This document shows, piece by piece, positions 1 to 64,000 of a stretch of DNA of 64,000 bases (the first letter of the stretch is position 1; each line of letters starts with the position of its first letter). Below the pieces are notes generated by a model that ran no database searches, had not been told where the DNA came from, and was given only the letters and a program-made list of their open reading frames with translations. The position numbers and the translations under genes are program-made. Source of the stretch: a virus; IMG/VR virus record IMGVR_UViG_3300013093_003863, positions 1 through 64,000 of that record. One strand, 5' to 3'.

Positions 1-215
1 AGATTCATACTACTGCTGGGATTTGCCAATGTTACAGTTTGCAGTTGACCGTATGCTGATTGATATGCGTTTGTTGCCACTTTGTTTTCTTCCTCTAATA
101 TTATTCGACCCTGTGCGAGCCAATTAAAAAATCGCAATCTCCAACTACGAGATTTTGGAAATAATACACGGTATGCTTTATCATAACGATGTTTACGATC
201 CGCAAGTTCCTTCAT
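1..215 (-). CDS. Hypothetical protein, C-terminus cut by window edge
   Basis: An open frame of 71 residues runs from an ATG at 213-215 off the left edge. It begins MKELADRKHRYDKAYRVLFP and is basic at the N-terminus. The ATG overlaps the TGA stop of the upstream gene (ATGA), which supports the start and suggests translational coupling. No family is recognised. Confidence 0.6.
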   Translation of the reverse strand, partial: MKELADRKHRYDKAYRVLFPKSRSWRLRFFNWLAQGRIILEEENKVATNAYQSAYGQLQTVTLANPSSSMN

Positions 216-544
216 GACTTGATCATTTCCATTGCTACAATTTGTCCAACCTGAGCAGAAATGTCTTGGTCATCGTGTATGACATTTAAGATCTCAATAG
301 TCTCGTCCTTTTTGGGATCATAGCGTCTTGTAATTAACACAACACCACCACGGCCCACACTGACATCAAATCTAAATGTTCTGGGAATGTCGTGGTTGTC
401 AGGGCCTGCAAGTACCCCTGCACGATGGCCTTTGCGTCTAGTAGGGTTACCACTAGCAAGTCCGGCAGTGGCATACACTTCTTCATCACATTTGCCGTAC
501 TCTTGACCCCATTGTACTATTTTATTACATAACCATTTGATCAT
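212..544 (-). CDS. Hypothetical protein (110 aa)
   Basis: A small soluble protein with no recognised domain. The middle contains a Gly-rich stretch (VGRGGVVLITRRYDP) that looks like a beta hairpin. Its start ATG overlaps the stop of the gene upstream (TCAT on the plus strand) and its own stop overlaps the start of the next gene, so it lies inside a translationally coupled minus-strand operon. Function unknown. Confidence 0.6.
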   Translation of the reverse strand: MIKWLCNKIVQWGQEYGKCDEEVYATAGLASGNPTRRKGHRAGVLAGPDNHDIPRTFRFDVSVGRGGVVLITRRYDPKKDETIEILNVIHDDQDISAQVGQIVAMEMIKS

Positions 545-909
545 TTTAATCCTTTGTCTGTTAGTGCTACAATGACCTGTAGTCGGTCCAAACTTTCCTT
601 TGCAGTGGCCAGGGCATCTGCAACTGCCACATGGTCTTGAGCAAGTTGTTCAATATGCCGTTCCATTTCGATCTTTGCACGTACCCAGTTAATTGCTTCA
701 ACGGCGTCGGGGGTTAGGCTTACTGACCCATATGGTCCATAGATCTGGGTCCAATAATTTCCATCCCATGTTTCTATGCGGGCGTTATTAAATCTCAGAG
801 CACCCCTGGCTGGGGCAGGCACCGGAGTATCGGCATTGATATATGGACCGCCAGCGACTTCATTGCCCGAGGTATTAATGTATTGACTTCCAGTTAGCCC
901 ACTAAGCAT
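541..909 (-). CDS. Small protein with a phage-fibre-like motif
   Basis: 122 residues. Around residues 35-56 the sequence RGALRFNNARIETWDGNYW fits the short motif G-x-[LMI]-R-[YF]-N...W-x-G-x-x-W that is common in phage tail-fibre and other virion proteins. The C-terminal half is a predicted amphipathic helix. A virion role is therefore plausible, but only this motif supports it. The gene overlaps both neighbours by a few bases. Confidence 0.55.
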   Translation of the reverse strand: MLSGLTGSQYINTSGNEVAGGPYINADTPVPAPARGALRFNNARIETWDGNYWTQIYGPYGSVSLTPDAVEAINWVRAKIEMERHIEQLAQDHVAVADALATAKESLDRLQVIVALTDKGLK

Positions 910-1441
910 CCACAGTCTCCAATAGTTCCGGAGCTTTGGACTTGATCAATTCCTTTAGTGCCATTTGTATGTAATCGTTCACAGTCATATCTAACCTATG
1001 TGCACGACGATAAATCGCCATCTCTAGATCACTGTCAAGTTCCAATTGTATCATAACTCGTGTGTCGTACTCTCGGCCATTAACAATAGCAGTGGCCTTT
1101 TCCACAAAGTCTTCTTCAACGTCTAGATCTGTGTAGTCAACACCGTCCCATGCTGTGTTCATGTCGATACTACGTGTGGCAGCTTCTTCGGCATGTGCTT
1201 TTGCATACAGGGGATTGATCATTCGATATGCACGTTCGTTGGTAAAGTCATGTGCTGAAACTTCGTATACTGTTTGCGTTTTTGTATCAAATACAATGTC
1301 AATGCTGTACCCACCTCGTCCATGTATGCCATTCCAATTGGCCAACATAAATGTGTCCTTGCCGTAGCAGTTCCACAAATAACGGTCACCTTCTGTGATT
1401 CGGTAATTGGCCAGCTCTAGCCATTGCTTTAATGTAATCAT
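902..1441 (-). CDS. Hypothetical protein with C-terminal ribbon-helix-helix-like segment
   Basis: 179 residues. The N-terminal 120 residues are acidic with no recognised family. The last 50 residues (MIQLELDSDLEMAIYRRAHR followed by a VNDYIQMALKELI helix) have the strand-helix-helix pattern of CopG/Arc-type ribbon-helix-helix domains, so DNA binding is possible. The start ATG overlaps the stop of rnh (ATGA), giving a coupled rnh operon. The fold assignment is inference from pattern, not a clear family match. Confidence 0.55.
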   Translation of the reverse strand: MITLKQWLELANYRITEGDRYLWNCYGKDTFMLANWNGIHGRGGYSIDIVFDTKTQTVYEVSAHDFTNERAYRMINPLYAKAHAEEAATRSIDMNTAWDGVDYTDLDVEEDFVEKATAIVNGREYDTRVMIQLELDSDLEMAIYRRAHRLDMTVNDYIQMALKELIKSKAPELLETVDA

Positions 1442-2433
1442 TTCTTCTCCGGATAACTTGCTGATAAAAAGTCCACGTAACCTTGAATGTTTTCACTGAT
1501 GCGTTTCAAATCATACTTGCCACAAAACTTCAAAAACTTGGTACCAATTTGTGGTATGTCTTTTGGTACGCTATTTTCTGCGATAGTTTTTGCTATGTTC
1601 ATTTTAACATCATCGGGCTGAGCAGTCAAGTCCACAATGGTCACATTACGATGATAGTCATCTAGAACCTTGTGTTCAACTCCGTTATGGTCAGTCCAAC
1701 GTTGAAGCATGAGATTGTTCCACGCAAATCCTTTGTTGTTTCTATCTTCAAATGCTTCTTGTAGGCCCACTCGGTTTTTAGTGCCTTTGGTACGCACACC
1801 TGGATAAGCACTAAACACATTGTCTGTAGCATCACCACGCATACATTTTTCAAACAAGATCCATTTGGGGTCAGGAATTTTCTTAGGCTCTTTAGTTTTC
1901 TTGTCAATAACTAATCGGCCTTTTTTATCCAATATGCCCGCCAGTGTATGCAGCTCGTCGCTAATGCCATTGTACTGCACAACATTGTCGGCAAGTAATT
2001 GATAAAAGTCTGTATCTGAACTTACAATAACGTGCGAATCCTCAGGGTGTGCTTGAATCCATCCTGCCACCAAGTCATCTGCTTCCAGTGCTTCGTGCCG
2101 GAGAACAGTACAATTGCTTTTTTCATAGAAGAACGTTTTGAGTTCGTCAAAAGTTTCCCAAAATAGTCGATCTTCTTCGGCTTCTTTTTCTGTAAGTGCA
2201 GCTCGTGCAACTGCACGGTTTTTCTTGTAGGGCTCATAATAGTCCTTACGCCAACTACGTCCTTCCAAACAGATCACAACATGATCTGCTTTTTGTTCTC
2301 GGTATGCTTTGGCAATAGAGTTGAGTGTAACGTGAGCAGCAAAGCCCAATCTGTCCCAAGTGTCTGCTTGGCGAGCGGCTGAGTGACGTGCACGGAAGAA
2401 TGTATTAGCTGTGTCAACGATTAAGTATTTCAT
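1438..2433 (-). CDS. rnh: 5'-3' exonuclease / RNase H (T4 Rnh / FEN family)
   Basis: 331 residues, near the usual size of T4 RNase H. The FEN family removes RNA primers and 5' flaps during lagging-strand synthesis using two Mg2+ ions held by clustered aspartates. Visible motifs are the N-terminal YLIVDTANTFFRA, the EALEADDLVAGW metal cluster near residue 115, VIVSSDTDFYQLL near 137, and the later GDATDNV helix-hairpin region. It lies upstream of small unknown genes. A near-consensus sigma70-type promoter ends 6 nt before the ATG, which would give a leaderless message (see finding). Confidence 0.9.
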   Translation of the reverse strand: MKYLIVDTANTFFRARHSAARQADTWDRLGFAAHVTLNSIAKAYREQKADHVVICLEGRSWRKDYYEPYKKNRAVARAALTEKEAEEDRLFWETFDELKTFFYEKSNCTVLRHEALEADDLVAGWIQAHPEDSHVIVSSDTDFYQLLADNVVQYNGISDELHTLAGILDKKGRLVIDKKTKEPKKIPDPKWILFEKCMRGDATDNVFSAYPGVRTKGTKNRVGLQEAFEDRNNKGFAWNNLMLQRWTDHNGVEHKVLDDYHRNVTIVDLTAQPDDVKMNIAKTIAENSVPKDIPQIGTKFLKFCGKYDLKRISENIQGYVDFLSASYPEKK

Positions 2434-2439
2434 AGCATA

Positions 2440-2468
2440 ATAATAGCATATTATGATTTATTTGTCAA
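2440..2468 (-). promoter_or_regulatory. Sigma70-like promoter of rnh, leaderless geometry
   Basis: On the minus strand TTGACA (2463-2468) is separated by 17 nt from TATTAT (2440-2445). Only TATGCT lies between the -10 box and the ATG at 2433, so the expected transcription start is at or within a base or two of the start codon. There is no Shine-Dalgarno sequence. It overlaps the 3' end of the upstream gene. Confidence 0.75.
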
Positions 2469-3221
2469 GAGAATTTGGACATAATATTGCATTAAAAACT
2501 CGGCCCAAGCCCGGTGAGCATCTGCCCCAAAATGGTAAGAATTGGGATTTACCGTTTTGAAACCTTTTTGTATGCACCAATTGTAATAGGTTAAATTACT
2601 GTCATACGGACCCACATAGTTTAATCCCCAATCATGCTCATTGGGTACAACTTTTGTTGCATCTGTTGTTATTTGACGACTACGAATATTTGCAAAGTCA
2701 CTGTAGGTGTTAAAGAATATATGCGGAATATTTTTGTTTTCTAACGCTTGGTGCAAACGCCAAATTTGATCATGCCAGCCAAGTAGTTTGCGTTCCCTGG
2801 TCACGTGTGTTTGATCTACGACCCATTCTCGATAACGTTGTTGTAATTCTCGAGGCACAGTATCTGTACCACTGGCAGTGACTTGGTAGTAGGTGTTATT
2901 GTGTAGCCATTCCTCTCGCTCCCAAGTACTCCAGCCAATAATAACGAGATCGGGTTTTTCTCGTACAAATCCACCTTGTACACTTTCTATGTGTGGCCAA
3001 GTTGTACGCATTATGCGATCATTACTGGCTGCACTTTCGGCATCGCATTCTAGTACTGCGTTCAATTCGTTTGCAATCAAGCATCCGTAACTTAATTTTA
3101 AATTGTCGGGATGTGGCCGGCGTCCCAAGTTTCGATACAAGTAATCGTCTTCGGCAAAACAGTAGGGGTTTGCTACTTCGGCACCAGCACTGTGGCTGTC
3201 GCCATTGACATAAACGATCAT
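2451..3221 (-). CDS. SGNH/GDSL-hydrolase-like phage protein
   Basis: 256 residues. The N-terminus VYVNGDSHSAGAE carries a GDS block I like that of SGNH hydrolases. The C-terminus has YHFGADAHRAWAEF, matching the D-x-x-H block V that supplies the catalytic Asp-His. A GWSTWEREEW segment sits in the middle. SGNH enzymes are esterases or acyl-hydrolases, often acting on acetylated sugars; the phage substrate is unknown. It overlaps the next gene upstream by ATGA. Class is fairly sure, substrate not. Confidence 0.7.
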   Translation of the reverse strand: MIVYVNGDSHSAGAEVANPYCFAEDDYLYRNLGRRPHPDNLKLSYGCLIANELNAVLECDAESAASNDRIMRTTWPHIESVQGGFVREKPDLVIIGWSTWEREEWLHNNTYYQVTASGTDTVPRELQQRYREWVVDQTHVTRERKLLGWHDQIWRLHQALENKNIPHIFFNTYSDFANIRSRQITTDATKVVPNEHDWGLNYVGPYDSNLTYYNWCIQKGFKTVNPNSYHFGADAHRAWAEFLMQYYVQILLTNKS

Positions 3222-3457
3222 TCGCGATATGCCGGATTGGGAAATTCTAGTTCAAACACATGATAAGTGCCGGTATTTTCTTTGTCTCTGAGTATTTCCA
3301 TTGTGCGATTTTGTTCGGCTTCGTCCAGAGTTTTAAATATACCGCTTCCGATAGTTCCTGTGCCCATGCCAGCCGGAGAGATATAAAGACCACCACTGAT
3401 TGACAGTTTGGTCAATTGATAAAATTTCAGTATGCGTGGTGGTTTTAAACTTTCCAT
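3218..3457 (-). CDS. Hypothetical protein (79 aa)
   Basis: Small protein with a Gly-rich centre (GMGTGTIGSGIFKTLDEAEQ) and no recognised family. Start and stop overlap neighbouring genes by TAATG and ATGA junctions, which supports it as a real operon member. Confidence 0.55.
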   Translation of the reverse strand: MESLKPPRILKFYQLTKLSISGGLYISPAGMGTGTIGSGIFKTLDEAEQNRTMEILRDKENTGTYHVFELEFPNPAYRE

Positions 3458-3867
3458 TAGCTTACCTCGGTCCGTCCGTTACCAATGTCCTTTTTGTCAA
3501 TGACTCGGGGGCGATTGTCGTAAGGTTGATTGGCTTCCCATTGCTCGTAGTTTTCGGCAAGTACATTTCGGCACACATCGGCAAACCACTGATCCACCAT
3601 GTCTGCATCAGTTTTGCCTTTGTAGCCCGAACGTGCTAGATTGGTAATAAACTTTTCATTCCAGTCTAGTTCAAATGCACCATTGCCAATATTTTCTGGA
3701 TCTAGTTCTACTTGAACTACACTGACCCAAGGTTCGCCTTTTGCATCTGCAATTTGTCGTGGAGTCATTCCAGTAAAGTCTATTTTCTTTGTTGTCTTTC
3801 GAGCAGGAGTCTTTTTAGCTGGAGCTTTTTTAACTTCGGGTTCTGCTCGGGGTTTTCTTGTTGCCAT
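3457..3867 (-). CDS. Hypothetical protein with Lys/Ala-rich N-terminus
   Basis: 136 residues. Residues 1-28 are a basic Lys/Ala/Pro/Thr tail resembling nucleic-acid-binding tails; the remainder is a mixed acidic domain with no recognised family. A good Shine-Dalgarno (AAAGGACAAATATG) supports the start. Confidence 0.6.
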   Translation of the reverse strand: MATRKPRAEPEVKKAPAKKTPARKTTKKIDFTGMTPRQIADAKGEPWVSVVQVELDPENIGNGAFELDWNEKFITNLARSGYKGKTDADMVDQWFADVCRNVLAENYEQWEANQPYDNRPRVIDKKDIGNGRTEVS

Positions 3868-3881
3868 ATTTGTCCTTTATT

Positions 3882-4112
3882 TTATTTAACGGGTCGTGTC
3901 AACAACCATAATAAATGTTCTTCACCGCCGTGCCAATGATGTTCGTATACGGGTTCACCGGGACCGGTGTAAGTAGCAGTGCCTTGGTAGGCCTTTTCAA
4001 GCCATATACGGCGACCCGATTGTACACAACGTCTAGGCCACAGTGCAAACTTTGATTTCCACTCGGCCCGGTAGTAAAAGTGATCAAGGTCGCTGAGTAT
4101 ATCTAGTGGCAA
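3882..4112 (-). CDS. Conserved-type small phage protein, TTG start next to homing endonuclease
   Basis: 76 residues, ending with the pattern EHHWHGGEEHLLWLLTRPV and rich in Trp, Arg and His. The frame is chosen over an overlapping alternative because its composition looks protein-like. The only upstream start is a TTG directly after the TAA of the endonuclease gene, so the 5' end may have been altered when that gene was inserted. Function unknown. Confidence 0.5.
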   Translation of the reverse strand: MPLDILSDLDHFYYRAEWKSKFALWPRRCVQSGRRIWLEKAYQGTATYTGPGEPVYEHHWHGGEEHLLWLLTRPVK

Positions 4113-4883
4113 TTAAGTGCCCCACTCTGTTATTAAATTGTATCCTGCATCTCTTATTTTATCTTCGTACATCAAAGTCTTCTCGTATAAATCTTTCATT
4201 GGTATCTTTACTACTGGGTGAATCATTTCTGGGTCATAGGTTTGTGGGCATCCGTGCCAAAATCTTCCATGATATAAAAACACTGTATTTGAATTTGGAT
4301 CATACCCATCAACTCTATATTTTACTTCTGGTAACCAATATTGGCGTTCGGGTACATTTAGCGAATCTAACCATCTTTTTTCTGCCTTTGATACAGGAGT
4401 AATTTTATGAGACGCATGAAATACCCCCTTTCTTAACGCCATTAATTCTTTAAAATTTTCTTTTTTACAAATTGGGCACGGTGTACAATGTTGTTTTGTT
4501 GAAATTCCAGTAAAAGATATACCTATATGTAAACTACATTTTATATTATTAAATTTATTTCTTGTATTAGGCATTAGAGTTGCATCTGTGAAATTTAATT
4601 CAGGTCTTTGACTTTTGTACCAATCAAGTCGTTCAGCTGAAGAAACTATCAACGTTTTTCCAATATGATTTGATGTATATTCCTTTGGGCAACAATATTT
4701 TCTTTTTTTAGTAAATGAATAACTGATAGCTTGTTGCTCTCCGTGAATACATCTATATCTAATCTTATGATCTACTCCAGTATATTCTGATATGAATTCT
4801 ATTTTATTAACTAATTCAGGATTCATTAACTCAAATAATTGAATAAATTCTTTATGTGTTCTTTTATTTACAGGATTCGTCAC
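4113..4883 (-). CDS. Putative free-standing homing endonuclease (Vsr/EDxHD-like)
   Basis: 256 residues from a GTG preceded by GGGGAACTAC; an upstream TTG at 4895 is the alternative. The N-terminal half holds Cys/His clusters (RYRCIHGE, YCCPKEY, and the later CSLHIGISF and CTPCPICKKE) like the zinc-binding repeats found on phage homing endonucleases. The C-terminal half has SKAEKRWLDSL, YRVDGYDPNSN and FLYHGRFWHGCP, matching Vsr/EDxHD-type nucleases. The gene is clearly more A+T-rich than its neighbours, which points to independent arrival. A CATAAATA late-type box lies 25 nt upstream. Confidence 0.7.
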   Translation of the reverse strand: MTNPVNKRTHKEFIQLFELMNPELVNKIEFISEYTGVDHKIRYRCIHGEQQAISYSFTKKRKYCCPKEYTSNHIGKTLIVSSAERLDWYKSQRPELNFTDATLMPNTRNKFNNIKCSLHIGISFTGISTKQHCTPCPICKKENFKELMALRKGVFHASHKITPVSKAEKRWLDSLNVPERQYWLPEVKYRVDGYDPNSNTVFLYHGRFWHGCPQTYDPEMIHPVVKIPMKDLYEKTLMYEDKIRDAGYNLITEWGT

Positions 4884-4908
4884 GTAGTTCCCCAAACGTT
4901 ATTAAATA

Positions 4909-4916
4909 TATTTATG
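4909..4916 (-). promoter_or_regulatory. Late-type promoter octamer (CATAAATA)
   Basis: Minus-strand CATAAATA, one base from the T4 late consensus TATAAATA, lies 25 nt before the GTG of the homing endonuclease with a GGGGA ribosome site between. T4 seg genes are also often late-transcribed. The surrounding 60 nt are very A+T-rich, so chance is possible. Confidence 0.4.
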
Positions 4917-4943
4917 CTATTTAATAATAAATGGGGAATTTAA

Positions 4944-5792
4944 TTACGTAGACCATGCGTTCTTAAAAAGCGGAACTTGAAGTCTATCACTATAACGCCA
5001 TCCACGTTGCATTGTTGCAAGTGCCACGTTCTTTGCATTTAACGTATAAACACTTTCAACACCGCCTACAGGCATTAAGTATACGTGTCCAACAAAGCCG
5101 GCATCACGATATTCTTTTACCGCACGTTCTGCATCCGATATGTCTTGTTCTGTGGCCACTACAAACTTTAGATATGCAGTCCCAAACCATTCATATTCGC
5201 ATACAATTCGAGGTTGTATTGCGTCCGCCCACGATTCGCCACTTGCCGGTAACTTGGCACTTACACTGAAAGTAATCTCTCTATTTCGATTTTGTCGTTG
5301 CCATTTAAACAAATACTTCTTGAAGTCATCGGTCAACTTTTGTGTGCCATTTGTTTCAAATGTAATCTCCTTAAGACCCTGCATATCAGGATGATCCAAC
5401 AAGTCTGGATACTGTCGTTGCCAACCCAGCAAAGGTTCGCCGCCTGTGATTACGAGATGCTCGTCCTCCCACCCCTTGTGAGGTAATATGTCCATAATCT
5501 GATGGGCAATTGCGTCAGTATCAAGCATGGGACTAAGATGCTTAAACCTAGGATCCCAACTAGCATAACTGTCACATCCAGTAGATACCAAAGGCAATTG
5601 TTTATAATCGTTGAACATGTGGACCACTTGAGCAATATCTTCGACTTCATTACTAGTTTCTCCTCGAGGCATACCAAATCCGGCACATTTAAAGTTACAT
5701 CCAAACACACGTAAGAACACAGAAGGAACACCCATGTAACGTCCTTCGCCCTGTACACTATAAAATAATTCTGCTACTTTTAATTTACTCAT
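4944..5792 (-). CDS. queE: QueE-like 7-carboxy-7-deazaguanine synthase, variant cluster motif
   Basis: 282 residues from the ATG at 5792, which overlaps the MazG-like gene by 8 nt; a 17-residue upstream extension lacks support. QueE is a radical SAM enzyme that converts 6-carboxytetrahydropterin to 7-carboxy-7-deazaguanine. Visible are the N-terminal FYSVQGEGRYMGVPSVFLR, GGEPLLGW and FETNGTQ. The Fe-S motif is unusual: C32-x3-C36 is followed by AGFG, and the expected third Cys with its CD(S/T) context appears only at C73 (TGCDSY). It works with FolE and QueD, also in this window, to feed DpdA. Confidence 0.85.
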   Translation of the reverse strand: MSKLKVAELFYSVQGEGRYMGVPSVFLRVFGCNFKCAGFGMPRGETSNEVEDIAQVVHMFNDYKQLPLVSTGCDSYASWDPRFKHLSPMLDTDAIAHQIMDILPHKGWEDEHLVITGGEPLLGWQRQYPDLLDHPDMQGLKEITFETNGTQKLTDDFKKYLFKWQRQNRNREITFSVSAKLPASGESWADAIQPRIVCEYEWFGTAYLKFVVATEQDISDAERAVKEYRDAGFVGHVYLMPVGGVESVYTLNAKNVALATMQRGWRYSDRLQVPLFKNAWST

Positions 5793-6126
5793 ATATTTTT
5801 GACCACTTCTTAAGTTTAATTTTTTTGTTTGATTTGGCAACATCTAGTTCACTCTGTGTGAATAGGCCTTGCTCGATCAAAATGTCAATCATGGCCAAGA
5901 CATCACCAACTTCTTTTGCAAGATTTTCGCGTTGTGTGCCTTCGCCATTTAAGTATACATTGTCCACGCCAAAACGTCTACACTTGCTGACATTTTGTAT
6001 AACTTCGGCACATTCTTCTTGCAATATGCCCAAGGCTTCAAGAATTCGGTCGTTGTTGTGATCGATTGGTGTAATTTCTTGCATGGCACGTTTTTCTATG
6101 TGATTTTTCATTTTTGGTACTTGCAT
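5785..6126 (-). CDS. MazG-like nucleotide pyrophosphohydrolase
   Basis: 113 residues. The helices GILQEECAEVIQNVSKCRRF and LAKEVGDVLAMIDILI carry the EExxE...ExxD metal-binding pattern of the MazG/all-alpha NTP pyrophosphatase superfamily, which hydrolyses (d)NTPs to monophosphates. Phage MazG-like proteins are thought to adjust nucleotide pools. A Shine-Dalgarno (AAAGGACAATTTATG) and a sigma70-like promoter support this start. The 3' end overlaps queE. Confidence 0.8.
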   Translation of the reverse strand: MQVPKMKNHIEKRAMQEITPIDHNNDRILEALGILQEECAEVIQNVSKCRRFGVDNVYLNGEGTQRENLAKEVGDVLAMIDILIEQGLFTQSELDVAKSNKKIKLKKWSKIYE

Positions 6127-6143
6127 AAATTGTCCTTTGTTGA

Positions 6144-6172
6144 ATTATACTATATATTTTTAAATGAAGCAA
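6144..6172 (-). promoter_or_regulatory. Sigma70-like promoter for mazG-like and queE
   Basis: Minus strand TTGCTT (6167-6172), 17-nt spacer, TATAAT (6144-6149). The -35 lies inside the 3' end of the upstream gene. A short leader with an AAAGGA ribosome site leads to the ATG at 6126. Confidence 0.65.
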
Positions 6173-6695
6173 GTCTATTTTCAAGTTGACTATACCTTTC
6201 TAGTGATTCATTATACAAACTGACATATTCGGGATGAATGGAAATATTTCGATTTAGATAATCTCGAATCGGCAAAGAAAAATGAAAACAGTATCGGCCT
6301 TTAAAGTTTAAATATTTAGATTTTTCCAATCGTTCAGGAACAAATCCTTTGTTCTCTTGAAACCACAGAGCAACGTCGGGGTGATGTTGCCAATCGGGAA
6401 TGACATAAGCATTGTCGTTGAGCAAATGATTCATCATGCTACCATTGATAGAAATATTTTTAATATCTATAAAAGTGTCGTTTTCTAATTGGCCATTGAT
6501 GCGGTATTCATTGGTGCTGTGTTTGTCACATAATTCGATCCATAGCACATGCTCGTTATCGGCCAAGTCACATTCAAATTTCACATGATCCAAGGGCATA
6601 ACAGTATCGAGCACAACTGTGTCATCAATACCAATCTGTACCACTTCGGGCATACTAACGTAATTGGTGTTTAAAAATAGTTCAAACTTAACCAT
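6150..6695 (-). CDS. Beta-sandwich (carbohydrate-binding-module-like) phage protein
   Basis: 181 residues from the ATG at 6695, overlapping the radical SAM gene by 8 nt. The N-terminal 90 residues (IGIDDTVVLDTVMPLDHVKF, then FECDLADNEHVLWIELCDK and IDIKNISING) match the pattern of the proteins at 37932-38378 and, more loosely, 36382-36660: a displayed-ligand-type beta-sandwich resembling xylan-binding CBMs. The C-terminus continues into a Trp/His-rich tail. Sugar binding or a virion-surface role is inferred. Confidence 0.6.
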   Translation of the reverse strand: MVKFELFLNTNYVSMPEVVQIGIDDTVVLDTVMPLDHVKFECDLADNEHVLWIELCDKHSTNEYRINGQLENDTFIDIKNISINGSMMNHLLNDNAYVIPDWQHHPDVALWFQENKGFVPERLEKSKYLNFKGRYCFHFSLPIRDYLNRNISIHPEYVSLYNESLERYSQLENRLASFKNI

Positions 6696-8211
6696 GGTGT
6701 TCGGCAATGTCGTCCTCGATAATGATGCCCCTTTCCAACTGATCCAGCTTTTGCTCAAAGTAGGCGATAACATCGTTGTCACCGACCCAACTGTTGTATC
6801 CCAGTTGCCTAATCAGTCGTTCGGCACGTATTCTGCGTTGTACTCGTATTTTAAAATTGCTATTTTCGTTTTTCCAATATATACCATTGTCGGTGTGTCC
6901 GGGAAAGGCCGATTGTATGTTTAACTGCTCTTTCAGTGACTCCAGTGGTGATCCCGGTATAATGCCCAGGGTAAACCCTAGGGCCACAGTGTCTATGGTT
7001 CGATCCAGGGCCATGGGTTGATATCGTGTCAGTAGATCCAATGTTGATTCAAAATCCTGTTCGGTTTCGGTGGGATAGCCAACAATCAGTAACCAAGTGC
7101 ATCTAATGCCGTACAACTGTATTTTGGTCATGGCATAATCTATATCACTGTTACTGAATTTCTTTTTCATATGGTCACGTACCTGTTCCGACCCACTTTC
7201 TATTCCAATATATAAACTACGTACTCCGCTGTCTTTTAAATTGATCCAATCTTTTTCTTTGTAAGTAATTGCCGGCTTGATTATGTAATAGCCGCTCCAA
7301 TGTATTTTGTTATCGCTCCAGCGATTGTAAATGGCCAATACATTGATAAAATCTCGGAATGCGCGATCACTGCCGTTTACCAAACTGTCATTAAAAAAGA
7401 AATGCTTTACATCATACTGTTCTTTTAGTTTGATCAGTTCATTGGCCAGTTTGACACCGTCCTTGAACTTGTACTTGTCCCAAAAACTTCTTATATCACA
7501 AAAGGTACAATTTCTTACACATCCACGGCTACCTTCTACACCAATGGTGATTCCGTGTACACGTGAATTTATATATTGTTCCAGCCGGAATCCGCTATAA
7601 TCGGGAATGGGAATTGAGTCAAAGTTTTGCAGCGACTGCCCCACACTGTTGACTCCGGGAAACGGCAACCGATCGCTTAGTATAGCTCGCCAAGACAATT
7701 CGCCCTCGCCAATGGTGTAAAAATCGATCAAACCTTTTTCGTATAATTTTTTTCCGTAGTCACTGGAATTGGCTCCGGCTCCGCCAACTACCACAATGCC
7801 CGACATTTGTTGTCGATAGCGTTCTAAAAACCACGTGGTGTATGCAAAACTATGAATGCTAAACACACTGATCCCAACAACTTGGGCTCGAAATATTGTA
7901 TCCAAGTCAAGTGTTTGTGTAAAAGCTTCGACCAAATCCAATTCATCTGCAGACAACTCTTGCTCAAGTTCGCACCAATCATTTAACAGTCGATTGTTGT
8001 TTGCGAAATAAGTTTGAAATTCCAAATTGATATCTATAAAATCTACACTGCATCCCATGGACTTGGCAATAGACTGTAACAGTGCTGGAGCCATGGGAGG
8101 ATTATTCAAACCCAATTTGGGTGTATTAAGTAACACAACCGATTGATATTTGCTCTTGGCAAGCACTAAATCGGTTGTGTTATTGGGTTCAATCTTGTAA
8201 ACTTTATGCAA
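6688..8211 (-). CDS. B12-binding-type radical SAM protein
   Basis: 507 residues from a TTG; no better ATG precedes the conserved N-terminal domain. Residues 20-180 resemble the cobalamin-binding Rossmann domain of B12-dependent radical SAM enzymes (VVLLNTPKLGLNNPPMAP; VVGGAGANSSDYGKK). The cluster motif GCVRNCTFCDIRSFW follows near residue 230, then YIGIESGSEQ, typical of the Elp3/MiaB SAM-binding core. Members do methylations or rearrangements; the substrate here is unknown. Overlaps the beta-sandwich gene and follows queD and a small membrane protein. Confidence 0.8.
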   Translation of the reverse strand: MHKVYKIEPNNTTDLVLAKSKYQSVVLLNTPKLGLNNPPMAPALLQSIAKSMGCSVDFIDINLEFQTYFANNNRLLNDWCELEQELSADELDLVEAFTQTLDLDTIFRAQVVGISVFSIHSFAYTTWFLERYRQQMSGIVVVGGAGANSSDYGKKLYEKGLIDFYTIGEGELSWRAILSDRLPFPGVNSVGQSLQNFDSIPIPDYSGFRLEQYINSRVHGITIGVEGSRGCVRNCTFCDIRSFWDKYKFKDGVKLANELIKLKEQYDVKHFFFNDSLVNGSDRAFRDFINVLAIYNRWSDNKIHWSGYYIIKPAITYKEKDWINLKDSGVRSLYIGIESGSEQVRDHMKKKFSNSDIDYAMTKIQLYGIRCTWLLIVGYPTETEQDFESTLDLLTRYQPMALDRTIDTVALGFTLGIIPGSPLESLKEQLNIQSAFPGHTDNGIYWKNENSNFKIRVQRRIRAERLIRQLGYNSWVGDNDVIAYFEQKLDQLERGIIIEDDIAEHHG

Positions 8212-8222
8212 ATTTTTCTCGA

Positions 8223-8426
8223 TTATGATTTCAATCCATTATTAAATTTTGCACATCTTCCCTCAACAATGGTTATTGAAGGATCTTGTCGAAACTTTTC
8301 TTCGGCCTTGGCCACATCTGATTGACATTCGGCTCGATTTGCGTAGGGAGTCTCGACCGACATTGCACCACATTGTGTTCCTTGACAAAAGAACACAATG
8401 GCCAGATACATGATGTTAATATCCAT
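8223..8426 (-). CDS. Small membrane-anchored or secreted protein (67 aa)
   Basis: The ATG at 8426 shares a base with the queD stop (TAATG). Residues 1-20 (MDINIMYLAIVFFCQGTQCG) form one hydrophobic segment suitable as a signal anchor; the rest is a hydrophilic domain with four Cys in all, possibly forming disulfides outside the membrane. Function unknown. Confidence 0.55.
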   Translation of the reverse strand: MDINIMYLAIVFFCQGTQCGAMSVETPYANRAECQSDVAKAEEKFRQDPSITIVEGRCAKFNNGLKS

Positions 8427-8917
8427 TAGGCAAACAAGTCCTCGCCATCTTCTCTGTGACCTTCTCGATAAGCCATATTGCTTTGTGTTTCTCTTACTTC
8501 GACCTTGAAGCACCAAAGTCTTTCTGCTTCACCTGGTCCCCACATATCGGGAATGTAAACTCCATTCACATACTTGTAAAGCATATCTGCTAATCCTTCA
8601 CAACCTAAACGTGGTAGGATAGTCAACTTGGCCATTTTTTTACTTTCCAACAGTTTGAATGTTTCAAGCTCGGGATCGTCTTGTGCTACAAGTAGCGTAT
8701 GATCAAATTGATCTTCTAATACCTTCTTTAATTCTTTTAATCCACCATAGTCAGCTACCCAATTACGTGCATCTAAAGTATCTGTACCAAAGTAAAATTT
8801 CATACTAAATGAATAGCCATGTATGGTATTGCAATGGCTGTCGGCTCGCCACTGTCTGTACGCACACGGAAATGCATCGTGGTATTCTTTTGTACTAGTA
8901 AATCGATAAGTTGTCAT
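8426..8917 (-). CDS. queD: QueD-like 6-carboxy-tetrahydropterin synthase
   Basis: 163 residues. QueD/PTPS enzymes convert dihydroneopterin triphosphate (from FolE) to 6-carboxytetrahydropterin, the QueE substrate. Visible are RADSHCNTIHGYSF (Cys29 and His33; the usual HGH zinc motif reads HGY), ADYGGLKELKKVLED and the DHTLL catalytic Asp-His. The His to Tyr change removes one classical zinc ligand; another His (for example H28) might replace it. Preceded by a strong promoter and an AGGAG ribosome site. Confidence 0.85.
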   Translation of the reverse strand: MTTYRFTSTKEYHDAFPCAYRQWRADSHCNTIHGYSFSMKFYFGTDTLDARNWVADYGGLKELKKVLEDQFDHTLLVAQDDPELETFKLLESKKMAKLTILPRLGCEGLADMLYKYVNGVYIPDMWGPGEAERLWCFKVEVRETQSNMAYREGHREDGEDLFA

Positions 8918-8935
8918 GCTGTTTCTCCTATGTTA

Positions 8936-8965
8936 ATTATAGCATAGGCTGGCAGAGTTTGTAAA
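8936..8965 (-). promoter_or_regulatory. Sigma70-like promoter of queD operon
   Basis: Minus strand TTTACA (8960-8965), 18-nt spacer, TATAAT (8936-8941). AGGAG (8925-8929) lies 7 nt before the queD ATG. Upstream, AGCGGTCTCGGGCTTCATCC followed by CGCT can pair as a short hairpin. Confidence 0.7.
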
Positions 8966-8994
8966 GCGGGATGAAGCCCGAGACCGCTATAGAC

Positions 8995-9333
8995 TTATTT
9001 AATTAAGTCAAATTCCTGTTTCACATTGTGAGCTTTGACGTTGTCCATAAATTTAAGTAGGAACACACTGGCAGTTGAAGCATCATCACCATTGAAGTTT
9101 ATTTTAACATAACCAGTACCGTCTTGTCTATAGTAACTGGGTTTAGCCTTACCATATTGCACAGTTTTGCGTTTTACAAGATCAGATACTCTTACGGCAC
9201 CATAACCGGGTCCTGGTACTTCGGCAACAGTACCGCCAATCATGCTGAACCATTCGCACATTTCATCCGTGATAGCGTCTACATCTATCCATATACTGTA
9301 ATTGAGTCGACATCCTGGTGGTAATTGTATCAT
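8995..9333 (-). CDS. Hypothetical protein (112 aa)
   Basis: Mixed alpha/beta small protein ending KFMDNVKAHNVKQEFDLIK, with no recognised family. The ATG overlaps the stop of the FG-GAP lipoprotein gene (ATGA), so it is probably co-transcribed and translationally coupled with it. Confidence 0.55.
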   Translation of the reverse strand: MIQLPPGCRLNYSIWIDVDAITDEMCEWFSMIGGTVAEVPGPGYGAVRVSDLVKRKTVQYGKAKPSYYRQDGTGYVKINFNGDDASTASVFLLKFMDNVKAHNVKQEFDLIK

Positions 9334-10607
9334 ACTGGTTTTGTATAAAAAGTAAAGGTGTTGTTGTTGTTCTGTATCAATAACAAACGCAAATTTCCGT
9401 CACTGTCTTTGTATAACGTGGGTTGACTGTAGTTACCAATGTCGGTGCTCATTTGCGGTTGCATACTGGGTTGAAAACTTCCGTTGGTCAATATCCATAA
9501 ATCTGGCAGAGTACTAAAATTCCAATTGCTATCTACATTGTCTACATAAATTGCCGGACTACCATTGATATTTAGGCTGCGTGTGTAGTATTGAAAATAA
9601 TAATTGTTGGGCTGGCTTGGAAAATATGTACTGGTAACATTGGTAAATGACAATCCGGCATTTATTTGTAATGCAGTAAATGAGCCGGTACCGTTATCCA
9701 ATTTGTTGTCGGTCAGGATCAATAAATTATTACTTGATACTATATTTACTATATCGTGTGCCGTACCTTCTGCACCTGGTAACCCTATTACATTGAGAAA
9801 ATTCATATTTCTGTCAAATATCTGCACCACGGCATTATACCCGGCAACAAGAGCAAATCCCACATTGGTAGTAACTATACCAATATTTCCACTATTGGCA
9901 TCTTTAACTACAGCACATGCCCCACCACTGCTGATAAATTGTGCAGTATGAGTCAGAGTAAAATTACGCAAACCATTATTGATGTAAATATTATTGGCGT
10001 AGGTGTTAGTCCCGCCCATTACAATACTGGGCCCATCGCCATTTAAGTCACCAATACAAACTGCATGAGCCCATACAGTATCGACAAAATCATATCTGGT
10101 AAAAACAGCACCATCATTCCAAAACATCACGCTGGCAACGGGACTGCAACATAACTGATTTGACAGTGATGGACTGTCTTGAAATCCACCTAAAAAGATA
10201 TCGGGTTTACCGTCACTGTCGAAGTCGGCAATAATAATGCGTTGACTTCCATAAATCATGTTGTTGCCAACACCCAACATGGCGTCGGTTTGATCTTTCA
10301 AAGTCCCGTCAGTTTGTTGTATCAGTATTTTTACAGGAACTTTGCCATGCACTGCATTGGCGTATGCGGCAGGCTCAACTGCCCAACCACTTACTACTAC
10401 ATCTTCAAGTCCGTCGCCATTTAGGTCGGCCACTTGAGTATTAAAAATTTCTCCGGTTGCCTCACTATTTTGATAAGTTGTCACCTGAGCTAAAGTTTGG
10501 TTAAGAACGTGAGAAACCGTCGGAGTATTTGCACTAGAGACCGAGCCCCCGCCTCCCCCACAAGCAGTTAATACTAAAGTATACAGAATTAGGATACTAT
10601 ATTTCAC
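9330..10607 (-). CDS. FG-GAP/VCBS-repeat lipoprotein
   Basis: 425 residues from a GTG at 10607 preceded by AGGAGC; the upstream ATG at 10649 lies ahead of the promoter's expected transcription start and so should not be used. The N-terminus is a short lipoprotein signal ending LVLTAC followed by five Gly, typical of betaproteobacterial surface lipoproteins. Calcium-loop repeats DLNGDGLEDVVVSG, DFDSDGKPDIFLGG and DLNGDGPS mark an FG-GAP beta-propeller. It would be exported and lipid-anchored in the host envelope. Possible roles are receptor masking, superinfection exclusion or host-surface change. Confidence 0.8.
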   Translation of the reverse strand: MKYSILILYTLVLTACGGGGGSVSSANTPTVSHVLNQTLAQVTTYQNSEATGEIFNTQVADLNGDGLEDVVVSGWAVEPAAYANAVHGKVPVKILIQQTDGTLKDQTDAMLGVGNNMIYGSQRIIIADFDSDGKPDIFLGGFQDSPSLSNQLCCSPVASVMFWNDGAVFTRYDFVDTVWAHAVCIGDLNGDGPSIVMGGTNTYANNIYINNGLRNFTLTHTAQFISSGGACAVVKDANSGNIGIVTTNVGFALVAGYNAVVQIFDRNMNFLNVIGLPGAEGTAHDIVNIVSSNNLLILTDNKLDNGTGSFTALQINAGLSFTNVTSTYFPSQPNNYYFQYYTRSLNINGSPAIYVDNVDSNWNFSTLPDLWILTNGSFQPSMQPQMSTDIGNYSQPTLYKDSDGNLRLLLIQNNNNTFTFYTKPV

Positions 10608-10635
10608 AGGTGCTCCTGTAGCTATTGATATCCTA

Positions 10636-10664
10636 ATTATAGCATTCAAGCCATTTCATGTCAA
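10636..10664 (-). promoter_or_regulatory. Perfect-consensus sigma70 promoter of the lipoprotein gene
   Basis: Minus strand TTGACA (10659-10664), exactly 17 nt, TATAAT (10636-10641). Expected transcription start near 10629, upstream of the GTG at 10607. It decides the start codon and implies strong host-polymerase (early) expression. Confidence 0.85.
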
Positions 10665-10665
10665 A

Positions 10666-11427
10666 TCAGCACGAGTATTCTTGTTGTAATTTGATATTGT
10701 CAAAGAACTCTTTCTTGACACCGGCGTCGTCCTTGAAGCTGCCTTTTAGTACTGTGGTCTGTGTTAGACTGCTTTTAGCCATAATGCCTCTATTCTCGCA
10801 ACAACCATGCACTGCTTGGATGTAAACGCCCAAGTTGGGTGCACCTGTGGCTCGTTCTATTTCCCGAGCAATATCGTTGCACAACTCTTCCTGGAGAGTG
10901 CCGCGACGAGCACACCACTGAGCAATACGAGTGTACTTGCTAAGACCAATAAGTTTTTGTGCGGCGATGATACCAATGTAAGCGACACCAGTAACGGGCT
11001 GATGATGATGACTGCACATAGAGCGGAGCTCACTACGTACCACCAACATACCTTCGTATCGGTCTTCGCTATCGTTTGGAAACGCTGTTGCGTCAGGTCC
11101 TGCGACATATCTGCCCTCCATTATTTCGTTAAAATACATTTTTGCCAAACGTCTTGCAGTGCCCTTGCTGTTAGGATCCGTCTCTCTATCAATCAGCAAA
11201 CAGTCTAACACTCGTTCAAATGCCTCGGTTGCTTCATCAATTAATTGAGGAATGTGTTCTTCTCGAACATACTCGCTAATATTATCTCCAGCCCAAAAAC
11301 GTTTGCCGTTACGTCTCATCACGGAAGCTAGATATCCGTGACGTGTGCCTTCGCTATAACCACCTTCATCTATTTGATTAACGATGTGTTCTTTTTCTTT
11401 AAAATCTTGTTGTGCTTTATCGTACAT
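10666..11427 (-). CDS. folE: GTP cyclohydrolase I
   Basis: 253 residues. FolE converts GTP to dihydroneopterin triphosphate, the first step of folate and 7-deazaguanine synthesis. Signature elements are RSMCSHHHQPVTGVAYIG with the zinc Cys-His, LIGLSKYTRIAQWCARR, and HGCCENRGIMAKSS with the second zinc Cys. The length is slightly above the bacterial norm because of an N-terminal extension. SD AAGGAAAATAAATG supports the start, which overlaps the DegT-like gene by 11 nt. It supplies QueD and QueE in the same window. Confidence 0.93.
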   Translation of the reverse strand: MYDKAQQDFKEKEHIVNQIDEGGYSEGTRHGYLASVMRRNGKRFWAGDNISEYVREEHIPQLIDEATEAFERVLDCLLIDRETDPNSKGTARRLAKMYFNEIMEGRYVAGPDATAFPNDSEDRYEGMLVVRSELRSMCSHHHQPVTGVAYIGIIAAQKLIGLSKYTRIAQWCARRGTLQEELCNDIAREIERATGAPNLGVYIQAVHGCCENRGIMAKSSLTQTTVLKGSFKDDAGVKKEFFDNIKLQQEYSC

Positions 11428-12013
11428 TTATTTTCCTTAAGTCGGGATATTGATAGTATTTAGGTTCTTGGTCAACAAAACTTAATCTTTCTATGCCTCG
11501 TTGACAATCTTCTAATGTGGGGCAATAGTGATAGCCCTGTGCAAATACTGTTTGTTGTTCCCACGGTGAGATTCTAAGATCTCTACCATCGCTGCGTGCA
11601 AGACTACACCAATCATACAATTGTTTGTCATCTGTTAGTATAGCACCAACACGGCCTATTTGTAAAGGCTTTCCGTGCCCAAAACTTACACATTGCACTT
11701 GTCCGGGGCGATACATACCTAATTTTAAAAGTCTAGCACTGTCCCAAATTCGAGTAGCTTCAAACTTGTATTCGCCAATCCATTGTTGTCTATGCGGTAA
11801 TGAGTCGGGATAGAACTCGTAATTGACGCTAAGTTGCTGCAACATCATGGGGATGCTAAGGTACGTGTATGGAGTCAATGTGGTAGCAACAATACGGTCA
11901 TGTCTAAAACACAATTCTAGAGCATGAGTACATCCATCAGTGACAACCACGTAAGGAGCACCAGTGAACCGGCTGAGCTTTTCTTCAAACTCAAATAATT
12001 TATCAAATGCCAT
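11417..12013 (-). CDS. Shortened DegT/DnrJ/EryC1-like aminotransferase
   Basis: 197 residues from the ATG at 12013, about half the usual ~370. It keeps the N-terminal PLP-phosphate region (VVVTDGCTHALELCFRHD), a TLTPYTYLS segment and the lysine segment SFGHGKPLQIGRVGAI, matching SF...K...GGAI around the Schiff-base Lys in sugar aminotransferases. The C-terminal small domain is almost absent. Neighbours are galE and glycosyltransferases, so nucleotide-sugar work fits, but catalysis is uncertain. Confidence 0.65.
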   Translation of the reverse strand: MAFDKLFEFEEKLSRFTGAPYVVVTDGCTHALELCFRHDRIVATTLTPYTYLSIPMMLQQLSVNYEFYPDSLPHRQQWIGEYKFEATRIWDSARLLKLGMYRPGQVQCVSFGHGKPLQIGRVGAILTDDKQLYDWCSLARSDGRDLRISPWEQQTVFAQGYHYCPTLEDCQRGIERLSFVDQEPKYYQYPDLRKINVR

Positions 12014-12986
12014 TTCTTGTATACCATTTGTAAGCACTATCAATGATAGTTTCTAAATCGCTGAACAACGGAGTCCAACTCAATTGTTTTCGTGCTTTAC
12101 CGGCATCAGCATATAACTGTGCCGGATCGCCAAAACGTCTTGGGCCATATGATATTTGTTCCATCTTGCCGTATCGGGAAGTAACATAGCTAATGATTTC
12201 CAAATTGCTTGTACCTTTACCGGTACTGAGATTGTAAACGTGTGCACCCATTTGCGGATAGTCGTCCAACATCCAACTTGCACCTAGCACATGTGCTCGT
12301 GCAATATCCCACACATGTACATAGTCACGTACCGCAGTATGATCGTCGGTGCCAAAGTCAATACCATTCAAAACAAATGCAGTACCTGAGAGTTTGGCTT
12401 CTAACAATCGTGCCACAATATGTGTAGCACCAGGTTCTTGTCCTAGATCAAAGTTGACAGGTTCGGCACCAGCAGCATTGAAGTATCTAAAGCACATACT
12501 TTGTAAGGCATACGCACCCCAATAGTCACGTAGTATACTTTCAGTCATGGCTTTTGTATTGCCATATGGACTAATAGGCTTTACGGGATCATCCTCTACT
12601 AAAGGCAGTCGATCGGGCTCGCCGTATACACTGGCACTACTAGAAAACATAATGACAGGTTTTTTGGCGATATCCTTGACAACATTAAGCAATTGAATTG
12701 TTTTTGCTATGTTATTGTTGTAGTATTCTCCAGGATCTTTCATGCTGGGTCCTACTAAGCTAGTGCCAGCACAATGCACAACAACATCAGGCTCGTTCAT
12801 GCGAATAAAACTCAAGGCCTCATCGCTAACAAAGTCATTTATGACCCACCCATCCATATTTTGTAATGTATGATCTCGTTGTACTTGATCAATAATGTAT
12901 ACAGTATCGCCACGTTGTTTGAATGCACGAGCCACATGACTACCAATATAACCACACCCACCAGTCACTACGATTTTTCTAATCAT
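12003..12986 (-). CDS. galE: UDP-glucose 4-epimerase-like (GalE)
   Basis: 327 residues, full length for the family. Extended SDR features: VVTGGCGYIGSHVARAF (NAD-binding GxxGxxG), FSSSASVYGEPDRLP with the catalytic Ser, YGNTKAMTE with the YxxxK pair, and FRYFNAAGAEP. GalE interconverts UDP-glucose and UDP-galactose (or the GlcNAc forms). It lies between a DegT-like aminotransferase and two glycosyltransferases, suggesting a phage-encoded pathway for a sugar on DNA, virion or host surface. Start preceded by AAGGAAATGTTTAATG. Confidence 0.92.
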   Translation of the reverse strand: MIRKIVVTGGCGYIGSHVARAFKQRGDTVYIIDQVQRDHTLQNMDGWVINDFVSDEALSFIRMNEPDVVVHCAGTSLVGPSMKDPGEYYNNNIAKTIQLLNVVKDIAKKPVIMFSSSASVYGEPDRLPLVEDDPVKPISPYGNTKAMTESILRDYWGAYALQSMCFRYFNAAGAEPVNFDLGQEPGATHIVARLLEAKLSGTAFVLNGIDFGTDDHTAVRDYVHVWDIARAHVLGASWMLDDYPQMGAHVYNLSTGKGTSNLEIISYVTSRYGKMEQISYGPRRFGDPAQLYADAGKARKQLSWTPLFSDLETIIDSAYKWYTRNGI

Positions 12987-13983
12987 TAAACATTTCCTTA
13001 ATTCGTTGCAATATCAAATTTTCAACTCGGTTACTGTTAACAAGTTTATAATTATGTTCTATTTCTTTTCTATGACTAAAGTAAAAATCTTCTATATAAT
13101 CTCGTCCCTTACTTACTATTGTAACAATACTATCAATTTTTTTCAAAATTGTCATATCATCATATCCATCAGGCAATAAATCTTCCAACATTTCAAAACC
13201 TAGTCCTTTTAAGTATGCAATATGTCCTCGTGCACCTAAAATTAAAGGTATTTGCCCGCTGCGAAATGGCTTATAACTCTTTTCGGTCACCACAGGAAGA
13301 TTGATATTTCTACCGTAAGGATATTCTTCGGATTCCGATTCGGTTACAATATTACAATAAGCATTATTGTAAGCCAAGTTATTAATTGAATGATCGTTTA
13401 CAAAATTTTTTACTTGAGAAGTTGATTCAATGGCACGAATAGGTAGTAGATCTAGATAACCTTGAAAGTCTGGAAGTGTATTAATTATATCTGGTGCCGG
13501 CAATTTATTTACCCACCAACTGTTATAATCATTCTGAGAAAAAATAATACTCCCTAATAAATTATTTTTGTAAAAATTATAACCTAAAATTAAACGATGT
13601 AGTACACCAGCATTATTGTTCAAACAACTAAATCCATATGGCAAATTGGCATTTAATAATTTAAAATTTATACTACTGATTGTTCTGGACCAATAAAATA
13701 TTGGATATGATATTTTCCAATGCAGATTATCAACTTTGGTGTTGTTGTATTCTAATGTTTGCATGAAAACATTTTTATTGACTAATGCAGGATGATTAAA
13801 AATATTTGCCTCGTTGCTAAAATATCTCCAAACATCCGAGTTAGTCAATACAACAGTATCCTCGGGTATACTTAATTGATTTAAAATTGTTATTATTGTG
13901 CCAGGATCTTTACTACTGATATTGACAATTTTTTTATTTGTGCCAGGTAGTACATCAAGCAAAGGCTTAATATTTCGATTCAT
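12979..13983 (-). CDS. Putative glycosyltransferase with GT10-like C-terminus
   Basis: 334 residues from the ATG at 13983, which overlaps the upstream glycosyltransferase by 17 nt; the longer open frame upstream is a shadow. The C-terminal VVTEKSYKPFRSGQIPLILG fits the [VI]TEK...P...G..PI..G donor-binding motif of fucosyltransferase-like (GT10) enzymes. The rest is Asn/Ile/Leu-rich, and the gene is more A+T-rich than its neighbours. The acceptor is unknown. Confidence 0.6.
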   Translation of the reverse strand: MNRNIKPLLDVLPGTNKKIVNISSKDPGTIITILNQLSIPEDTVVLTNSDVWRYFSNEANIFNHPALVNKNVFMQTLEYNNTKVDNLHWKISYPIFYWSRTISSINFKLLNANLPYGFSCLNNNAGVLHRLILGYNFYKNNLLGSIIFSQNDYNSWWVNKLPAPDIINTLPDFQGYLDLLPIRAIESTSQVKNFVNDHSINNLAYNNAYCNIVTESESEEYPYGRNINLPVVTEKSYKPFRSGQIPLILGARGHIAYLKGLGFEMLEDLLPDGYDDMTILKKIDSIVTIVSKGRDYIEDFYFSHRKEIEHNYKLVNSNRVENLILQRIKEMFND

Positions 13984-15172
13984 GTGTGTGTTTACGATAG
14001 TCAACACTATTACGAGACCACCGGTTGTGTTCCCACCGCTTGTGTCTATTGTTACTGGTACCTTCCAAGATATCAACAACGCGATCAATAGTACCATCAG
14101 TCCAATCAGAGATCCGACCCATGTTAGGACTTGGATCATTTAACAATGGATACAATTTGTTGATAGCATCATCTATGCTCCAAGGCACATACAATCTTGT
14201 ATGATCGTTAGCAAAGGTCTCAGGGAAACTCCTATAAGCAGGATATAAAACATTACATCCGAGAGTATCTGCTTCACTGACAGTGTTGGACACCCAATCT
14301 TGAAGAGCACAATTAAATAGCACCCGAGTATCGTTAAGTAAAGCGTAATAATCATTTTTCTCTAAGTCCTCGTGCAGGGTTAACAATCCACGTGCCTGCA
14401 TGTCACGTGTACGGTTCATGTAACTGTCGTTATTGCTTTTTAGTTTAGCACCACTAAACACACAAAACTCTACGCCTAGATGTGGATAACGTCTCGTCCA
14501 TTCTTCAATAAAGTCCATGTAAAAGTCTGGTTGCTTTTCTTGATCCCAACGTGCCGCAAAGCCCACACGTAGTGCACGTTCTCGAAACGGCTTTAAGTCA
14601 CCAGGAACTCGTGCACGTACTTCCTCCTTGCCAAATGCCAATCCCGAAATATTATATACGGGGGCTTCCCAGCCTGCGATCTTCATGTGCATTACCATTT
14701 CTTCATTTGAGGCTAGGACGATGTCTGCGAACGAGTCCACCATTTTCTCATACAAGCCCATCCATTTCGACATGCCCCATACATGTACGAAATCGTCAGG
14801 ATCAATACTTTGAGCAAGACAGCGAACAGCAACACGGGGCCGAAAATCAGGGGCAATTTGGTCAAAAATATATGGCAAACTTTCGATACCGGGCTGGAAC
14901 ATGTCTTCAAAGTAAATGACATCTTCATTGGTTACATCTCCTGCTTTAAGTCGTCGAATTAAATTCATTAACTGGCTCATACCAAAGTATGTACGTCCAT
15001 GTGCGTCTAACACTTGTCCTGTAACAATAGCTTGGTCGTTGCTGAGAGTTTCGCCGGTTACTAATTCATAATTAATACCACGACGTTTAAATACTGCTTC
15101 GTTCCAATCTTGCAGTTGTAATGTATATCTTGCTTTATAAGGCTCTAGGCCCATGTACCATAGTTTTCTCAT
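13967..15172 (-). CDS. GT-B fold glycosyltransferase
   Basis: 401 residues. The C-terminal half has the GT4-like arrangement: RVGFAARWDQEKQPDFYMDF (nucleotide-sugar domain entry), then CALQDWVSNTVSEADTLGCN (the E-rich donor-binding helix region). The N-terminal half is a Rossmann-like acceptor domain. It probably moves a sugar from a nucleotide-sugar donor, possibly the product of the neighbouring GalE. A DNA target is possible in T4-like phages but not shown. Confidence 0.7.
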   Translation of the reverse strand: MRKLWYMGLEPYKARYTLQLQDWNEAVFKRRGINYELVTGETLSNDQAIVTGQVLDAHGRTYFGMSQLMNLIRRLKAGDVTNEDVIYFEDMFQPGIESLPYIFDQIAPDFRPRVAVRCLAQSIDPDDFVHVWGMSKWMGLYEKMVDSFADIVLASNEEMVMHMKIAGWEAPVYNISGLAFGKEEVRARVPGDLKPFRERALRVGFAARWDQEKQPDFYMDFIEEWTRRYPHLGVEFCVFSGAKLKSNNDSYMNRTRDMQARGLLTLHEDLEKNDYYALLNDTRVLFNCALQDWVSNTVSEADTLGCNVLYPAYRSFPETFANDHTRLYVPWSIDDAINKLYPLLNDPSPNMGRISDWTDGTIDRVVDILEGTSNNRHKRWEHNRWSRNSVDYRKHTHESKY

Positions 15173-15173
15173 A

Positions 15174-15545
15174 TTACGCTTTCTTTAAAAATGGTTCAAG
15201 TTCAGGAGCAGTCCAACCTAGAGGTTTAAGAACCTTGCCATCTTCACGTTTACGAACCTTGCCGGTATCTCGATCAATCTTTTCAAAGTTGGTACGCATA
15301 ACTTCTTTCCAAGCACCTTCAGCATCAGCACCCATACTGTGTATAGCACCGATTGTAACAACTAAGATATCAATTAATGCATCTAATGTTTCGACCGGAT
15401 CGCTATTGTTCATAGCAACAGTTAATTCATCGTGTTCTTCTTTGATCAGCCCTACGTACATACCAAACTGTTGAGTATTGATGTTGTCAACAGTTTGATC
15501 GCACGCCCTCATAAACTTTTCTTGGTCTCTAAAAGGATTAGTCAC
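15174..15545 (-). CDS. MazG-superfamily (PRA-PH/HisE-like) pyrophosphohydrolase
   Basis: 123 residues from a GTG with AAGGGA upstream. YVGLIKEEHDELTVAMNNSD and ETLDALIDILVVTIGAIHSM carry the EExxE...ExxD-type metal ligands of the all-alpha NTP pyrophosphatase fold. It differs from the protein at 5785-6126, so the phage carries two such enzymes. The role is likely nucleotide-pool or alarmone hydrolysis; the substrate is unknown. Confidence 0.75.
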   Translation of the reverse strand: MTNPFRDQEKFMRACDQTVDNINTQQFGMYVGLIKEEHDELTVAMNNSDPVETLDALIDILVVTIGAIHSMGADAEGAWKEVMRTNFEKIDRDTGKVRKREDGKVLKPLGWTAPELEPFLKKA

Positions 15546-15816
15546 GATTTTGTTCCCTTACTCGCCAATTGGAATTGGTATCACGTGGCCTAAATGTAGT
15601 ACGTTCACGATTGGGAGTACGCCAATGATCCCACGGTTCTTTGCCCTTGGTATACCGTACAAACTCACCATATGGTGTACGCTCGTTGTAGAGATGACGT
15701 TCATCAAAAACGTATCCGTAGTCTACGCAAAATTGCTTGTAAACTTCTAGGTCTTCAAAAATGTTTTTGACTTCTTGTTTCATGGTCAAATATTTTTTCA
15801 GATTTTCGTTTGCCAT
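15538..15816 (-). CDS. Hypothetical protein (92 aa)
   Basis: Charged, Arg/Glu-rich small protein with a C-terminal Arg-rich tail. TAAGGAACATATATG gives a good ribosome site. It overlaps the MazG-like gene. No family recognised. Confidence 0.6.
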   Translation of the reverse strand: MANENLKKYLTMKQEVKNIFEDLEVYKQFCVDYGYVFDERHLYNERTPYGEFVRYTKGKEPWDHWRTPNRERTTFRPRDTNSNWRVREQNRD

Positions 15817-15825
15817 ATATGTTCC

Positions 15826-16269
15826 TTAAATTACTATGGATTGACTTGGACGGGTGAGGTTGTAGTTAATGACGCATCCGTTTTCACCGTCCTCGGATAC
15901 TTCAATTGTGACGTCGCGATTGGGATAACGTCCGGCAATTTGTACATACAAATCATCTGCGATCATTTCGCAACTCTTGTAGTCTAATGCTAGTATACTA
16001 TCTTTATATAAGTTTTCCAACCAACGCTTGAACTGAATAAATTCAATGTCGCGATCATTGTGGAATACATCAATTGCCACCCTAAAGTGGAATATATGAC
16101 GATGAGGAGTGCCCAAAAACGATACATCATATTCATCTCCTGTTGCTAGTTGTGGGTCTGTTGCAGCAGCTGGATAGCAATGAATGCCTTCCTTTTGAAA
16201 CGTTACAAATATTGTACGTCCAGCGGCAGTTTTAATTCGTTCTACAGTTTCTCTTTCGGCTTGAATCAT
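15826..16269 (-). CDS. Conserved-type phage protein with possible QueD-like (PTPS) fold
   Basis: 147 residues. The stretch PHRHIFHFRVAIDVFHNDRD, then IEFIQFKRWLENLY, SCEMIADDLYVQIA and DVTIEVSEDGENG follows the order of a tunnelling-fold PTPS/QueD protein (HGH-strand-DF-helix, second helix, terminal V.E strand). The catalytic Cys is not obvious. The gene is five positions upstream of folE and three downstream of the DpdA-like gene, within the deazaguanine region. Remote homology is inference only. Confidence 0.5.
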   Translation of the reverse strand: MIQAERETVERIKTAAGRTIFVTFQKEGIHCYPAAATDPQLATGDEYDVSFLGTPHRHIFHFRVAIDVFHNDRDIEFIQFKRWLENLYKDSILALDYKSCEMIADDLYVQIAGRYPNRDVTIEVSEDGENGCVINYNLTRPSQSIVI

Positions 16270-16778
16270 AATGGTGAGTCTTTAGTATATTGTGACCAAT
16301 CAGTAAACACTGTTCGATCACGTAGGTTGTGTAAACTATGACACCAAACTCCGGGATTGGATTTTGCAAAGTCTTTGTCATCTAGTTTGAGTACTGCGTT
16401 ATACCCCAGTAACTGAATATACGGCAGTTTAACCGATATCATGGGGATAAAGTTGTTGAACTCTACCAGCCCACTTTCGGCTAATCCTTCTACACAAGTG
16501 CTATCTATGTCTAGAGTGCATAGATAACCTCGTTGTAAAAATGGTTGAATCATGTCTTCCCATGGTTGCCAAACGCCAATGTCGTTAACATCGCACTTGG
16601 GAAAGCTCATGTTGGCACCAAAGTAAATATGTTCAATTTGATTCAACGATAACGCTTTTGTAATTGCTTCGTCAGTTTGTACTCCAACTACAAACAATGT
16701 TCTTTTTCCATGTGCCGGAGTATGTTCTACTTCGGTGCCATAGAAAAAATCCACATCTTCAAAGCCATCTCTGATCAT
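16266..16778 (-). CDS. Conserved-type phage protein of unknown function
   Basis: 170 residues beginning FEDVDFFYGTEVEHTPAHGK; alpha/beta composition with YLCTLDIDSTCVEG and FIPMISVKLPY strands like a TIM-barrel or Rossmann core, but no catalytic motif I can name. It overlaps its neighbours between the QueD-like protein and the DpdA-like gene, so a link with base modification is plausible. Confidence 0.55.
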   Translation of the reverse strand: MIRDGFEDVDFFYGTEVEHTPAHGKRTLFVVGVQTDEAITKALSLNQIEHIYFGANMSFPKCDVNDIGVWQPWEDMIQPFLQRGYLCTLDIDSTCVEGLAESGLVEFNNFIPMISVKLPYIQLLGYNAVLKLDDKDFAKSNPGVWCHSLHNLRDRTVFTDWSQYTKDSPL

Positions 16779-16962
16779 CGGGTTCCCCTCGTGCTATTTG
16801 TTCTTTTATTTTAACAATATCTTCTTTGACATGCAACCTTTGTTTCTTCAGTTTGGTCATGTGTTCATCGGTAAACATACCAGTTTGTTCCATTTTGTCA
16901 ATTTTTTTATCCAAAGTGGCATGTTCTTTTTCTAGATGTTTGAGTCGTCCGGGTAAGGTCAT
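16759..16962 (-). CDS. DUF465/YdcH-like small coiled-coil protein
   Basis: 67 residues, mostly heptad-like: LKHLEKEHATLDKKIDKMEQ, then LKKQRLHVKEDIVKIKEQI, which is the two-helix pattern of the DUF465 (YdcH) family. Function of the family is not established. SD GAGGAACAATG. Sits directly after the DpdA-like gene. Confidence 0.65.
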   Translation of the reverse strand: MTLPGRLKHLEKEHATLDKKIDKMEQTGMFTDEHMTKLKKQRLHVKEDIVKIKEQIARGEPDDQRWL

Positions 16963-18479
16963 TGTTCCTCCAATTCGTCAAGTCGGTTGTTGTCTAATTC
17001 GGGTTCTACATACTCAAACAATTGATTAAACATAGTGGTGCTGTTACGTGCTTTCTTGCCAGTGTAGCCACGTCCACCAACGATCTCCATCCAATAGTCA
17101 TCGTATTTTTTAATTATTGCTTCGCTGGCTGCTCGGGTAGGAGCCGCAAATATACTTTCCACAACATCTTCAAATTTGGCATAGTCGCCTTCGCTGCGTT
17201 GCATCATGCCGGGTCGTTCGCCTGCATCAAAACGTCTATTGGCTTCTTGTACCGCAGTCAAATGCATCCAAACATTGTGGCTCATCAGTAACATATAACT
17301 AAAACTGTCCCACGAACTACGTCCTTCTTTGCCGTTTTTGTTCAAGTCACCGGGCTTATATATACAGATGTCTCGCATAGTTAGCAAATCGCTCACCGGA
17401 CTGGCTTGCCAAGTTGGATAGTAGCCATCGGCAACTACAGCTTGTCCGTATGGACGTGTGTCGGTGCTGTATTTTTTATCATCAGGACCGGCCGCCATCT
17501 TGTAACTCCATTTGCCTTGGTCGGGAAATGCGTTTTCGTAATAGACCTGTCCGTTTGCAGTTGCCAGGAAAGGACTTGCACAATCAAACGATATAGTAAA
17601 ATTGGGGTTGGCATACCGGCGAACATTGCGTTGGATAACTGTGAGCAATACTGCCCATTCCAGTTTACTAGTGCCCAAAAAGTGCATCCAATCATGAACA
17701 CCTTCTTGTAACAAACCATCGTACTTTAACGCAATCAATCGATCCAGTATTAGATGTACATCGCACATGTTTTGTCCGCCCATGCCCCAACCATTAAAAT
17801 GCGTATCGGGATACTGTGCTGGATCACAATAGTGTTTCATGGTTTCGTACCAATCGTCGGCTTCTTTGTGACTAGCACCTTGTAGCACATTCAAGAATCT
17901 AGCACCACCGTTACGAATGCCTTTGCGATTGTTTATGAAGTATTCGTTATTGAATCGAGTGGCATCTACTGCTTCTTGGTGCTTGGTAATTTTACATTTG
18001 CTTTTGGCAAATTCGTCACGCACAACCCAAGTGGGAATATCCAGGCCCATGCCGTACGTGGCACTGCCATCCAGCCATTTAAGCACACTATCACGCATCT
18101 TTTGTGCTCGAGGACATCCCGAGTTGGCTTTCCAATCGCCTTCCCACAAGCCCTTGGCAATTTGGAATCCGCCCGAGTCGCCAACCAGTGTAGTGCCCTT
18201 TTCACGTTTACGCATCATGTTTTCGGCCGGCACTTCCTTGGTCAAATCCAAGTTGGCATGTCCGCCTGAATGTAGACTCCACTTGTACGGAAACAGTGCC
18301 TGCTGACTGTTGAGCCAATTCAGTTGCTCCATGCTGGTCAATCCAGCGGGAAAACGTTTGGGGTCTACATAGTCATTGTTGACCTGTTGCTTGCCCACAA
18401 ACGTAGCATAAAAGCCACTGATAGCGGGCAAAAAGACTGCATAGTCGTTTTGTTTTTGTGTTAAGTTATCTTGTGCCAT
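16959..18479 (-). CDS. dpdA: DpdA-like DNA 7-deazaguanine transglycosylase
   Basis: 506 residues of the tRNA-guanine transglycosylase superfamily. DpdA proteins exchange guanine in DNA for a 7-deazaguanine. Visible are D101-SGGFQIAKG (base-recognition Asp), FLNVLQGASHKEA, FNGWGMGGQN, VHDWMHFLGTSK and SFDCASPF with the candidate nucleophile D299. There is no clear C-x-C-x2-C zinc site as in bacterial Tgt, which fits phage DpdA types better. FolE, QueD and QueE are encoded nearby, so the substrate is probably made by the phage. Confidence 0.8.
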   Translation of the reverse strand: MAQDNLTQKQNDYAVFLPAISGFYATFVGKQQVNNDYVDPKRFPAGLTSMEQLNWLNSQQALFPYKWSLHSGGHANLDLTKEVPAENMMRKREKGTTLVGDSGGFQIAKGLWEGDWKANSGCPRAQKMRDSVLKWLDGSATYGMGLDIPTWVVRDEFAKSKCKITKHQEAVDATRFNNEYFINNRKGIRNGGARFLNVLQGASHKEADDWYETMKHYCDPAQYPDTHFNGWGMGGQNMCDVHLILDRLIALKYDGLLQEGVHDWMHFLGTSKLEWAVLLTVIQRNVRRYANPNFTISFDCASPFLATANGQVYYENAFPDQGKWSYKMAAGPDDKKYSTDTRPYGQAVVADGYYPTWQASPVSDLLTMRDICIYKPGDLNKNGKEGRSSWDSFSYMLLMSHNVWMHLTAVQEANRRFDAGERPGMMQRSEGDYAKFEDVVESIFAAPTRAASEAIIKKYDDYWMEIVGGRGYTGKKARNSTTMFNQLFEYVEPELDNNRLDELEEQ

Positions 18480-19092
18480 AAAATTGTACAGAGTTTATTA
18501 GTTTGTAATCTTCTTCGAAGTAGTTTTGTATTTGTTCAAGGTATTTAGATTCGTTAAGATAGTGCTGAAATATTTCTTTAAACCGTCGGCGTTCGGGACT
18601 GTGTTCGCTTACGTGTTGCGGTTCATATGCGGCATAGCGATTGGTACCATAGTACCCGGCAATTAAATCAGCAAAGTTCTTGGAATAGTTTTCATCACAC
18701 CGCAAGAAAGTACAACGATCAGTATCAAGTCCGTGTACAAATTTTACTTGTTTTTCTGTATGGTCGTCAAATACTACTCTATCAAATACTAGTTCAACAG
18801 TTTCTCGATCATCGAATTCAAATTCAGGATGATACAAAAACATACACTCGGCAATACCACTTAACCAACGATCCACGGGATCACGTAGTGCAATGATGGC
18901 ATGTTTGTCAAGTGCATCAGTATGGTAATTGTAAAATTGCCAGCCCCAATCTTGCAAATTGGGTTTGGTCCACGACGTGGCATTCTTGGGAATGTAAACG
19001 TACATTAAATCACTGTCAGGGTGACTCATGCACTCACCATAACGGTGACCTTTGTTTTTCCACTCGTCCAAGAAGCCGGCGTCGACGATCAC
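18466..19092 (-). CDS. Sulfotransferase-family-like protein
   Basis: 208 residues from a GTG overlapping the clamp stop. YVYIPKNATSWTKPNL matches the 5'-phosphosulfate-binding loop (PK.a.TSw) and AIIALRDPVDRWLSGIAECM the 3'-phosphate-binding segment (lRdPv.R..S). It would transfer sulfate from PAPS to a sugar or other acceptor, though many phage members lack a known target. Two other P-loop/sulfotransferase-like genes lie at 50.3-52.2 kb. Confidence 0.7.
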   Translation of the reverse strand: MIVDAGFLDEWKNKGHRYGECMSHPDSDLMYVYIPKNATSWTKPNLQDWGWQFYNYHTDALDKHAIIALRDPVDRWLSGIAECMFLYHPEFEFDDRETVELVFDRVVFDDHTEKQVKFVHGLDTDRCTFLRCDENYSKNFADLIAGYYGTNRYAAYEPQHVSEHSPERRRFKEIFQHYLNESKYLEQIQNYFEEDYKLINSVQFYGTR

Positions 19093-19829
19093 TTGGTTTG
19101 TGCAGGAATAATGTAGTCGTATTCGATAAGTCCACTGTCTACAGTGATCTTACTTGCACCTTCGTCACTCATTTTGAATGTTTTGTCTCCGGGCAAGGCC
19201 AAGATAGCCAACACCACGTTAACGGGCCAATGCCAACTTTGCTTGGTAAAGCTACCAGTAACTCCGGCTTGGAAAACAAAGTTACCGGCATGGCTAGTTG
19301 GGTCACCAAAGTAAAATACCAAATTGCCATTGCTGTCAGTCTTGGCCGTAAACGTAGTTTCTTCACTGTTGGCACTGGCTTGATAACGAAGTCGTGTAAC
19401 ATTGGCAACTGCGGGCACAAAATCCACACCCCACTTGACACCTTTAAACTTCACAGTCTTTAACTTGTCATTGATCACATTGGCATCCATGAACCGATAG
19501 TCGTTTTTGAAGTCGCCCACTTTGTTTTCAAAGTGAATACCACAAGGCACTGTATCGCCTGTGCTGTTGGTTTGAGTGTTAATGGTAATCTTGGCATTCT
19601 CTCGATATTCTTCAATGCCCAAAATAGTTTTTAGTTTGCCTAAATTTGGCATACCAAATGTACCAATAAAGTCAGAATGTGGGCTTTTAAAACGTGCTTC
19701 TAAAATAACAGTTCTATCTTCGCTTACGCTATTGATCAGCGTTTCTGTTTCGGTACCGGTAATTTTAATTAGGTCAATATTGCCCAGTCCGTTGGTGTGT
19801 TGTACGATGTCTTTTAAATAATCTTGCAT
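19089..19829 (-). CDS. 45: Sliding clamp (T4 gp45-like)
   Basis: 246 residues, close to T4 gp45 (228). The clamp is loaded by gp44/62, tethers polymerase gp43 and in T4 also activates late transcription. Overall layout and the C-terminal MSDEGASKITVDSGLIEYDY fit clamp proteins. Upstream of the polymerase in the same direction, and driven by a near-consensus promoter. Confidence 0.82.
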   Translation of the reverse strand: MQDYLKDIVQHTNGLGNIDLIKITGTETETLINSVSEDRTVILEARFKSPHSDFIGTFGMPNLGKLKTILGIEEYRENAKITINTQTNSTGDTVPCGIHFENKVGDFKNDYRFMDANVINDKLKTVKFKGVKWGVDFVPAVANVTRLRYQASANSEETTFTAKTDSNGNLVFYFGDPTSHAGNFVFQAGVTGSFTKQSWHWPVNVVLAILALPGDKTFKMSDEGASKITVDSGLIEYDYIIPAQTK

Positions 19830-19847
19830 AATTTCTCCTATAAGTTG

Positions 19848-19876
19848 ATTGTAACAGATGTATTTAGATTTGTCAA
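19848..19876 (-). promoter_or_regulatory. Sigma70-like promoter of the clamp gene
   Basis: Minus strand TTGACA (19871-19876), 17-nt spacer, TACAAT (19848-19853), followed by a leader with AGGAG and the ATG at 19829. The spacer also contains CTAAATA (19861-19867), so a late-type signal may be nested in it. Confidence 0.75.
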
Positions 19877-20880
19877 TTTGTTTTTATAAATTTCTTTAAA
19901 AACGGTGAAATTGTCACGTGTGATTTTTCGGCCACCAAAGCCAACTGTTGGCACATGGTCGAATGCATTGGATGTGAAGCACGGCTAACGTCCTGACTGT
20001 CAAAGTTGTCAAAAGTTCCCCAATTGTCTAGTTTGGTGTATTCGCCCGTAAAACCGTAGCGTTGGCACAGATCAGCAAACGGCACAATACTGGACACATT
20101 CATTGCCGACACCACAAACAACAGAGTGACTTGAGCATTACGGGGTCGGTTGTTGCGTAACCATTCTAAATTTTCCAACAATGCATCAAACTTTCCGGGT
20201 CTACGAACCACCTCGTATACCGATTCAGATCCGGCGTCGACACTGATATGAAACTCGCTGATGTGTTCAAGTATGCTTGATGTTGGCAACAGTTTTTTCA
20301 TTAACAAACCATTTGTGTGTAGCTTGATGGTTTGATGGTTTTTGGGTTGCCAATTCAACAACAACGGACGCATGATTGCACTGGCCAAGGGATCGCCATT
20401 GCCGCTCATGACAATATGCACTGGTTCTGTGAATTGATTTACAAGATCGATCAAATGCATTACCTTGGCCAATCTAGTGTGGTATAGCGGGCCCGAGGTG
20501 TGGTTAATGGACTGCCTACGACAACTAGGGCACGATAAGTTGCAACTTTCGTCGATATTGATGCCAATTTGGTATCGATTCATAACATGATCGGCATTGA
20601 TAATGCCACAATGTTGTACAGCACAATAGGTATAACTGCGATCCAGTATTGTTTGTTGTAACTTGATGGCAATAGGATTGGTCCATACGTCTTGCAAACG
20701 ATCAAAGTCGGTAATATTGCCCACACTGACTGGAAGATGTGCTTCGCATTGGCAAACATAACAGTCACCTTCAAGATCGATGTTGACCACTCGGAACGGT
20801 TGATCACAGTGATTGTTGATAGGCGTGGGCCAGTCCTGTCCACGCGGATAGTTGGCAAATATTATGGGGTTATACTGCAT
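19873..20880 (-). CDS. Radical SAM protein with extra Cys clusters
   Basis: 335 residues. The radical SAM motif CNLSCPSC is near residue 113. Before it, residues 48-70 hold CYVCQCEAH, like the SPASM-type auxiliary cluster segment found in the same order in phage members. GNGDPLAS resembles the GGEP SAM-binding motif. Peptide or sugar modification is typical for SPASM proteins; the substrate is unknown. It overlaps the methyltransferase gene. Confidence 0.78.
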   Translation of the reverse strand: MQYNPIIFANYPRGQDWPTPINNHCDQPFRVVNIDLEGDCYVCQCEAHLPVSVGNITDFDRLQDVWTNPIAIKLQQTILDRSYTYCAVQHCGIINADHVMNRYQIGINIDESCNLSCPSCRRQSINHTSGPLYHTRLAKVMHLIDLVNQFTEPVHIVMSGNGDPLASAIMRPLLLNWQPKNHQTIKLHTNGLLMKKLLPTSSILEHISEFHISVDAGSESVYEVVRRPGKFDALLENLEWLRNNRPRNAQVTLLFVVSAMNVSSIVPFADLCQRYGFTGEYTKLDNWGTFDNFDSQDVSRASHPMHSTMCQQLALVAEKSHVTISPFLKKFIKTN

Positions 20881-21814
20881 TGTTTCTTGCTACAATTTTG
20901 CCCATGGCCTGATGTGCCTTGATTGTGTGCAACACCCCGGGACGTTGAATCTCTAACCAGCTGATGTTTGGGGCAAAGAAAAAATCTTCAACAATTTCAA
21001 ATCCCACGCTTTCGCAGGTGGGAATCAATAGACTTTTTGGCATGTAGGTTTGAGCAAAGTTTTCGGCCATGCCGGCACCGGCCGGAGTATCGCCGTCGTT
21101 GTAACTGAACAAAAACACTCCTCCAGGTCGCATAACAGTTTGCAGTTGCTTCAGCACCTGTGTCACAGTATCTAAACTAACGTAATTGAAATGTCCCCAA
21201 CTAAACACAAATGCAAATTGATTTTTTGGCAATGCACCGAGATCGTAATTTTTTAACGGATACTTTCTTAATCGATTTTGATATGGTGCAGGAAATCGAC
21301 TGTTGGTGCTGTCTAAAAATTCAGGAAATGGATCCATGATATAAAGCGGATCGGCAGCTACCAAAAACTGTGTCCATTCGCCGTCTCTACATCCTATTTC
21401 CAAAGCCGGATAACGCCAATTGGTGTGCAGCAGTATTCGTTGCTTGACAGTTTGCTCGACATCTTCACGTAGTGCAATTTTGCGATTATTACGCACATTG
21501 TCAATTCCGCCAGTGCGTTCTTCCAGTTCGTAACTGTCGCTGAACAATCGATGTGCAATATCGGTTATCTTGTTTGTTAAATGAGTCAGTGTGACTTTGT
21601 TTTGCTCCAAGGGCAATTGAGTTTGAGTCAAGATATTGTCGTAGTGTGCAATTAAAGTATCGATATACTTTTCGTATTCGGGATCGATACTGTTGACCTG
21701 TAATCGAATATTGCCTAGTTTGGTTTTTAATTCGTTAATGGATGCAACCACCGGGCCAATATCCAGTTGTTGGCTCAACGACTGTTTTAACGAAACTAGA
21801 TCGTGCAACGACAT
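20870..21814 (-). CDS. SAM-dependent methyltransferase
   Basis: 314 residues from the ATG at 21814, one base after the DNA polymerase stop. Class I Rossmann features: ALEIGCRDGEWTQFL (motif I, ExGxxxG), FVFSWGHFNYVSLD, and VMRPGGVFLFSYNDGD. The N-terminal 100 residues are a helical coiled-coil-like domain. The target could be a sugar or small molecule; no DNA methylase motif (DPPY) is present. Confidence 0.78.
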   Translation of the reverse strand: MSLHDLVSLKQSLSQQLDIGPVVASINELKTKLGNIRLQVNSIDPEYEKYIDTLIAHYDNILTQTQLPLEQNKVTLTHLTNKITDIAHRLFSDSYELEERTGGIDNVRNNRKIALREDVEQTVKQRILLHTNWRYPALEIGCRDGEWTQFLVAADPLYIMDPFPEFLDSTNSRFPAPYQNRLRKYPLKNYDLGALPKNQFAFVFSWGHFNYVSLDTVTQVLKQLQTVMRPGGVFLFSYNDGDTPAGAGMAENFAQTYMPKSLLIPTCESVGFEIVEDFFFAPNISWLEIQRPGVLHTIKAHQAMGKIVARNNAV

Positions 21815-21815
21815 C

Positions 21816-24479
21816 TTATTCCCAACTAAACAAACTGTCAAATGTGCTACTGATATCGGTATTGGCTTCAATATCCCAGCCTAATACTCCCAACAAATTT
21901 TCTACCTTTTGATCCACAATAGTACTTTCCATAAGTCCGTTGTCAAACGGCAAGTCTTTGAACCACTGTGGAATATGTAACACGTCTGTGGGATAACCAA
22001 CACTGGTATAGCCTAAAGGATTGTCTTTTAATTTGCACACAATGGTTTTCATACCATCAACAATAGCACTACTATAGTTATCTCCGTGCATACGCTTTAG
22101 ATTATTCCAGTTCATTGCGGCTCTAACGTGTCCGGGCATGTTGGCTTTGCCTAGTCGTTGTTCTTCGGCAGTGTACTTGGTTAGGTTGTTGACACGTTTG
22201 GGAGTGCCCTTTTCCCAAGCCGGACGATCTTTAAAAGCAATCTTGAACTCTTTTACCTTTTCAATAACGGTGTCACGTTCGGCTCCAGTTAGCACATCCA
22301 TCAAGATCTCGCTCAAAAAGTTTTGCACCACCTTGGGAGTGTCACTTCGCTTCAAGTCCAAGCCCATGGCTTTTACTTTACCTGGGCTACCATGTGTGTC
22401 TAAACGTTTGCCTTCTTTGTCTACAATAAGAACTGCATAGCGTTTCTTTTTAATAAACAAGCCTTTACTAGCAACAAGTTCTCGACCGCCCTTGATGATA
22501 GCTCCCATTTCTCTAGGACAATGAAATGCACGTTCCATAAATGCCGGGAATGATTCGTTTACCGAGTCAGCAATGGTATCATATAACTGTATAGCGATGT
22601 CTTTGTTCCATTCCATTTTACCAGCTTCAACTTCTTCACGCACCATGGGCCAAGCCGAGAAGTAAACCGAGTCAGTGTCACCGTATATGATTGCCTCGCC
22701 CACGTGATCGTACCGGCCAGTTATTGCTTCATTGACATGGCCATCCATGTGGTGTGCAATTCCGCGTCCGGTAAGTGTCGTTGATTGTCCAATACGCTTG
22801 TCAAAAAAACGACAACCAGGGTTGAGTAAAGCACCATATAAACTATTAAGATTAATTTTCTTAACCAGTTGTCGTTTATCCCAATAAGCCTTATCTTCAT
22901 CTGTTTCTGCTTCTTTAAGTTTGGCCTGCATTTGTTTGCGTTCGGCATACCAACGTTCTAGCAACGCTGGTATAATACCTTTACGGTCATACTTGAATAT
23001 GGTACCATTAGCACTCAGCGTCCAAGGTTGATTACTGTTAAAAACAATATCCCATACCTGTTTGGCACTGTGTACGGTTTCTTTTCCATCTTCCCAGTCT
23101 ATTGTGATCTCGGTACCCACTTCACCTGCCATGACAGCAGTATATTCTAAACTGCCAAACAGGCCCTCCCATGCATCTGCAAAGTTACCACCGTTCTCAC
23201 GCATCTTGTTTGCAATGTAGAGATCGGTCATTACGGGCCGGAGTTGCCCGATGATGGTTTCCGGTCCCATGTTAAGGGCTCGAATAGCCGAGGGATAGAG
23301 ACTGTTGATGTCGATTGCCCCGATGTATTCGTGCATGCCTCTTTTGGGATAAGCAACATAGGCACCTGCGGCTTGCGTTTGTTCTTTGTCATCACGACCC
23401 TTTCTGTTAGGAACTACCATACCACGTTGATGAGCATCGTTAATAATCGCCTGCTCGGTCACTGCCACTGCACCCATTGTAGTGGCCAGCAATACTGTGT
23501 TATCATGTGCCAATTCGTTTGCAAGATCCAAGAAGCGCAGTTTCTTGTCAAATTTTGCAATCAGCATTGTGTCCTGTCGGTTATACTCAATAAACTTGGG
23601 AAAGTCCATGTTGTACAATTGATCCAGTGTTCCTTCATAAGGCGTTTTGCTTTCGCCCAGTTCGTATTCGGCAATAGCATCCAAGCTATAACTGTGTCGT
23701 TCTTCGTATGTGTACTTGCGGTACAGTTGCATATAGTCCATATGCACACGACCAATCAAGTCAAATGTAATATTTTCTGCACCAAAGCGTTCAAATGTAC
23801 GCTCTTTAGGCATTTGATTCCACAAACACAAACGTCTTAGGTCATCTCGGCTCAGAGCTTTCACAATACGTCCCACAGTATAGGGAATATCAAAGCCTTC
23901 ACTGTTCCACCCACTTAGTATGTCGGCGTCTTGTATAATATCCAAGAATGTATTGATCATGTCTTCTTCACGTTCAAAAAGAAAACAATTGTCAAACTTA
24001 CTGCATATCTCTTTGGCAGTATCCCAACTTATTGATTTTGGAGGAACTACTAGAGTAACTAATTTATCCAACCAATCTAGGTATAAAGAGAACGCGGTAA
24101 TTTTATTAAACGGATCTTTTGTTGGGGCATAACCTTTAGTGGGATCAAAATCAACCTCAATGTCAAAAAATGCAGTTTGTAACTTAGGCGAGTTCGCTCC
24201 CAAGTAATTTGATTCAAGACAACGAAATATGGGATTGATATCACTTTCCCATAGTCTTTTACCTGAATTTATTTTTAGTTCTTTATGATATTCTTTGCTA
24301 TTCCTAGTATGGAATCGCGAAACCGGAGTATCAAAGATGGTGCGGTGTCGGCCTTTGGGATCGTCGTAATAAAAAACATACTCGGCAGCATATTCTTTAT
24401 AAACTCGTTCACCATCAACACGTTCAACAACGTGTATTCGATCTTTTGCTCGGTCAAAGAGAGCGTCTACATAACTCAT
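21816..24479 (-). CDS. 43: Family B DNA polymerase (T4 gp43-like)
   Basis: 887 residues, the T4 gp43 length. The 3'-5' exonuclease motifs are FFDIEVDFD, GWNSEGFDIPY and YNRQDTMLI. Polymerase motif A is AIDINSLYPSAIRALN, motif B KINLNSLYGALLN and motif C IYGDTDSVYFS. It is the replicative polymerase, working with the clamp (19089-19829) and clamp loader (58922-59851). SD AAAGGAACCATATG. No intron or insertion seen. Confidence 0.97.
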   Translation of the reverse strand: MSYVDALFDRAKDRIHVVERVDGERVYKEYAAEYVFYYDDPKGRHRTIFDTPVSRFHTRNSKEYHKELKINSGKRLWESDINPIFRCLESNYLGANSPKLQTAFFDIEVDFDPTKGYAPTKDPFNKITAFSLYLDWLDKLVTLVVPPKSISWDTAKEICSKFDNCFLFEREEDMINTFLDIIQDADILSGWNSEGFDIPYTVGRIVKALSRDDLRRLCLWNQMPKERTFERFGAENITFDLIGRVHMDYMQLYRKYTYEERHSYSLDAIAEYELGESKTPYEGTLDQLYNMDFPKFIEYNRQDTMLIAKFDKKLRFLDLANELAHDNTVLLATTMGAVAVTEQAIINDAHQRGMVVPNRKGRDDKEQTQAAGAYVAYPKRGMHEYIGAIDINSLYPSAIRALNMGPETIIGQLRPVMTDLYIANKMRENGGNFADAWEGLFGSLEYTAVMAGEVGTEITIDWEDGKETVHSAKQVWDIVFNSNQPWTLSANGTIFKYDRKGIIPALLERWYAERKQMQAKLKEAETDEDKAYWDKRQLVKKINLNSLYGALLNPGCRFFDKRIGQSTTLTGRGIAHHMDGHVNEAITGRYDHVGEAIIYGDTDSVYFSAWPMVREEVEAGKMEWNKDIAIQLYDTIADSVNESFPAFMERAFHCPREMGAIIKGGRELVASKGLFIKKKRYAVLIVDKEGKRLDTHGSPGKVKAMGLDLKRSDTPKVVQNFLSEILMDVLTGAERDTVIEKVKEFKIAFKDRPAWEKGTPKRVNNLTKYTAEEQRLGKANMPGHVRAAMNWNNLKRMHGDNYSSAIVDGMKTIVCKLKDNPLGYTSVGYPTDVLHIPQWFKDLPFDNGLMESTIVDQKVENLLGVLGWDIEANTDISSTFDSLFSWE

Positions 24480-24521
24480 ATGGTTCCTTTATGTGATTTT
24501 GAGCTCACACATACTCTACAT

Positions 24522-24536
24522 GTTGGTTGAGCCAAC
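24522..24536 (-). other. Hairpin in the DNA polymerase leader
   Basis: GTTGG and CCAAC pair around a 5-nt loop, between the end of the membrane-protein gene and the polymerase ATG, about 43 nt before the start. T4 gp43 represses its own translation through a leader hairpin, so this is a candidate operator. It lacks a U-run, so it is not a good terminator. Confidence 0.35.
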
Positions 24537-24540
24537 GACT

Positions 24541-24828
24541 CTATATGCTTTTACTTATCATTCTGACAAGCCCCACACTGTCAATTGTTATCAAAAAAAC
24601 TGCATTGGCCATTAAGCCAAAACTGCCTCGAGTATAACAACTCCACGCACTGGCACAACATCCCGATATAAAAATACAGTACAAGGGTATAATGGGAATA
24701 TCCGGTGCCGTCACAGCAAACATTACAGCACTGACCACACTGCAAAGCCAAGCAAATGCTTCGGCACAAAAACGCAGTGGATTGCTTGCCCAATCTCGTT
24801 GAATGTACTGGATAATATTTTTGATCAT
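24541..24828 (-). CDS. Small integral membrane protein
   Basis: 95 residues from the ATG at 24828, which overlaps the glycosyltransferase stop (ATGA). About three membrane segments: AFAWLCSVVSAVMFAV, IPLYCIFISGCCASAW and FGLMANAVFLITIDSVG. The N-terminus is amphipathic. Function unknown; it lies just ahead of the polymerase gene. Confidence 0.65.
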   Translation of the reverse strand: MIKNIIQYIQRDWASNPLRFCAEAFAWLCSVVSAVMFAVTAPDIPIIPLYCIFISGCCASAWSCYTRGSFGLMANAVFLITIDSVGLVRMISKSI

Positions 24829-25832
24829 GCGGTCAAGTTGGTCCAAAAACGAATACTGTTGCGTGCCCAGATGTCAAGCAAACGTCGATCGTATTTGGCA
24901 GTGCTTCGTAATTTGGCATCGATTACGGCATACAATTCGGCACCGGTGGCACGTAGTACGCCCAAGTCCGTCACATGTTCGGTCCATTGATACTGACTGT
25001 CAACCACTGTGGGAATGAATTGAGCCGACTCCAATATGGCCAAACTAAAACATTCGTTCTTGCTGGGCACAAAAGCAACACGGCACTCACTGATCAATTT
25101 GAACATTTCGTCTCGTTGATCAAGACCAAATGTGTACACATCTGCACCGGCAAATAGTTCACTGTCAGGCTCGTGTGTGATCACAGTCGGGGTCACTGCC
25201 AATGCCCGTGCCATGGCCATGAATTCTCTGGCACCTTTACGATCGGTAGTGTCGCCGATGTATAACAATCCACGTGTTTGATTGGATCCTATTAGGCCTT
25301 GTGGCACAAATGGTGGCGGAGTGTAAACGGGTCTTTTGGGATGAACTTGATGACTGTAAGGAGCACACATGCCAACTCGCCATTCGGTACTGTTCACAAC
25401 ATCAATCTGTTGTTGCAAATATTCATCACTCAAGAAACTGTAACGCCCGTCGTTGTTCATTACATCACTCTCGTGTTGTACAAATATGCCATTATGGTAA
25501 TTGGCCGATGCAGCAAGGTAACTGTGCAAGTCGTGTGCAACAACCAAATCAGCCATTATACAATTTTGGTTACAGACTTTGTCTATATCTTGTATAATTT
25601 GCGGATCCACCTGCAACCAAACGTGTCCGTCTCGCATGTTGGGTTGATAAGTACTGACATCGTTTGAGTATAATACAGTATCTGCACGTATCGCCTGAGT
25701 GGGCCGTGCATCGGTAATAAACACAGTTCGATACCCCATGCTCTTGTGCAAATCTAATACAGTATTGATATAACGCACAATGCCGTTGGGACGTACTAAT
25801 ACACTACTACAGGTATGAACAATAGTCTTCAA
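24825..25832 (-). CDS. GT4-type glycosyltransferase
   Basis: 335 residues from a TTG whose last two bases begin the stop codon of the DsbA-like gene (TTGA). GLLYIGDTTDRKGAREFMAM is the start of the nucleotide-sugar domain and AFVPSKNECFSLAILESAQF carries the E-x7-E motif of GT4. It may glycosylate DNA, a virion protein or host surface sugar. Placed in the replication block, like the DNA glucosyltransferases of T4, but sequence similarity to those is not evident. Confidence 0.75.
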   Translation of the reverse strand: MKTIVHTCSSVLVRPNGIVRYINTVLDLHKSMGYRTVFITDARPTQAIRADTVLYSNDVSTYQPNMRDGHVWLQVDPQIIQDIDKVCNQNCIMADLVVAHDLHSYLAASANYHNGIFVQHESDVMNNDGRYSFLSDEYLQQQIDVVNSTEWRVGMCAPYSHQVHPKRPVYTPPPFVPQGLIGSNQTRGLLYIGDTTDRKGAREFMAMARALAVTPTVITHEPDSELFAGADVYTFGLDQRDEMFKLISECRVAFVPSKNECFSLAILESAQFIPTVVDSQYQWTEHVTDLGVLRATGAELYAVIDAKLRSTAKYDRRLLDIWARNSIRFWTNLTA

Positions 25833-26095
25833 AGTGTTTTACCAACTGTTTCCAAAATTGTGTTCAATTCGTCATGATCTCTATTGGTTTCACCTAAACG
25901 TGCTTTGTGTGCAATTTTGATTGCCTTCTTTAGCGTGGCCGGTTTGATTTCTAGCTCTTCACCAATTGCCTTGATTGTTTCATTAAGCCCAGTGTTCAAG
26001 TCTTCTACTTCTTGCATTACTTGGCATCCCTCATTTATAAGTTGAGTCAATTTAATTTTTGCATCACCATTAAACGTTCTGTTGTAATCGGACAT
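25829..26095 (-). CDS. dsbA: DsbA-like double-stranded DNA-binding protein
   Basis: 88 residues, mostly helical and charged, with the layout of T4 DsbA (89 residues), a small protein that binds near late promoters and helps late transcription. Residues 40-85 (TIKAIGEELEIKPATLKKAI, then helices) match the expected pattern. Directly downstream of a strong promoter. Identity is moderate because the protein is short. Confidence 0.6.
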   Translation of the reverse strand: MSDYNRTFNGDAKIKLTQLINEGCQVMQEVEDLNTGLNETIKAIGEELEIKPATLKKAIKIAHKARLGETNRDHDELNTILETVGKTL

Positions 26096-26114
26096 TTGTT
26101 TCTCCTAAAATTGT

Positions 26115-26143
26115 ATTATACGGGAGATGTTGTAGAAATGCAA
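26115..26143 (-). promoter_or_regulatory. Sigma70-like promoter for dsbA-like operon
   Basis: Minus strand TTGCAT (26138-26143), 17 nt, TATAAT (26115-26120), then a leader with AGGAG before the ATG at 26095. Separates the polymerase-side operon from the acyl carrier protein gene. Confidence 0.75.
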
Positions 26144-26189
26144 TAGTAGAATGCTCACTTTGTACAGAATCTGGCGTAACTCATGTACT

Positions 26190-26245
26190 GGGCAGCAGCC
26201 GCCCACTTGACGCCTGGGCTTGCGCCCTAACCGTTGCGACAACGG
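26190..26245 (-). other. Three-hairpin element downstream of the ACP gene
   Basis: Between the ACP stop and the dsbA promoter the minus-strand RNA can form CCGTTG-TCG-CAACGG (26231-26245), GGGC-GCAA-GCCC with a GNRA loop (26216-26227), and GGGC-loop-GCCC (26190-26204). No long U-run follows. Could be a processing site, a weak terminator or a small structured RNA. G+C-rich compared with surroundings. Confidence 0.45.
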
Positions 26246-26248
26246 AAC

Positions 26249-26476
26249 CTAAGGTAGGTGTCTGTTGACCAAATCCAATACTTCTTGTAATGTGCTTACT
26301 GCGATATCATCATTGGGGATTGTGATTTTATATTCGTCTTCGAGTCTAAACACCAACTCCATTCGAGCTAGACTGTCTATACCCAAACTGTCCAAAGTGG
26401 TGGATAAAGTCCAATTGGTGGCATCAAGATCTTGGTCCTGGGCTATAAAATCAAACAATTGTTGTGGTGTTATCAT
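26249..26476 (-). CDS. Acyl carrier protein-like
   Basis: 75 residues from the ATG at 26476. TLDSLGIDSLARMELVFRLE holds the D-S-L motif whose Ser is modified with 4'-phosphopantetheine, and the length is that of a standalone ACP. It would carry acyl or aminoacyl groups on a thioester. No partner synthase is recognised in this window, so its client is unknown. It has no Shine-Dalgarno; a late-type ACTAAGTA box lies 5 nt before the ATG and similar hairpins flank the gene. Confidence 0.78.
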   Translation of the reverse strand: MITPQQLFDFIAQDQDLDATNWTLSTTLDSLGIDSLARMELVFRLEDEYKITIPNDDIAVSTLQEVLDLVNRHLP

Positions 26477-26481
26477 ATAAA

Positions 26482-26504
26482 TACTTAGTGCCGTTGCGAT
26501 ACGG
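26482..26504 (-). promoter_or_regulatory. Late-type box plus hairpin upstream of ACP
   Basis: Minus-strand ACTAAGTA (26482-26489) lies 5 nt before the ACP ATG. Just upstream, CCGTTGCGATACGG (26491-26504, plus strand) forms a short stem and repeats the first ten bases of the hairpin at 26231-26245 downstream of the gene. Confidence 0.4.
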
Positions 26505-26600
26505 ACCGATAAAGATTTGAAGAACCTGAGGATTTTCCGTGTCTCTCCTCTGGGCAACAACGAATTGGCAGACGAGCTTCATTAATTATCACGGCACGCT

Positions 26601-29600
26601 TTATGCACCACGCCACTGTGCATACAATCCAGTTACGTACATCATATCGTATTCACCATAATAGAGTTTGTTTAATTCGGTTTTTACTGCTGGAGTCAAT
26701 GATCCGGTACCGGGCACCACGTCAAAAGCAAAAATCATATTGCCATCTTCGTCGTCTCCAAGATAGTCACCGCCCAATCGTCCCATTACAATATCAATAT
26801 TTTTATCAACTATCGCGTTTCTTCTTTTTGCCCTTGCAAGATCATCGGCATTTTTTTGTTTGTGTAACTTTTTATATTTAAGATCACTATTTTCCAATTC
26901 TACGTAGCCGCGAACTTCAACCCCGGGAATTTGTGCTAGACTCATCCAATTACGTTTACCGCCGGGTGTTTGTTGTGATCCAGCAAGCAAGGTTATTTTT
27001 AATATGCTTAGTGCAACACCATACAGGGCTTTGGCAATGCCCTGTCCTCGATAATCTTCATCCACTGTGACGGTACTCACTTGGTATGCATTATTGATAG
27101 GAAAACCTACCCGCATCAATTTCAATTGTCCGACGGCTTCTTGCCCTGATTGATCTAATATTCTTATTTCTAAAAAACGCCCAGTGTCAATGGTGGCATA
27201 ATTTAATCCACTGCCACCCGGTAACGGTTTTATATTCTTTTGGCTTACTGCCCTGGGATCGGTATACCTAGGATGTTTTAACACATCTTTACCACCTGTA
27301 TATTGATATGATTGTAAATTTTCAATTTCGGTTATCTCGTCTTCGCTTATGGCACCGATACCTATACCAATACCGGCACTAGCCAATGTATATTTTACAG
27401 TGTCGATCCAGTTTTTGCCGTTGACTCGACTCACCACAGTAGGTATAACAGTATTCAATACTGCCTGTAACAACATGTTGGTCTGTGCTGGAGAAAGTTG
27501 TACATTTTGCGCTATATGCAACAAGCCACCAGTTAATAGTGTACCAATGGTTGTTATTACACCACCTTGTATATAAGGATTTGTTTTGGCTTTGACTAGA
27601 ATTTCTTTAACTTGTCCACGAACTGAAGGATCGGCTTTGGCTAATAATGCTTGTGCTTGTTCAACGTAATTGTCAACAGGTTGTCGAGCGACTTCGCCAA
27701 CCTCATCTTGGTAAAAATCTATTACAGCATCAGTAACTTGATTAGCAACTTCGGATTCAAATAAACTTTCATCTACGGCACGTGCATACTCTGTAGCATG
27801 TCCACTGCGGTCTACATGCCAAGCATAAAATCTAATATCAGGATATTCTTGGTGTAACTTTAAAAATGATTCCAAATTGGGCTTTGAATCATCGTACATA
27901 ATTGCTTTGTTATAAGGATATCCTGTTAACAATCTACGTATAATACGTGCTTTCTTTTCATCAATTGGCACAGGATCTTGATCATTTCCTGCACGGTACA
28001 CATGTACCTTGTTCATATCTATGTGCCATTGTTCAAATGTTTTTAAGAATATTTCTTTATTGTTAAAGTCACTTCTAGCAGTAACCATTACAACTTTATT
28101 ACCGGTTGCAATATCATTTTTCAATTGCTCAATCATGGGTGCAATTGGTTGTGCATGTTTGAAAAAGTCTTCGGCATCTCTAAATGCACCAAAGTCAAAT
28201 TCTTCGCCGGGTTGCTTTTTGTACAATGTAAACTCGTGACTGTCTAGGGTCTTGACAGTTTTACCATTGCGAACTACACCAACTCGAGTATTAGTAGTTA
28301 CTAGCGTATCGTCAATGTCAAATATAACTAATTTCTTTTCGCCAACAGCTTCGTCAACGCCTTCTTTGGCATGTTTCTTTTTGCCAGCTTTCATATTAGC
28401 CAACCAGTGTGCCATACGAGCTTTCTCTCCCGTACTATGTTTGGCCGTTTTACGTAGGCTACTTACACTTGCTTTAGTATTAACACCACTGCGTTTAGCC
28501 AATCCTTTGCGTCCAGGATGCTTACCATCGGCAAAGTTTTCGCTCATGATCCAAGTGTCGGGAATTTGTTTATACTTTTCTACCCAGAGATCATGCATTT
28601 TTTGTCCGCTTATACCATGACTCTTGGCTACACGTGTCATGATCTTGTCTATGATATCGTATACTTTGTCGTCATTGTCGTCGACTGCTTGTATCTGTTT
28701 TTTATGTGCTTCCAATGCGGCACGTAATTCTTCTACGGCATCTTTATCTTTGTCATGATCCATGTTTTCGTCTACTTTGTTTTGACTTTGAACATAGTCA
28801 ATAGCGGATTGTACTATGACTTGATCTATCCCGAGACAGTTTTTGCGATCGCTATAGCCCTGTTTATCCATTGCGTGGAGATAGGGATATATTCCTTGGA
28901 TTTTTGGGAATAGTCCCATTTGCCAGGCCAGCTCAAAACTTATTTCTCCCCTTGGACTATACCATTCGGGATCATGACGCCATTTAATTCCAAAATTGGG
29001 TTTGACACCGTTGGGCCCTTTCACTGGTGGACCGTTATAAAATACTCCGGCACTGTTAAATTCAAGACGTGTATTATTGAAGGTCATCATGTATTCGCCA
29101 TCACCTTTAGACCACATGCGATAATTCATTTTATTTAACAGTGCCACAACTGCGGGATCTTGTGAGGGATCTTGTGCGGGTGCTTCTTTAAGAGGTGGAG
29201 CCGGTCTAAATTCAAACATGTCGGCTTCAACGTCCGAATACTTGCTGACAAGTTTTGCTATAACAGGATCCATTGCCTTGTAGGGAATGTTGTGTGCTAT
29301 TTGAATTGGTTTAGCGTTGGGTCGGCGTAGATTTAGATAAAGATTGATTCTGTCAGGATGTATGATTTTACCTTCGTCGACATCATTTTCCCAGACATTT
29401 TGTTCGGGACGATGTTTAGCCCAAAAGCCGGCGCCAGCATCAGTTTGTTGCCCACTGCGGCGGATTTTATAGCCTTTGCTTTTCACATAGTCATACATGG
29501 TTTGAGCAATGCCTTGCCCACGATAGCGTTCTTCAACTTCTAGGTCTTGTGGTAGTAATTCGTCACCATCAAAAGCAAATAACACATGACCCAACTCACG

Positions 29601-30101
29601 ACCGTTGCTTGTAGCCGTAACATACATTACTTGATTATCGTAATCGTCATCATCAACGTATTCATCGTCTTTTTGTATTTCAATAGAAATATCTATACCG
29701 TTAAATGCTTCTTCAGTTATGCCACTTTTTTTTAAACCAAAGTATTCGGGATTGGCCTCGGCAAAGTCACGCATGACAACACCGGCATTGGCATTGGCTT
29801 CGTTTTCTTGTGGAGTACCAGTTTCGCCTGCAGCTGCAGTCAACTCTCCGGCTAAGTTTTGTTTATGATGTGTTAGTTCGTGTGCAAGAGTGCGTAGCAC
29901 ATCTATGGGATTGCGATTGGCAATGACAACATTTAGTGTTTTTGTTTCTGGGTTATACTGCCCAAAAGTTGTATCAACAGGAGCATCTAGCAATGTGATT
30001 TCAGGAAGTTCTTTAATTCCCAATTGCTCAGCGATCCAAGGAATGTACTTTTGTACAAATGCCCGGTTGTCGCTTTCTTTAGAATACTCTTTTGCTCGCA
30101 T
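26601..30101 (-). CDS. Giant multidomain polyprotein: zincin, GNAT, HAD phosphatase, second GNAT; capsid-targeted
   Basis: 1166 residues. It starts MRAKEYSKES, like the T4 capsid-targeting peptide. Domains in order: zincin with HELTHH at 74-79; GNAT around 140-230 (ERYRGQGIAQ); unknown domain 260-450; a basic region near 500-580; HAD phosphatase 590-750 (VIFDIDDTL, VMVTARSD, IMYDDSKPN), like polynucleotide 3'-phosphatase types; a hydrophobic Gly-rich helix near 845; and a second GNAT around 980-1070 (DEDYRGQGIAKALY). Between domains are ITEEA, VDEG, LKEA, VDEA and VDES, candidate prohead-protease sites. Likely packaged, cut and injected; no domain's target is known. Confidence 0.75.
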   Translation of the reverse strand: MRAKEYSKESDNRAFVQKYIPWIAEQLGIKELPEITLLDAPVDTTFGQYNPETKTLNVVIANRNPIDVLRTLAHELTHHKQNLAGELTAAAGETGTPQENEANANAGVVMRDFAEANPEYFGLKKSGITEEAFNGIDISIEIQKDDEYVDDDDYDNQVMYVTATSNGRELGHVLFAFDGDELLPQDLEVEERYRGQGIAQTMYDYVKSKGYKIRRSGQQTDAGAGFWAKHRPEQNVWENDVDEGKIIHPDRINLYLNLRRPNAKPIQIAHNIPYKAMDPVIAKLVSKYSDVEADMFEFRPAPPLKEAPAQDPSQDPAVVALLNKMNYRMWSKGDGEYMMTFNNTRLEFNSAGVFYNGPPVKGPNGVKPNFGIKWRHDPEWYSPRGEISFELAWQMGLFPKIQGIYPYLHAMDKQGYSDRKNCLGIDQVIVQSAIDYVQSQNKVDENMDHDKDKDAVEELRAALEAHKKQIQAVDDNDDKVYDIIDKIMTRVAKSHGISGQKMHDLWVEKYKQIPDTWIMSENFADGKHPGRKGLAKRSGVNTKASVSSLRKTAKHSTGEKARMAHWLANMKAGKKKHAKEGVDEAVGEKKLVIFDIDDTLVTTNTRVGVVRNGKTVKTLDSHEFTLYKKQPGEEFDFGAFRDAEDFFKHAQPIAPMIEQLKNDIATGNKVVMVTARSDFNNKEIFLKTFEQWHIDMNKVHVYRAGNDQDPVPIDEKKARIIRRLLTGYPYNKAIMYDDSKPNLESFLKLHQEYPDIRFYAWHVDRSGHATEYARAVDESLFESEVANQVTDAVIDFYQDEVGEVARQPVDNYVEQAQALLAKADPSVRGQVKEILVKAKTNPYIQGGVITTIGTLLTGGLLHIAQNVQLSPAQTNMLLQAVLNTVIPTVVSRVNGKNWIDTVKYTLASAGIGIGIGAISEDEITEIENLQSYQYTGGKDVLKHPRYTDPRAVSQKNIKPLPGGSGLNYATIDTGRFLEIRILDQSGQEAVGQLKLMRVGFPINNAYQVSTVTVDEDYRGQGIAKALYGVALSILKITLLAGSQQTPGGKRNWMSLAQIPGVEVRGYVELENSDLKYKKLHKQKNADDLARAKRRNAIVDKNIDIVMGRLGGDYLGDDEDGNMIFAFDVVPGTGSLTPAVKTELNKLYYGEYDMMYVTGLYAQWRGA

Positions 30102-30107
30102 AATGAG

Positions 30108-30115
30108 TATTTAGT
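30108..30115 (-). promoter_or_regulatory. Late-type box (ACTAAATA) 6 nt before ATG
   Basis: Minus-strand ACTAAATA includes the TAA stop of the upstream gene and is followed by CTCATT and the ATG at 30101. No Shine-Dalgarno is present. Geometry predicts a leaderless late transcript. Confidence 0.5.
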
Positions 30116-31307
30116 GGAACATCAAGAAGCTATTCATAACATCACGTCGATTAGCTGCTCTGTCGCCGTGTCCGCTGGCAAATACTACCACATTCCATTT
30201 ACGTACTGGTCCTACTGGAATTTTCAACATTTCATCGTAGCTGATAATAGTATTGGGACGTATAGGTTGACTACTTTCCGCACCAAACGTTTTAATTAAA
30301 CGTTGTTTAAATTCTTCCCAAGCTTCGGGTGATTTAAATTGTGTACGCCCTTCGGCATCCTTGATGGCCTTGCCTTTGGGATTGGTTACAATCAAGTCTC
30401 TAAACATATCTTTAGGCACTTCAAATGCTTGTTTAACTGTACCGCCACCGGCAATGTGTTGCTTGATTGGTTTGACTTCGCGACTTTTAGCTCCGCCACT
30501 GTGCTGAATTTCAAAGTTGTCGGGCAAGTTGGCCAATGCTGCCATGGCCATCTTGGTATAAGCATAAAAATCCACATCCGGATAGTCACGTGCTACTTGT
30601 AATGCCATGTCTAAATATTCTTTACTGAAGAAGTCACCAGCATCATGCCAACGTACTACAAGTTTCATTCCTTTAGCAGCAAGTCCGCTTTTGATTTTAT
30701 CAATGTTGGCTCGTAACATAGCAAACCACTCTTCGGGATGATTAATCAAAAAGTTAAGACTACGAGCAGCACTCATGCTACTGGCCGGGAACATTACATA
30801 GCCGCCTTTTCGTGCATAACAAAACAGTTGACAAGCACCGGCTCCGGGACAGGTTACAATTTCCACAAAGTCACCGGTCGCTTCGTCCATGATAATTCCG
30901 GCCAGCGCAGGTAGTGTTAGGTCCAATACTACCTCGCCCTCAGTGGCACTTTTTAACATTTTGGCGTTGGGACTGTCCAGTATGCTTTTGGGTCTAGCCA
31001 TTATTTGTCTAGCCAAGTCATCTAAATCCCATTCATTGACCGGATTGCCTTCATCATCCACTTGATCATCTTTGGTAATGGCCTTGATATTACTGCCATG
31101 TATTATACCAGCAAAACGATCTTGTTTGGTTTGAGTGTCGGTCTTGATTCGTTCAGCGCGACTTTGCATTGTGCCACGATCAAGTCTACGATGCGGAGCA
31201 TTTAGTCCAATGGCTTCATCAACTTCGCCGCCGATGTGTAGGGGCTTGACTGTGAATCCACCTAGTTTGGTGCCCTTGGATTCGATTAAAAATTCACTTG
31301 CTCTCAT
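30111..31307 (-). CDS. GP88-family protein with capsid-targeting-like N-terminus
   Basis: 398 residues from the ATG at 31307 (ATGA overlap with dps). The N-terminus MRASEFLIES matches M-[RK]-x-x-E-F-x-x-E. VTCPGAGACQLFCYARKGGY followed by Ser/Ala/Asn-rich helices is the signature of the phage gene-product-88 family, whose activity is not established; its clustered Cys suggest metal binding. A GGEVDEAIG segment near residue 30 is a candidate cleavage site. Likely an internal virion protein. Confidence 0.7.
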   Translation of the reverse strand: MRASEFLIESKGTKLGGFTVKPLHIGGEVDEAIGLNAPHRRLDRGTMQSRAERIKTDTQTKQDRFAGIIHGSNIKAITKDDQVDDEGNPVNEWDLDDLARQIMARPKSILDSPNAKMLKSATEGEVVLDLTLPALAGIIMDEATGDFVEIVTCPGAGACQLFCYARKGGYVMFPASSMSAARSLNFLINHPEEWFAMLRANIDKIKSGLAAKGMKLVVRWHDAGDFFSKEYLDMALQVARDYPDVDFYAYTKMAMAALANLPDNFEIQHSGGAKSREVKPIKQHIAGGGTVKQAFEVPKDMFRDLIVTNPKGKAIKDAEGRTQFKSPEAWEEFKQRLIKTFGAESSQPIRPNTIISYDEMLKIPVGPVRKWNVVVFASGHGDRAANRRDVMNSFLMFH

Positions 31308-31741
31308 TTTGCTGTTGCTCGTAGCATCCATGCATGTTTACGGAACGCATCAATACGTTCGGCCAAAAAGTTACTGAATCCATGTTCGCCAGCCGATTCG
31401 GCCAAGTCATAGACAACTTTGATTATGCCTATCATGTGTTCGGCATCTTCTAGTAATACGAGCACCATTTCTTCTGGTGGAAGAATTTGTGTTTCGTCTG
31501 CAATTTCGGTTAATGCACTGAAGCGTGTGTAACTGGCTGGAACATATCCACCACTTTTGCGAATGTTTTCGGCAAAATCGTCAATGCTACCGTAAACTTC
31601 CTCGTATATTTTTTGAAATAGTTTGTGGTATTGATAAAATGCAGCACCTTCTACGTTCCAGTGAAAGTTGTGACTTTTTAAATAAAAACTAAAACTGCTG
31701 GCAAAAGCAATTTTAGAGGAGTTAATTAATTCTTCGTTCAT
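31304..31741 (-). CDS. dps: Dps-like miniferritin
   Basis: 145 residues. KSHNFHWNVEGAAFYQYHKL and VYGSIDDFAENIRKSGGYVP carry the ferroxidase-site ligands of Dps (H...H-x-D, D-x-x-AE). Dps proteins form 12-mers that store iron, detoxify peroxide and can coat DNA. It lies between polyprotein genes but lacks their N-terminal peptide. ACTAAATA is 6 nt before the ATG and no Shine-Dalgarno is seen. Confidence 0.85.
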   Translation of the reverse strand: MNEELINSSKIAFASSFSFYLKSHNFHWNVEGAAFYQYHKLFQKIYEEVYGSIDDFAENIRKSGGYVPASYTRFSALTEIADETQILPPEEMVLVLLEDAEHMIGIIKVVYDLAESAGEHGFSNFLAERIDAFRKHAWMLRATAK

Positions 31742-31747
31742 AATGTA

Positions 31748-31755
31748 TATTTAGT
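31748..31755 (-). promoter_or_regulatory. Late-type box (ACTAAATA) 6 nt before dps
   Basis: The same octamer and spacing as at 30108-30115, again overlapping the TAA stop of the upstream gene, followed by TACATT and ATG. Confidence 0.5.
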
Positions 31756-34195
31756 CAAAGTATCCGGCACGTCGCATTTCGGCCAAACGCACTGCCATTA
31801 AACGTTGTTGGCGACGTTCAGCAATGCCCATGGGCTTTTGATATTGGCTGGTCATTGGAGTAGGCCCGGACAATTTAGAAACATTTACACGTTGATTGCC
31901 GGGCGGAACTGGACTTGATGAATCATCGGGACCGGCTCCCACTGCAGGATCTGCAGCATTGTACTCGTTCAATTCAATTCCGTAGTGTTTGCATACTTTT
32001 AACAATTCGTCGTATGTGAGTAATTCTAAATGACTTACATCCACTTTGTGCTTTAACTGGTCAATCAAGGACTGTCTACTGGGACCATCTTCGTCAAGAC
32101 CGGGTGTTCCGGGAATAGCACTTGTACTATCGTTTGGAACCATATGGCCATCCGCATATTCCATTACTTGCCCTTGGCCATGCCAAGCATCACCTTCACC
32201 GTGCCATGAATCTTCGTCGACGTCGTTTTCGTTCATGCCCATGGCATTGTCGATTCTGGTTTCGGCTTTGGTTTTATAGTAGTATTTGGGTCCGCCTTCT
32301 TTGGGATCAACAGCTCGCCACATGAACAATTCTTTGCCGTCTACGTTCATCAACTTGGCAGCACCCGGCACTGACATTTCTCTTGGGGCATGATGAAACG
32401 AATAGCCTTTATAGTCAATGTCTTGGTTGCCCATCATGCCAGCAACACCGGCTGCACCCAATGTAAATGCACCCAGTGCGTTTGCAAATTTGCCTTCTTC
32501 TACACCTTCAACTGTTGGTGGTTTGCCAGTAATGTACATTTTCCACTCTTTTCCAGTTTGTGCAGTTTTACGAGCACACATCTCTCGCATCTTTTGTTTT
32601 TGTTCAAACCATGCTTTACTGTTTTCGGGACCGGCACCGGGAAAAATCTTCCAAGTACGCCCATTGATCTGTATTTCAATGTTGGCAGTGCCCATTGGCT
32701 CGTCCTGACCTTTTTTGTGGCCTAATACTTGTTTACCAAATTTGGCAGTGTGTGGTTCAAATTCTGCTTCAGCTACACCTTGCTCTTTAATTTTTAAATT
32801 TTTAAATTGATTCATGCTACTGCCAAACATATTGTCAATTGCAGCTCTTGTTCTTTCTTGGTCTTGCCGTTTTTGCTCGCGTCTATCTGCGGTGGCTTGT
32901 TTTTTGGTGCCCGTTTTAATAGTCGTCATCATGTGGTCAAAAGGCTTATCGCCTGTGGTCTCAGCCACATCTCGCTCGTATCCGGTTTCTTCAGCTGCAC
33001 CGCCAGCGTCGTGTGCCAATTGTTGTATAGCCGCCCAATACTTACGTGGAGCCGTCATGTCATCGCCATGCCAGCTGATCGCTTTGCCGAATTTGGCCAT
33101 TACTTGATTGTAGGCCTTTTCACTGTCAACGCCAAATGTTACGGTATCATATGATCCTTCCGCCACATCCTGTTGTTTAAGAACAAACACACGTGCAGGA
33201 CTAATAGGTGATTGACCTGCTCGTTGTGATTTTACTAAGACTTGCCAACTTCCAGTCATCATTTCTGGTTCACTAACTACTACACCTCGGTCCCAATACT
33301 GTTTATCATCTCTTGGAGGATTTGGTAGCATGTCTTTTGGGCCTAACCATAACATTACATGAGTTCCTGGTTGTAGTCTTGATTGTGACCCTTCCGCTAC
33401 GCCCTGTTGTTCTCTAACTGCAGGATTGTCAATCTGTTGTGCCACTGCAGTCAAGCCTTCGTTGCCGTTGGTGATCTTTTTGTACATCCATGCTTCTAGT
33501 GGTACGCCCTGTTTAACAGATCGGTAAATCTTTTTTGCAGCCTCGGCTATGGCCCGTAGTTCGCCCAGTGCCATACCGTCCAGTTGTTCATCTTCCATGG
33601 CATAGGCTTCTGTGCCTCCGGTCATCATGGCTTCTTCTACACTCTCACCTAAATCACTGCCTTGAAATTCTATGTGGTCATATGGACTCCAGGGTTGGCC
33701 TGTACGACTGTCTACCTCTTCACCGTTCTCGCCATCATCAGCATATTCATAGTAATCATGACTGGCCATGTCTACACCATCAAAATCTGCGTTGTAGTCA
33801 ATGTAGTATTTTCTTACCTTGCCATCAGGACAATGTACGCCACGACTCAATATTTTTTCCACTGCCACTTGTGCATCAATAACCTTCTTCATTGGGCTAC
33901 CACCTTTTCGGGCTATGTCTGCCAATAGGCTCAGATCCTGTGTGTACCAAGCCTGTGCCAAAGCATGTAGATAACCCATACCATTGTCACCACCGCCGTA
34001 TTCGGGACTGGGTGCAAATTCTTTTAAAGGTTTATTTTTAACACAGTTATTGACCTTGACCTCTTTGCCATAAGTGGGACTGGCCTTTGATCCTTCTTTG
34101 TGCCAACCGGTGCGGCAGTGTTCACGATTGCGTTGTGCTTGAGTGCGTTTGGCTTCTGCAATGCTCATGGCATCTACAATATCATTTAAAAACAT
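31751..34195 (-). CDS. Polyprotein with repeated GVAEG linkers and IAEA targeting site
   Basis: 814 residues. The N-terminus MFLNDIVDAMSIAEAKRTQ ends in I-A-E14|A15, as in the T4 IPIII peptide. Candidate cleavage linkers: VEEA, QGVAEG (E268), QDVAEG (E346), DVAET, QGVAEA (E476), GVEEG, VDED. The pieces between are short (about 60-130 residues): a small beta domain after E268 with a P-x-x-x-L-WLG pattern, a basic helix before E476, and a C-terminal SAP-like helix pair (SHLELLTYDELLKVCKHYGI). No enzyme motif is recognised. Confidence 0.7.
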   Translation of the reverse strand: MFLNDIVDAMSIAEAKRTQAQRNREHCRTGWHKEGSKASPTYGKEVKVNNCVKNKPLKEFAPSPEYGGGDNGMGYLHALAQAWYTQDLSLLADIARKGGSPMKKVIDAQVAVEKILSRGVHCPDGKVRKYYIDYNADFDGVDMASHDYYEYADDGENGEEVDSRTGQPWSPYDHIEFQGSDLGESVEEAMMTGGTEAYAMEDEQLDGMALGELRAIAEAAKKIYRSVKQGVPLEAWMYKKITNGNEGLTAVAQQIDNPAVREQQGVAEGSQSRLQPGTHVMLWLGPKDMLPNPPRDDKQYWDRGVVVSEPEMMTGSWQVLVKSQRAGQSPISPARVFVLKQQDVAEGSYDTVTFGVDSEKAYNQVMAKFGKAISWHGDDMTAPRKYWAAIQQLAHDAGGAAEETGYERDVAETTGDKPFDHMMTTIKTGTKKQATADRREQKRQDQERTRAAIDNMFGSSMNQFKNLKIKEQGVAEAEFEPHTAKFGKQVLGHKKGQDEPMGTANIEIQINGRTWKIFPGAGPENSKAWFEQKQKMREMCARKTAQTGKEWKMYITGKPPTVEGVEEGKFANALGAFTLGAAGVAGMMGNQDIDYKGYSFHHAPREMSVPGAAKLMNVDGKELFMWRAVDPKEGGPKYYYKTKAETRIDNAMGMNENDVDEDSWHGEGDAWHGQGQVMEYADGHMVPNDSTSAIPGTPGLDEDGPSRQSLIDQLKHKVDVSHLELLTYDELLKVCKHYGIELNEYNAADPAVGAGPDDSSSPVPPGNQRVNVSKLSGPTPMTSQYQKPMGIAERRQQRLMAVRLAEMRRAGYFD
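32764..32787 (-). repeat. Linker repeat KEQGVAEAE
   Basis: Minus-strand coding repeat AAAGAGCAAGGTGTAGCTGA and following bases, one copy of the recurring [QE]-Q-[GD]-[VM]-A-E-[GA] linker. Candidate cleavage after E476 of the 814-residue polyprotein. Confidence 0.6.
33154..33177 (-). repeat. Linker repeat QQDVAEGS
   Basis: Second copy: CAACAGGATGTGGCGGAAGG. It shares the CAACAGG...GCGGAAGG core with the copy at 33388, suggesting DNA-level duplication of the linker rather than only protein-level convergence. Confidence 0.6.
33388..33412 (-). repeat. Linker repeat EQQGVAEGS
   Basis: Third copy: CAACAGGGCGTAGCGGAAGG. Candidate cleavage after E268 in the same polyprotein. Confidence 0.6.
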
Positions 34196-35106
34196 TATTT
34201 GACTCCTGCGGCAGCATTTTGTTTTTGTGTTGCCTGTTTAACTGCTGTAGCAATTTGTTGTGATGCTTGTGGATCTAGTAGTGCCGGCCCAAGTTCATCA
34301 GTTACAGTGGCAGCAAACTTTTTAGCTTGTGGGCTCATGCCTTTTCCTGTTGCAGGATCAGCATTGGGAGTGTTTAAAAATTCAGCTCCACCGTTTGCCG
34401 CAGTAGGAACACCACCTACGGGCTTTTTACCAGTGGCTTGAGAAATTTTTTGTAAACCGGTTGTTATTGTTTGTTTTTGCTTTGCTGCCACCTGTGGATT
34501 TTGTTGTTGTCCACCTTGGGCTGGATTACTGGCTCCTGCTTCTTGAACGTAGGCCTTCCACTCGCGTGCAATAGCCTCTTCTATGCTTTCTTCGCAACCA
34601 CCAACACCTTGTCCGGGACGAGGTGGGTTCTTGTCGGTGCCCTTCCAGTAACCACCAAATTTGGCACCACGTGGATTATGTTCAGCCGCCGCCATACTGT
34701 CTTCGTTCTTGGGACGGATGTGATGTTTTTTCATGTTGATGGCCTTGGCAGCCTGTATCTGTGCCGGACTAGCAGCTTCTGCTTGTGTCTGGGCCTGTTG
34801 ATTTTGTGCAACTTGTTGGCTGGGTGGAGTTGTTGCCGGTGGTTTGAATGCAGTTGAGCCTATTTCTTTTTGCACTGTGTATGTTTTACCATCACTAGCC
34901 TTCATTTGCGTAAATGGTTGCAGAGCAAGTTGTTTGGCTACGTCTTGAGGATTGAACCCGTATTTTTTTGCAGCCGTATCCACATCCAAGTAATCCAACT
35001 GCTTGCCAGTTTGTGGATCGGATATGGCCACTGCCTTCATGCCCTGCGGAGCCATTTCATCTAACCGTTTGAATGTGTTTATGATATTGCTAAAATGCTG
35101 ATCCAT
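34195..35106 (-). CDS. Ala/Gln-rich internal-virion-type protein
   Basis: 303 residues. The start MDQHFSNIINTFKRLDEM ends in L-D-E17|M, a weak form of the targeting peptide. SIEEAIAREWKAYVQEAG has two more [IV]-x-E|A sites. The rest is low-complexity Gln/Ala/Pro/Lys, like scaffolding or DNA-binding internal proteins. Overlaps neighbours by TAATG. Confidence 0.6.
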   Translation of the reverse strand: MDQHFSNIINTFKRLDEMAPQGMKAVAISDPQTGKQLDYLDVDTAAKKYGFNPQDVAKQLALQPFTQMKASDGKTYTVQKEIGSTAFKPPATTPPSQQVAQNQQAQTQAEAASPAQIQAAKAINMKKHHIRPKNEDSMAAAEHNPRGAKFGGYWKGTDKNPPRPGQGVGGCEESIEEAIAREWKAYVQEAGASNPAQGGQQQNPQVAAKQKQTITTGLQKISQATGKKPVGGVPTAANGGAEFLNTPNADPATGKGMSPQAKKFAATVTDELGPALLDPQASQQIATAVKQATQKQNAAAGVK

Positions 35107-36350
35107 TATTTTTTGGCCTTTGGTGGTTTGATATCGTGCTTGACGTTGCTTTGTCTATTGGAATAGCCTTGCAATCGTTTTTGCACTTGTGCCTTGGTCA
35201 TGCCACCAGCACCCAATTCAGTAACAACGGTAGCAACTGAACTGCTTACAGTGGCACCAGAATCTTCACTTAGTCGATTTAATTCTTGTTTGAGTTGTTG
35301 TCTTAACGACTTTGTTTCGTTAACACTCTCGCCTGCATGTTTAAAATATTGTACTTGACGTTCACGTTTTTCTGCACCGGCTCTAGTGGGATACTTGCCC
35401 AAATTCTTGTCGCCATGTTTGCTCTTTAACTCGTAACCGCCTTTGACTTTAACAATGTGCTCCTCCACACCTTTCTTTAAAAAGTTAGGTATCTCTCCTG
35501 GTGCTTTACTTTTGTTCACGGGCTTTTGTGGTATATTATATTTAGGACCATCAAGTCGAGTGGCAAGTGGACCAAAGTGTTTACTGGCTTTGGGATCGAC
35601 TTCTATACGTTTGCGATTGGGATAACTCAGTGATGTCTTTTCGTCGGCCCAACGTTGGCCTTCCGCCATACCTTGTGGTTGTTGTGCTGACTGATATAAT
35701 TCGGGGTACGCTTTTCTAATATCAATAATAGCATCTTTTACAGTTTTGTTAGTTCTGTCGCCAACTTCTTGGCCTAGTACCTGTCTATTTTGTTTTACAT
35801 ACGTTAAAATATTTCTAACAGTATCAGCATCACGGCCCACTAACTCAAGTGCGTGTGCTCCGTCTCCGTGTGGATATAGTGCTTTTGACCAATTATGCCA
35901 GTCTGATTCTACAGGATTGTAGCCCTCTTCTATGCCTTCCCAATCACTTGGATCGTGTTCGCCATAATAGTAGTGCTCCATGGCCTCTTGACGGCTCCAG
36001 TGATATTTTTGCATTAGATGTTGTATTTTTCTTTCTGCTTCGTCTTCGTCATCAAGCATTTCATTAACAGTTTGTTCAGCATTGCCAATATTGAACGCAG
36101 GCAATCCGTCTTCGTGTTCTTTGTCCATTTCGTGTTGGCTCAATGCATAGTCCATGACAGTGACCATCATTTCTTTAATAGCTCCGAGTTTTTCCTCGAC
36201 CCATTCAGGTAAATGTTCGTTGTCGCTTAACGCACCTTCTAAGTGACTGGCTACACGTACAATGGTGTGCAAGGTGTTTTTGGCCATAGTTGCATCAGTG
36301 CCATCACTGGGTGCATCGGTAAATTCTTGTAAAAATTCTGTGGGTTTCAT
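35106..36350 (-). CDS. Capsid-targeted-type protein with GMAEG and GVEE linkers
   Basis: 414 residues starting MKPTEFLQEF, fitting M-[RK]-x-x-E-F-x-x-E. Internal sites: GIEEG, QGMAEG (E230), GVEEH, SVNET. The piece after GVEE (VKVKGGYELKSKHGDKNLGK, then AEKRERQVQYFKH) is a compact basic module. No enzymatic motif is recognised. An SD (AGGAATCACG) and a GCTAAATA box at 36373-36380, 22 nt upstream, give it a normal leader. Confidence 0.65.
   Translation of the reverse strand: MKPTEFLQEFTDAPSDGTDATMAKNTLHTIVRVASHLEGALSDNEHLPEWVEEKLGAIKEMMVTVMDYALSQHEMDKEHEDGLPAFNIGNAEQTVNEMLDDEDEAERKIQHLMQKYHWSRQEAMEHYYYGEHDPSDWEGIEEGYNPVESDWHNWSKALYPHGDGAHALELVGRDADTVRNILTYVKQNRQVLGQEVGDRTNKTVKDAIIDIRKAYPELYQSAQQPQGMAEGQRWADEKTSLSYPNRKRIEVDPKASKHFGPLATRLDGPKYNIPQKPVNKSKAPGEIPNFLKKGVEEHIVKVKGGYELKSKHGDKNLGKYPTRAGAEKRERQVQYFKHAGESVNETKSLRQQLKQELNRLSEDSGATVSSSVATVVTELGAGGMTKAQVQKRLQGYSNRQSNVKHDIKPPKAKK
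35657..35683 (-). repeat. Linker repeat QPQGMAEGQ
   Basis: A fourth copy of the linker, in a different gene: CAACCACAAGGTATGGCGGA and following bases. Sharing between genes argues for cassette-like spread of the linker. Confidence 0.6.
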
Positions 36351-36372
36351 CGTGATTCCTGAATATATTGTA

Positions 36373-36380
36373 TATTTAGC
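36373..36380 (-). promoter_or_regulatory. Late-type box (GCTAAATA) with leader
   Basis: Minus-strand octamer 22 nt before the ATG at 36350 with AGGAA in between; the usual spacing for a leadered late gene. Confidence 0.45.
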
Positions 36381-36381
36381 G

Positions 36382-36660
36382 TTAAGTAGAAAACGTTAAA
36401 TCTTGTGAATCTACAGTTTTGCTATCAACAGTTAAATTGCGAGGTCTAAATACAGTTTCAGCTCCGCAACTTTCTATACGAACTTGGTGTGTGCCGGATT
36501 CGATATCGACTTCTAAGTTTTCTTGTATGAATATTTCGTATGCGGGCCAGATCCAACTGCGTTCGGTCAATAAGTCATTGTCCACATACACACGATATGC
36601 CGGAGTACCGTGTTGTGTTGTATCACAGTAAACATCGAGCGTGATCACTGTGCGGGCCAT
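36382..36660 (-). CDS. Small beta-sandwich protein (CBM-like)
   Basis: 92 residues, with alternating strands: VITLDVYCDTTQHGTPAYRV, YVDNDLLTERSWIWPAYEIF, VDIESGTHQVRIESCG. The 'ligand-strand + dehydrated YVDN/IDD + H-x-[VL]-x-I' layout is shared with the proteins at 6150-6695 and 37932-38378. SD AGGAGCC. Confidence 0.55.
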   Translation of the reverse strand: MARTVITLDVYCDTTQHGTPAYRVYVDNDLLTERSWIWPAYEIFIQENLEVDIESGTHQVRIESCGAETVFRPRNLTVDSKTVDSQDLTFST

Positions 36661-36661
36661 G

Positions 36662-37903
36662 TTACATGGCTCCTAACTTTCTACCCACAATTATTTCCAG
36701 TTTCTTTTGTTCAAGTTCTTTTAGTTTTGGAGCATACGCACGTTCAGCTTCGGGATCGCCTTTGACCATGTTTTGAATACTGTTGATACGCATGTCGATC
36801 ATGTCTAATAGATTTTGTTTGGCTCGAGCAAGGCCACTATCAAAACTATCATTTTCTTTCAAGCCCCGACCCACGGTATTTTTAACTGGTGTTTGGCCAG
36901 TTTTGGGTGCTTTAACTCCGGTCAAATGAAGTGCCTTCATTTCGTCGCCCAATGTCTTGCCAGTTACTGCATTTTGATCGCCAGCAGTGCTCATTACATA
37001 GCGTGGATCATTCCCGCCTTTGACCACACCAACCCCGCCCATTTCACTGACTAGAGAATTGGCTCGCTTGGCACTCTTTTTAACCTCCATACCACCTGCA
37101 GGTTCAGCCGGTGCCGGTAACCGTGTAGCGGTCTTTGCTGGTGGTGTCCCGGCAACAGGTTCGGCTCCCGAATCCGGGGTTATTTTATTGAATATGTGTA
37201 CCAGCTCGGGAGTGGCACGTCCATATAATGCCTTTAAGAAAGCATCACGTTGCTTGGGGTCGTTTCTAACTTGGTTGTAGACTGCACGGCATTCGGTGCC
37301 ATGACTGATATCCACTATTTCACCATTTACAGTAAACGGCACTTTCTTTTCGGGAACAACCAGCACATAAGCATGTCCTTCACCTACAGTAACAGTGTCA
37401 GTTAGATTCTTTGGTAATGTTTTAAACGGCTTTTCGTCGCCCACTGCTTTTCCCGGGGGAATAGTGGCTCGACGTCCTGTGGGCGTAAACTCTTGATAAA
37501 AGCTATCAACTTCCAAACGTTCTTTGTCGGGAGCACCAACGGCAAAAATTAAAACTGTAGAGTTTGTATCGATTCCAGCAGCCGCTACCACTGAATCTAT
37601 CCCGTAAGGATCATTGACCAATAGTATTTGATGATCGTTGACTCCAGCTGCCTTCATGAGCTGGATTTTTTCATTGGCGTTAAACGGATTCTTGGGAAGT
37701 GATTTCTTGTCGTATTTTTGTCCCGATGCTATTTTGTCTTGAACTGTATTGGGACTAGTGGTAATACGCACATTGTCAGCACCAAATTTGGCCTGCAACA
37801 GTTTTAGTACAGCAAGATGCCCTTGATGAAAGGGCTGAAAGCGTCCGGGATAAGCTACCAGTACACGACGCTCTTGTGCTTCAAATAATTCAGTGACAAA
37901 CAT
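36662..37903 (-). CDS. HxGH nucleotidyltransferase (NMNAT/cytidylyltransferase-like) with capsid-targeting-like N-terminus
   Basis: 413 residues. MFVTELFEAQ at the start resembles a short targeting peptide (ELFE|A). The nucleotidyltransferase core follows: VAYPGRFQPFHQGHLAVLKL holds HxGH, then ITTSPNTV, and later STVLIFAVGAPDKERLE near residue 130. This superfamily makes NAD, CoA or CDP-alcohols. From about residue 270 a linker-like region (SLVSEMGGVGVVKGG) leads to a helical C-terminus. If injected, it could rebuild NAD early in infection, but this is speculation. Confidence 0.72.
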   Translation of the reverse strand: MFVTELFEAQERRVLVAYPGRFQPFHQGHLAVLKLLQAKFGADNVRITTSPNTVQDKIASGQKYDKKSLPKNPFNANEKIQLMKAAGVNDHQILLVNDPYGIDSVVAAAGIDTNSTVLIFAVGAPDKERLEVDSFYQEFTPTGRRATIPPGKAVGDEKPFKTLPKNLTDTVTVGEGHAYVLVVPEKKVPFTVNGEIVDISHGTECRAVYNQVRNDPKQRDAFLKALYGRATPELVHIFNKITPDSGAEPVAGTPPAKTATRLPAPAEPAGGMEVKKSAKRANSLVSEMGGVGVVKGGNDPRYVMSTAGDQNAVTGKTLGDEMKALHLTGVKAPKTGQTPVKNTVGRGLKENDSFDSGLARAKQNLLDMIDMRINSIQNMVKGDPEAERAYAPKLKELEQKKLEIIVGRKLGAM

Positions 37904-37923
37904 AGTAATATTCTCTATTACTA

Positions 37924-37931
37924 TATTTAGT
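37924..37931 (-). promoter_or_regulatory. Late-type box (ACTAAATA) with leader
   Basis: Minus-strand octamer 20 nt upstream of the nucleotidyltransferase ATG at 37903. The leader is A+T-rich with only weak ribosome-site character. Confidence 0.4.
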
Positions 37932-38378
37932 TTATATTGTTTCTAACAACCAAATATAAAACGGACAAGCAAACGGCAGTTCCCATGCACCGTTCCAGCC
38001 GAGATCCACACATCGGGTCAACACAGGACGATCAGGATCATCGGCACGAAATTGAGTCTTGAAAACTAATATACTGTCCAAGTCAACTTCGTCAATCGTG
38101 ATTTTTTTAATGTTCAGCAGCATGTCCTTGACTATTGCAGTCTTGTCGGCATTTTCCACAGTGTCGTCATTGGTTTTATTTTCCAATCGGATCTTGAGCA
38201 TGTGATCGGTTTCGGCAAGCTCGAGATCGAATTCGATTGTTTCAACTTCGCCACTGGGATTTTTAACCAAAGCCCTGACAATTTCTGTATCATCCACCAG
38301 GATCGAGTACTCGGGCACCTTGTGCCAATAAGTACCTCCCAGTGTGATTTTGAAATGAAGTTTTTCGGTCTTGGACAT
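37932..38378 (-). CDS. Beta-sandwich (CBM-like) protein
   Basis: 148 residues. YSILVDDTEIVRALVKNPSG, FDLELAETDHMLKIRLENK and LLNIKKITIDEVDLD line up with the first 90 residues of 6150-6695 in order and spacing. The C-terminal LGWNGAWELPFACPFYIWLL is aromatic, suiting sugar or surface contacts. Likely a virion component. Confidence 0.6.
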   Translation of the reverse strand: MSKTEKLHFKITLGGTYWHKVPEYSILVDDTEIVRALVKNPSGEVETIEFDLELAETDHMLKIRLENKTNDDTVENADKTAIVKDMLLNIKKITIDEVDLDSILVFKTQFRADDPDRPVLTRCVDLGWNGAWELPFACPFYIWLLETI

Positions 38379-38380
38379 GA

Positions 38381-39265
38381 TTACGCCGGTGTTGGAGCAG
38401 CTTCTAGTTTTTGTCCTTGTGCAGCCAGGGTATCTTCAATGATGCCCATGCTTCCACGCTCGGCAATTTTTAGTTTGTCCAAGTCTCCGGCATACTCGTA
38501 GTGTCCCACGTGATTCAACAACACTTTGCTGTGTGCCCAAATCTCGCCACCTAGTTCTTGCCAGCGTCGGCAAAACAACCAATCTTCGCTCAAGTAGTGT
38601 CCACGCTCGTCGATCTTGCAATCAAAGATACTATACATCATGGGCTCGAATTGTTTGCCTAGGCCCACATCGTCGACATATTTTGTTTCGGGATGTGCCT
38701 TGATCAAGTCTTCGTATACCTTGCGTTTGAACATCAAGAAGCCGGTGCCCATGGTGTCCACTGTAAAGATATCGCCTTGAATCTTGGTTTCGGGTTTGAG
38801 ATTGATAACATAATTGACTGGCAAGGCTTTCTTGGGATACAGGCCACCGATCACGTCTTTCTCGTATGCCATCATTTGCAGTATGGACTCGGGCTGGAAT
38901 CTAATATCAGCATCAATAAACATAAAGTGAGTGGCTTGAGTATTGGTCATCATCTTGGCCATCAAGTTGTTGCGTGCACGTGTCACCAAACTCTCGTTTA
39001 CCATGGTGTCCAAGCTCCAGTTTAGACCGGCTTGTTGTGCCAACAAAATAAAGCGTAACAAGCTGGTCATTGTGGGTTCACTTACCATACCACCATAACA
39101 AGGAATACCAATGTGCAAATGATTCTTTCTAAAATCATACGGGGTACCTTGTGGTTGAGGTTGTTGTGCCTGTGCAGCTTGTGCAGCCTGTTTGGCAGCA
39201 GCAGCCTTGATCAAAGCCACGGCATCGTTTTGACTCTTTTTAGCGTCAGGTTTTTTAGTACTCAT
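38381..39265 (-). CDS. GT2-like (GT-A fold) glycosyltransferase
   Basis: 294 residues from the ATG at 39265 with AAGGAAAAC upstream. After an Ala/Gln-rich basic N-tail, the GT-A core appears: IGIPCYGGMVSEPTMTSLLR, FMFIDADIRFQPESIL with a D-x-D metal site, and GTGFLMFKRKVY. Similar proteins are common in T4-like phages of water bacteria. Acceptor unknown. Confidence 0.75.
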   Translation of the reverse strand: MSTKKPDAKKSQNDAVALIKAAAAKQAAQAAQAQQPQPQGTPYDFRKNHLHIGIPCYGGMVSEPTMTSLLRFILLAQQAGLNWSLDTMVNESLVTRARNNLMAKMMTNTQATHFMFIDADIRFQPESILQMMAYEKDVIGGLYPKKALPVNYVINLKPETKIQGDIFTVDTMGTGFLMFKRKVYEDLIKAHPETKYVDDVGLGKQFEPMMYSIFDCKIDERGHYLSEDWLFCRRWQELGGEIWAHSKVLLNHVGHYEYAGDLDKLKIAERGSMGIIEDTLAAQGQKLEAAPTPA

Positions 39266-39287
39266 GTTTTCCTTTTTGGTTAATTGA

Positions 39288-39464
39288 TTATGCTTTGCTA
39301 ACTTCGACAACAACTCCGTTGCCAAGTAATTCTTCGGCCACTGATGCCAATGCTGACATTGTATCTTCTGATACAATATCGCTATCAGTGACAGTAGCTT
39401 CAGGTGTGTTTTTGTGCAATTTGCTAACTGTGATAACGATCACTTCTTCTTGAATCCGTGCCAT
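39288..39464 (-). CDS. Small acidic protein (58 aa)
   Basis: A short frame from the second of two adjacent ATGs (39464), 6 nt after AAGGAG. The translation begins MARIQEEVIVITVSKLHK and ends VVVEVSKA. It fills the gap between the glycosyltransferase and the gene at 39497. Two beta strands flank an acidic helix; no family is recognised. Confidence 0.6.
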   Translation of the reverse strand: MARIQEEVIVITVSKLHKNTPEATVTDSDIVSEDTMSALASVAEELLGNGVVVEVSKA

Positions 39465-39490
39465 CATGCACTCCTTGAATTATATACAGA

Positions 39491-39498
39491 TATTTATT
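39491..39498 (-). promoter_or_regulatory. Late-type box (AATAAATA)
   Basis: Minus-strand octamer 26 nt before the 58-residue gene with AAGGAG in the leader. Confidence 0.45.
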
Positions 39499-40201
39499 AG
39501 GCCTGTACAACCTCGTGAATTTTTCCCACTATACCCGGACTCATTAAAGAGAGCATGGTCACAACGCCCAAATCATTGGTGTAGAAAAAAGCTCCCCACA
39601 TGCCTGGATAGGGTCGTTTCAAATTGTGTCTTAACCCGGCAGTGAGTTTTACATCTTCTTGACTTTCTAATAGATTAAGCATTTGTTCTTTTAGTAGCAA
39701 ATCGTAAGTGCCATCTCTCAACAGTATCTTATATTTAAAAGGTATTTTTGGAGCAATGATTACATCTGAACAGAGCAATTCTTCTGTGCCTGCCCGCGGA
39801 CCAGTTATAGCCCGAATGCAACTATAAGTCGATAAGATTTTTGCTACTGATTTTAAATCATTTTCGTCTTTTGTATAAAATTGAACATTAGAATCTTCAA
39901 TACGAGTTTTTGTAAGAGATACAAAATTTTCTTTCAGTGTCCTGATACTTTTTAATAAACCAAAATCGACTTTATCGTACCTATCGGCTTGTGCTTTGTG
40001 TCGCCAACTGCCGCCCCAATTGCTTCGATTTTGAGCTTGAAGTTTCAATAGTTCTACGGCACGTTCGGTATTATCATAACAAGCCACTTGAGCACAGTCG
40101 GCATGTATTTCCATACGCCAAAGATACTGACCCCAGAATCGTTTCTTGGTCTCTTTGAACTTGATACCGTAATTAAGACTGTTCCAGAATGATGTATCCA
40201 T
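39497..40201 (-). CDS. Hypothetical protein (234 aa)
   Basis: Start taken as the ATG at 40201, inside the end of the clpA-like gene (29-nt overlap); a shorter start is possible. Basic N-terminal half rich in Trp and Arg (WGQYLWRMEIH, RSNWGGSWRHKAQADRYDK); C-terminal part alpha/beta, ending VVTMLSLMSPGIVGKIHEVV. No recognised family. Confidence 0.55.
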   Translation of the reverse strand: MDTSFWNSLNYGIKFKETKKRFWGQYLWRMEIHADCAQVACYDNTERAVELLKLQAQNRSNWGGSWRHKAQADRYDKVDFGLLKSIRTLKENFVSLTKTRIEDSNVQFYTKDENDLKSVAKILSTYSCIRAITGPRAGTEELLCSDVIIAPKIPFKYKILLRDGTYDLLLKEQMLNLLESQEDVKLTAGLRHNLKRPYPGMWGAFFYTNDLGVVTMLSLMSPGIVGKIHEVVQA

Positions 40202-42452
40202 TTTCGTCCACAGTAGGTTGTTGAAGTTGCATTTTGGGCGAGAATATAAATTCACCAGCATAGTCAACTTCAATTACAGTATCACGTGCAACACTTTCAA
40301 ACAAGATCTTTTTACTCAGTGGTACTTTGATCAAATCATTTATCTTGCGTGCCAAGGGCCTTGCACCCATTTTGCTATCGTAGCCGACCGCGGCCAATCG
40401 ATCAACTGCAGCCTCGGTCAACGTGATCTTGATTGCTTTTTCGCTCAACAACTCGTTGACTTCGTTGATAAATTTAATAACAATTTTTTTGATACTAACT
40501 TGTGTAAGTCGATTGAACTTGCAAACACTGTCCAGTCTATTGCGGAATTCGGGTCTAAAGAATTCTTTGACTGCTCGGTCGTCTTCGTCGGTCTTTTGCA
40601 GTTCGGTACTAAATCCAATGGTGTTACGCTCGTTGTCGCTGGCACCCAAGTTGCTGGTTAGAATAACAATACAGTTACGTGCGTCGGCTTTCTTGCCGTT
40701 GCTGCTGGTAATTATTCCTTCGTCCATGAGTGCCAGCAACACATTCATTACATCGGGATGTGCTTTCTCAACTTCGTCAAACAGGATAACCGAGTTGGGA
40801 TTCTTTTCAATATCGCTGATTAACATGCCACCTCCCAAGTTGCCGTCATCGTAGCCCACATACCCGGGAGGAGCACCGATCAATTTGGCCATGCTGTGTT
40901 TTTCTTGATACTCGCTCATGTCGTAACGCAACATTCGCATGCCCATACCTTCGGCAAGCAATTTGGCCAGTTCGGTTTTACCAGTGCCGGTTGGTCCCAA
41001 GAACAAAAAGTTGCCCACTGGCTTGTTGAGACTTTTTAAGCCGGCTCGTGCCACGTAGATCTTTTCCAATACTGTGTCAACTACACTATCTTGTCCGTAC
41101 AGTTTTGTCTTGATAGTGTCTTCCAGTCCCACCAGGCTCTTGGTACTTTCGCTACCAATTTGTTCGGCCGGTATCTTGATAAATTTACTGATAACATCCA
41201 CTATGTTGCTTTTGGTAACAGTCCAATCCACGGCATGTATTTTCAATCGTGCTGCTGCTGTGTCGACGAGATCAATGGCTTTGTCAGGCAAACGTCGATC
41301 TGTTTGATAACGTACACTGAGATCAACAGCAGCTTCAATGGCATCGTCACCGATCTTGCCACCATGAAATGCTTCAAAATATTCTCGTAGATTGTACAAG
41401 ATTTCTTTTGCCACTGTGGGAGTGGGCTCTTCAACAACAATTCTACAGAACCTACGCATCAAGGCACGATCCTTTTCAAAACTCTGTGTGTACTCTTCCC
41501 AGGTGGTACTGGCCAAGACCTTGATACTGCCCTTGGACAAGGCCGGTTTGATCATGTTGGCAAAGTCCACACCTGATCCGCTACTGCCCGATCCGGCACC
41601 ACGCATTTGATGTGCTTCGTCAATGAACAAAACACATTTGCCTTTTAGTTGCAGTGCCGCAATTACGTCTTTGAACTTTTCTTCAAACTCGCCGCGATAT
41701 TTGCTTCCGGCAAGCAAATTGCCAATATCTAGATTGTAAACAGTGTAGTCTTTCAAGTAATCGGGGCAGTCACCATTCACAATGTTACGTGCCAGGCCTT
41801 CGGCAATGGCAGTTTTACCTACACCGGCATCGCCTACCAGTAACACGTTGCTTTTGTTACGCTTGGCCAAAACTTGTGCTATTTCATCTAGTTCAAAGTC
41901 TCTGCCCACCACCGGATCAATTTTGCCTTCTTTGGCCTGTACATTTAAATTTTCACAGTACTCTCTCAGTATCTCATCGGCTCGAACATTGTTTGTTCTA
42001 CGTGCCGGTCTTGCTTCGGTATAGTTGTTACGATAAAATTCAATTAGTTCTAGTTTGTTGATGCCGTATTTGTTGAAAAAGTAACTGGCATGACTATTGG
42101 CTTCGGCAGCAATACTCAAAAATATATCAATTACTTGAGCATGGCTACGACCCGAAAACATCACTTGTGTCAGTGCACGATTAAACACACGTTCTAGGCT
42201 TTGTGTTTTCTTTGGTGTTGTATTTTCTTCTGTGGTGATAATGTAGGTTTGTTTGTGCAAGTATTCTTCTAGATCAGTTGCCAATCCAGCAACATCGATC
42301 CCGAAGTTGGCCAACAATTCGTTGAACGGTTTAAACACTATTAAACCATGTGCAAGATGTTCGAGTGTTACATATTCATGATTGTGTTGTTTGGCCAATT
42401 CGGTGGCATTTTGTATTACCACTTCAATTTCGGGATTTGTATGTAAGCTCAT
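40173..42452 (-). CDS. clpA: ClpA-like AAA+ unfoldase
   Basis: 759 residues, essentially the length of host ClpA. An N-domain (1-140) is followed by D1 with GDAGVGKTAIAEGLARN (about 207) and VLFIDEAHQM, then D2 with GPTGTGKTELAKLLAEG (about 487), VILFDEVEKAH and the arginine finger region FRPEFRNRLDSV. No ClpB middle domain. NTIGFSTELQ near 612 is an IGF/L loop of the type that docks on ClpP. It may redirect host ClpP to chosen substrates. ACTAAATA lies 5 nt before the ATG; no Shine-Dalgarno. Confidence 0.93.
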   Translation of the reverse strand: MSLHTNPEIEVVIQNATELAKQHNHEYVTLEHLAHGLIVFKPFNELLANFGIDVAGLATDLEEYLHKQTYIITTEENTTPKKTQSLERVFNRALTQVMFSGRSHAQVIDIFLSIAAEANSHASYFFNKYGINKLELIEFYRNNYTEARPARRTNNVRADEILREYCENLNVQAKEGKIDPVVGRDFELDEIAQVLAKRNKSNVLLVGDAGVGKTAIAEGLARNIVNGDCPDYLKDYTVYNLDIGNLLAGSKYRGEFEEKFKDVIAALQLKGKCVLFIDEAHQMRGAGSGSSGSGVDFANMIKPALSKGSIKVLASTTWEEYTQSFEKDRALMRRFCRIVVEEPTPTVAKEILYNLREYFEAFHGGKIGDDAIEAAVDLSVRYQTDRRLPDKAIDLVDTAAARLKIHAVDWTVTKSNIVDVISKFIKIPAEQIGSESTKSLVGLEDTIKTKLYGQDSVVDTVLEKIYVARAGLKSLNKPVGNFLFLGPTGTGKTELAKLLAEGMGMRMLRYDMSEYQEKHSMAKLIGAPPGYVGYDDGNLGGGMLISDIEKNPNSVILFDEVEKAHPDVMNVLLALMDEGIITSSNGKKADARNCIVILTSNLGASDNERNTIGFSTELQKTDEDDRAVKEFFRPEFRNRLDSVCKFNRLTQVSIKKIVIKFINEVNELLSEKAIKITLTEAAVDRLAAVGYDSKMGARPLARKINDLIKVPLSKKILFESVARDTVIEVDYAGEFIFSPKMQLQQPTVDENGYIILEQS

Positions 42453-42457
42453 AAAAA

Positions 42458-42465
42458 TATTTAGT
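42458..42465 (-). promoter_or_regulatory. Late-type box (ACTAAATA) 5 nt before clpA-like ATG
   Basis: Minus-strand ACTAAATA contains the TAA of the dnaJ-like gene, then TTTTT and the ATG at 42452. Leaderless geometry. Confidence 0.5.
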
Positions 42466-43303
42466 TAGAGTTGAGTATGTTTTGGATAGTGTCAAGTTGT
42501 TGTTGATCGAGATTTTTAGGAACAGTCACAGTCATCTCGGCATATAAATCTCCTCGATGTTCTGAATGCATTTGATATATTCCCTGTTGTGCCAATCTGA
42601 ATTTAACGTTGGGTTGTGTACCCGGTGGAATAGCAATGGTAAATTTTTTATTGTCAAGACCAACAACTTCGGCAACACCGCCTACTATTGCAGTTAAACA
42701 GTTTACACTAAACCGGGTGTGTAAGTCAATGCCATTTGATACATGAAAATTGTCGTTGGCATGAACTGTTATCTGCACAAACAAATCGCCACGCGGCAAA
42801 GTATTAAACATATTATCGCCAAGTCCGGGATATTTTATTTGAGTTCCGCTTGTTACTCCACGTGGAACCATGACTTCTACTGCTTCTCTTGTGCCAGTGG
42901 TGGTTTGTATGCTAATTGTCTTGGCTTGCTCGTGCAAGGTTTCTGCTAGACTAATTGGCAATTCGATCCGTAAATCTTTATTGCGTCTCTGTTGTTGTGG
43001 ACGTAAATGTGCAAAAGGATCGTTTCCAAATCCAAAGTTTTTGAATATTTCTTGTATGTCGGGATGCCCGCCATTGTGCCAAGTAAAGTGTACTCCGCCG
43101 GAGCCGGGATTGCGACGCTCGTGGTCATAGCGTTGACGTCGGTCACTATCGGACAAAGTATCATACGCAGTTTGAATCTCTTGAAATTTTTGAGTATCTC
43201 CGCCTTTATCGGGATGATGCTGGCTGGCCAATTTTCGGTAAGCTCGTTTGATTTCATCGGTTCCGGCAGATTCTTCAACACCTAGTGTTTCATAATGAGT
43301 CAT
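42461..43303 (-). CDS. DnaJ/CbpA-like cochaperone
   Basis: 280 residues. J-domain at 1-65 with H30-P31-D32, a short Gly/Phe linker (FTWHNGGHPDIQEIF), then two substrate-binding beta domains (EVMVPRGVTSGTQIKYPGLG; GDLFVQITVHANDNF). No CxxCxGxG zinc finger, so it is CbpA-like. It can stimulate host DnaK ATPase and works beside the ClpA-like unfoldase. The promoter -10 box is 6 nt before the ATG. Confidence 0.9.
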   Translation of the reverse strand: MTHYETLGVEESAGTDEIKRAYRKLASQHHPDKGGDTQKFQEIQTAYDTLSDSDRRQRYDHERRNPGSGGVHFTWHNGGHPDIQEIFKNFGFGNDPFAHLRPQQQRRNKDLRIELPISLAETLHEQAKTISIQTTTGTREAVEVMVPRGVTSGTQIKYPGLGDNMFNTLPRGDLFVQITVHANDNFHVSNGIDLHTRFSVNCLTAIVGGVAEVVGLDNKKFTIAIPPGTQPNVKFRLAQQGIYQMHSEHRGDLYAEMTVTVPKNLDQQQLDTIQNILNSN

Positions 43304-43309
43304 AGTATT

Positions 43310-43338
43310 ATTATAAATGAAAAACCGGACAGAGTCAA
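43310..43338 (-). promoter_or_regulatory. Sigma70-like promoter of dnaJ-like gene, leaderless, nested in a terminator
   Basis: Minus strand TTGACT (43333-43338), 17 nt, TATAAT (43310-43315), AATACT, then ATG at 43303. The -35 box lies mostly in the loop of the terminator hairpin of the gene upstream. Confidence 0.75.
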
Positions 43339-43349
43339 CATGTCCGGTT
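43319..43349 (-). terminator. Rho-independent terminator after the holin-like gene
   Basis: Minus strand AACCGGACA (43341-43349), loop of 9, TGTCCGGTT (43323-43331) and a run of T (TTTTTC). A 9-bp perfect stem with U-run; reads on the minus strand only. Confidence 0.85.
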
Positions 43350-43366
43350 ATATTGTAGTCGAAAAA

Positions 43367-43969
43367 CTACGCAGTGCCGGCTTTCTTTTCCATTGTTCGG
43401 CCAAATGCACTTACGCCCAGTATACCACCAAACGCCAAGTGGATAAGTCCACCGTTGCTGAGTGTTAGACTCTGCCAAGCAGTATAGCCCATTTGAACCC
43501 CAAATCCCTTTTCAATGATGGGCAAGAACATGCTGATCATGGGAAAGGCCACAAAGTCCATGAAACAGATCAGCATGTACAACCAACCCATTGCCGGACG
43601 CCAAAAACTCTTCATCCAGTGTTCGGGCTCTTTGCCCTCACTGGCCGCCATTAAGTTACCAAATGCAGCGGTTGTGTTAGCATCTGGAGCAACTGGTTGT
43701 TGTCCAAATCCTGTTCGTGACTGCCCAAACCCTCCGCCAAACCCACCTGTGCTCATACTGTTACCCAATGGCACATTGCCATTACCAAATCCGCCGGGAG
43801 CGGATGATCCAAAGTTGGATTGTGTGGGAGTGGCATTAAACACGGGTGCTGGTGTTGGTTGAGCAGGAGCACTACTTGTAAACAAACTAGGGGCTTTACT
43901 GGTTTGTGCCGCAGCTATGTCGGCACTTGTTGGGTGTTGACCTTCGTCATCGGGATCTAATTTTGGCAT
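43367..43969 (-). CDS. Holin-like membrane protein with Gly/Phe-rich N-tail
   Basis: 200 residues. Residues 1-115 are low-complexity Ala/Pro/Gly/Phe. The C-terminal part has three membrane segments starting WMKSFWRPAMGWLYMLICFM, like three-TM phage holins (WRP...motif). It lies at the end of a block with spanin-like proteins and a GH19 endolysin, so membrane release of the endolysin fits. Confidence 0.65.
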   Translation of the reverse strand: MPKLDPDDEGQHPTSADIAAAQTSKAPSLFTSSAPAQPTPAPVFNATPTQSNFGSSAPGGFGNGNVPLGNSMSTGGFGGGFGQSRTGFGQQPVAPDANTTAAFGNLMAASEGKEPEHWMKSFWRPAMGWLYMLICFMDFVAFPMISMFLPIIEKGFGVQMGYTAWQSLTLSNGGLIHLAFGGILGVSAFGRTMEKKAGTA

Positions 43970-43980
43970 TTTGTTTTCCT

Positions 43981-44241
43981 TTATCCTATGGCACCGACTA
44001 AACTAATCGCACCATTTATAACTGTATTTAATGTTTCCTTCATGGCCATTTGTTCCATGGCCTGAATTACATCTAGTTGTTGTTGCACATCTTGTAATAC
44101 TTCTTGTGCTTGGTCCGGGGGCATATTGCCCGATTGCACTTGTTGTATTACCTGTTGAACAAATTGTGCTGCATTTGCAAACTGTTGATCGCCACTGTTG
44201 ATCAAAGTGGCCAAATGGTTGTTTAAATCGTCTTGTGTCAT
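43981..44241 (-). CDS. Small Gln-rich helical protein
   Basis: 86 residues, two amphipathic Gln-rich helices (FVQQVIQQVQSGNMPPDQAQ) and a hydrophobic C-terminal helix (NTVINGAISLVGAIG). Might be a membrane-active lysis accessory because of its place in the lysis block. No family recognised. Confidence 0.55.
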   Translation of the reverse strand: MTQDDLNNHLATLINSGDQQFANAAQFVQQVIQQVQSGNMPPDQAQEVLQDVQQQLDVIQAMEQMAMKETLNTVINGAISLVGAIG

Positions 44242-44642
44242 GATGGTCTCTTTCCTTGTACATGTTGGATTAGTCTTGCACTATTTTCTATACTTTCAAA
44301 TTTGAGTTTGCAATACAATGCATTGATCTTTTCTCCGCTGTTGTATCTTTTCCGTAATTCTTGTGCTATTGTATCTAAAGCCTTTGAAGCCGTGATACTG
44401 TCTTCGTTGTGTGCTCGATCACTTTCGTATAGTGCATAAAGTCCTGTGTTGTATGCGATAGTATTTGCACTGGCTCGTGATGCCGCATCATCGGCACAAT
44501 TAGCACTGGCAAGTTGTGCATCATATCGTATGGTTGTTATCAATTGATATTCGTTGTTGTCATATTTGCCCATTAACAGAGCATCCACCGCCGCGCAACC
44601 AGATAGACCAACTATCATGAATAAAGGTATTAATCGTTTCAT
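44238..44642 (-). CDS. Lipoprotein (possible spanin partner)
   Basis: 134 residues from the ATG at 44642 (ATGA overlap). The signal MKRLIPLFMIVGLSGCAAVD ends in a lipobox LSGC. The mature part is helical with an Asn/Ala-rich centre and two further Cys. An outer-membrane spanin-type role is inferred from place. Confidence 0.6.
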   Translation of the reverse strand: MKRLIPLFMIVGLSGCAAVDALLMGKYDNNEYQLITTIRYDAQLASANCADDAASRASANTIAYNTGLYALYESDRAHNEDSITASKALDTIAQELRKRYNSGEKINALYCKLKFESIENSARLIQHVQGKRPS

Positions 44643-44914
44643 TTTGTTGCCTTTTCGTAAATTCGTTTTTGTGTATTGTACCAATTGTTCCAGTCATCAA
44701 TCTTGCCGGCACATAGATAATATTGTGTATAGTTGTCGGTTACCACAGTTAATACCTCGCTTAGTTTTTCAGTATTAGTGTCAACGGTTTTTAAATCCGG
44801 ACATGCTTCCATCATAGCAGGTGGAACATCGGGCCACTGTGGAGCAACTGTAACAGGAGGTGCTCGAAAACTGCCGCATCCAGCTAATAATAAAACGGGT
44901 ACGAGATATTTCAT
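44639..44914 (-). CDS. Small lipoprotein (o-spanin candidate)
   Basis: 91 residues. MKYLVPVLLLAGCGSFRAPP gives a lipobox LAGC followed by a Pro-rich start like Rz1 proteins; the rest is a helix with WNNWYNTQKRIYEKATK. Overlaps the membrane protein gene upstream (ATGA). Rz1-like function is inferred from the lipobox, Pro-rich region and neighbours. Confidence 0.6.
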   Translation of the reverse strand: MKYLVPVLLLAGCGSFRAPPVTVAPQWPDVPPAMMEACPDLKTVDTNTEKLSEVLTVVTDNYTQYYLCAGKIDDWNNWYNTQKRIYEKATK

Positions 44915-45366
44915 TTCTTTGTCTCCGGATTAGCTGCGGCATCATTTAAATCTTTAATTGCCAAAGGATCAACCTTGCACGTTGCATCAATCTTGGCAGC
45001 ATCTTTTACAATACGTTCTTGAATTACAACTTGTCGTTTGTATATTACTTGATTCTTCTGCTTGCGTACTTGTGCAAGTTTTGTATTAGCCTCGTTACTT
45101 TGTGCCTTTGCTGCATCAACTCGTGCTTGTGCCGCATCAACTTGTGCTTGCCATATGGCAGTAACACCTGCACCGCCAAACATAAAAATGCCCAGTACAA
45201 ATACCAAAACGCCTAGTGGTTTGAATAACCAACCGTATATTTTTAGCCCGGGGAAATGTGTTAAAAATCCTGCAAGGAAATATATCAGTACTCCTGCACC
45301 AGCCGTTGCGGGCCAGAACCAAACAGGCAAATGTGCCAGTATGTGTTGAATGATAAACTCAAACAT
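44911..45366 (-). CDS. Membrane protein with coiled coil (i-spanin-like)
   Basis: 151 residues. Two or three N-terminal membrane segments (LPVWFWPATAGAGVLIYFLA; LGVLVFVLGIFMFGGAGV), then a coiled coil (AQARVDAAKAQSNEANTKLA and so on) projecting into the periplasm. This resembles an inner-membrane spanin fused to extra membrane helices, though a holin role is also possible. Between endolysin and lipoproteins. Confidence 0.6.
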   Translation of the reverse strand: MFEFIIQHILAHLPVWFWPATAGAGVLIYFLAGFLTHFPGLKIYGWLFKPLGVLVFVLGIFMFGGAGVTAIWQAQVDAAQARVDAAKAQSNEANTKLAQVRKQKNQVIYKRQVVIQERIVKDAAKIDATCKVDPLAIKDLNDAAANPETKK

Positions 45367-45992
45367 TATGCACCAAATAGTTGTAATGCGTGATTGTAAC
45401 GAGCAGTACGATCTTCAATGCCCAATGTACCGCCGTTAATTACCTTGGTGGCATGTACTATGTCGCCAGCATCGCTGATGGCATTTAGGCCATGATGTTC
45501 CCAAAAGAAACAGGCACTCTCTACTGCACCGTCGGGTGTTTCGCAATAGGCCACAGTTTCTTCAAGGCCTTTACCTATTTCTCGAGCAAATGCCTCGTAC
45601 AGACTACGTCCAGTAAGTTGTATTAGGCCACGTCCGTGAAACATCCAACCATCTCCGCTTTCTTCTGATCCATTGCCCATACGATCACAATAGGCTCGAT
45701 TGGCAATTTTCTCGGGATTGTGTGCATATTGATTTGCAATATCCATAGTAGGGAAACGCTTCTTCCAAATAGCCATTAATGCCTGTGGTTTGTAGTTTAA
45801 GTTTTCTACCAGAGCAGTATAGTTACCGCTCTCGTGCCCGGTTTGTGCCATGAACATAGCCACACGCTCTTTAGTGGTAATTTTGTATTTTGGCAACTCG
45901 TCGCACAGGGCATCATACCAGCTCTGGGCATGTGGATTACCATTTAGTAATTGGTGTACGTGGTTTGCGGTAAAATCGAATTCGAAACTCAT
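45366..45992 (-). CDS. GH19-type endolysin
   Basis: 208 residues. MAQTGHESGNYTALVENLNY carries the catalytic Glu, followed by GWMFHGRGLIQLTGRSLYEA and ATKVINGGTLG, all signatures of the chitinase/lysozyme GH19 fold. It cuts peptidoglycan glycan strands. No signal peptide, so it needs the holin. SD GGGGAG before the ATG. Confidence 0.9.
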   Translation of the reverse strand: MSFEFDFTANHVHQLLNGNPHAQSWYDALCDELPKYKITTKERVAMFMAQTGHESGNYTALVENLNYKPQALMAIWKKRFPTMDIANQYAHNPEKIANRAYCDRMGNGSEESGDGWMFHGRGLIQLTGRSLYEAFAREIGKGLEETVAYCETPDGAVESACFFWEHHGLNAISDAGDIVHATKVINGGTLGIEDRTARYNHALQLFGA

Positions 45993-46007
45993 TGAAAATC
46001 TCCCCTA

Positions 46008-46865
46008 TTAGGTTACAAAAGTATTTAGCAAGGAAACAGTTTCTTTTTCGTTTGTAACAATTTTGTTATCTACTAGAAAGTCGACCCACTGCTGAATTTG
46101 ACTCGGGGATAACAGTTTATAGGTGCGTCGATGTATGCTGGCCGTGAGCAGTTTGGGATTGGATTTTGCAGTTTCTAGTAGATGGTCAAAATTGTCGGCT
46201 TCCCAATCGGCTATGTTTAAAACATTGTAGTAACTGTACAAATTATACAATTTATCGTAGGTGCCACATTGTGAAAGCACAAATCCCGAATACAAATGAA
46301 ATTCTGTAACCAAATTGGGATACCGTACATTGGTTTGAAAAAACTCGGGAAAATCACTCACACTGTCTACTAGATTGCGTACAGTGTCGGTATGAAACAA
46401 AAAAGGTACACCGGCCGGACCCAGCACCCGTGGCATAGCGATGTTGTAGTAGCGTTCGACAAATTTTTGGCTTGATTCAAACACGGGAAACACATTGATA
46501 GCTCCGGTTCTCGGTCGACCTTGCGGGTCAAATAGATTGTCAAACGATTGCACAAACCAAGTCTTGGCATCCAGAACCATGCTCCATGTCATGGCAGATT
46601 CTCCGGCGGCCAACAGTTTTAACAGTTGTTGTTCTTCCCAACCGTTGATTCGGCTTTGATAATTCCATTTGCTTTTGGGAACAACACGCACCAACGAGCA
46701 CAACGGTCCCCACCAATTGCAATCAATTTTGTGAACAATACGGTCATGATCGTTGACCACAACGGTGATACAACCTACGTTGTTCACGTGTTGTTGTATG
46801 CTTTGTGCTTGTATTTTTAGTAAGGGTAGTTCGGGTTCAAATACTACAGTAATGAGTTCTAGCAT
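46008..46865 (-). CDS. DUF6492-like glycosyltransferase-type protein
   Basis: 285 residues. WSMVLDAKTWFVQSFDNLFD has D-x-K in place of the D-x-D metal site, as in DUF6492-type capsule enzymes; the flanking SRINGWEEQQLLKLLAAG helix fits. Aromatic-rich C-terminus. A TATAAGTA box is 5 nt before the ATG and no Shine-Dalgarno is seen. Confidence 0.6.
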   Translation of the reverse strand: MLELITVVFEPELPLLKIQAQSIQQHVNNVGCITVVVNDHDRIVHKIDCNWWGPLCSLVRVVPKSKWNYQSRINGWEEQQLLKLLAAGESAMTWSMVLDAKTWFVQSFDNLFDPQGRPRTGAINVFPVFESSQKFVERYYNIAMPRVLGPAGVPFLFHTDTVRNLVDSVSDFPEFFQTNVRYPNLVTEFHLYSGFVLSQCGTYDKLYNLYSYYNVLNIADWEADNFDHLLETAKSNPKLLTASIHRRTYKLLSPSQIQQWVDFLVDNKIVTNEKETVSLLNTFVT

Positions 46866-46870
46866 AGAAA

Positions 46871-46878
46871 TACTTATA
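46871..46878 (-). promoter_or_regulatory. Late-type box (TATAAGTA) 5 nt before ATG
   Basis: Minus-strand TATAAGTA, one mismatch from TATAAATA, followed by TTTCT and the ATG at 46865. It overlaps the TAA stop of the upstream gene. Confidence 0.45.
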
Positions 46879-47434
46879 GTATTCCTGCGGCTGCCTTTAA
46901 ACTTCGAATATATTCAGTATTGGCCGATCTAGCCGGTATCGGCAAGCCGGCAGCACTACGCATCTCGTCCAAGGACTGATTGCCAAATTTGGCATCGTAG
47001 TCTTCGGGAGTGCACGGAATCATTTCCTTCAACGAGTCAACATCAAAGTAAGTTTCTCTATTGTCTTTTACATAACGAACACGCCAGTCCTTGAGTTTTT
47101 GCTTGGTCACGTTCATCATGTCCTTCATGATTGTTTCTATATTGTCTACCACTTGTTCGTTGCGATCCAGTTCCAAGAACACAAGATAATCGCCGTCGTC
47201 CATTTCGCCGGTGCTGGTGTCGGCATCAATAACACAGTCGTAGCCCTTTTCAAGAAAGTTAACGAGATCGGCAGCCGGTTGTTTGCCGGCGACTTTGAAG
47301 CTCAGTACAACAATGTCTCGGTCCTCGCCAATCTTGCTCTTGAATTCGTCGATGTGCAATTCGGGATGCACTAGACGTTTCAGATCGCCTGGCTCTAGTC
47401 CTTCAAAAATATTATTGTGTTGGTTGTTCAGCAT
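46874..47434 (-). CDS. Conserved-type phage protein (186 aa)
   Basis: Acidic protein with IVVLSFKVAGKQPAADLVNF and a C-terminal SANTEYIRSLKAAAGIL tail. The spacing of strands suggests an alpha/beta domain. No family recognised; overlaps the gene upstream by 23 nt, which suggests coupling. Possibly structural. Confidence 0.6.
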   Translation of the reverse strand: MLNNQHNNIFEGLEPGDLKRLVHPELHIDEFKSKIGEDRDIVVLSFKVAGKQPAADLVNFLEKGYDCVIDADTSTGEMDDGDYLVFLELDRNEQVVDNIETIMKDMMNVTKQKLKDWRVRYVKDNRETYFDVDSLKEMIPCTPEDYDAKFGNQSLDEMRSAAGLPIPARSANTEYIRSLKAAAGIL

Positions 47435-47969
47435 CAGCTTCTCCGCCCAAGGATTGATTGTCGATATTGGTAGTTTGATTTAGAGTTTGATCTCCGCCTT
47501 CTTCGTAGGCCTGATCAATATCTTCCATGTCCACTGTGCCCGATGCCAATTCCAATGCACCCTGCTCGATGTCTTGCATGAGTTTTTTGGGCATGATGAT
47601 TTCTACCAACCAAATTGGACTTTTGATCAGTTTTGGTACTTTTGTACCAGGTTTGTAATCGTACGGTGTTTTTACTTTTTTGGGATGTTCAAAGTAGTCA
47701 CGTTTGTAATTTACTTCGCAATCAAATTCCACTAACCGTGCAGCTCCACGCGGGTCGGGCATTTTTTTGTAAGGCCACATAAATGTGCAACCCACAAAAT
47801 ACTTTTCGTATACAGGTCCTTTGACCAGTTCGCCCTGTTTCCAGTTCGCGAATGCATAAACATCTAGTTCGTCTACCACACGCTCGAAGTCTAGCAGTGT
47901 GTTGACTGCAGAGTCGGTCATGAAGATATCTTTGGTGTTGTCTAATAGTTCTTTAATATTTGCCGGCAT
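47412..47969 (-). CDS. Conserved-type phage protein (185 aa)
   Basis: Start taken at the ATG (47969), which is 7 nt after a perfect TATAAATA. Trp/Tyr/Lys-rich centre (CEVNYKRDYFEHPKKVKTPY) and an acidic Gln-rich tail. No family recognised; likely a late, virion-related protein from its promoter. Confidence 0.6.
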   Translation of the reverse strand: MPANIKELLDNTKDIFMTDSAVNTLLDFERVVDELDVYAFANWKQGELVKGPVYEKYFVGCTFMWPYKKMPDPRGAARLVEFDCEVNYKRDYFEHPKKVKTPYDYKPGTKVPKLIKSPIWLVEIIMPKKLMQDIEQGALELASGTVDMEDIDQAYEEGGDQTLNQTTNIDNQSLGGEADAEQPTQ

Positions 47970-47976
47970 AGTAGTG

Positions 47977-47984
47977 TATTTATA
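47977..47984 (-). promoter_or_regulatory. Perfect T4-type late promoter (TATAAATA)
   Basis: Exact minus-strand TATAAATA, followed by CACTACT and ATG at 47969. Predicts late transcription starting at or just before the start codon. Confidence 0.65.
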
Positions 47985-47989
47985 CAATC

Positions 47990-49174
47990 CTAGAACTTGT
48001 AATGGTTGTTGATTCCGGTGTCGTGATAGTCGGCAGATCCTAGACAGTAAAACGGGCTTAAAAATCCCACAAATCCCACGGGTCGTCCCAGCTCGTTATT
48101 GAAATACTTGGGATCTATGGTTTTGACCAAGAGATTTTGTCCGGCCTCTTGAATACGAAAAGCAGCGGTATTTTGAAAGTTGTGATAAAACCAATAGTCC
48201 ATTTCGTTGTAAAAACTGTTGGTGGGTTTACTGGTTTGAAACGTAGCCGGATCGTAGTCGGGATAGATCAAGGGTTTGACCACTTGTTCATAGGCACTGC
48301 GATGTGCAATGCTGTAATTGGGCCAACGCACTAGATACTGTAGATGTTTGTTGGCCGGCAAGCTGAACCAGGTGCGTATTATGTGTGCTTGTTTTTGCAC
48401 TATTTCGGGAAAATCTGGAGTCCAATAAAAATATTCGTTCGTGATATTGTTGTAATCGTAAACAGTATTACTATGATTGGCCTGCAAATCCATAAAATAC
48501 ACATACCATTTGCCGTCCTTGATGCACATCTTGGGCTTGTCAATTCCGTACAACACACAGATTTTTTTGCCGGTATCGGCAAATTCACGATGTTCTTTCA
48601 TGGCCACAGCATCGTGCTTGCACACATGAGCCAATTGAAAATAGTCTTTGCCTCGAAAAACCCAAGTTTCATCAGTGGCACTGTCCAAGATAAATTCACT
48701 GTAGTCGTGTATGGTAATTCGCACTCGAGGAAAATGTGTTTGGACCCAATTCAGTAACGGTCTAGCAGCAAAATCGTATTCGCTAAGAGTATTTTGGGGT
48801 TTGGTATTGAACGGATCACTGCTGACTCCTTTTTCGCCCTGTTTGGGATAGCGAAAAACTATTTCATCTATGTGTATGCCGTTGCGTAAAAAACTGTAAA
48901 TAGCAGTAGTACTGTCGCCACCGCCGGACGCTTCAACTCGAATCCAATCATAACGTTCGCGTAATTGTTGTGCACGTTGTCTATACAATTCACGCAAGTC
49001 TGTTTCGGGTTCTTGTTCCCATGCCATGGCATCAAATATTGGTCTATTAAAATTCCATTCGGGAAAACGATTGGTCTTGGTGGCAGTAATCAGTGCCTGC
49101 ACTTTGTTGTATATTTTTTCATCACCAAGTTGGTAGTACCCCAACTTGGTATTTTGTTCAATGCCTTTAATCAA
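47990..49174 (-). CDS. PP-loop ATPase-like protein
   Basis: 394 residues from a TTG; a later start near residue 50 is possible. RVEASGGGDSTTAIYSFL is the SGGxDS PP-loop that binds ATP and adenylates substrates in QueC, TilS, asparagine synthetase and PAPS reductase relatives. Downstream IDEIVFRYPKQGEKG follows the usual second strand. No C-x2-C zinc site of QueC is seen. Its place between a Bug receptor and structural genes gives no clear substrate. Confidence 0.65.
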   Translation of the reverse strand: MIKGIEQNTKLGYYQLGDEKIYNKVQALITATKTNRFPEWNFNRPIFDAMAWEQEPETDLRELYRQRAQQLRERYDWIRVEASGGGDSTTAIYSFLRNGIHIDEIVFRYPKQGEKGVSSDPFNTKPQNTLSEYDFAARPLLNWVQTHFPRVRITIHDYSEFILDSATDETWVFRGKDYFQLAHVCKHDAVAMKEHREFADTGKKICVLYGIDKPKMCIKDGKWYVYFMDLQANHSNTVYDYNNITNEYFYWTPDFPEIVQKQAHIIRTWFSLPANKHLQYLVRWPNYSIAHRSAYEQVVKPLIYPDYDPATFQTSKPTNSFYNEMDYWFYHNFQNTAAFRIQEAGQNLLVKTIDPKYFNNELGRPVGFVGFLSPFYCLGSADYHDTGINNHYKF

Positions 49175-50060
49175 TTTTTACACCAGTGCTCAATTTCTTC
49201 CACTGGGCCTGTTGCGATTCGTACCAGGCATGCAAGTCTTGATCTTTCATTTCGCTCATGCTGTAACAATGATCGATCAAGTAGGATTTTTGCACCGATT
49301 CGGCTCGAGCAGCCTGTACCAGTATCTTACGCCATTCGCGAAATTTTTCATCCGGCACCGATTTTGGTACAACCAAATGATGCGGGGCATCCATGTTGGA
49401 CACTATTTTTGCAAATCCCTCGCCGGCCAAGATCGGATGATGATTGACCGATTTGGGGCCAGTGGTTCCCAGTATGTGTACCTTGTCGCCCCAGGACTCG
49501 CTTTCGCCTAGAAATCCCACGTGCAAGTCAATGTTGCCCGACATCATGGACAAAATGCTGTCGTTTGTACTCTTGAACGGCACAACTTGAACATTGGGAA
49601 ATTTAGACACAATCTGCAACGAAGTCAAATGGGTAGTCACTCCCAATCCGCTTGTGCCAATATTGAGTGGTTTGTCCTTGGGAACATCGGCCCAGGTTTG
49701 ATACTTGGTGCTACTGATTGCTATTGGTGCATTACATTGTGGCATTAGTTCTTGAAAATCGTTGACATTGTAACTTTCATTGGGATAAAAATTGGGTCGG
49801 ATAAAAAATGCACTGCTGGTGGCCAAAATAGTATTACTGTTATTTTTCACAAAATTAGCAGCAATGGCATTGCCAGCACCGGGTTTGGTATCAAACACAA
49901 AGGTGTATTTGTCCTGTATATGGTTGGCTTCCTCGACCAAGGTCCTACTGTATGCAGCCATGGTGTCTGCGGGACTAAAAGCATAATAAATTGTCACAGT
50001 TTCTTTAGCCATGCTCGTGATTGCAAATGCAGAAAGAACAACGGCGAGTAATTTTTTCAT
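49167..50060 (-). CDS. Bug-type TTT substrate-binding protein 1
   Basis: 297 residues. The signal MKKLLAVVLSAFAITSMA is followed by KETVTIYYAFSPAD. The TTT receptor pattern is clear: KPGAGNAIAANFVKNN, LNIGTSGLGVTTHLTSLQIV, VVPFKSTNDSILSMMSGNID. Such periplasmic receptors bind carboxylates or other small solutes. They are very numerous in Burkholderiales. No transporter membrane gene is encoded, so the protein would use the host's. Confidence 0.85.
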   Translation of the reverse strand: MKKLLAVVLSAFAITSMAKETVTIYYAFSPADTMAAYSRTLVEEANHIQDKYTFVFDTKPGAGNAIAANFVKNNSNTILATSSAFFIRPNFYPNESYNVNDFQELMPQCNAPIAISSTKYQTWADVPKDKPLNIGTSGLGVTTHLTSLQIVSKFPNVQVVPFKSTNDSILSMMSGNIDLHVGFLGESESWGDKVHILGTTGPKSVNHHPILAGEGFAKIVSNMDAPHHLVVPKSVPDEKFREWRKILVQAARAESVQKSYLIDHCYSMSEMKDQDLHAWYESQQAQWKKLSTGVKID

Positions 50061-50263
50061 AGAAATTCCTTTGTAAGTGTTTGTATTTTATACTAAAATT
50101 GTCAATCGAGCAATCGTAATTGCCCATTTGCTTGTAGAGAAAATCTACTTACGGGAATTGGCGTTCCAGGCATATCATGCTAGTAAAAGGGTTTCGCTAC
50201 CCTAGGCGTCAATGTGCAGTCCGACGTCAGAATCATTTCCGGCGTTGCTACAGTATTTATAAT
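50061..50263 (-). other. 200-nt structured leader upstream of Bug receptor 1
   Basis: No gene fits here. The minus strand has several hairpins: AGGGT/ACCCT (50188-50203), GTAGA/TCTAC (50134-50148), GGAA/TTCC near 50155-50168, and CAAT/ATTG near 50112-50123. A TATAAA (50087-50092) with a weak -35 may be a host-type promoter. A late promoter lies at its upstream end. It may be a regulatory leader or a small RNA. Confidence 0.45.
50254..50261 (-). promoter_or_regulatory. Perfect T4-type late promoter (TATAAATA)
   Basis: Exact minus-strand TATAAATA 3 nt after the TAA of the upstream P-loop gene. It would transcribe the structured region and then the first Bug receptor. Confidence 0.6.
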
Positions 50264-50917
50264 TTATTTTTGCAGTCGATTATTTCTGTCGGGTCGACAA
50301 CCGGCCAGCACATACTCGTCAAGCCAGTGCTCGTCAATGTATTTTACATACTTGTGATTGGCATCTTCACTGATAAAACTCATTAATTTTTCCGGATCAG
50401 TTTCTACAGGAAATTGAGTTATAGTTCCAACCCACTTCATGTAGTGTTCGCGGTGCAGGAAAAATGCCTCATGATCCAAAAAATGCACAAGAAAACCGCT
50501 GGGAATTAAAATATTGTAATAGTATTCTTGTGCAATAGGCGTTGTGTGTTGTTTACGTACACGCATCTGTTGCACTTGATTGATATTTTGATCTCGTACA
50601 ATAATGGCCACTTGCACATCAATACCAAAACTTTCAGCACGACGTGCAACTCCTACTATGTCGGGAATCCTACGCTCACCATCAAAAAAGAACGGACAAC
50701 TTACGTTAGCAAGATGATAGTCCCGGTTGTCAAAATGGCCGGCTTCTAGTTTTTTGGGATCGACCCAATACTCGGCAAACGGTTCTTGATCACTAGGTAC
50801 CCAATAGTTAGAGAGCATTTCGTCCCACCCGGCTACCGCAGGATGTTGACTTAGTACACGACTAAACAAATGATTTCCTGACCCTTGCGGCCCGGTTATG
50901 ATTAGTAAATGTTTCAT
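50264..50917 (-). CDS. P-loop sulfotransferase-like protein
   Basis: 217 residues. LLIITGPQGSGNHLFSRVLS is a P-loop of the sulfotransferase/kinase type, with HPAVAGWDEM after it; VAIIVRDQNINQVQQMRV resembles the 3'-phosphate segment. Probably a sulfotransferase-fold protein, substrate unknown. Overlaps the oxygenase gene. Confidence 0.6.
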   Translation of the reverse strand: MKHLLIITGPQGSGNHLFSRVLSQHPAVAGWDEMLSNYWVPSDQEPFAEYWVDPKKLEAGHFDNRDYHLANVSCPFFFDGERRIPDIVGVARRAESFGIDVQVAIIVRDQNINQVQQMRVRKQHTTPIAQEYYYNILIPSGFLVHFLDHEAFFLHREHYMKWVGTITQFPVETDPEKLMSFISEDANHKYVKYIDEHWLDEYVLAGCRPDRNNRLQK

Positions 50918-51585
50918 AGTATTAGCGGAGTTCGCTTGAGTTCTTTCAAGAATGCTTTGGTCTTGTCTGTTATAATACCAGTTAACTGTAGCGTAACTCG
51001 GGGATGGAATCCGGCATTGGCGGTACTGTGTGGCATGTTACGCCAATCAAATGTATGTACATCTCCAGCACGCCATTGTGTATGTGTATAGTTACCGTAA
51101 CTCCAAAACTGTCCCGGTTGCCAGTCAGTTAGTGCGATAAAGTATCGGCCAACACGTTCAGGTTGTTCGGGGAACCATTTGTATAGTTTGTCAATATGCA
51201 AGTGCCACAACTGACCGGGTTGTTGTACATGGATACGTTCCATGTTGTCTTCTAACGCAAATGCATCACTTATTGTCTGCAACTTCTTGGGCAGTCGCCA
51301 CGCCAAGTTTGTAATGATAACTTTGGGATCAATTCCCACACGCTCCAAGTCATATTCCTCATCCACTAGTTCGGGACGTGGAACATCCACTCCCTCGCCC
51401 TTGAATCCACGTGTTTCCCAATTGGCCGGCTTTGAATTTGCAACAATCTTTTTAACTTCTCGAGAGAAGTCTGCTTCTATTCGGCCCAGCTCAAAGTACA
51501 CATCTCGTTTCTTATCAACAACGGTGTTGTCAAAATGATATGTGCTCGCTTTGCGTAATTTATCCCAACTGCTTTCTTTTTTCAT
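50914..51585 (-). CDS. 2OG-Fe(II) oxygenase (Asp/Asn beta-hydroxylase-like)
   Basis: 223 residues. WHLHIDKLYKW gives the H-x-D iron ligands, and MPHSTANAGFHPRVTLQLTG the distal His and the Arg that binds 2-oxoglutarate. RYFIALTDWQPGQFWSYGNY lies between, as in aspartyl beta-hydroxylase-type cupins. Hydroxylates a protein side chain or small molecule; target unknown. Common in aquatic T4-like phages. Confidence 0.78.
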   Translation of the reverse strand: MKKESSWDKLRKASTYHFDNTVVDKKRDVYFELGRIEADFSREVKKIVANSKPANWETRGFKGEGVDVPRPELVDEEYDLERVGIDPKVIITNLAWRLPKKLQTISDAFALEDNMERIHVQQPGQLWHLHIDKLYKWFPEQPERVGRYFIALTDWQPGQFWSYGNYTHTQWRAGDVHTFDWRNMPHSTANAGFHPRVTLQLTGIITDKTKAFLKELKRTPLIL

Positions 51586-52214
51586 TTTATTACCTTTACT
51601 GTTACGTCATTCTCAATATAATTTTGCTTGTATTCCGCGGGAGGAGTTGCTATCGCCAACGCTCTGCACAATTGATGATTGTTTGTTGGCATTGCAAGAT
51701 TTTGGTCATACTCGGTCCAGGACTCTACTAGATTTGTATTCTGTTGATGTATACGTCGAGCCATTGTTTTTAAATCCACATAATACTTATGGTATAGCGG
51801 ATACGTGATATCAAAATGTCCGCATTTGACCCACCAACCCAAACAAGCATCATCACTGCGGTGAACTAATACAACGGGACACTCGGGCCAAGTTTTACGT
51901 AAAAAATCTATGTGGTTGCAAAAGATGTGACTTTTAATAATACGTATACCATTGTTGTCTCGTGCAAAGGGTGCATCAAATATGGCTTCTAAACTGGCCC
52001 GGCCATGAAAGTCCACCGACTCGGGCAAGTCCGATTCCATTCCGGGATCAAAGTACGCACCCAAGTGCATCAAGTCCATGGTACCGCTAGCATCGTGATA
52101 ATAAGTCCATTCCGCACGATAGTCACTGCGATCTATATCGGGACTGTAATAAATGTTTTTAACAACACTGCTCCATTTTGAGCCCGGAGCACCGGCTACA
52201 AAAATGTACTTCAT
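51582..52214 (-). CDS. P-loop sulfotransferase-like protein
   Basis: 210 residues. YIFVAGAPGSKWSSVVKNIY is a phosphate-binding loop; VVLVHRSDDACLGWWVKCGH takes the place of the R-x-S segment of sulfotransferases; RIIKSHIFCNHIDFL also fits. Overlaps its neighbours on both sides, so it is co-expressed with the oxygenase and Bug receptor 2. Confidence 0.6.
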   Translation of the reverse strand: MKYIFVAGAPGSKWSSVVKNIYYSPDIDRSDYRAEWTYYHDASGTMDLMHLGAYFDPGMESDLPESVDFHGRASLEAIFDAPFARDNNGIRIIKSHIFCNHIDFLRKTWPECPVVLVHRSDDACLGWWVKCGHFDITYPLYHKYYVDLKTMARRIHQQNTNLVESWTEYDQNLAMPTNNHQLCRALAIATPPAEYKQNYIENDVTVKVIK

Positions 52215-53194
52215 TAGTCTTTACTGATATCAATCTTTTCCAACATGGGTAAAAATGTATCACGTAGACTTTGTGCATGTCGAACCAATCCTGCAGGAGT
52301 CAATTCTGCATCATCGGTAAACACCACATTGTCATAACACCATTGTTGATACTGTTTACTGTGTACGGCGGCACTAAATGTCTTGACATACCAGTCAACG
52401 ACTTCTTGTGGTGTGTTGGGTGGCAATGCAATACTCCAAGCGGCATATACATTTACTCCGGGGGCAACACCGTTCAACAAAGGTACATTGGGATACTGTG
52501 CCATCTTGTGTGTTCCACTAAATCCAATTGCTTTGACTTTGCCGGCTTCGATCAAGGGTTTGGCCACTGCAATGGGCATGATACCAAACTCTGTGCCCAA
52601 GTTACCATCAAACTGTGCCACACTAGTAACTGCTTGCAATGGTCCATTAAATTTAACTGTTTTAACTAACTCGGTATTACCGTGTCCTTTAACCATTAAG
52701 TATTCAAACACTGTGCGATGTGCCCCTCCGCCCACCGCTACACTAATGGGGCGGTTGGTTGTGCTGATCAACTTTACAAATTCTTCAGGAGTATTAATTG
52801 TACTTCGAACACTGGCCACTAGCACTTGTGGACTCTTGCCCATGGTCAACACATGAGTAAATTCATTCCATTGCCATTTCTTTACAGACTTTTCCCAAAT
52901 ATCGTTTGTGACAAATGTGCTCATATGGCTTAACGCATTTATAGTATATCCATCTGGAGTGGCTTTGTACAATTCGTTCATTGACACCACACTGTCGGCT
53001 CCGGGCTTGTTTACCACATACCACTTGACCGTGGGTTGTGTTTGATTCACAATGGCCATTAGTTCTCTAAATGCCAGTTCATTACCAGCACCAGGATTGT
53101 TGCCTACAATTACTTCAATGGGCTTGTTGGGACTGGGTTCCCATGCAAATGCTAATGCAGGCAGTAGTAATAATATTGTTAAAATTCGTTTCAT
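52214..53194 (-). CDS. Bug-type TTT substrate-binding protein 2
   Basis: 326 residues, the normal length. The signal MKRILTILLLLPALAFA precedes WEPSPNKPIEVIVGNNPGAG, the strand and Pro-Gly-Ala-Gly loop of TTT receptors. VNKPGADSVVSMNELYKATP, SVAVGGGAHRTVFEYLM and AKPLIEAGKVKAIGFSG follow. It differs strongly from the receptor at 49167-50060, so the two were probably acquired separately or bind different solutes. Confidence 0.88.
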   Translation of the reverse strand: MKRILTILLLLPALAFAWEPSPNKPIEVIVGNNPGAGNELAFRELMAIVNQTQPTVKWYVVNKPGADSVVSMNELYKATPDGYTINALSHMSTFVTNDIWEKSVKKWQWNEFTHVLTMGKSPQVLVASVRSTINTPEEFVKLISTTNRPISVAVGGGAHRTVFEYLMVKGHGNTELVKTVKFNGPLQAVTSVAQFDGNLGTEFGIMPIAVAKPLIEAGKVKAIGFSGTHKMAQYPNVPLLNGVAPGVNVYAAWSIALPPNTPQEVVDWYVKTFSAAVHSKQYQQWCYDNVVFTDDAELTPAGLVRHAQSLRDTFLPMLEKIDISKD

Positions 53195-53195
53195 G

Positions 53196-53750
53196 TTAAA
53201 GTCCTATTAATTGATTTATTTCATCGGGCATCCAAGCAACAGGCATGCGTTCTGGATGCCACACAACTCCGGCTAAGGCTAGCCTACTATCTATCCATGC
53301 TTCACAGTTTCCGGTTTCGTCTGTTGCTAATACAGTGGCATTTGGGTGTAATTGTTCTATGTATAAATTATGATGACTGTTTACTGTTTTTGTTTCACCA
53401 AAATAATTTATTTCGTGCAGTACATCCAAGTGTCCATCTATGGTACTTACTTTACCGCCTAATGCATCTACCAACAAAAAACATCCATGACAAATACCAA
53501 TTATTGGCTTGCCCTGTTTCATTACTTCTGTTGCTAGTTTTAATTCTGTGTTACGTCTAATTGCACTGTCATCACCACCTGTGATAATTAATGCATCAAT
53601 TGAAATTGCTAATTGTTTAAAATCTTGATCGTTTCTATTGGGAATAAAAACAAGCGTATGCTCTCGTAAATATGAATACCATCCATGTTCAATTGAGTCA
53701 TACGCTCGACTTTTGTGATATAAAACTCGTTGTGTGAGTCCTATCTTCAA
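53196..53750 (-). CDS. Class I glutamine amidotransferase-like protein
   Basis: 184 residues from a TTG. ALIITGGDDSAIRRNTELKL, GKPIIGICHGCFLLVDALGG with the nucleophile Cys, and GVVWHPERMPVAWM with the catalytic His-x-Glu show a peptidase C26/GATase1 domain. It could release ammonia from glutamine or cleave gamma-glutamyl bonds; an acceptor enzyme is not identified. Near Bug receptor 2 and a ferritin-like gene. Confidence 0.82.
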   Translation of the reverse strand: MKIGLTQRVLYHKSRAYDSIEHGWYSYLREHTLVFIPNRNDQDFKQLAISIDALIITGGDDSAIRRNTELKLATEVMKQGKPIIGICHGCFLLVDALGGKVSTIDGHLDVLHEINYFGETKTVNSHHNLYIEQLHPNATVLATDETGNCEAWIDSRLALAGVVWHPERMPVAWMPDEINQLIGL

Positions 53751-53751
53751 A

Positions 53752-54447
53752 TTACCATCCGTAAGCGTCGGCTACTAGTTCTTTACCAGCTTCTGCGGCT
53801 ACGGTATTCTTGCAGGAAATTTCATACAAGTCTTTACGCATAGCTTCTACTAGTGCAAAGGCACGAGCTTGAGCTTCTGGAGTTGTTACTAGTTGTTCTA
53901 ATTTACGTGCACCAATTTTACTGTGGAAACCTTCGTCCTTGGCAATCTTGGCATAAGCACCAGAGATAAATTCATCTTCAATACATTCGGCCATTTGATT
54001 CCAAACTGCTTCAGCACGTCCTTCAGCAACTAACTGATAAGCTGCCAATGCAATTGGATCATTCTCGGCATCGTACTTGGCCAATAAACCAGCACCTTTG
54101 GCAGTTGGCTTAGCGGCTTCGCGAGCAATAGCGGCTTGTACATCAATTGGACTACCTTGGATGTGTTCGATAACTTCTTTAACTAAACGGAAGTGTACTG
54201 CTTCATCGTGTGCTTGTTGTGTTAACAGTTGCAGTTCCACTGGATCTGCGTCAGCACCTAGTTCGGAAACTTGCTTGCTGATTTCAACCATGTTCATACG
54301 CTCGTTTACCATACGACCAATAAAGTGATCAACTAGTTCTTCTTGAGCAGGCTTGCTGTCAAAATATGCTTTAACATTGTGTTGACTTGCTTTAAATAAC
54401 GCTTGATTGTCGGCCACGATTTTGGCAACAAATTGTTTTGAGTCCAT
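53752..54447 (-). CDS. Ferritin-like diiron protein
   Basis: 231 residues, four-helix pattern with diiron ligands: a Glu in FIGRMVNERMNMVEI, E-x-x-H in QQAHDEAVHFRLVKEV, and a second pair in IEDEFISGAYAKIAKDEGFH. Such proteins are oxidases or hydroxylases. No closer family can be named. SD AAGGAG, with A+T-rich late-type boxes (ATTAAATA 54464-54471; GATAAATA 54494-54501) upstream. Confidence 0.7.
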   Translation of the reverse strand: MDSKQFVAKIVADNQALFKASQHNVKAYFDSKPAQEELVDHFIGRMVNERMNMVEISKQVSELGADADPVELQLLTQQAHDEAVHFRLVKEVIEHIQGSPIDVQAAIAREAAKPTAKGAGLLAKYDAENDPIALAAYQLVAEGRAEAVWNQMAECIEDEFISGAYAKIAKDEGFHSKIGARKLEQLVTTPEAQARAFALVEAMRKDLYEISCKNTVAAEAGKELVADAYGW

Positions 54448-54520
54448 ACTATCTCCTTAAATATATTTAATAGAATTTGCATTTCTGCAAAAATATTTAT
54501 CCAAAACAAAGAAAATTTCA
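54448..54520. promoter_or_regulatory. Divergent control region between minus and plus blocks
   Basis: 73 nt separate the ferritin-like gene (minus) from the methyltransferase gene (plus). It contains the inverted repeat TTTGCA-TTTC-TGCAAA and two late-type boxes for the minus strand. The plus-strand gene has only a weak AAAGAAA ribosome site. The repeat is a candidate operator. Confidence 0.4.
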
Positions 54521-55246
54521 ATGAATACCAAAATTTTTAACTTAATCAAAGAAAATTTGCACTCTGCATTTAATTTACCCAAATATGCCAATATCGTTAT
54601 AGACGAAAACACTCAAGTGGATCAACTGCCCTGGACTCCGGCACGCTATCGCAAGTTTCGAGATGCAGTAGAATCAGAACTGAGTTTACCTTGTGATTAT
54701 GTTGGCACCTTGCGTAGCATAGTAGATGATCTCAGTGAACGATATATCCTACGCTTTTTTAGCGAGATTTGGAAACCACGCACCAATGATTATGATTACA
54801 CCGGTTGGGCACTTGTTGAAGAAATTAATGCCCAAAATCCTCGAGCAGTACTAGATGTAGGTTGCGGATACCATCCGTTTAAAGGACGTATACAAAATCT
54901 AGTGGGAATTGATCCTTACAACAATTGTGCCGATTTTGAAGTTGATATATTAGACTATAAGGTAAACCAAAAGTATGATCACATACTTGCACTAGGATCA
55001 ATCAATTTTAATAGTCGTGATGATATTGAAGCAAGATTCAGTCATTGCGTTGATCTATTAGAATCGGGAGGTAAATTTTATCTACGTGCCAACCCTGGCA
55101 TTGTACACAAGAATGGGCCTTATGTGGAAATATTTCCTTGGAGCTTTGAGATAGTAAGTGAATTTGCCGAGCGATACAATCTAAAGTTGCTGAAGTATAA
55201 ACAAGATGCCAATGATAGATTGTACTTTGTATATGAAAAATTATAG
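54521..55246 (+). CDS. SAM-dependent methyltransferase
   Basis: 241 residues. AVLDVGCGYHPFKGRIQNLV is motif I, LVGIDPYNN motif II, then YDHILALGSINFNSRDDIEA and LLESGGKFYLRANPG. Class I fold, small-molecule or sugar type. First gene of the plus-strand island. Confidence 0.78.
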   Translation: MNTKIFNLIKENLHSAFNLPKYANIVIDENTQVDQLPWTPARYRKFRDAVESELSLPCDYVGTLRSIVDDLSERYILRFFSEIWKPRTNDYDYTGWALVEEINAQNPRAVLDVGCGYHPFKGRIQNLVGIDPYNNCADFEVDILDYKVNQKYDHILALGSINFNSRDDIEARFSHCVDLLESGGKFYLRANPGIVHKNGPYVEIFPWSFEIVSEFAERYNLKLLKYKQDANDRLYFVYEKL

Positions 55247-55311
55247 TGCAGTCTAATACTTAGTCCTTAGATAAATTTCATTAACACTAGTAAAACCTTT
55301 TTGGGTTGGTT

Positions 55312-55355
55312 CTTAAATACTTGCGTGAACATACTGTTGTTCGCAACACAGTATG
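55312..55355 (+). promoter_or_regulatory. Late-type box and hairpin in the phoH leader
   Basis: CTTAAATA (55312-55319) is followed by a hairpin CATACTGT-loop-ACAGTATG (55330-55355). The stem contains the first in-frame ATG (55353), which would hide it from ribosomes. The true start is more likely the TTG at 55389. Confidence 0.5.
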
Positions 55356-55388
55356 GAACATGATGACACAAACCCCAAGGAGGTACTC

Positions 55389-56150
55389 TTGTCCAAACGT
55401 AAGAATCGATTAGTAGAAACCGTTCAGTATCAACAACCCAAACAAAAAAGACATATCCAGCCCGACTTACGAGTAGTAACCGAGGAATACGTACAACGAA
55501 GTCGACGTGTAGAATTAAAGCCTAAGAGTTTAAATCAAGAAACTTACATTGATTTATTGACCAATTCTCAGAAACTGATTATATTTGCAACAGGACCTGC
55601 TGGCACAGGCAAAACCATGTTGGCTGTAATGGCCGCCATCAAAGCCTATCAAGAAGGAGACTGTAAAAAGATTGTCGTCACTCGTCCGGCAGTGGGCGTA
55701 GATGATGAACAACATGGATTCTTGCCCGGAACGCTAAATGAAAAAATGGCACCCTGGACAAGACCCATAATGGATGTGTTTGCCGAGTATTACCGACCGG
55801 CTGACATTGCTCGAATGCTAGACGAACAAGTTATTGAGGTTTCTCCCCTAGCGTTCATGCGTGGACGGACATTTAAAAATTCGTGGATCATAGCTGACGA
55901 AATGCAGAATGCCACACCATCTCAGATGAAAATGCTGTTGACACGTTTAGGCGATGCAAGCAAAATGGTAGTAACCGGAGACACACAACAAGCGGACCGT
56001 AAAGAAAACAACAACGGATTAATTGACTTCAAACGTATTGTGGGACAATACGAAAATAGTCGCTATGTCGCAGGTGTTGAATTCGAAGGACGCGATATAC
56101 ACCGTCATCCTGCGGTATTTGAAATACTTAAAATGTACGGGGAGGTATAG
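55389..56150 (+). CDS. phoH: PhoH-like P-loop ATPase
   Basis: 253 residues from a TTG preceded by AAGGAGGTACTC; the alternative ATG at 55353 lies in a hairpin stem without a ribosome site. IIFATGPAGTGKTMLAVMAA is Walker A, SWIIADEMQNATPSQMKMLL Walker B, and KMVVTGDTQQADRKENNNGL the family's third motif. PhoH is an NTPase with RNA-helicase-like features, common in phages; its exact job is unsettled. Confidence 0.9.
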   Translation: MSKRKNRLVETVQYQQPKQKRHIQPDLRVVTEEYVQRSRRVELKPKSLNQETYIDLLTNSQKLIIFATGPAGTGKTMLAVMAAIKAYQEGDCKKIVVTRPAVGVDDEQHGFLPGTLNEKMAPWTRPIMDVFAEYYRPADIARMLDEQVIEVSPLAFMRGRTFKNSWIIADEMQNATPSQMKMLLTRLGDASKMVVTGDTQQADRKENNNGLIDFKRIVGQYENSRYVAGVEFEGRDIHRHPAVFEILKMYGEV

Positions 56151-56152
56151 CC

Positions 56153-56160
56153 AATAAATA
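56153..56160 (+). promoter_or_regulatory. Late-type box (AATAAATA) 4 nt before ATG
   Basis: Plus-strand AATAAATA followed by TTAG and the ATG at 56165. The nearest GGAGG is about 20 nt away, too far to act as a ribosome site. Confidence 0.45.
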
Positions 56161-56164
56161 TTAG

Positions 56165-57181
56165 ATGTTCAAATATGGCGATATACGCAAAGTACATCTA
56201 GAGATAAGTAGTCGTTGCAATGCTTCGTGCCCTGAGTGCCTTAGAAACCTCAGGGGCGGAGACATTGAAGATCACGGTGATTATGTAGTACATGACATGA
56301 GTTTGAGCGAGGCTCAAACTATCTTTCCGGTAGACTTTTTACAACAACTTGATATTTTTACAATCAATGGCAACTTTGGTGACTTTATTACCTGCCGTGA
56401 CGGATTGGAAATTGTACAATACATCAGTGACGCCAATCCCCGTATGTCAATTGAGATCAGCACCAACGCCAGTGGCCAACCCAAGATCTGGAGCCAACTT
56501 GGTAAAATCAAAAACCTACAAGTAATATTTAGAATTGATGGATTGGCCGATACACATCACTTGTATAGGCAATATACCGATTTTGATTTGATAATCAGTA
56601 ATGCCAAACGGTTTATTGCTGCGGGCGGAAATGCAGCCTGGTACATGATCGAATTTGACTTCAATCAACATCAACGTGATACTGCACGACAAATGAGCAA
56701 GGACTTGGGATTCAAAGAATTTCGACTTATCAATCACGGAAGAAACAACACTGTGGTGTTTACACGAGACGGTGAATTTAGCCATACCATTGGTACTCCC
56801 GATCCCGATATCAGAGATTATCAAGTATTATTGGACATGCGTGAATTTGTTAAGACTCGTGAAGGAGGTAATCGAGTCTACTACGAATCTCGAATCAGCA
56901 AAAAGAAAATCCGTTGTCAAGTGCAGAATCCGGCCAGCATTTATGTACAAAGCAACGGACAAGTATATCCCTGTTGTTGGGTGGGATTTGCACCCGATAC
57001 TAATAAAATAACTCCGGGAATGGATCAAACTGCTGCCATTGCCAAGAACAACAACGCACTAGATGTTGGAATAGAATCGGCCATGTCTTGGTTCGCCGAG
57101 CTGGAAAAAACTTGGTCTATAGATACTGTGCTGAACGGAAGACACTACAAGTGTAATTCTATTTGCGGGTCAGACGACTGA
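56165..57181 (+). CDS. Radical SAM protein with C-terminal Cys cluster
   Basis: 338 residues. LEISSRCNASCPECLRNLRG gives the CxxxCxxC motif. IEISTNASGQPK and VIFRIDGLADTH follow the barrel. A C-terminal SPASM-like set (YVQSNGQVYPCCWVGF, CNSICGSDD) would bind a second cluster. Similar phage proteins are common, with unknown substrates. The 3' end overlaps the convergent gene by 23 nt. Confidence 0.78.
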   Translation: MFKYGDIRKVHLEISSRCNASCPECLRNLRGGDIEDHGDYVVHDMSLSEAQTIFPVDFLQQLDIFTINGNFGDFITCRDGLEIVQYISDANPRMSIEISTNASGQPKIWSQLGKIKNLQVIFRIDGLADTHHLYRQYTDFDLIISNAKRFIAAGGNAAWYMIEFDFNQHQRDTARQMSKDLGFKEFRLINHGRNNTVVFTRDGEFSHTIGTPDPDIRDYQVLLDMREFVKTREGGNRVYYESRISKKKIRCQVQNPASIYVQSNGQVYPCCWVGFAPDTNKITPGMDQTAAIAKNNNALDVGIESAMSWFAELEKTWSIDTVLNGRHYKCNSICGSDD

Positions 57182-57401
57182 CTGCATTGTGTAGTTCGGA
57201 TAGATATGCTGTTTGATTTCTAAATTTATTTTCAAGTTCGGCAAGTCGATGTTTTAGCATGGCAATTTCGTTATCGCGTTGATCATTGGACGATTTGACA
57301 TCTTTAAGAACTTTTTCGTGACTGAGCAAGTTGGGACGAGGCGGTGCATTGGGGTCCACTGCACGTTTCTTTTTGACTTTGTACATGTCTAACATACTCA
57401 T
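57159..57401 (-). CDS. Small coiled-coil protein
   Basis: 80 residues from the ATG at 57401, or 78 from the ATG at 57395. Basic N-terminus (MYKVKKKRAVDPNAPPRPN), then a heptad-like helix (NEIAMLKHRLAELENKFRNQ). AATAAATA (57401-57408) overlaps the first ATG and lies 5 nt before the second, which may be the real start. Function unknown. Confidence 0.55.
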   Translation of the reverse strand: MSMLDMYKVKKKRAVDPNAPPRPNLLSHEKVLKDVKSSNDQRDNEIAMLKHRLAELENKFRNQTAYLSELHNAVSRLTRK

Positions 57402-57403
57402 AT

Positions 57404-58561
57404 TTATTTCCAATAGGGTTCAAACTCGGGAACTATATCCAAGACATTTTCTTTGCGTACACGATCAAGTTCATTGGTTCGGTTCATTACCACGTTCCAT
57501 TCGGTCAACGGAATTTGATTCATGTAATTGATTATGCCCTGTGCTCTGGGATAGTTCTTGAGTCGTTGTTGTGCAAGATCTTTAAGTTCTGGAGGCAAAT
57601 TTGTAATGTTTTGCTCCACCGGGTAATTGGCAATACTTAAATCGTATTTGTCAAATCCATTGGAGTCAATGAAATCCAAGACTTGATGCAATGATAATAT
57701 ATTGTAAATGGTCACAACAATATTGAATCTAATATTGACCTTGAACTTTTTTATCAAATCGAGATTGGCCACGAACCGACTCCAATTGCTGCCACTGCGA
57801 ATATATTCAAATACCGATCCTAGGCCGTCCATGCTCACTATGAACAATACGTTGGTAAAATAGGTCAAATAGTCTTCGATATTGTAGGTTCCCAGGGTCA
57901 AACGTGTTAAATTTGTCACGTATGTGAGTCTAATATCTCGCATGCCCAACTGCCGCAGATGTTCTAACATAGCCCAATGTTCTTGCTGAAAGAACACTTC
58001 GCCACCGGCAAAGTAAACTTCTCGTAATTCACCAAGATCACCGTACTTGGCAATAATGTCTTCCCACACTGTGGTATCGTGTGCTTGTATTATGTAACTG
58101 CCATTTACAGTGGCGTTTAATTCTTGGGCCCAGGTATGACTGTATCCGGGCCCGCACATGCGGCATTTCAAATTACATACATTGCTGAATCTAGCGTCCC
58201 AATACTGCATTTGAAAATTGTGCAAGGTACCATCGGGTTCGGTTTTGGCCAGTAACCAATCTAGATTACTTTCGGGTATGTTGATATTTTTGCTGGTTCT
58301 AAAACTTTCAAGACCGTGGCGTTCTTGTCTATAACAATTGGCACAGGCTTCGTGTTCGTGTCCCTGCATCATGGCCCGACGCACCGACTTCATTTCGGGA
58401 ACATTTACTATGTCTTGAGCAGTAGCAAAATCTCGTATGTTTCCAAACTCGACTGCTTGTTTATCGGCACTGCAACAAGGACCAAACTTGCCGTTGGGCT
58501 CGTGAAAGAAATGAACCCATGGCAAGATGCAAAAAGTCTTACTCGGCAACAACTGAGTCAA
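57404..58561 (-). CDS. Twitch/SPASM-type radical SAM protein
   Basis: 385 residues from a TTG (a second TTG at 58549 is possible). The N-terminal Cys set (FCILPWVHFF, FGPCCSADK, ACANCYRQERHG) precedes the radical SAM motif CNLKCRMCGPGYSH near residue 130, an order typical of twitch-domain proteins in T4-like phages. VYFAGGEVFFQQEH is the GGE SAM motif. Substrate unknown. Confidence 0.8.
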   Translation of the reverse strand: MTQLLPSKTFCILPWVHFFHEPNGKFGPCCSADKQAVEFGNIRDFATAQDIVNVPEMKSVRRAMMQGHEHEACANCYRQERHGLESFRTSKNINIPESNLDWLLAKTEPDGTLHNFQMQYWDARFSNVCNLKCRMCGPGYSHTWAQELNATVNGSYIIQAHDTTVWEDIIAKYGDLGELREVYFAGGEVFFQQEHWAMLEHLRQLGMRDIRLTYVTNLTRLTLGTYNIEDYLTYFTNVLFIVSMDGLGSVFEYIRSGSNWSRFVANLDLIKKFKVNIRFNIVVTIYNILSLHQVLDFIDSNGFDKYDLSIANYPVEQNITNLPPELKDLAQQRLKNYPRAQGIINYMNQIPLTEWNVVMNRTNELDRVRKENVLDIVPEFEPYWK

Positions 58562-58925
58562 CTGTGGCTGCCTCTGCGTCTACTGCAGGTTCTTCTTTGG
58601 GAATAAACTGCTCAAGGTAAGCAAGATCCAATTGTGCCATTACATTGATAACATATTTGGGATAGGCTTCCAAAAAGTATTTGAATAGCTTGTCAAAGTC
58701 GCCATCATAAGCATTGAAACGATTTTTAACAATGGTCTTCTTGCTTAAATTTAGTACTACACCGGCGTAACTGTGGTCATTGGGCTTTAGGCCTTTAGTA
58801 AACTCAATGCGTTCGTCGTATTGATGATTGTTGGGATCGCTCATGTATCCTCTAACATGTGTCATTTTGGGATCTTTGGGCTTGATCACGTAAAACGCCA
58901 AGAGGTGTAAATCTTTAATTTTCAT
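58539..58925 (-). CDS. Hypothetical protein next to clamp loader
   Basis: 128 residues with a charged Glu/Ala tail (KEEPAVDAEAATVDSVVAE). The ATG overlaps the gp44-like stop (ATGA). In T4 the small loader subunit gp62 sits here, but length and sequence do not clearly match. Function unknown. Confidence 0.55.
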   Translation of the reverse strand: MKIKDLHLLAFYVIKPKDPKMTHVRGYMSDPNNHQYDERIEFTKGLKPNDHSYAGVVLNLSKKTIVKNRFNAYDGDFDKLFKYFLEAYPKYVINVMAQLDLAYLEQFIPKEEPAVDAEAATVDSVVAE

Positions 58926-59851
58926 TCGTGTCCTATCTTTGATAATTCGGTTATGATTGCTGATACATTGATTTCTGCGTCGGACACCAGTGTATGATTG
59001 GCATATCCACGGCTTATAATTATAATTGCTTCGTCCTGTCCTTCGGGCGTTGAACTCCAGATATCCAAGTTATCGTACATCCAACGAAAGAAACTTTCCA
59101 TGTCTTCGTTGGCAATTTGACTGCAAATTAATCCACGTGCTTCGCGAAATTTTCCAGCCTTGAACAATGCCACACTGTCCAGTTTCCAATCTTTGACACT
59201 GGAATCGGTTTGTCCGGGATTGATCAAAGTACCAGTAGTGGTACTTCGTTGCAACAGGTTCAAACACTTGCGTAAATCGGGATAGGTTGCTTTGACATAG
59301 CTGTCTAAAACATCTAGATCAAATTCAATACCTTCGGTTACCAACACAGTGGCTGCTCGTGCAGTGAATTCGGTAGCATCGGTTTTGTCAATGTGGAATC
59401 CTTGACATCTACTGTGTATGGGCGGAAGTATTTTGTTGGGATAGTTACAGGTCAAGATAAAACGTACATTTTGACTGTAGTCTTCCATCAAGTTACGCAG
59501 TGCCGGTTGTACACTATTGGGATTCATATAGTCGGCTTCGTCAATGAGCACAACTTTGAACTTGCCAAACGGCATGGTTTGGCAAAAATTAATTAGCTTG
59601 TCGACCCACTCGACTTTACGTGCTTCTTTACTGCCGTTTGCATACATTACATCGTATTCTTCGATACCCAGCTCGTTGATCAATATCTTGGCCAGTGTTG
59701 TTTTACCGGTACCGGGACTGCCGCTCAATAACAAATGCGGGATAATGCCATCCTTGATCCAGCTTTCGACTGTTTGTCGTTGTTCGGGATCGGTAAAAAC
59801 ATAATTTTCTACTGTGTTGGGTCGGTACTTTTCGGTCCAAAGTTCTTTCAT
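58922..59851 (-). CDS. 44: Clamp-loader ATPase (T4 gp44-like)
   Basis: 309 residues. AAA+ loader: LLLSGSPGTGKTTLAKILIN (Walker A), KVVLIDEADYMNPNSVQPAL (Walker B, DEAD), FILTCNYPNKILPPIHSRCQ (sensor 1 and SRC arginine finger). It opens and places the gp45 clamp on DNA for gp43. Start and end overlap neighbours. Confidence 0.94.
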   Translation of the reverse strand: MKELWTEKYRPNTVENYVFTDPEQRQTVESWIKDGIIPHLLLSGSPGTGKTTLAKILINELGIEEYDVMYANGSKEARKVEWVDKLINFCQTMPFGKFKVVLIDEADYMNPNSVQPALRNLMEDYSQNVRFILTCNYPNKILPPIHSRCQGFHIDKTDATEFTARAATVLVTEGIEFDLDVLDSYVKATYPDLRKCLNLLQRSTTTGTLINPGQTDSSVKDWKLDSVALFKAGKFREARGLICSQIANEDMESFFRWMYDNLDIWSSTPEGQDEAIIIISRGYANHTLVSDAEINVSAIITELSKIGHE

Positions 59852-60039
59852 TTAATATTCCAATCTTGTTTTGCTTGTTGCCATACTTGACGCGGATGCG
59901 TTATGCACCATACAGGAATTATAACGCAGGCTGCAAGTAATAGCAACCAAGTTGGTGTAGTTGCAGGGTGATGTGGACAACGCCCTTGACGATAGTCGCA
60001 CCCGGGACTATACTCGTGTCTACAAGTGGTACATTTCAT
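59848..60039 (-). CDS. Small zinc-ribbon membrane protein
   Basis: 63 residues. MKCTTCRHEYSPGCDYRQGR carries CxxC and two later Cys before a membrane segment WLLLLAACVIIPVWCITH. Overlaps gp44-like and the next gene by ATGA. Function unknown. Confidence 0.6.
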   Translation of the reverse strand: MKCTTCRHEYSPGCDYRQGRCPHHPATTPTWLLLLAACVIIPVWCITHPRQVWQQAKQDWNIK

Positions 60040-60272
60040 TGTTTAAGTATCCTCATAATGCGATCTTGCTCTTGTTCTTTGAGCCATTCTTCCTCGCCGG
60101 CATAAGTGCTACAAGCCGCCAAACTTTCATCTACAAGCCATTTGAGCCGGTACAACTCTTGTTTGGTGTTCCAAGTAACAAATCCATCATTGCGAGGATT
60201 GACGCATTCGGCACGCATCATCCAAATGCCATGTCGTATGGCATTGGCATCCCAGTCACGTCGGTATCCCAT
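60036..60272 (-). CDS. Hypothetical protein (78 aa)
   Basis: Charged helical protein rich in Trp, Arg and Glu; ends EEEWLKEQEQDRIMRILKQ. Overlaps the zinc-ribbon gene by ATGA and lies 1 nt from the cochaperonin stop. No family recognised. Confidence 0.55.
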   Translation of the reverse strand: MGYRRDWDANAIRHGIWMMRAECVNPRNDGFVTWNTKQELYRLKWLVDESLAACSTYAGEEEWLKEQEQDRIMRILKQ

Positions 60273-60273
60273 T

Positions 60274-60648
60274 TTACCAACGTGTTTTAGAATCGACTAA
60301 TTTGCCGGTGTTGTGTGTGTCATCTCCGGTGGGTTCGGTATCGGATACCAACAAGATATCGTTGGGGTCAATTCTACGAATTGTTCGTTCGCCGTCGTGA
60401 TCCTCAATACCAACTCCACGTGTCCAACGACCGTGGGCAACCATGACCCATTGTCCCACTCTAATATCTTCTTGCTCGGGTCCAATGGCATATACCTGTG
60501 CCCATCTTGGACGAACTCCAGCGGTTCTACCGTCGTCGCCGAGTAAGTACAATCCACTACTGGTTTTCCTCTCTTTGAAGTTCATATCGGTCACCAGCAC
60601 ATGATCTTTGATGGTGCGTATTTCTTTGATTTTAATTGGTTTTAACAT
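60274..60648 (-). CDS. 31: GroES-like cochaperonin (T4 gp31-like)
   Basis: 124 residues from the ATG at 60648. IRTIKDHVLVTDMNFKERKT, the mobile-loop region SSGLYLLGDDGRTAG, ARWAQVYAIGPEQEDIRVGQ-type barrel strand (VYAIGPEQEDIRVGQWVMVA) and the terminal NDILLVSD match GroES. In T4, gp31 replaces GroES so GroEL can fold the capsid protein. Together with the ClpA- and DnaJ-like proteins it gives the phage its own chaperone set. Confidence 0.82.
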   Translation of the reverse strand: MLKPIKIKEIRTIKDHVLVTDMNFKERKTSSGLYLLGDDGRTAGVRPRWAQVYAIGPEQEDIRVGQWVMVAHGRWTRGVGIEDHDGERTIRRIDPNDILLVSDTEPTGDDTHNTGKLVDSKTRW

Positions 60649-60649
60649 A

Positions 60650-61087
60650 TCAAATTCTAGTAGGTCCTTGTGATTTTTTTTGCTCTTTAGCGGTGGGTAT
60701 AGGTTGTTGTACCACTGATGCTGTTTTGGCCGCTGCTGCTGCCAAACTGCCACGTGCCGGTGGCTCAGATGGTGTTGTTGGCTCCAATGGGCCACTGTTG
60801 GTAAGATTGTTTACCATGTTATGTAATTCTTGTGCTTGGCTTTTTTCAATTAATTTTTGTTGTGCCATGACCACTGCCGGGTCATTGGGACTGTACGGAG
60901 CATCGGCAACTGCATAGGCCTGATCCATGATTTGATTTCGCCCCATGGCCACTTCACCGTTGTTGCCCAATAAATCACCACGTGCATTGACACGCATGTT
61001 GCCAACGGCTGTGACATTTTCGTTGGTTAATTTGACTCGATCAATATCAACCATTTTGCCACGTGCGGTTTTGTATATTTTTGACAT
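60650..61087 (-). CDS. Conserved-type virion-related protein
   Basis: 145 residues. NMRVNARGDLLGNNGEVAMG is a motif seen in proteins of many aquatic T4-like phages; the C-terminal part is Pro/Ala-rich and flexible. Structural role suspected, not shown. Confidence 0.6.
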   Translation of the reverse strand: MSKIYKTARGKMVDIDRVKLTNENVTAVGNMRVNARGDLLGNNGEVAMGRNQIMDQAYAVADAPYSPNDPAVVMAQQKLIEKSQAQELHNMVNNLTNSGPLEPTTPSEPPARGSLAAAAAKTASVVQQPIPTAKEQKKSQGPTRI

Positions 61088-61096
61088 CGTTATTCC

Positions 61097-61615
61097 TTAT
61101 TTTAAAAATTCTCGTATATCAAGATCATAATACATACTATTGATCTTGTGTACGCCCAGCAAGTATAACACATAACTGGCTACACTACTACCACGACCCA
61201 ATCCCCATAATACTGAATTAGCTCGCATGGTGTCTACAAAGTATTTAAGATATTGTAGCAAGGAGAATAGGTTTCTTTCCTGATACAACAATAGCTCTTG
61301 TCCCACACGTTGTAGTTCGGCATCGGTTTGGCACAAATTTAATACATGTTGTGCAATATCCAAATCTTGATATTCTTCGGGCATGTACCATGTTTGTTGT
61401 TGTCCCCAGTGAAACAGTTCCAAGGAAACGTCCTCTTGGGGAACTGTATATTGTCGCAGTTGCGGAAATCCGCTAAAGGTCTGCATCACTGCTGTGTTAT
61501 AAGGCAAACTGTCCACGACTCGAAACTTTGACAAGTCCAAGTCAGGATCGAGATAAAGCAAGTCGCAAAGTTCTCGAGTATCGGTATAGGCCTGTCCGTA
61601 GGGATCGTAATTCAT
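61097..61615 (-). CDS. Standalone DnaE-like (Pol III alpha) fragment
   Basis: 172 residues. The C-terminal 38 residues (WGLGRGSSVASYVLYLLGVH, then MYYDLDIREFLK) match the GRGS-x-x-x-S-x-V-x-Y-x-L-G-[IV]...L-x-F-x-R-F-L motif just ahead of the catalytic palm of bacterial DNA polymerase III alpha. The catalytic D-x-D that should follow is absent, because the protein ends. It is a short domain, not a polymerase. Role unknown. Confidence 0.65.
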   Translation of the reverse strand: MNYDPYGQAYTDTRELCDLLYLDPDLDLSKFRVVDSLPYNTAVMQTFSGFPQLRQYTVPQEDVSLELFHWGQQQTWYMPEEYQDLDIAQHVLNLCQTDAELQRVGQELLLYQERNLFSLLQYLKYFVDTMRANSVLWGLGRGSSVASYVLYLLGVHKINSMYYDLDIREFLK

Positions 61616-61851
61616 TTAATATCAATTAGCTTGTCGAAGTTGGGATTCTTTTTGGCCATTTCTTCCATTTGTTTTCGAGTGCGTTCGTTTAATTCAAATT
61701 GGTAGTCGTCCAACATCATGTGTATTTGTTGTACTATGTCTCCTCGACCCCAGCGATAAGCCATACTCAGTCTAGAGTTGAGCTCGCTTATTTTCTTTGA
61801 CAGCTCTTCTTGAGATAAAGAACTTAATACAGGTGTGAGTGGATGTCCCAT
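61612..61851 (-). CDS. Small helical phage protein
   Basis: 79 residues, two helices (EELSKKISELNSRLSMAYRW and YQFELNERTRKQMEEMAKKN). Start ATG 6 nt after a TATACT box, no Shine-Dalgarno. Overlaps the DnaE-like gene by ATGA, so that gene is likely coupled to it. Confidence 0.6.
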   Translation of the reverse strand: MGHPLTPVLSSLSQEELSKKISELNSRLSMAYRWGRGDIVQQIHMMLDDYQFELNERTRKQMEEMAKKNPNFDKLIDIK

Positions 61852-61857
61852 ACTCGT

Positions 61858-61886
61858 AGTATATGTGAATGTTGTTTAAAAATCAA
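61858..61886 (-). promoter_or_regulatory. Sigma70-like promoter, leaderless geometry
   Basis: Minus strand TTGATT (61881-61886), 17 nt, TATACT (61858-61863), ACGAGT, then ATG at 61851. The same -10 to ATG distance as rnh and the dnaJ-like gene. Confidence 0.6.
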
Positions 61887-61895
61887 GTCTTTTGG

Positions 61896-63344
61896 TTAAC
61901 TTAGATACCAAGTGTTCGCAGCCGAAATATAGGTCAATTGAGCTGTTACATTACCGGCACTGAACTTGTTGCTTGGAACCCATTTGACTGTGGATGTCGA
62001 GTATACATTTGCCGAAACAATGGGAGCTACCGATACAATTTTGAATCGTTGTCGATCAACCGGACTAGGCGGCAATATAATATTACCGCTAGAAATTGAC
62101 GCCGACCCAGTGCTGTCGATGATCACGGTGCTTACTGCATTATTGGCAGTGAACACACTACCACCACTGGTTACAAAATTTGTAATATAAGTACCGCCTT
62201 CTACTATGCCCGATTTGGTATAGAAGTTGCCGTACACATGAACGCTCTGGTCGTTTTCAATGCCCATGCCCTGTAGTACAACATTACCGCTATTGCCGCC
62301 ATCGTCGGCAGTAAAGAATGCAATATTACCACCTAGACCGTATGTGACATTGGATCCGGTCGCATAATGCACAATGGTTGACAATTGCTGGAACACATTG
62401 CCAGTACCACCGGTGCCGGTATAGGCAACAGCATTGCGATATCCAAGATAATCACCGCTTTGTACCGGAGTAATTGTGGCAGTACTCAAATTACCGCGTG
62501 CAGCAGTAAGAGTATAACCGCCAATTTTGGTTGTATCAAGTTGTGCATTTGTGGTGCTGGCCAAACTCAAATTACCAAGTGCCACTGAATTATACGATCC
62601 CAGGGCACTGACAATGTTTTGTCCTTGATCGCCGGCCAGTGCCACTCCCAATGCTGTTTGGCCGCCATTGTTTTGACCATAGCCCAAGAACAATGTGGGA
62701 GCTGCAGTGATTGCAGGATTGAAATAGATCTGTGGGTCACGCAAACTGTTGCGATTGCGAGTAACATCAAATATCAAATAGTGTGATCCGCCGTCGATTG
62801 AACTAAAATCAAATACATAATTGCCGATTGCATCAAAAGTAATAGTACTTGTGCCGGCATTGAATCCAGCAATATCGCCGTCGGCAATGCTCACACTAGA
62901 GGGAAGTGTTACAGTATATGCGGTATTGGTCACATTGATCCAAACTCGCATCAAGCCATAGCCCAATGCACCCGATCCAGTACTAGCTGGCCAGTTAATA
63001 AAACTCAAGCTGATTGAGGCATTTGTGGTTAACTTTTGAAAGTTGGCTTTTGAAAAATCCAGCTGAACTGCACCGCTTGCTGTACCCAAATCCAATAAAC
63101 TCTGTGTCCAAGATGCCAATTGCGGAGCAATAATCTGTGCCCCGGCCATGTTGTTGTTTAAGGTTTGTCCATTTAAGGCACTGGTTGTAATGACTTTTGA
63201 CTGTAGATCAGAAATTTCGTTTTCGGCATAGATAAAGTTATTCTTGATATTGGTAAAATTATCTCTGAATCCTTGGCTGGAATTATCTTGCCCAGCAATC
63301 GGGAAAGTGCCGTCTACGTTGTATGGATTGATGTTGCTTGACAT
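61896..63344 (-). CDS. Virion fibre/structural protein
   Basis: 482 residues, Ser/Thr/Asn/Gly-rich with repeating beta strands, as in tail fibres or decoration proteins. Its N-terminal 50 residues (INPYNVDGTFPIAGQDNSSQ, then GFRDNFTNIKNNFIYAENEI) are almost the same as the start of the next gene upstream. The last 90 residues are a beta-rich end that may be a tip domain. Late promoter TATAAATA is 29 nt upstream, with AGGACG as ribosome site. Confidence 0.75.
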   Translation of the reverse strand: MSSNINPYNVDGTFPIAGQDNSSQGFRDNFTNIKNNFIYAENEISDLQSKVITTSALNGQTLNNNMAGAQIIAPQLASWTQSLLDLGTASGAVQLDFSKANFQKLTTNASISLSFINWPASTGSGALGYGLMRVWINVTNTAYTVTLPSSVSIADGDIAGFNAGTSTITFDAIGNYVFDFSSIDGGSHYLIFDVTRNRNSLRDPQIYFNPAITAAPTLFLGYGQNNGGQTALGVALAGDQGQNIVSALGSYNSVALGNLSLASTTNAQLDTTKIGGYTLTAARGNLSTATITPVQSGDYLGYRNAVAYTGTGGTGNVFQQLSTIVHYATGSNVTYGLGGNIAFFTADDGGNSGNVVLQGMGIENDQSVHVYGNFYTKSGIVEGGTYITNFVTSGGSVFTANNAVSTVIIDSTGSASISSGNIILPPSPVDRQRFKIVSVAPIVSANVYSTSTVKWVPSNKFSAGNVTAQLTYISAANTWYLS

Positions 63345-63373
63345 GTAATCTGCGTCCTAAATATGATATCAAG

Positions 63374-63381
63374 TATTTATA
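63374..63381 (-). promoter_or_regulatory. Perfect T4-type late promoter (TATAAATA)
   Basis: Exact minus-strand TATAAATA 29 nt before the ATG at 63344, with AGGACG in the leader. Best-supported late promoter in the window. Confidence 0.75.
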
Positions 63382-63395
63382 CTCAAAGAGTCATA

Positions 63396-63692
63396 TTAAA
63401 AACTATTGCTGACTGCGGCTCGTACCCAAGTGTTTGTGGCAATACATAGATAGATGTAACTAGAATTATAGGCTATTTGTCCGGTGATTCCGGGTGCACT
63501 AGAACTGACCGGCACTGTGGTTGACGATATATAGGCCGAACTATTGGCCTGCAATGCCGAAATCTCAGTGGCAGCAACAGTAAAGTTTTCTTGTATGACA
63601 GTAAAATTGGTTCTAAAACCCTGTGTATCATTGTCTTGCCCGGCAATGGGGTAAGTGATATCTATATTGGTTGCATTGATGTTTGATGCCAT
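63396..63692 (-). CDS. Short virion protein sharing N-terminus with the fibre gene
   Basis: 98 residues: ITYPIAGQDNDTQGFRTNFT and a helix, then a short beta tail with GITGQIAYNSSYIYLCIATN-type fibre motif. Likely a virion adaptor or truncated paralogue of the 482-residue protein. SD AGGAG. Confidence 0.65.
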   Translation of the reverse strand: MASNINATNIDITYPIAGQDNDTQGFRTNFTVIQENFTVAATEISALQANSSAYISSTTVPVSSSAPGITGQIAYNSSYIYLCIATNTWVRAAVSNSF

Positions 63693-63713
63693 TTGATCTT
63701 TACTCCTACAGTA

Positions 63714-63721
63714 TATTTATG
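63714..63721 (-). promoter_or_regulatory. Late-type promoter (CATAAATA)
   Basis: Minus-strand CATAAATA 21 nt before the ATG at 63692, with AGGAG in the leader. It overlaps the stop of the partial gene upstream. Confidence 0.6.
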
Positions 63722-64000
63722 GAAAAGCACCGTACTGCGGGAACTTTAAATATTGATCTTGTGATCCTGGGACGTAATATTGATCTCGGTCCGAGAAGAA
63801 TCTAGTGGTCCCGCCATTGAATGTTGTTTGTGTGCTATTGGCCAATTGTGTGCTATTGGTTTTATACGGCACATAATAGGGAACTGTGTGTCCCAGCGTA
63901 GTATCTAGTGTGTAAATCAAAATACTTCCGTTGTAGGTTTGGCCCATGGCCACTTGTATTTTGCTGTTTAACACAACGGGTTTGACAAATATCAAATTTA
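63717..64000 (-). CDS. Virion-type protein, N-terminus cut by window edge
   Basis: The frame is open to the right edge, with no stop or sure start. The visible 94 residues are Thr/Tyr/Gln-rich with beta character (YNGSILIYTLDTTLG, YYVPGSQDQYLKFPQYGAFP), consistent with a structural protein upstream of two fibre-type genes. Confidence 0.55.
   Translation of the reverse strand, partial: NLIFVKPVVLNSKIQVAMGQTYNGSILIYTLDTTLGHTVPYYVPYKTNSTQLANSTQTTFNGGTTRFFSDRDQYYVPGSQDQYLKFPQYGAFP

What the first reader, a model, noticed from the sequence alone, without database searches (positions are those of the whole stretch)
26601..37903. A cluster of capsid-targeted, self-cleaving cargo polyproteins
Three genes (26601-30101, 30111-31307, 35106-36350) begin M-[RK]-x-x-E-[FY]-x-x-E: MRAKEYSKES, MRASEFLIES, MKPTEFLQEF. 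Three more have looser versions: MFLNDIVDAMSIAEA, MFVTELFEAQ and an LDE17 site. T4 internal proteins carry a targeting peptide of this kind (MKTYQEFIAE|A), removed by prohead protease gp21. Inside these genes the same kind of site recurs between domains (ITEEA, VDEG, VDEA, GVAEG, GVEEG). The cargo includes a zincin, two GNATs, a HAD phosphatase, a GP88 domain and a nucleotidyltransferase. The arrangement suggests packaged polyproteins cut in the capsid into many small effectors that enter the cell with the DNA.
Basis: partly seen in the sequence, partly recalled or inferred. Interest (0 to 1): 0.9.

Follow-up and report, generated by a model that had tools for sequence, protein, structure and literature searches.

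The report
Modular capsid-cargo polyproteins of jumbo phages
This stretch of a giant T4-like virus of bacteria appears to be a cargo locus whose proteins start with a peptide like the one that loads T4's injected proteins into the virus head, and whose longer members are strings of interchangeable modules joined at what look like cutting sites of the head-maturation protease, although packaging and cutting have not been shown by experiment.

Summary
In detail: three genes begin M-[RK]-x-x-E-[FY]-x-x-E, and gp21-like sites (aliphatic-x-Glu) recur between domains. The window is most likely a fragment of a jumbo T4-like phage: its DNA polymerase is 71-82% identical to that of five 210-374 kb records that carry gp21-type protease and T4-type capsid genes. 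Beside the polymerase, eight of nine relatives read have GVAE-site ORFs and six have M[RK]xx[ED]F starts. That start begins 97 of 2494 ORFs but follows 7 of 17482 internal Mets. Strongest evidence: one module occurs in 17 contexts, mostly unrelated upstream; the residue before it is Glu 17/17 and P3 is L/I/V/M/F 14/17, whether it follows an N-terminal peptide or an internal linker. In two cultured cyanophages, some enzymes of virion proteomes begin with T4-like peptides. Linkers (QGVAEG) are also conserved as DNA, suggesting module shuffling at these seams. Packaging, cleavage and injection remain inferred; 'self-cleaving' is not supported. Closest kinds: T4 internal proteins and polyvalent proteins. 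New variant of a known kind.

The parts
26601..30101 (-). 1166-aa cargo polyprotein: N-terminus MRAKEYSKE|S, zincin-like segment, GNAT, unknown modules, basic 'ENFADGK' module, HAD, helical module, GNAT
   Evidence: modules without a family hit read by eye
29841..29984 (-). zincin-like segment (HELTHH), residues 40-87
   Evidence: Pfam DUF6647/DUF6782 below cut-off; motif read from the sequence
29709..29720 (-). predicted cleavage site ITE130|EAFNG; in L055 the same module follows N-terminal MRASEFIIE|DAFKG
29415..29621 (-). GNAT module 1 (residues 161-229)
   Evidence: Pfam Acetyltransf_7
29370..29381 (-). predicted cleavage site VDE243|G; about 68 residues (238-305) around and after it are missing in L052
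28764..28775 (-). predicted cleavage site VDE445|N; L052 carries a large extra stretch after this point
28347..28358 (-). predicted cleavage site GVDE584|A, just before the HAD module
27744..28343 (-). HAD phosphatase / polynucleotide-kinase-like module (residues 587-786)
   Evidence: PHROG 415, E 5e-12
26910..27146 (-). GNAT module 2 (about residues 986-1064)
30111..31307 (-). GP88-domain cargo protein, N-terminus MRASEFLIE|S
   Evidence: Pfam GP88 2.5e-32
31278..31289 (-). predicted targeting-peptide cleavage site LIE9|S
31304..31741 (-). ferritin/Dps-like gene in the cargo locus, no T4-like N-terminus
   Evidence: Pfam Ferritin 1.4e-21; by eye similar genes in seven of nine relatives
31751..34195 (-). 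814-aa cargo polyprotein, N-terminus MFLNDIVDAMSIAE14|A, five further sites
34151..34162 (-). predicted site SIAE14|A
33629..33640 (-). predicted site SVEE188|A
33389..33400 (-). predicted site QGVAE268|G
33155..33166 (-). predicted site QDVAE346|G
32765..32776 (-). predicted site QGVAE476|A
32492..32503 (-). predicted site EGVEE567|G
34195..35106 (-). 303-aa protein, N-terminus MDQHFSNIINTFKRLDE17|M; a '..ILxxLDxLxE' class seen by eye in relatives
34573..34584 (-). predicted site SIEE177|A
35106..36350 (-). 414-aa cargo polyprotein, N-terminus MKPTEFLQE9|F
36321..36332 (-). predicted targeting-peptide cleavage site LQE9|F
35922..35933 (-). predicted site GIEE142|G
35658..35669 (-). predicted site QGMAE230|G
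35457..35468 (-). predicted site GVEE297|H before the HIVKVKGGY module
35322..35459 (-). HIVKVKGGY module (about residues 298-343), preceded by Glu in 17 of 17 contexts
36662..37903 (-). nucleotidyltransferase cargo; N-terminus MFVTE|LFEAQ resembles T4 Alt MELITELFDE
   Evidence: Pfam CTP_transf_like 2.6e-7

Best explanation
The locus encodes internal head cargo of a jumbo T4-like phage. Each protein has an N-terminal capsid-targeting peptide (IPIII-like M[RK]xxEFIxE or Alt-like MxxxELFE) that binds the prohead core. The phage's gp21-type serine protease then cuts after aliphatic-x-Glu: once to remove the peptide, and in the long proteins again at internal linkers (GVAE|G, GVEE|G, VDE|G, ITE|E), freeing the modules inside the head before DNA is packed. 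The modules (acetyltransferases, HAD phosphatase, nucleotidyltransferase, GP88, small basic domains) enter the host with the DNA. Modules are gained, lost and swapped between phages at the linkers, whose DNA (CAAGGTGTGGCGGAAGG) is itself conserved in many relatives and so can serve as a crossover seam. Shown here: the N-terminal pattern, sites at module borders, interchangeability of N-terminal and internal sites, protease and capsid genes in relatives, mosaicism, DNA conservation. Inferred: packaging, cleavage, the identity of the protease, injection, recombination at the seams.
For: T4 controls read from the record: IPII/IPIII MKTYQEFIAE|A, Alt MELITELFDE; gp21 rule L/I-x-E (PMC9026906). M[RK]xx[ED]F begins 97/2494 ORFs against 7/17482 internal Mets; 121 ORFs with it in the first 30 residues fall into 20 body families. 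It begins 35/787 ORFs in relatives against 0/264 in 33 control loci, p 3e-5. HIVKVKGGY module: P1 Glu 17/17, P3 LIVMF 14/17 (background 22%, p 2.5e-7), P2, P4, P5 hydrophobic in 2, 4 and 0 of 17; two contexts are MKADEFITE and MKANEFIIE. GNAT module: ITE, ITE, LEE and, in L055 as a separate gene, MRASEFIIE stand directly before [ED]AF[NK]GIDI, 4 of 4 contexts. RB43 gp57B: DITE|HIEQ. S77 protease and T4 capsid gene in the same 11 of 23 large records; the window polymerase matches 10 of these 11; cargo-type genes beside the polymerase in relatives. S-CREM2 virion-listed SAM hydrolase, kinase, cytidylyltransferase and two more proteins begin M[KQ]xxxxF[LF]xE; S-SCSM1 virion NMNAT begins MKSFLQFLKE. 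Breakpoints within 10 aa of a site 223/527 against 15% at random.
Against: No experiment on these proteins. No S77 match in the window's own fragment. 12 of 23 large records gave no hit for S77 protease or T4 capsid: fragments or another lineage. The loose pattern taken from T4 alone is only weakly tied to virion detection over all 219 S-CREM2 CDS (5 of 10 hits, p 0.06); the 5-of-5 pattern was sharpened after looking, and only 1 of 8 S-SCSM1 virion-marked proteins read fits it. Three of nine relatives read have no M[RK]xx[ED]F start in the stretch. The Glu before HIVKV could in part belong to the domain. Linkers carry V or M at P3, relatives' capsid junctions mostly L. 304 of 527 breakpoints are not near a GVAE-type site. 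No T4 late-promoter box is enriched or stands before the cargo genes.
Confidence: 0.75

Rival explanations
1. Polyvalent-protein model: the multidomain proteins are packaged, but are processed by their own zincin-like metallopeptidase domains, in the head or in the host, not by the prohead protease.
For: The 1166-aa protein starts with a zincin-like segment; polyvalent proteins of phages and plasmids are proposed to be processed this way (PMC5512222).
Against: HExxH occurs in 3 of 60 multi-site cargo ORFs (7 of 100 cargo ORFs) against 40 of 1023 other ORFs, so it is not enriched; the sites follow the gp21 rule and interchange with ends of N-terminal peptides. A zincin encoded elsewhere and acting in trans is not excluded.
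Confidence: 0.12
2. The linkers are DNA-level recombination seams only; the encoded peptide is an uncut flexible spacer.
For: In loci not found by DNA pattern, GCG codes Ala at 21/24 sites (background 7.8%) and GTG codes Val at 19/24 (17.7%); with free third positions 45/54 sites in multi-site ORFs are GGT-GTG-GCG, against 1/35 hits out of frame.
Against: The window's own linkers differ in synonymous codons yet keep the peptide; the Glu and hydrophobic P3 before HIVKV are kept with unrelated DNA; sites coincide with ends of N-terminal peptides.
Confidence: 0.1
3. The proteins are core or scaffold-associated head proteins that stay in, or leave, the capsid, and are not delivered effectors.
For: T4 core proteins such as gp22 and gp67 are also cut into several fragments (PMC9026906); some modules match PHROG 'virion structural protein' families and cyanophage proteins, some annotated 'structural protein', near terminase genes.
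Against: Several window modules are enzymes (GNAT, HAD, GP88, nucleotidyltransferase) and the repertoire is mosaic, unlike conserved scaffold genes.
Confidence: 0.1

Closest known systems
T4 internal proteins IPI, IPII, IPIII and Alt with capsid-targeting sequence and gp21 processing
   Same: Short N-terminal peptide (IPIII MKTYQEFIAE, Alt MELITELFDE) with aliphatic-x-Glu; T4-type head genes and gp21 in relatives
   Different: T4 cargo proteins are single products trimmed at their ends; here many modules are joined in one chain with repeated internal sites and are shuffled between phages
Polyvalent proteins of phages and conjugative elements (Iyer et al. 2017, PMC5512222)
   Same: Large multidomain proteins combining unrelated enzymes (zincin, GNAT, ParB-like), predicted to be injected with DNA
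   Different: Those authors propose in-chain zincins or assemblin-like peptidases for processing and place T4-type Alt ARTs outside genuine polyvalent proteins; here T4-like N-termini and repeated prohead-protease-type linkers are present, and HExxH is rare
Head proteins of giant phages phiKZ and SPN3US cut by gp21-related proteases
   Same: Many head proteins cut after short motifs ending in Glu by a gp21-related protease (PMC9026906, PMC10052503, passages)
   Different: The cleavages identified for SPN3US remove N-terminal propeptides (besides protease self-cleavage), not linkers between functional modules
Virion-associated enzymes of T4-like cyanophages (S-CREM2, S-SCSM1, S-SM1)
   Same: Cytidylyltransferase/NMNAT, kinase and SAM hydrolase listed in virion proteomes; those of S-CREM2 and S-SCSM1 have T4-like N-termini
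   Different: Separate genes, not GVAEG polyproteins; the passages I read of those papers mention no targeting peptide

Membership tests
T4-type capsid-targeted internal proteins | N-terminal about 10-residue targeting peptide ending in L/I-x-E | tested here: met
   MRASEFLIE and MKPTEFLQE in the window; M[RK]xx[ED]F over-represented at starts in relatives and absent from 264 control ORFs. MRAKEYSKE has Ser at P3, so that gene fits only in part
T4-type capsid-targeted internal proteins | found inside virions | not testable with these tools
   no proteomics for this phage; only analogous enzymes of cultured cyanophages
T4-type capsid-targeted internal proteins | phage encodes a gp21-type (S77) prohead protease | tested here: inconclusive
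   no match in the 88.8 kb fragment; present in 11 of 23 large records, 10 of which have a homologous DNA polymerase
gp21-type protease substrates | aliphatic-x-Glu at the cleaved bond | tested here: met
   P1 Glu 17/17, P3 LIVMF 14/17 before one module, 4/4 before the GNAT module; relatives' capsid junction L-x-E|N/S in nine of ten relatives aligned, L-H-E|T in L012
gp21-type protease substrates | cleavage demonstrated | not testable with these tools
   needs mass spectrometry or an in vitro assay
Polyvalent proteins | two or more disparate enzymatic domains in one chain | tested here: met
   two GNATs and HAD, with a weaker zincin-like match, in 26601-30101
Polyvalent proteins | zincin-like processing domain as common hub | tested here: not met
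   HExxH in 3 of 60 multi-site cargo ORFs. The paper gives about 36% of polyvalent proteins with one, so it is frequent but not obligatory
Polyvalent proteins | delivered with DNA | not testable with these tools
   inferred only

The most novel reading that the evidence does not exclude
Jumbo T4-like phages run an exchangeable 'cartridge' system: a fixed cargo locus of polyproteins in which a 17-21 bp linker does two jobs, as DNA the crossover seam by which effector modules are traded among phages, and as peptide (QGVAE|G) the head-protease site that frees each module inside the capsid, so a recombined module is at once addressed, packaged and processed.
Probability: 0.5. Interest if true: 0.92.

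Novelty: new variant of a known kind. Interest (0 to 1): 0.82.

Why it matters
It would extend the T4 internal-protein route to uncultured jumbo phages found in many environmental samples, and explain how phages add early-acting anti-host functions by plugging in modules. The N-termini and linkers give a sequence-only way to list candidate injected effectors in metagenomes, most of unknown function. It also makes a testable prediction about why enzymes such as cytidylyltransferase appear in cyanophage virion proteomes.

Tried and rejected
T4 late-promoter box TATAAATA: 4 in the window against 3.9 expected, none upstream of the cargo genes. AlphaFold2 of the 1166-aa protein on a three-row alignment: mean pLDDT 35, useless for domain borders. 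Window genes against cultured phages: no megablast match, none for the 814-aa protein; only the nucleotidyltransferase core and the small HIVKVKGGY domain matched. No Rfam hit at gathering threshold and no tRNA. A text search for GVAEG/QGVAEG gave one unrelated paper; 'capsid targeting' with 'cyanophage' gave only a T4 review. In-chain zincin processing was rejected as the general mechanism. The pairwise third-position comparison was set aside because most of its loci had been found by that very DNA. One search examined only 81 loci of the free-third-position scan; one search recounts all 120 stretches (which older loci belonged to them was reconstructed from the scan order) and its figures are used. 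The strict N-terminal pattern separated cargo from other ORFs only weakly (8/100 against 32/1023, p 0.02). In one search a wider control set of 60 loci gave 5/495 starts; those five lie in three loci that look like cargo loci themselves, so the narrower set (0/264) is quoted.
Full report
What the window is. The window is bases 1-64000 of an 88,769-base linear virus record. It carries T4-type replication genes; I saw no head genes in it or in the remaining 24.8 kb (ORFs read by eye; S77 search). Its DNA polymerase matches 10 of 11 large records that carry gp21-type protease: 82% (G024, 374 kb), 81% (G006, 354 kb), 78% (G013, G021), 71% (G014), 62-63% (G010, G016, G020), 54-61% in pieces (G019) and 30-35% (G005); G012 had no match. 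The 23 records of 98 kb or more behind loci L003-L180 were all tested: the same 11 have the S77 prohead protease and the T4-type major capsid protein; the other 12 gave no hit for either, nor with a capsid profile built here, which by the tool's own warning proves no absence. The aligned proteases keep invariant His and Ser columns (that these are catalytic is recalled). Relatives' capsid proteins have an L-x-E junction near the N-terminus, e.g. MLAE|NAS. The window virus is therefore most likely a fragment of a jumbo T4-like phage with a gp21-type protease.

The observation. In 54 homology-found loci GVAE[AG] occurs 24 times against 0.57 in shuffles. Across 181 loci, 155 of 2179 non-redundant ORFs have at least one G[VM]AE[AG] and 82 have two or more, up to six; most of those loci were fetched by the linker DNA, so this describes the family, not its frequency.

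A cargo locus beside the polymerase gene. I read this stretch in nine relatives; three stretches are short because the contig ends. Eight of nine hold ORFs with G[VM]AE[AG] sites and six of nine have M[RK]xx[ED]F starts; L287 has only related sites and neither feature, L288 has the start MNSKQFLKEG, and L289 shows sites without such a start. A nucleotidyltransferase gene (recognised by eye) begins MFVTELFEA in the window and MFINELLES, MYITELSEP, MYAHELYEA or MYAYELYEQ in four relatives (T4 Alt: MELITELFDE); in L287 it begins MRLRNLFEN. Other recurrent starts are MKPTEF, MKTTDF, MKSLDF; '..ILxxLDxLxE'; MFLNDIVDA, MFLDDIIGP, MLLNDIVDA; and M-R-A-x-[ED]-F. By eye, a Dps/ferritin-like gene without such a start recurs in seven of nine. 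The interiors differ. Over all loci then held (T4 and cyanophage records left out) M[RK]xx[ED]F begins 97 of 2494 ORFs, against 7 of 17,482 internal methionines; the 121 ORFs that have it within the first 30 residues fall into 20 body families, one of which holds 78 because shared modules chain them together. It begins 35 of 787 ORFs in the window's relatives and 0 of 264 in 33 control loci. With a pattern taken from T4 alone the enrichment in cargo ORFs is modest (16/100 against 76/1023, p 0.005); 'acidic plus two hydrophobic residues' gives 37/100 against 153/1023, p 3e-7.

N-terminal and internal sites are interchangeable. The module beginning HIVKVKGGY lies inside the window's 414-aa protein after GVEE. 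In 17 distinct contexts from 17 loci (those matched by one regular expression; more divergent copies are left out, and at least two contexts, L287 and L042, are related upstream) the residue before it is Glu every time and P3 is I, V, L, M or F in 14, while P2, P4 and P5 are hydrophobic in 2, 4 and 0. In L041 the module directly follows MKADEFITE, and in L039 MKANEFIIE if its internal Met is the start. The window's first GNAT module, [ED]AF[NK]GIDI, follows ITE (window, L015), LEE (L008) and, as a separate gene in L055, MRASEFIIE: four of four contexts. In cultured coliphage RB43 and two relatives a similar domain follows DITE in gp57B homologues; in Klebsiella phage DP01 and Salmonella phage KE12 it starts at the initiator Met, and in Aeromonas phage 1233 a 50-aa ORF has it shortly after the start without Glu, so the Glu is not obligatory to the domain. 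Over all homology starts tested, an aligned aliphatic/Phe-x-Glu lies near 364 of 1594, against 729 of 7970 interior windows.

Shuffling and the DNA seam. A homologue of the 1166-aa protein (L052, 88% identical) lacks about 68 residues around VDEG and has a large extra stretch after the VDEN region. Homology breakpoints lie within 10 residues of a GVAE-type site in 223 of 527 cases against 15% at random. The linker is conserved as DNA: in loci not found by DNA pattern the 24 sites use GGT 23, GTG 19 and GCG 21 times (backgrounds 43%, 18%, 7.8%). With third positions left free, 45 of 54 hits in multi-site ORFs are GGT-GTG-GCG, 26 of 52 in other in-frame ORFs and 1 of 35 out of frame (recount). 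160 of 162 hits of the fixed DNA pattern are in the QGVAEG frame of an ORF. The window's own linkers have drifted in DNA but keep the peptide. I read this as a peptide under selection whose DNA is also spread or kept alike by recombination; that recombination happens at the seam is inference.

Independent virion evidence. PMC10665884 Table 3 (sections 18 and 19 read) lists 52 proteins in purified virions of the T4-like cyanophage S-CREM2. Of these, the SAM hydrolase, APH/ChoK-like kinase, cytidylyltransferase and two hypothetical proteins begin MKDFDSFLEE, MKRFDAFLTE, MKNFSSFLTE, MKDLHSFLTE and MQTFSMFFSE. The loose T4 pattern hits 10 of 219 CDS, 5 of them virion-listed (p 0.06); non-structural virion proteins give 5/28 against 2/107 undetected CDS of 70 aa or more (p 0.004). 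A sharper pattern, written after looking, hits 5, all virion-listed. It then fitted the virion-listed NMNAT of a second phage, S-SCSM1 (MKSFLQFLKEA), but not the other seven virion-marked S-SCSM1 proteins I read. A cytidylyltransferase was also found in S-SM1 virions (PMC3037559, passages; its sequence not read). The authors of the S-CREM2 and S-SCSM1 studies caution that such enzymes may be carry-over from lysates. The virion cytidylyltransferases and the window's nucleotidyltransferase are only distantly alike (blastp E 1e-4).

Relation to known systems. T4 internal proteins supply the targeting and trimming logic (PMC9026906, passages and section 9); IPIII is needed to infect one E. coli strain and IPI inhibits a restriction system (PMC9391042, passages). 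Polyvalent proteins (PMC5512222, abstract, passages and sections 8 and 33) supply the many-domain idea, with processing proposed by in-chain zincins or assemblin-like peptidases; the authors place T4-type Alt ARTs outside genuine polyvalent proteins and find few in cyanobacteria. Passages of PMC7824862 and PMC9503650 discuss injected ART and GNAT domains; I saw no capsid-targeting peptide or repeated linker in those passages. In the listings no title or abstract start described targeting-peptide-led cargo polyproteins with repeated prohead-protease linkers; only openly licensed papers are held, one search listed 15 of 14,789, 10 of 262, 20 of 45 and 10 of 11.

Verdict. I rate it a new variant of a known kind.

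Noticed in passing
linkers in L004-L180, e.g. L008:12483-14600: QGVAEG linkers are conserved as DNA (CAAGGTGTGGCGGAAGG) far beyond what the peptide needs, including the otherwise rare codon GCG.
   Followed up: partly
31304-31741 and the same locus in L282-L288: A ferritin/Dps-like gene sits inside the cargo locus in the window (Pfam) and, by eye, in seven of nine relatives; a packaged DNA-protecting or iron-binding protein would be worth a test.
   Followed up: no
49167-50060, 52214-53194, and record positions 86465-87343 and 76524-77573: Genes that look like tricarboxylate-transporter (TctC) substrate-binding proteins (52214-53194 by Pfam; two by eye) and one TRAP-like binding protein by eye: unusual for a phage.
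   Followed up: no
4944-5843, 8426-8917, 10666-11427, 16959-18479: By eye, QueE-, QueD-, FolE- and TGT-like genes: a possible 7-deazaguanine DNA-modification set.
   Followed up: no
record positions 67432-68522: By eye, an A-type iron-sulfur carrier, a superoxide-dismutase-like protein and an IF-1-like protein in a row.
   Followed up: no
record positions 72665-76072: A run of about ten short proteins with similar C-terminal ends (..FxLRW / ..FxLKW), by eye a tandemly duplicated family.
   Followed up: no
L291, L294, L296 (gp57B homologues of RB43 and relatives) and L293, L295 (Klebsiella DP01, Salmonella KE12): The HIVKVKGGY-type domain also occurs in isolates: at the C-terminus of gp57B homologues and at the N-terminus of a protein annotated as prohead core protein in DP01.
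   Followed up: partly
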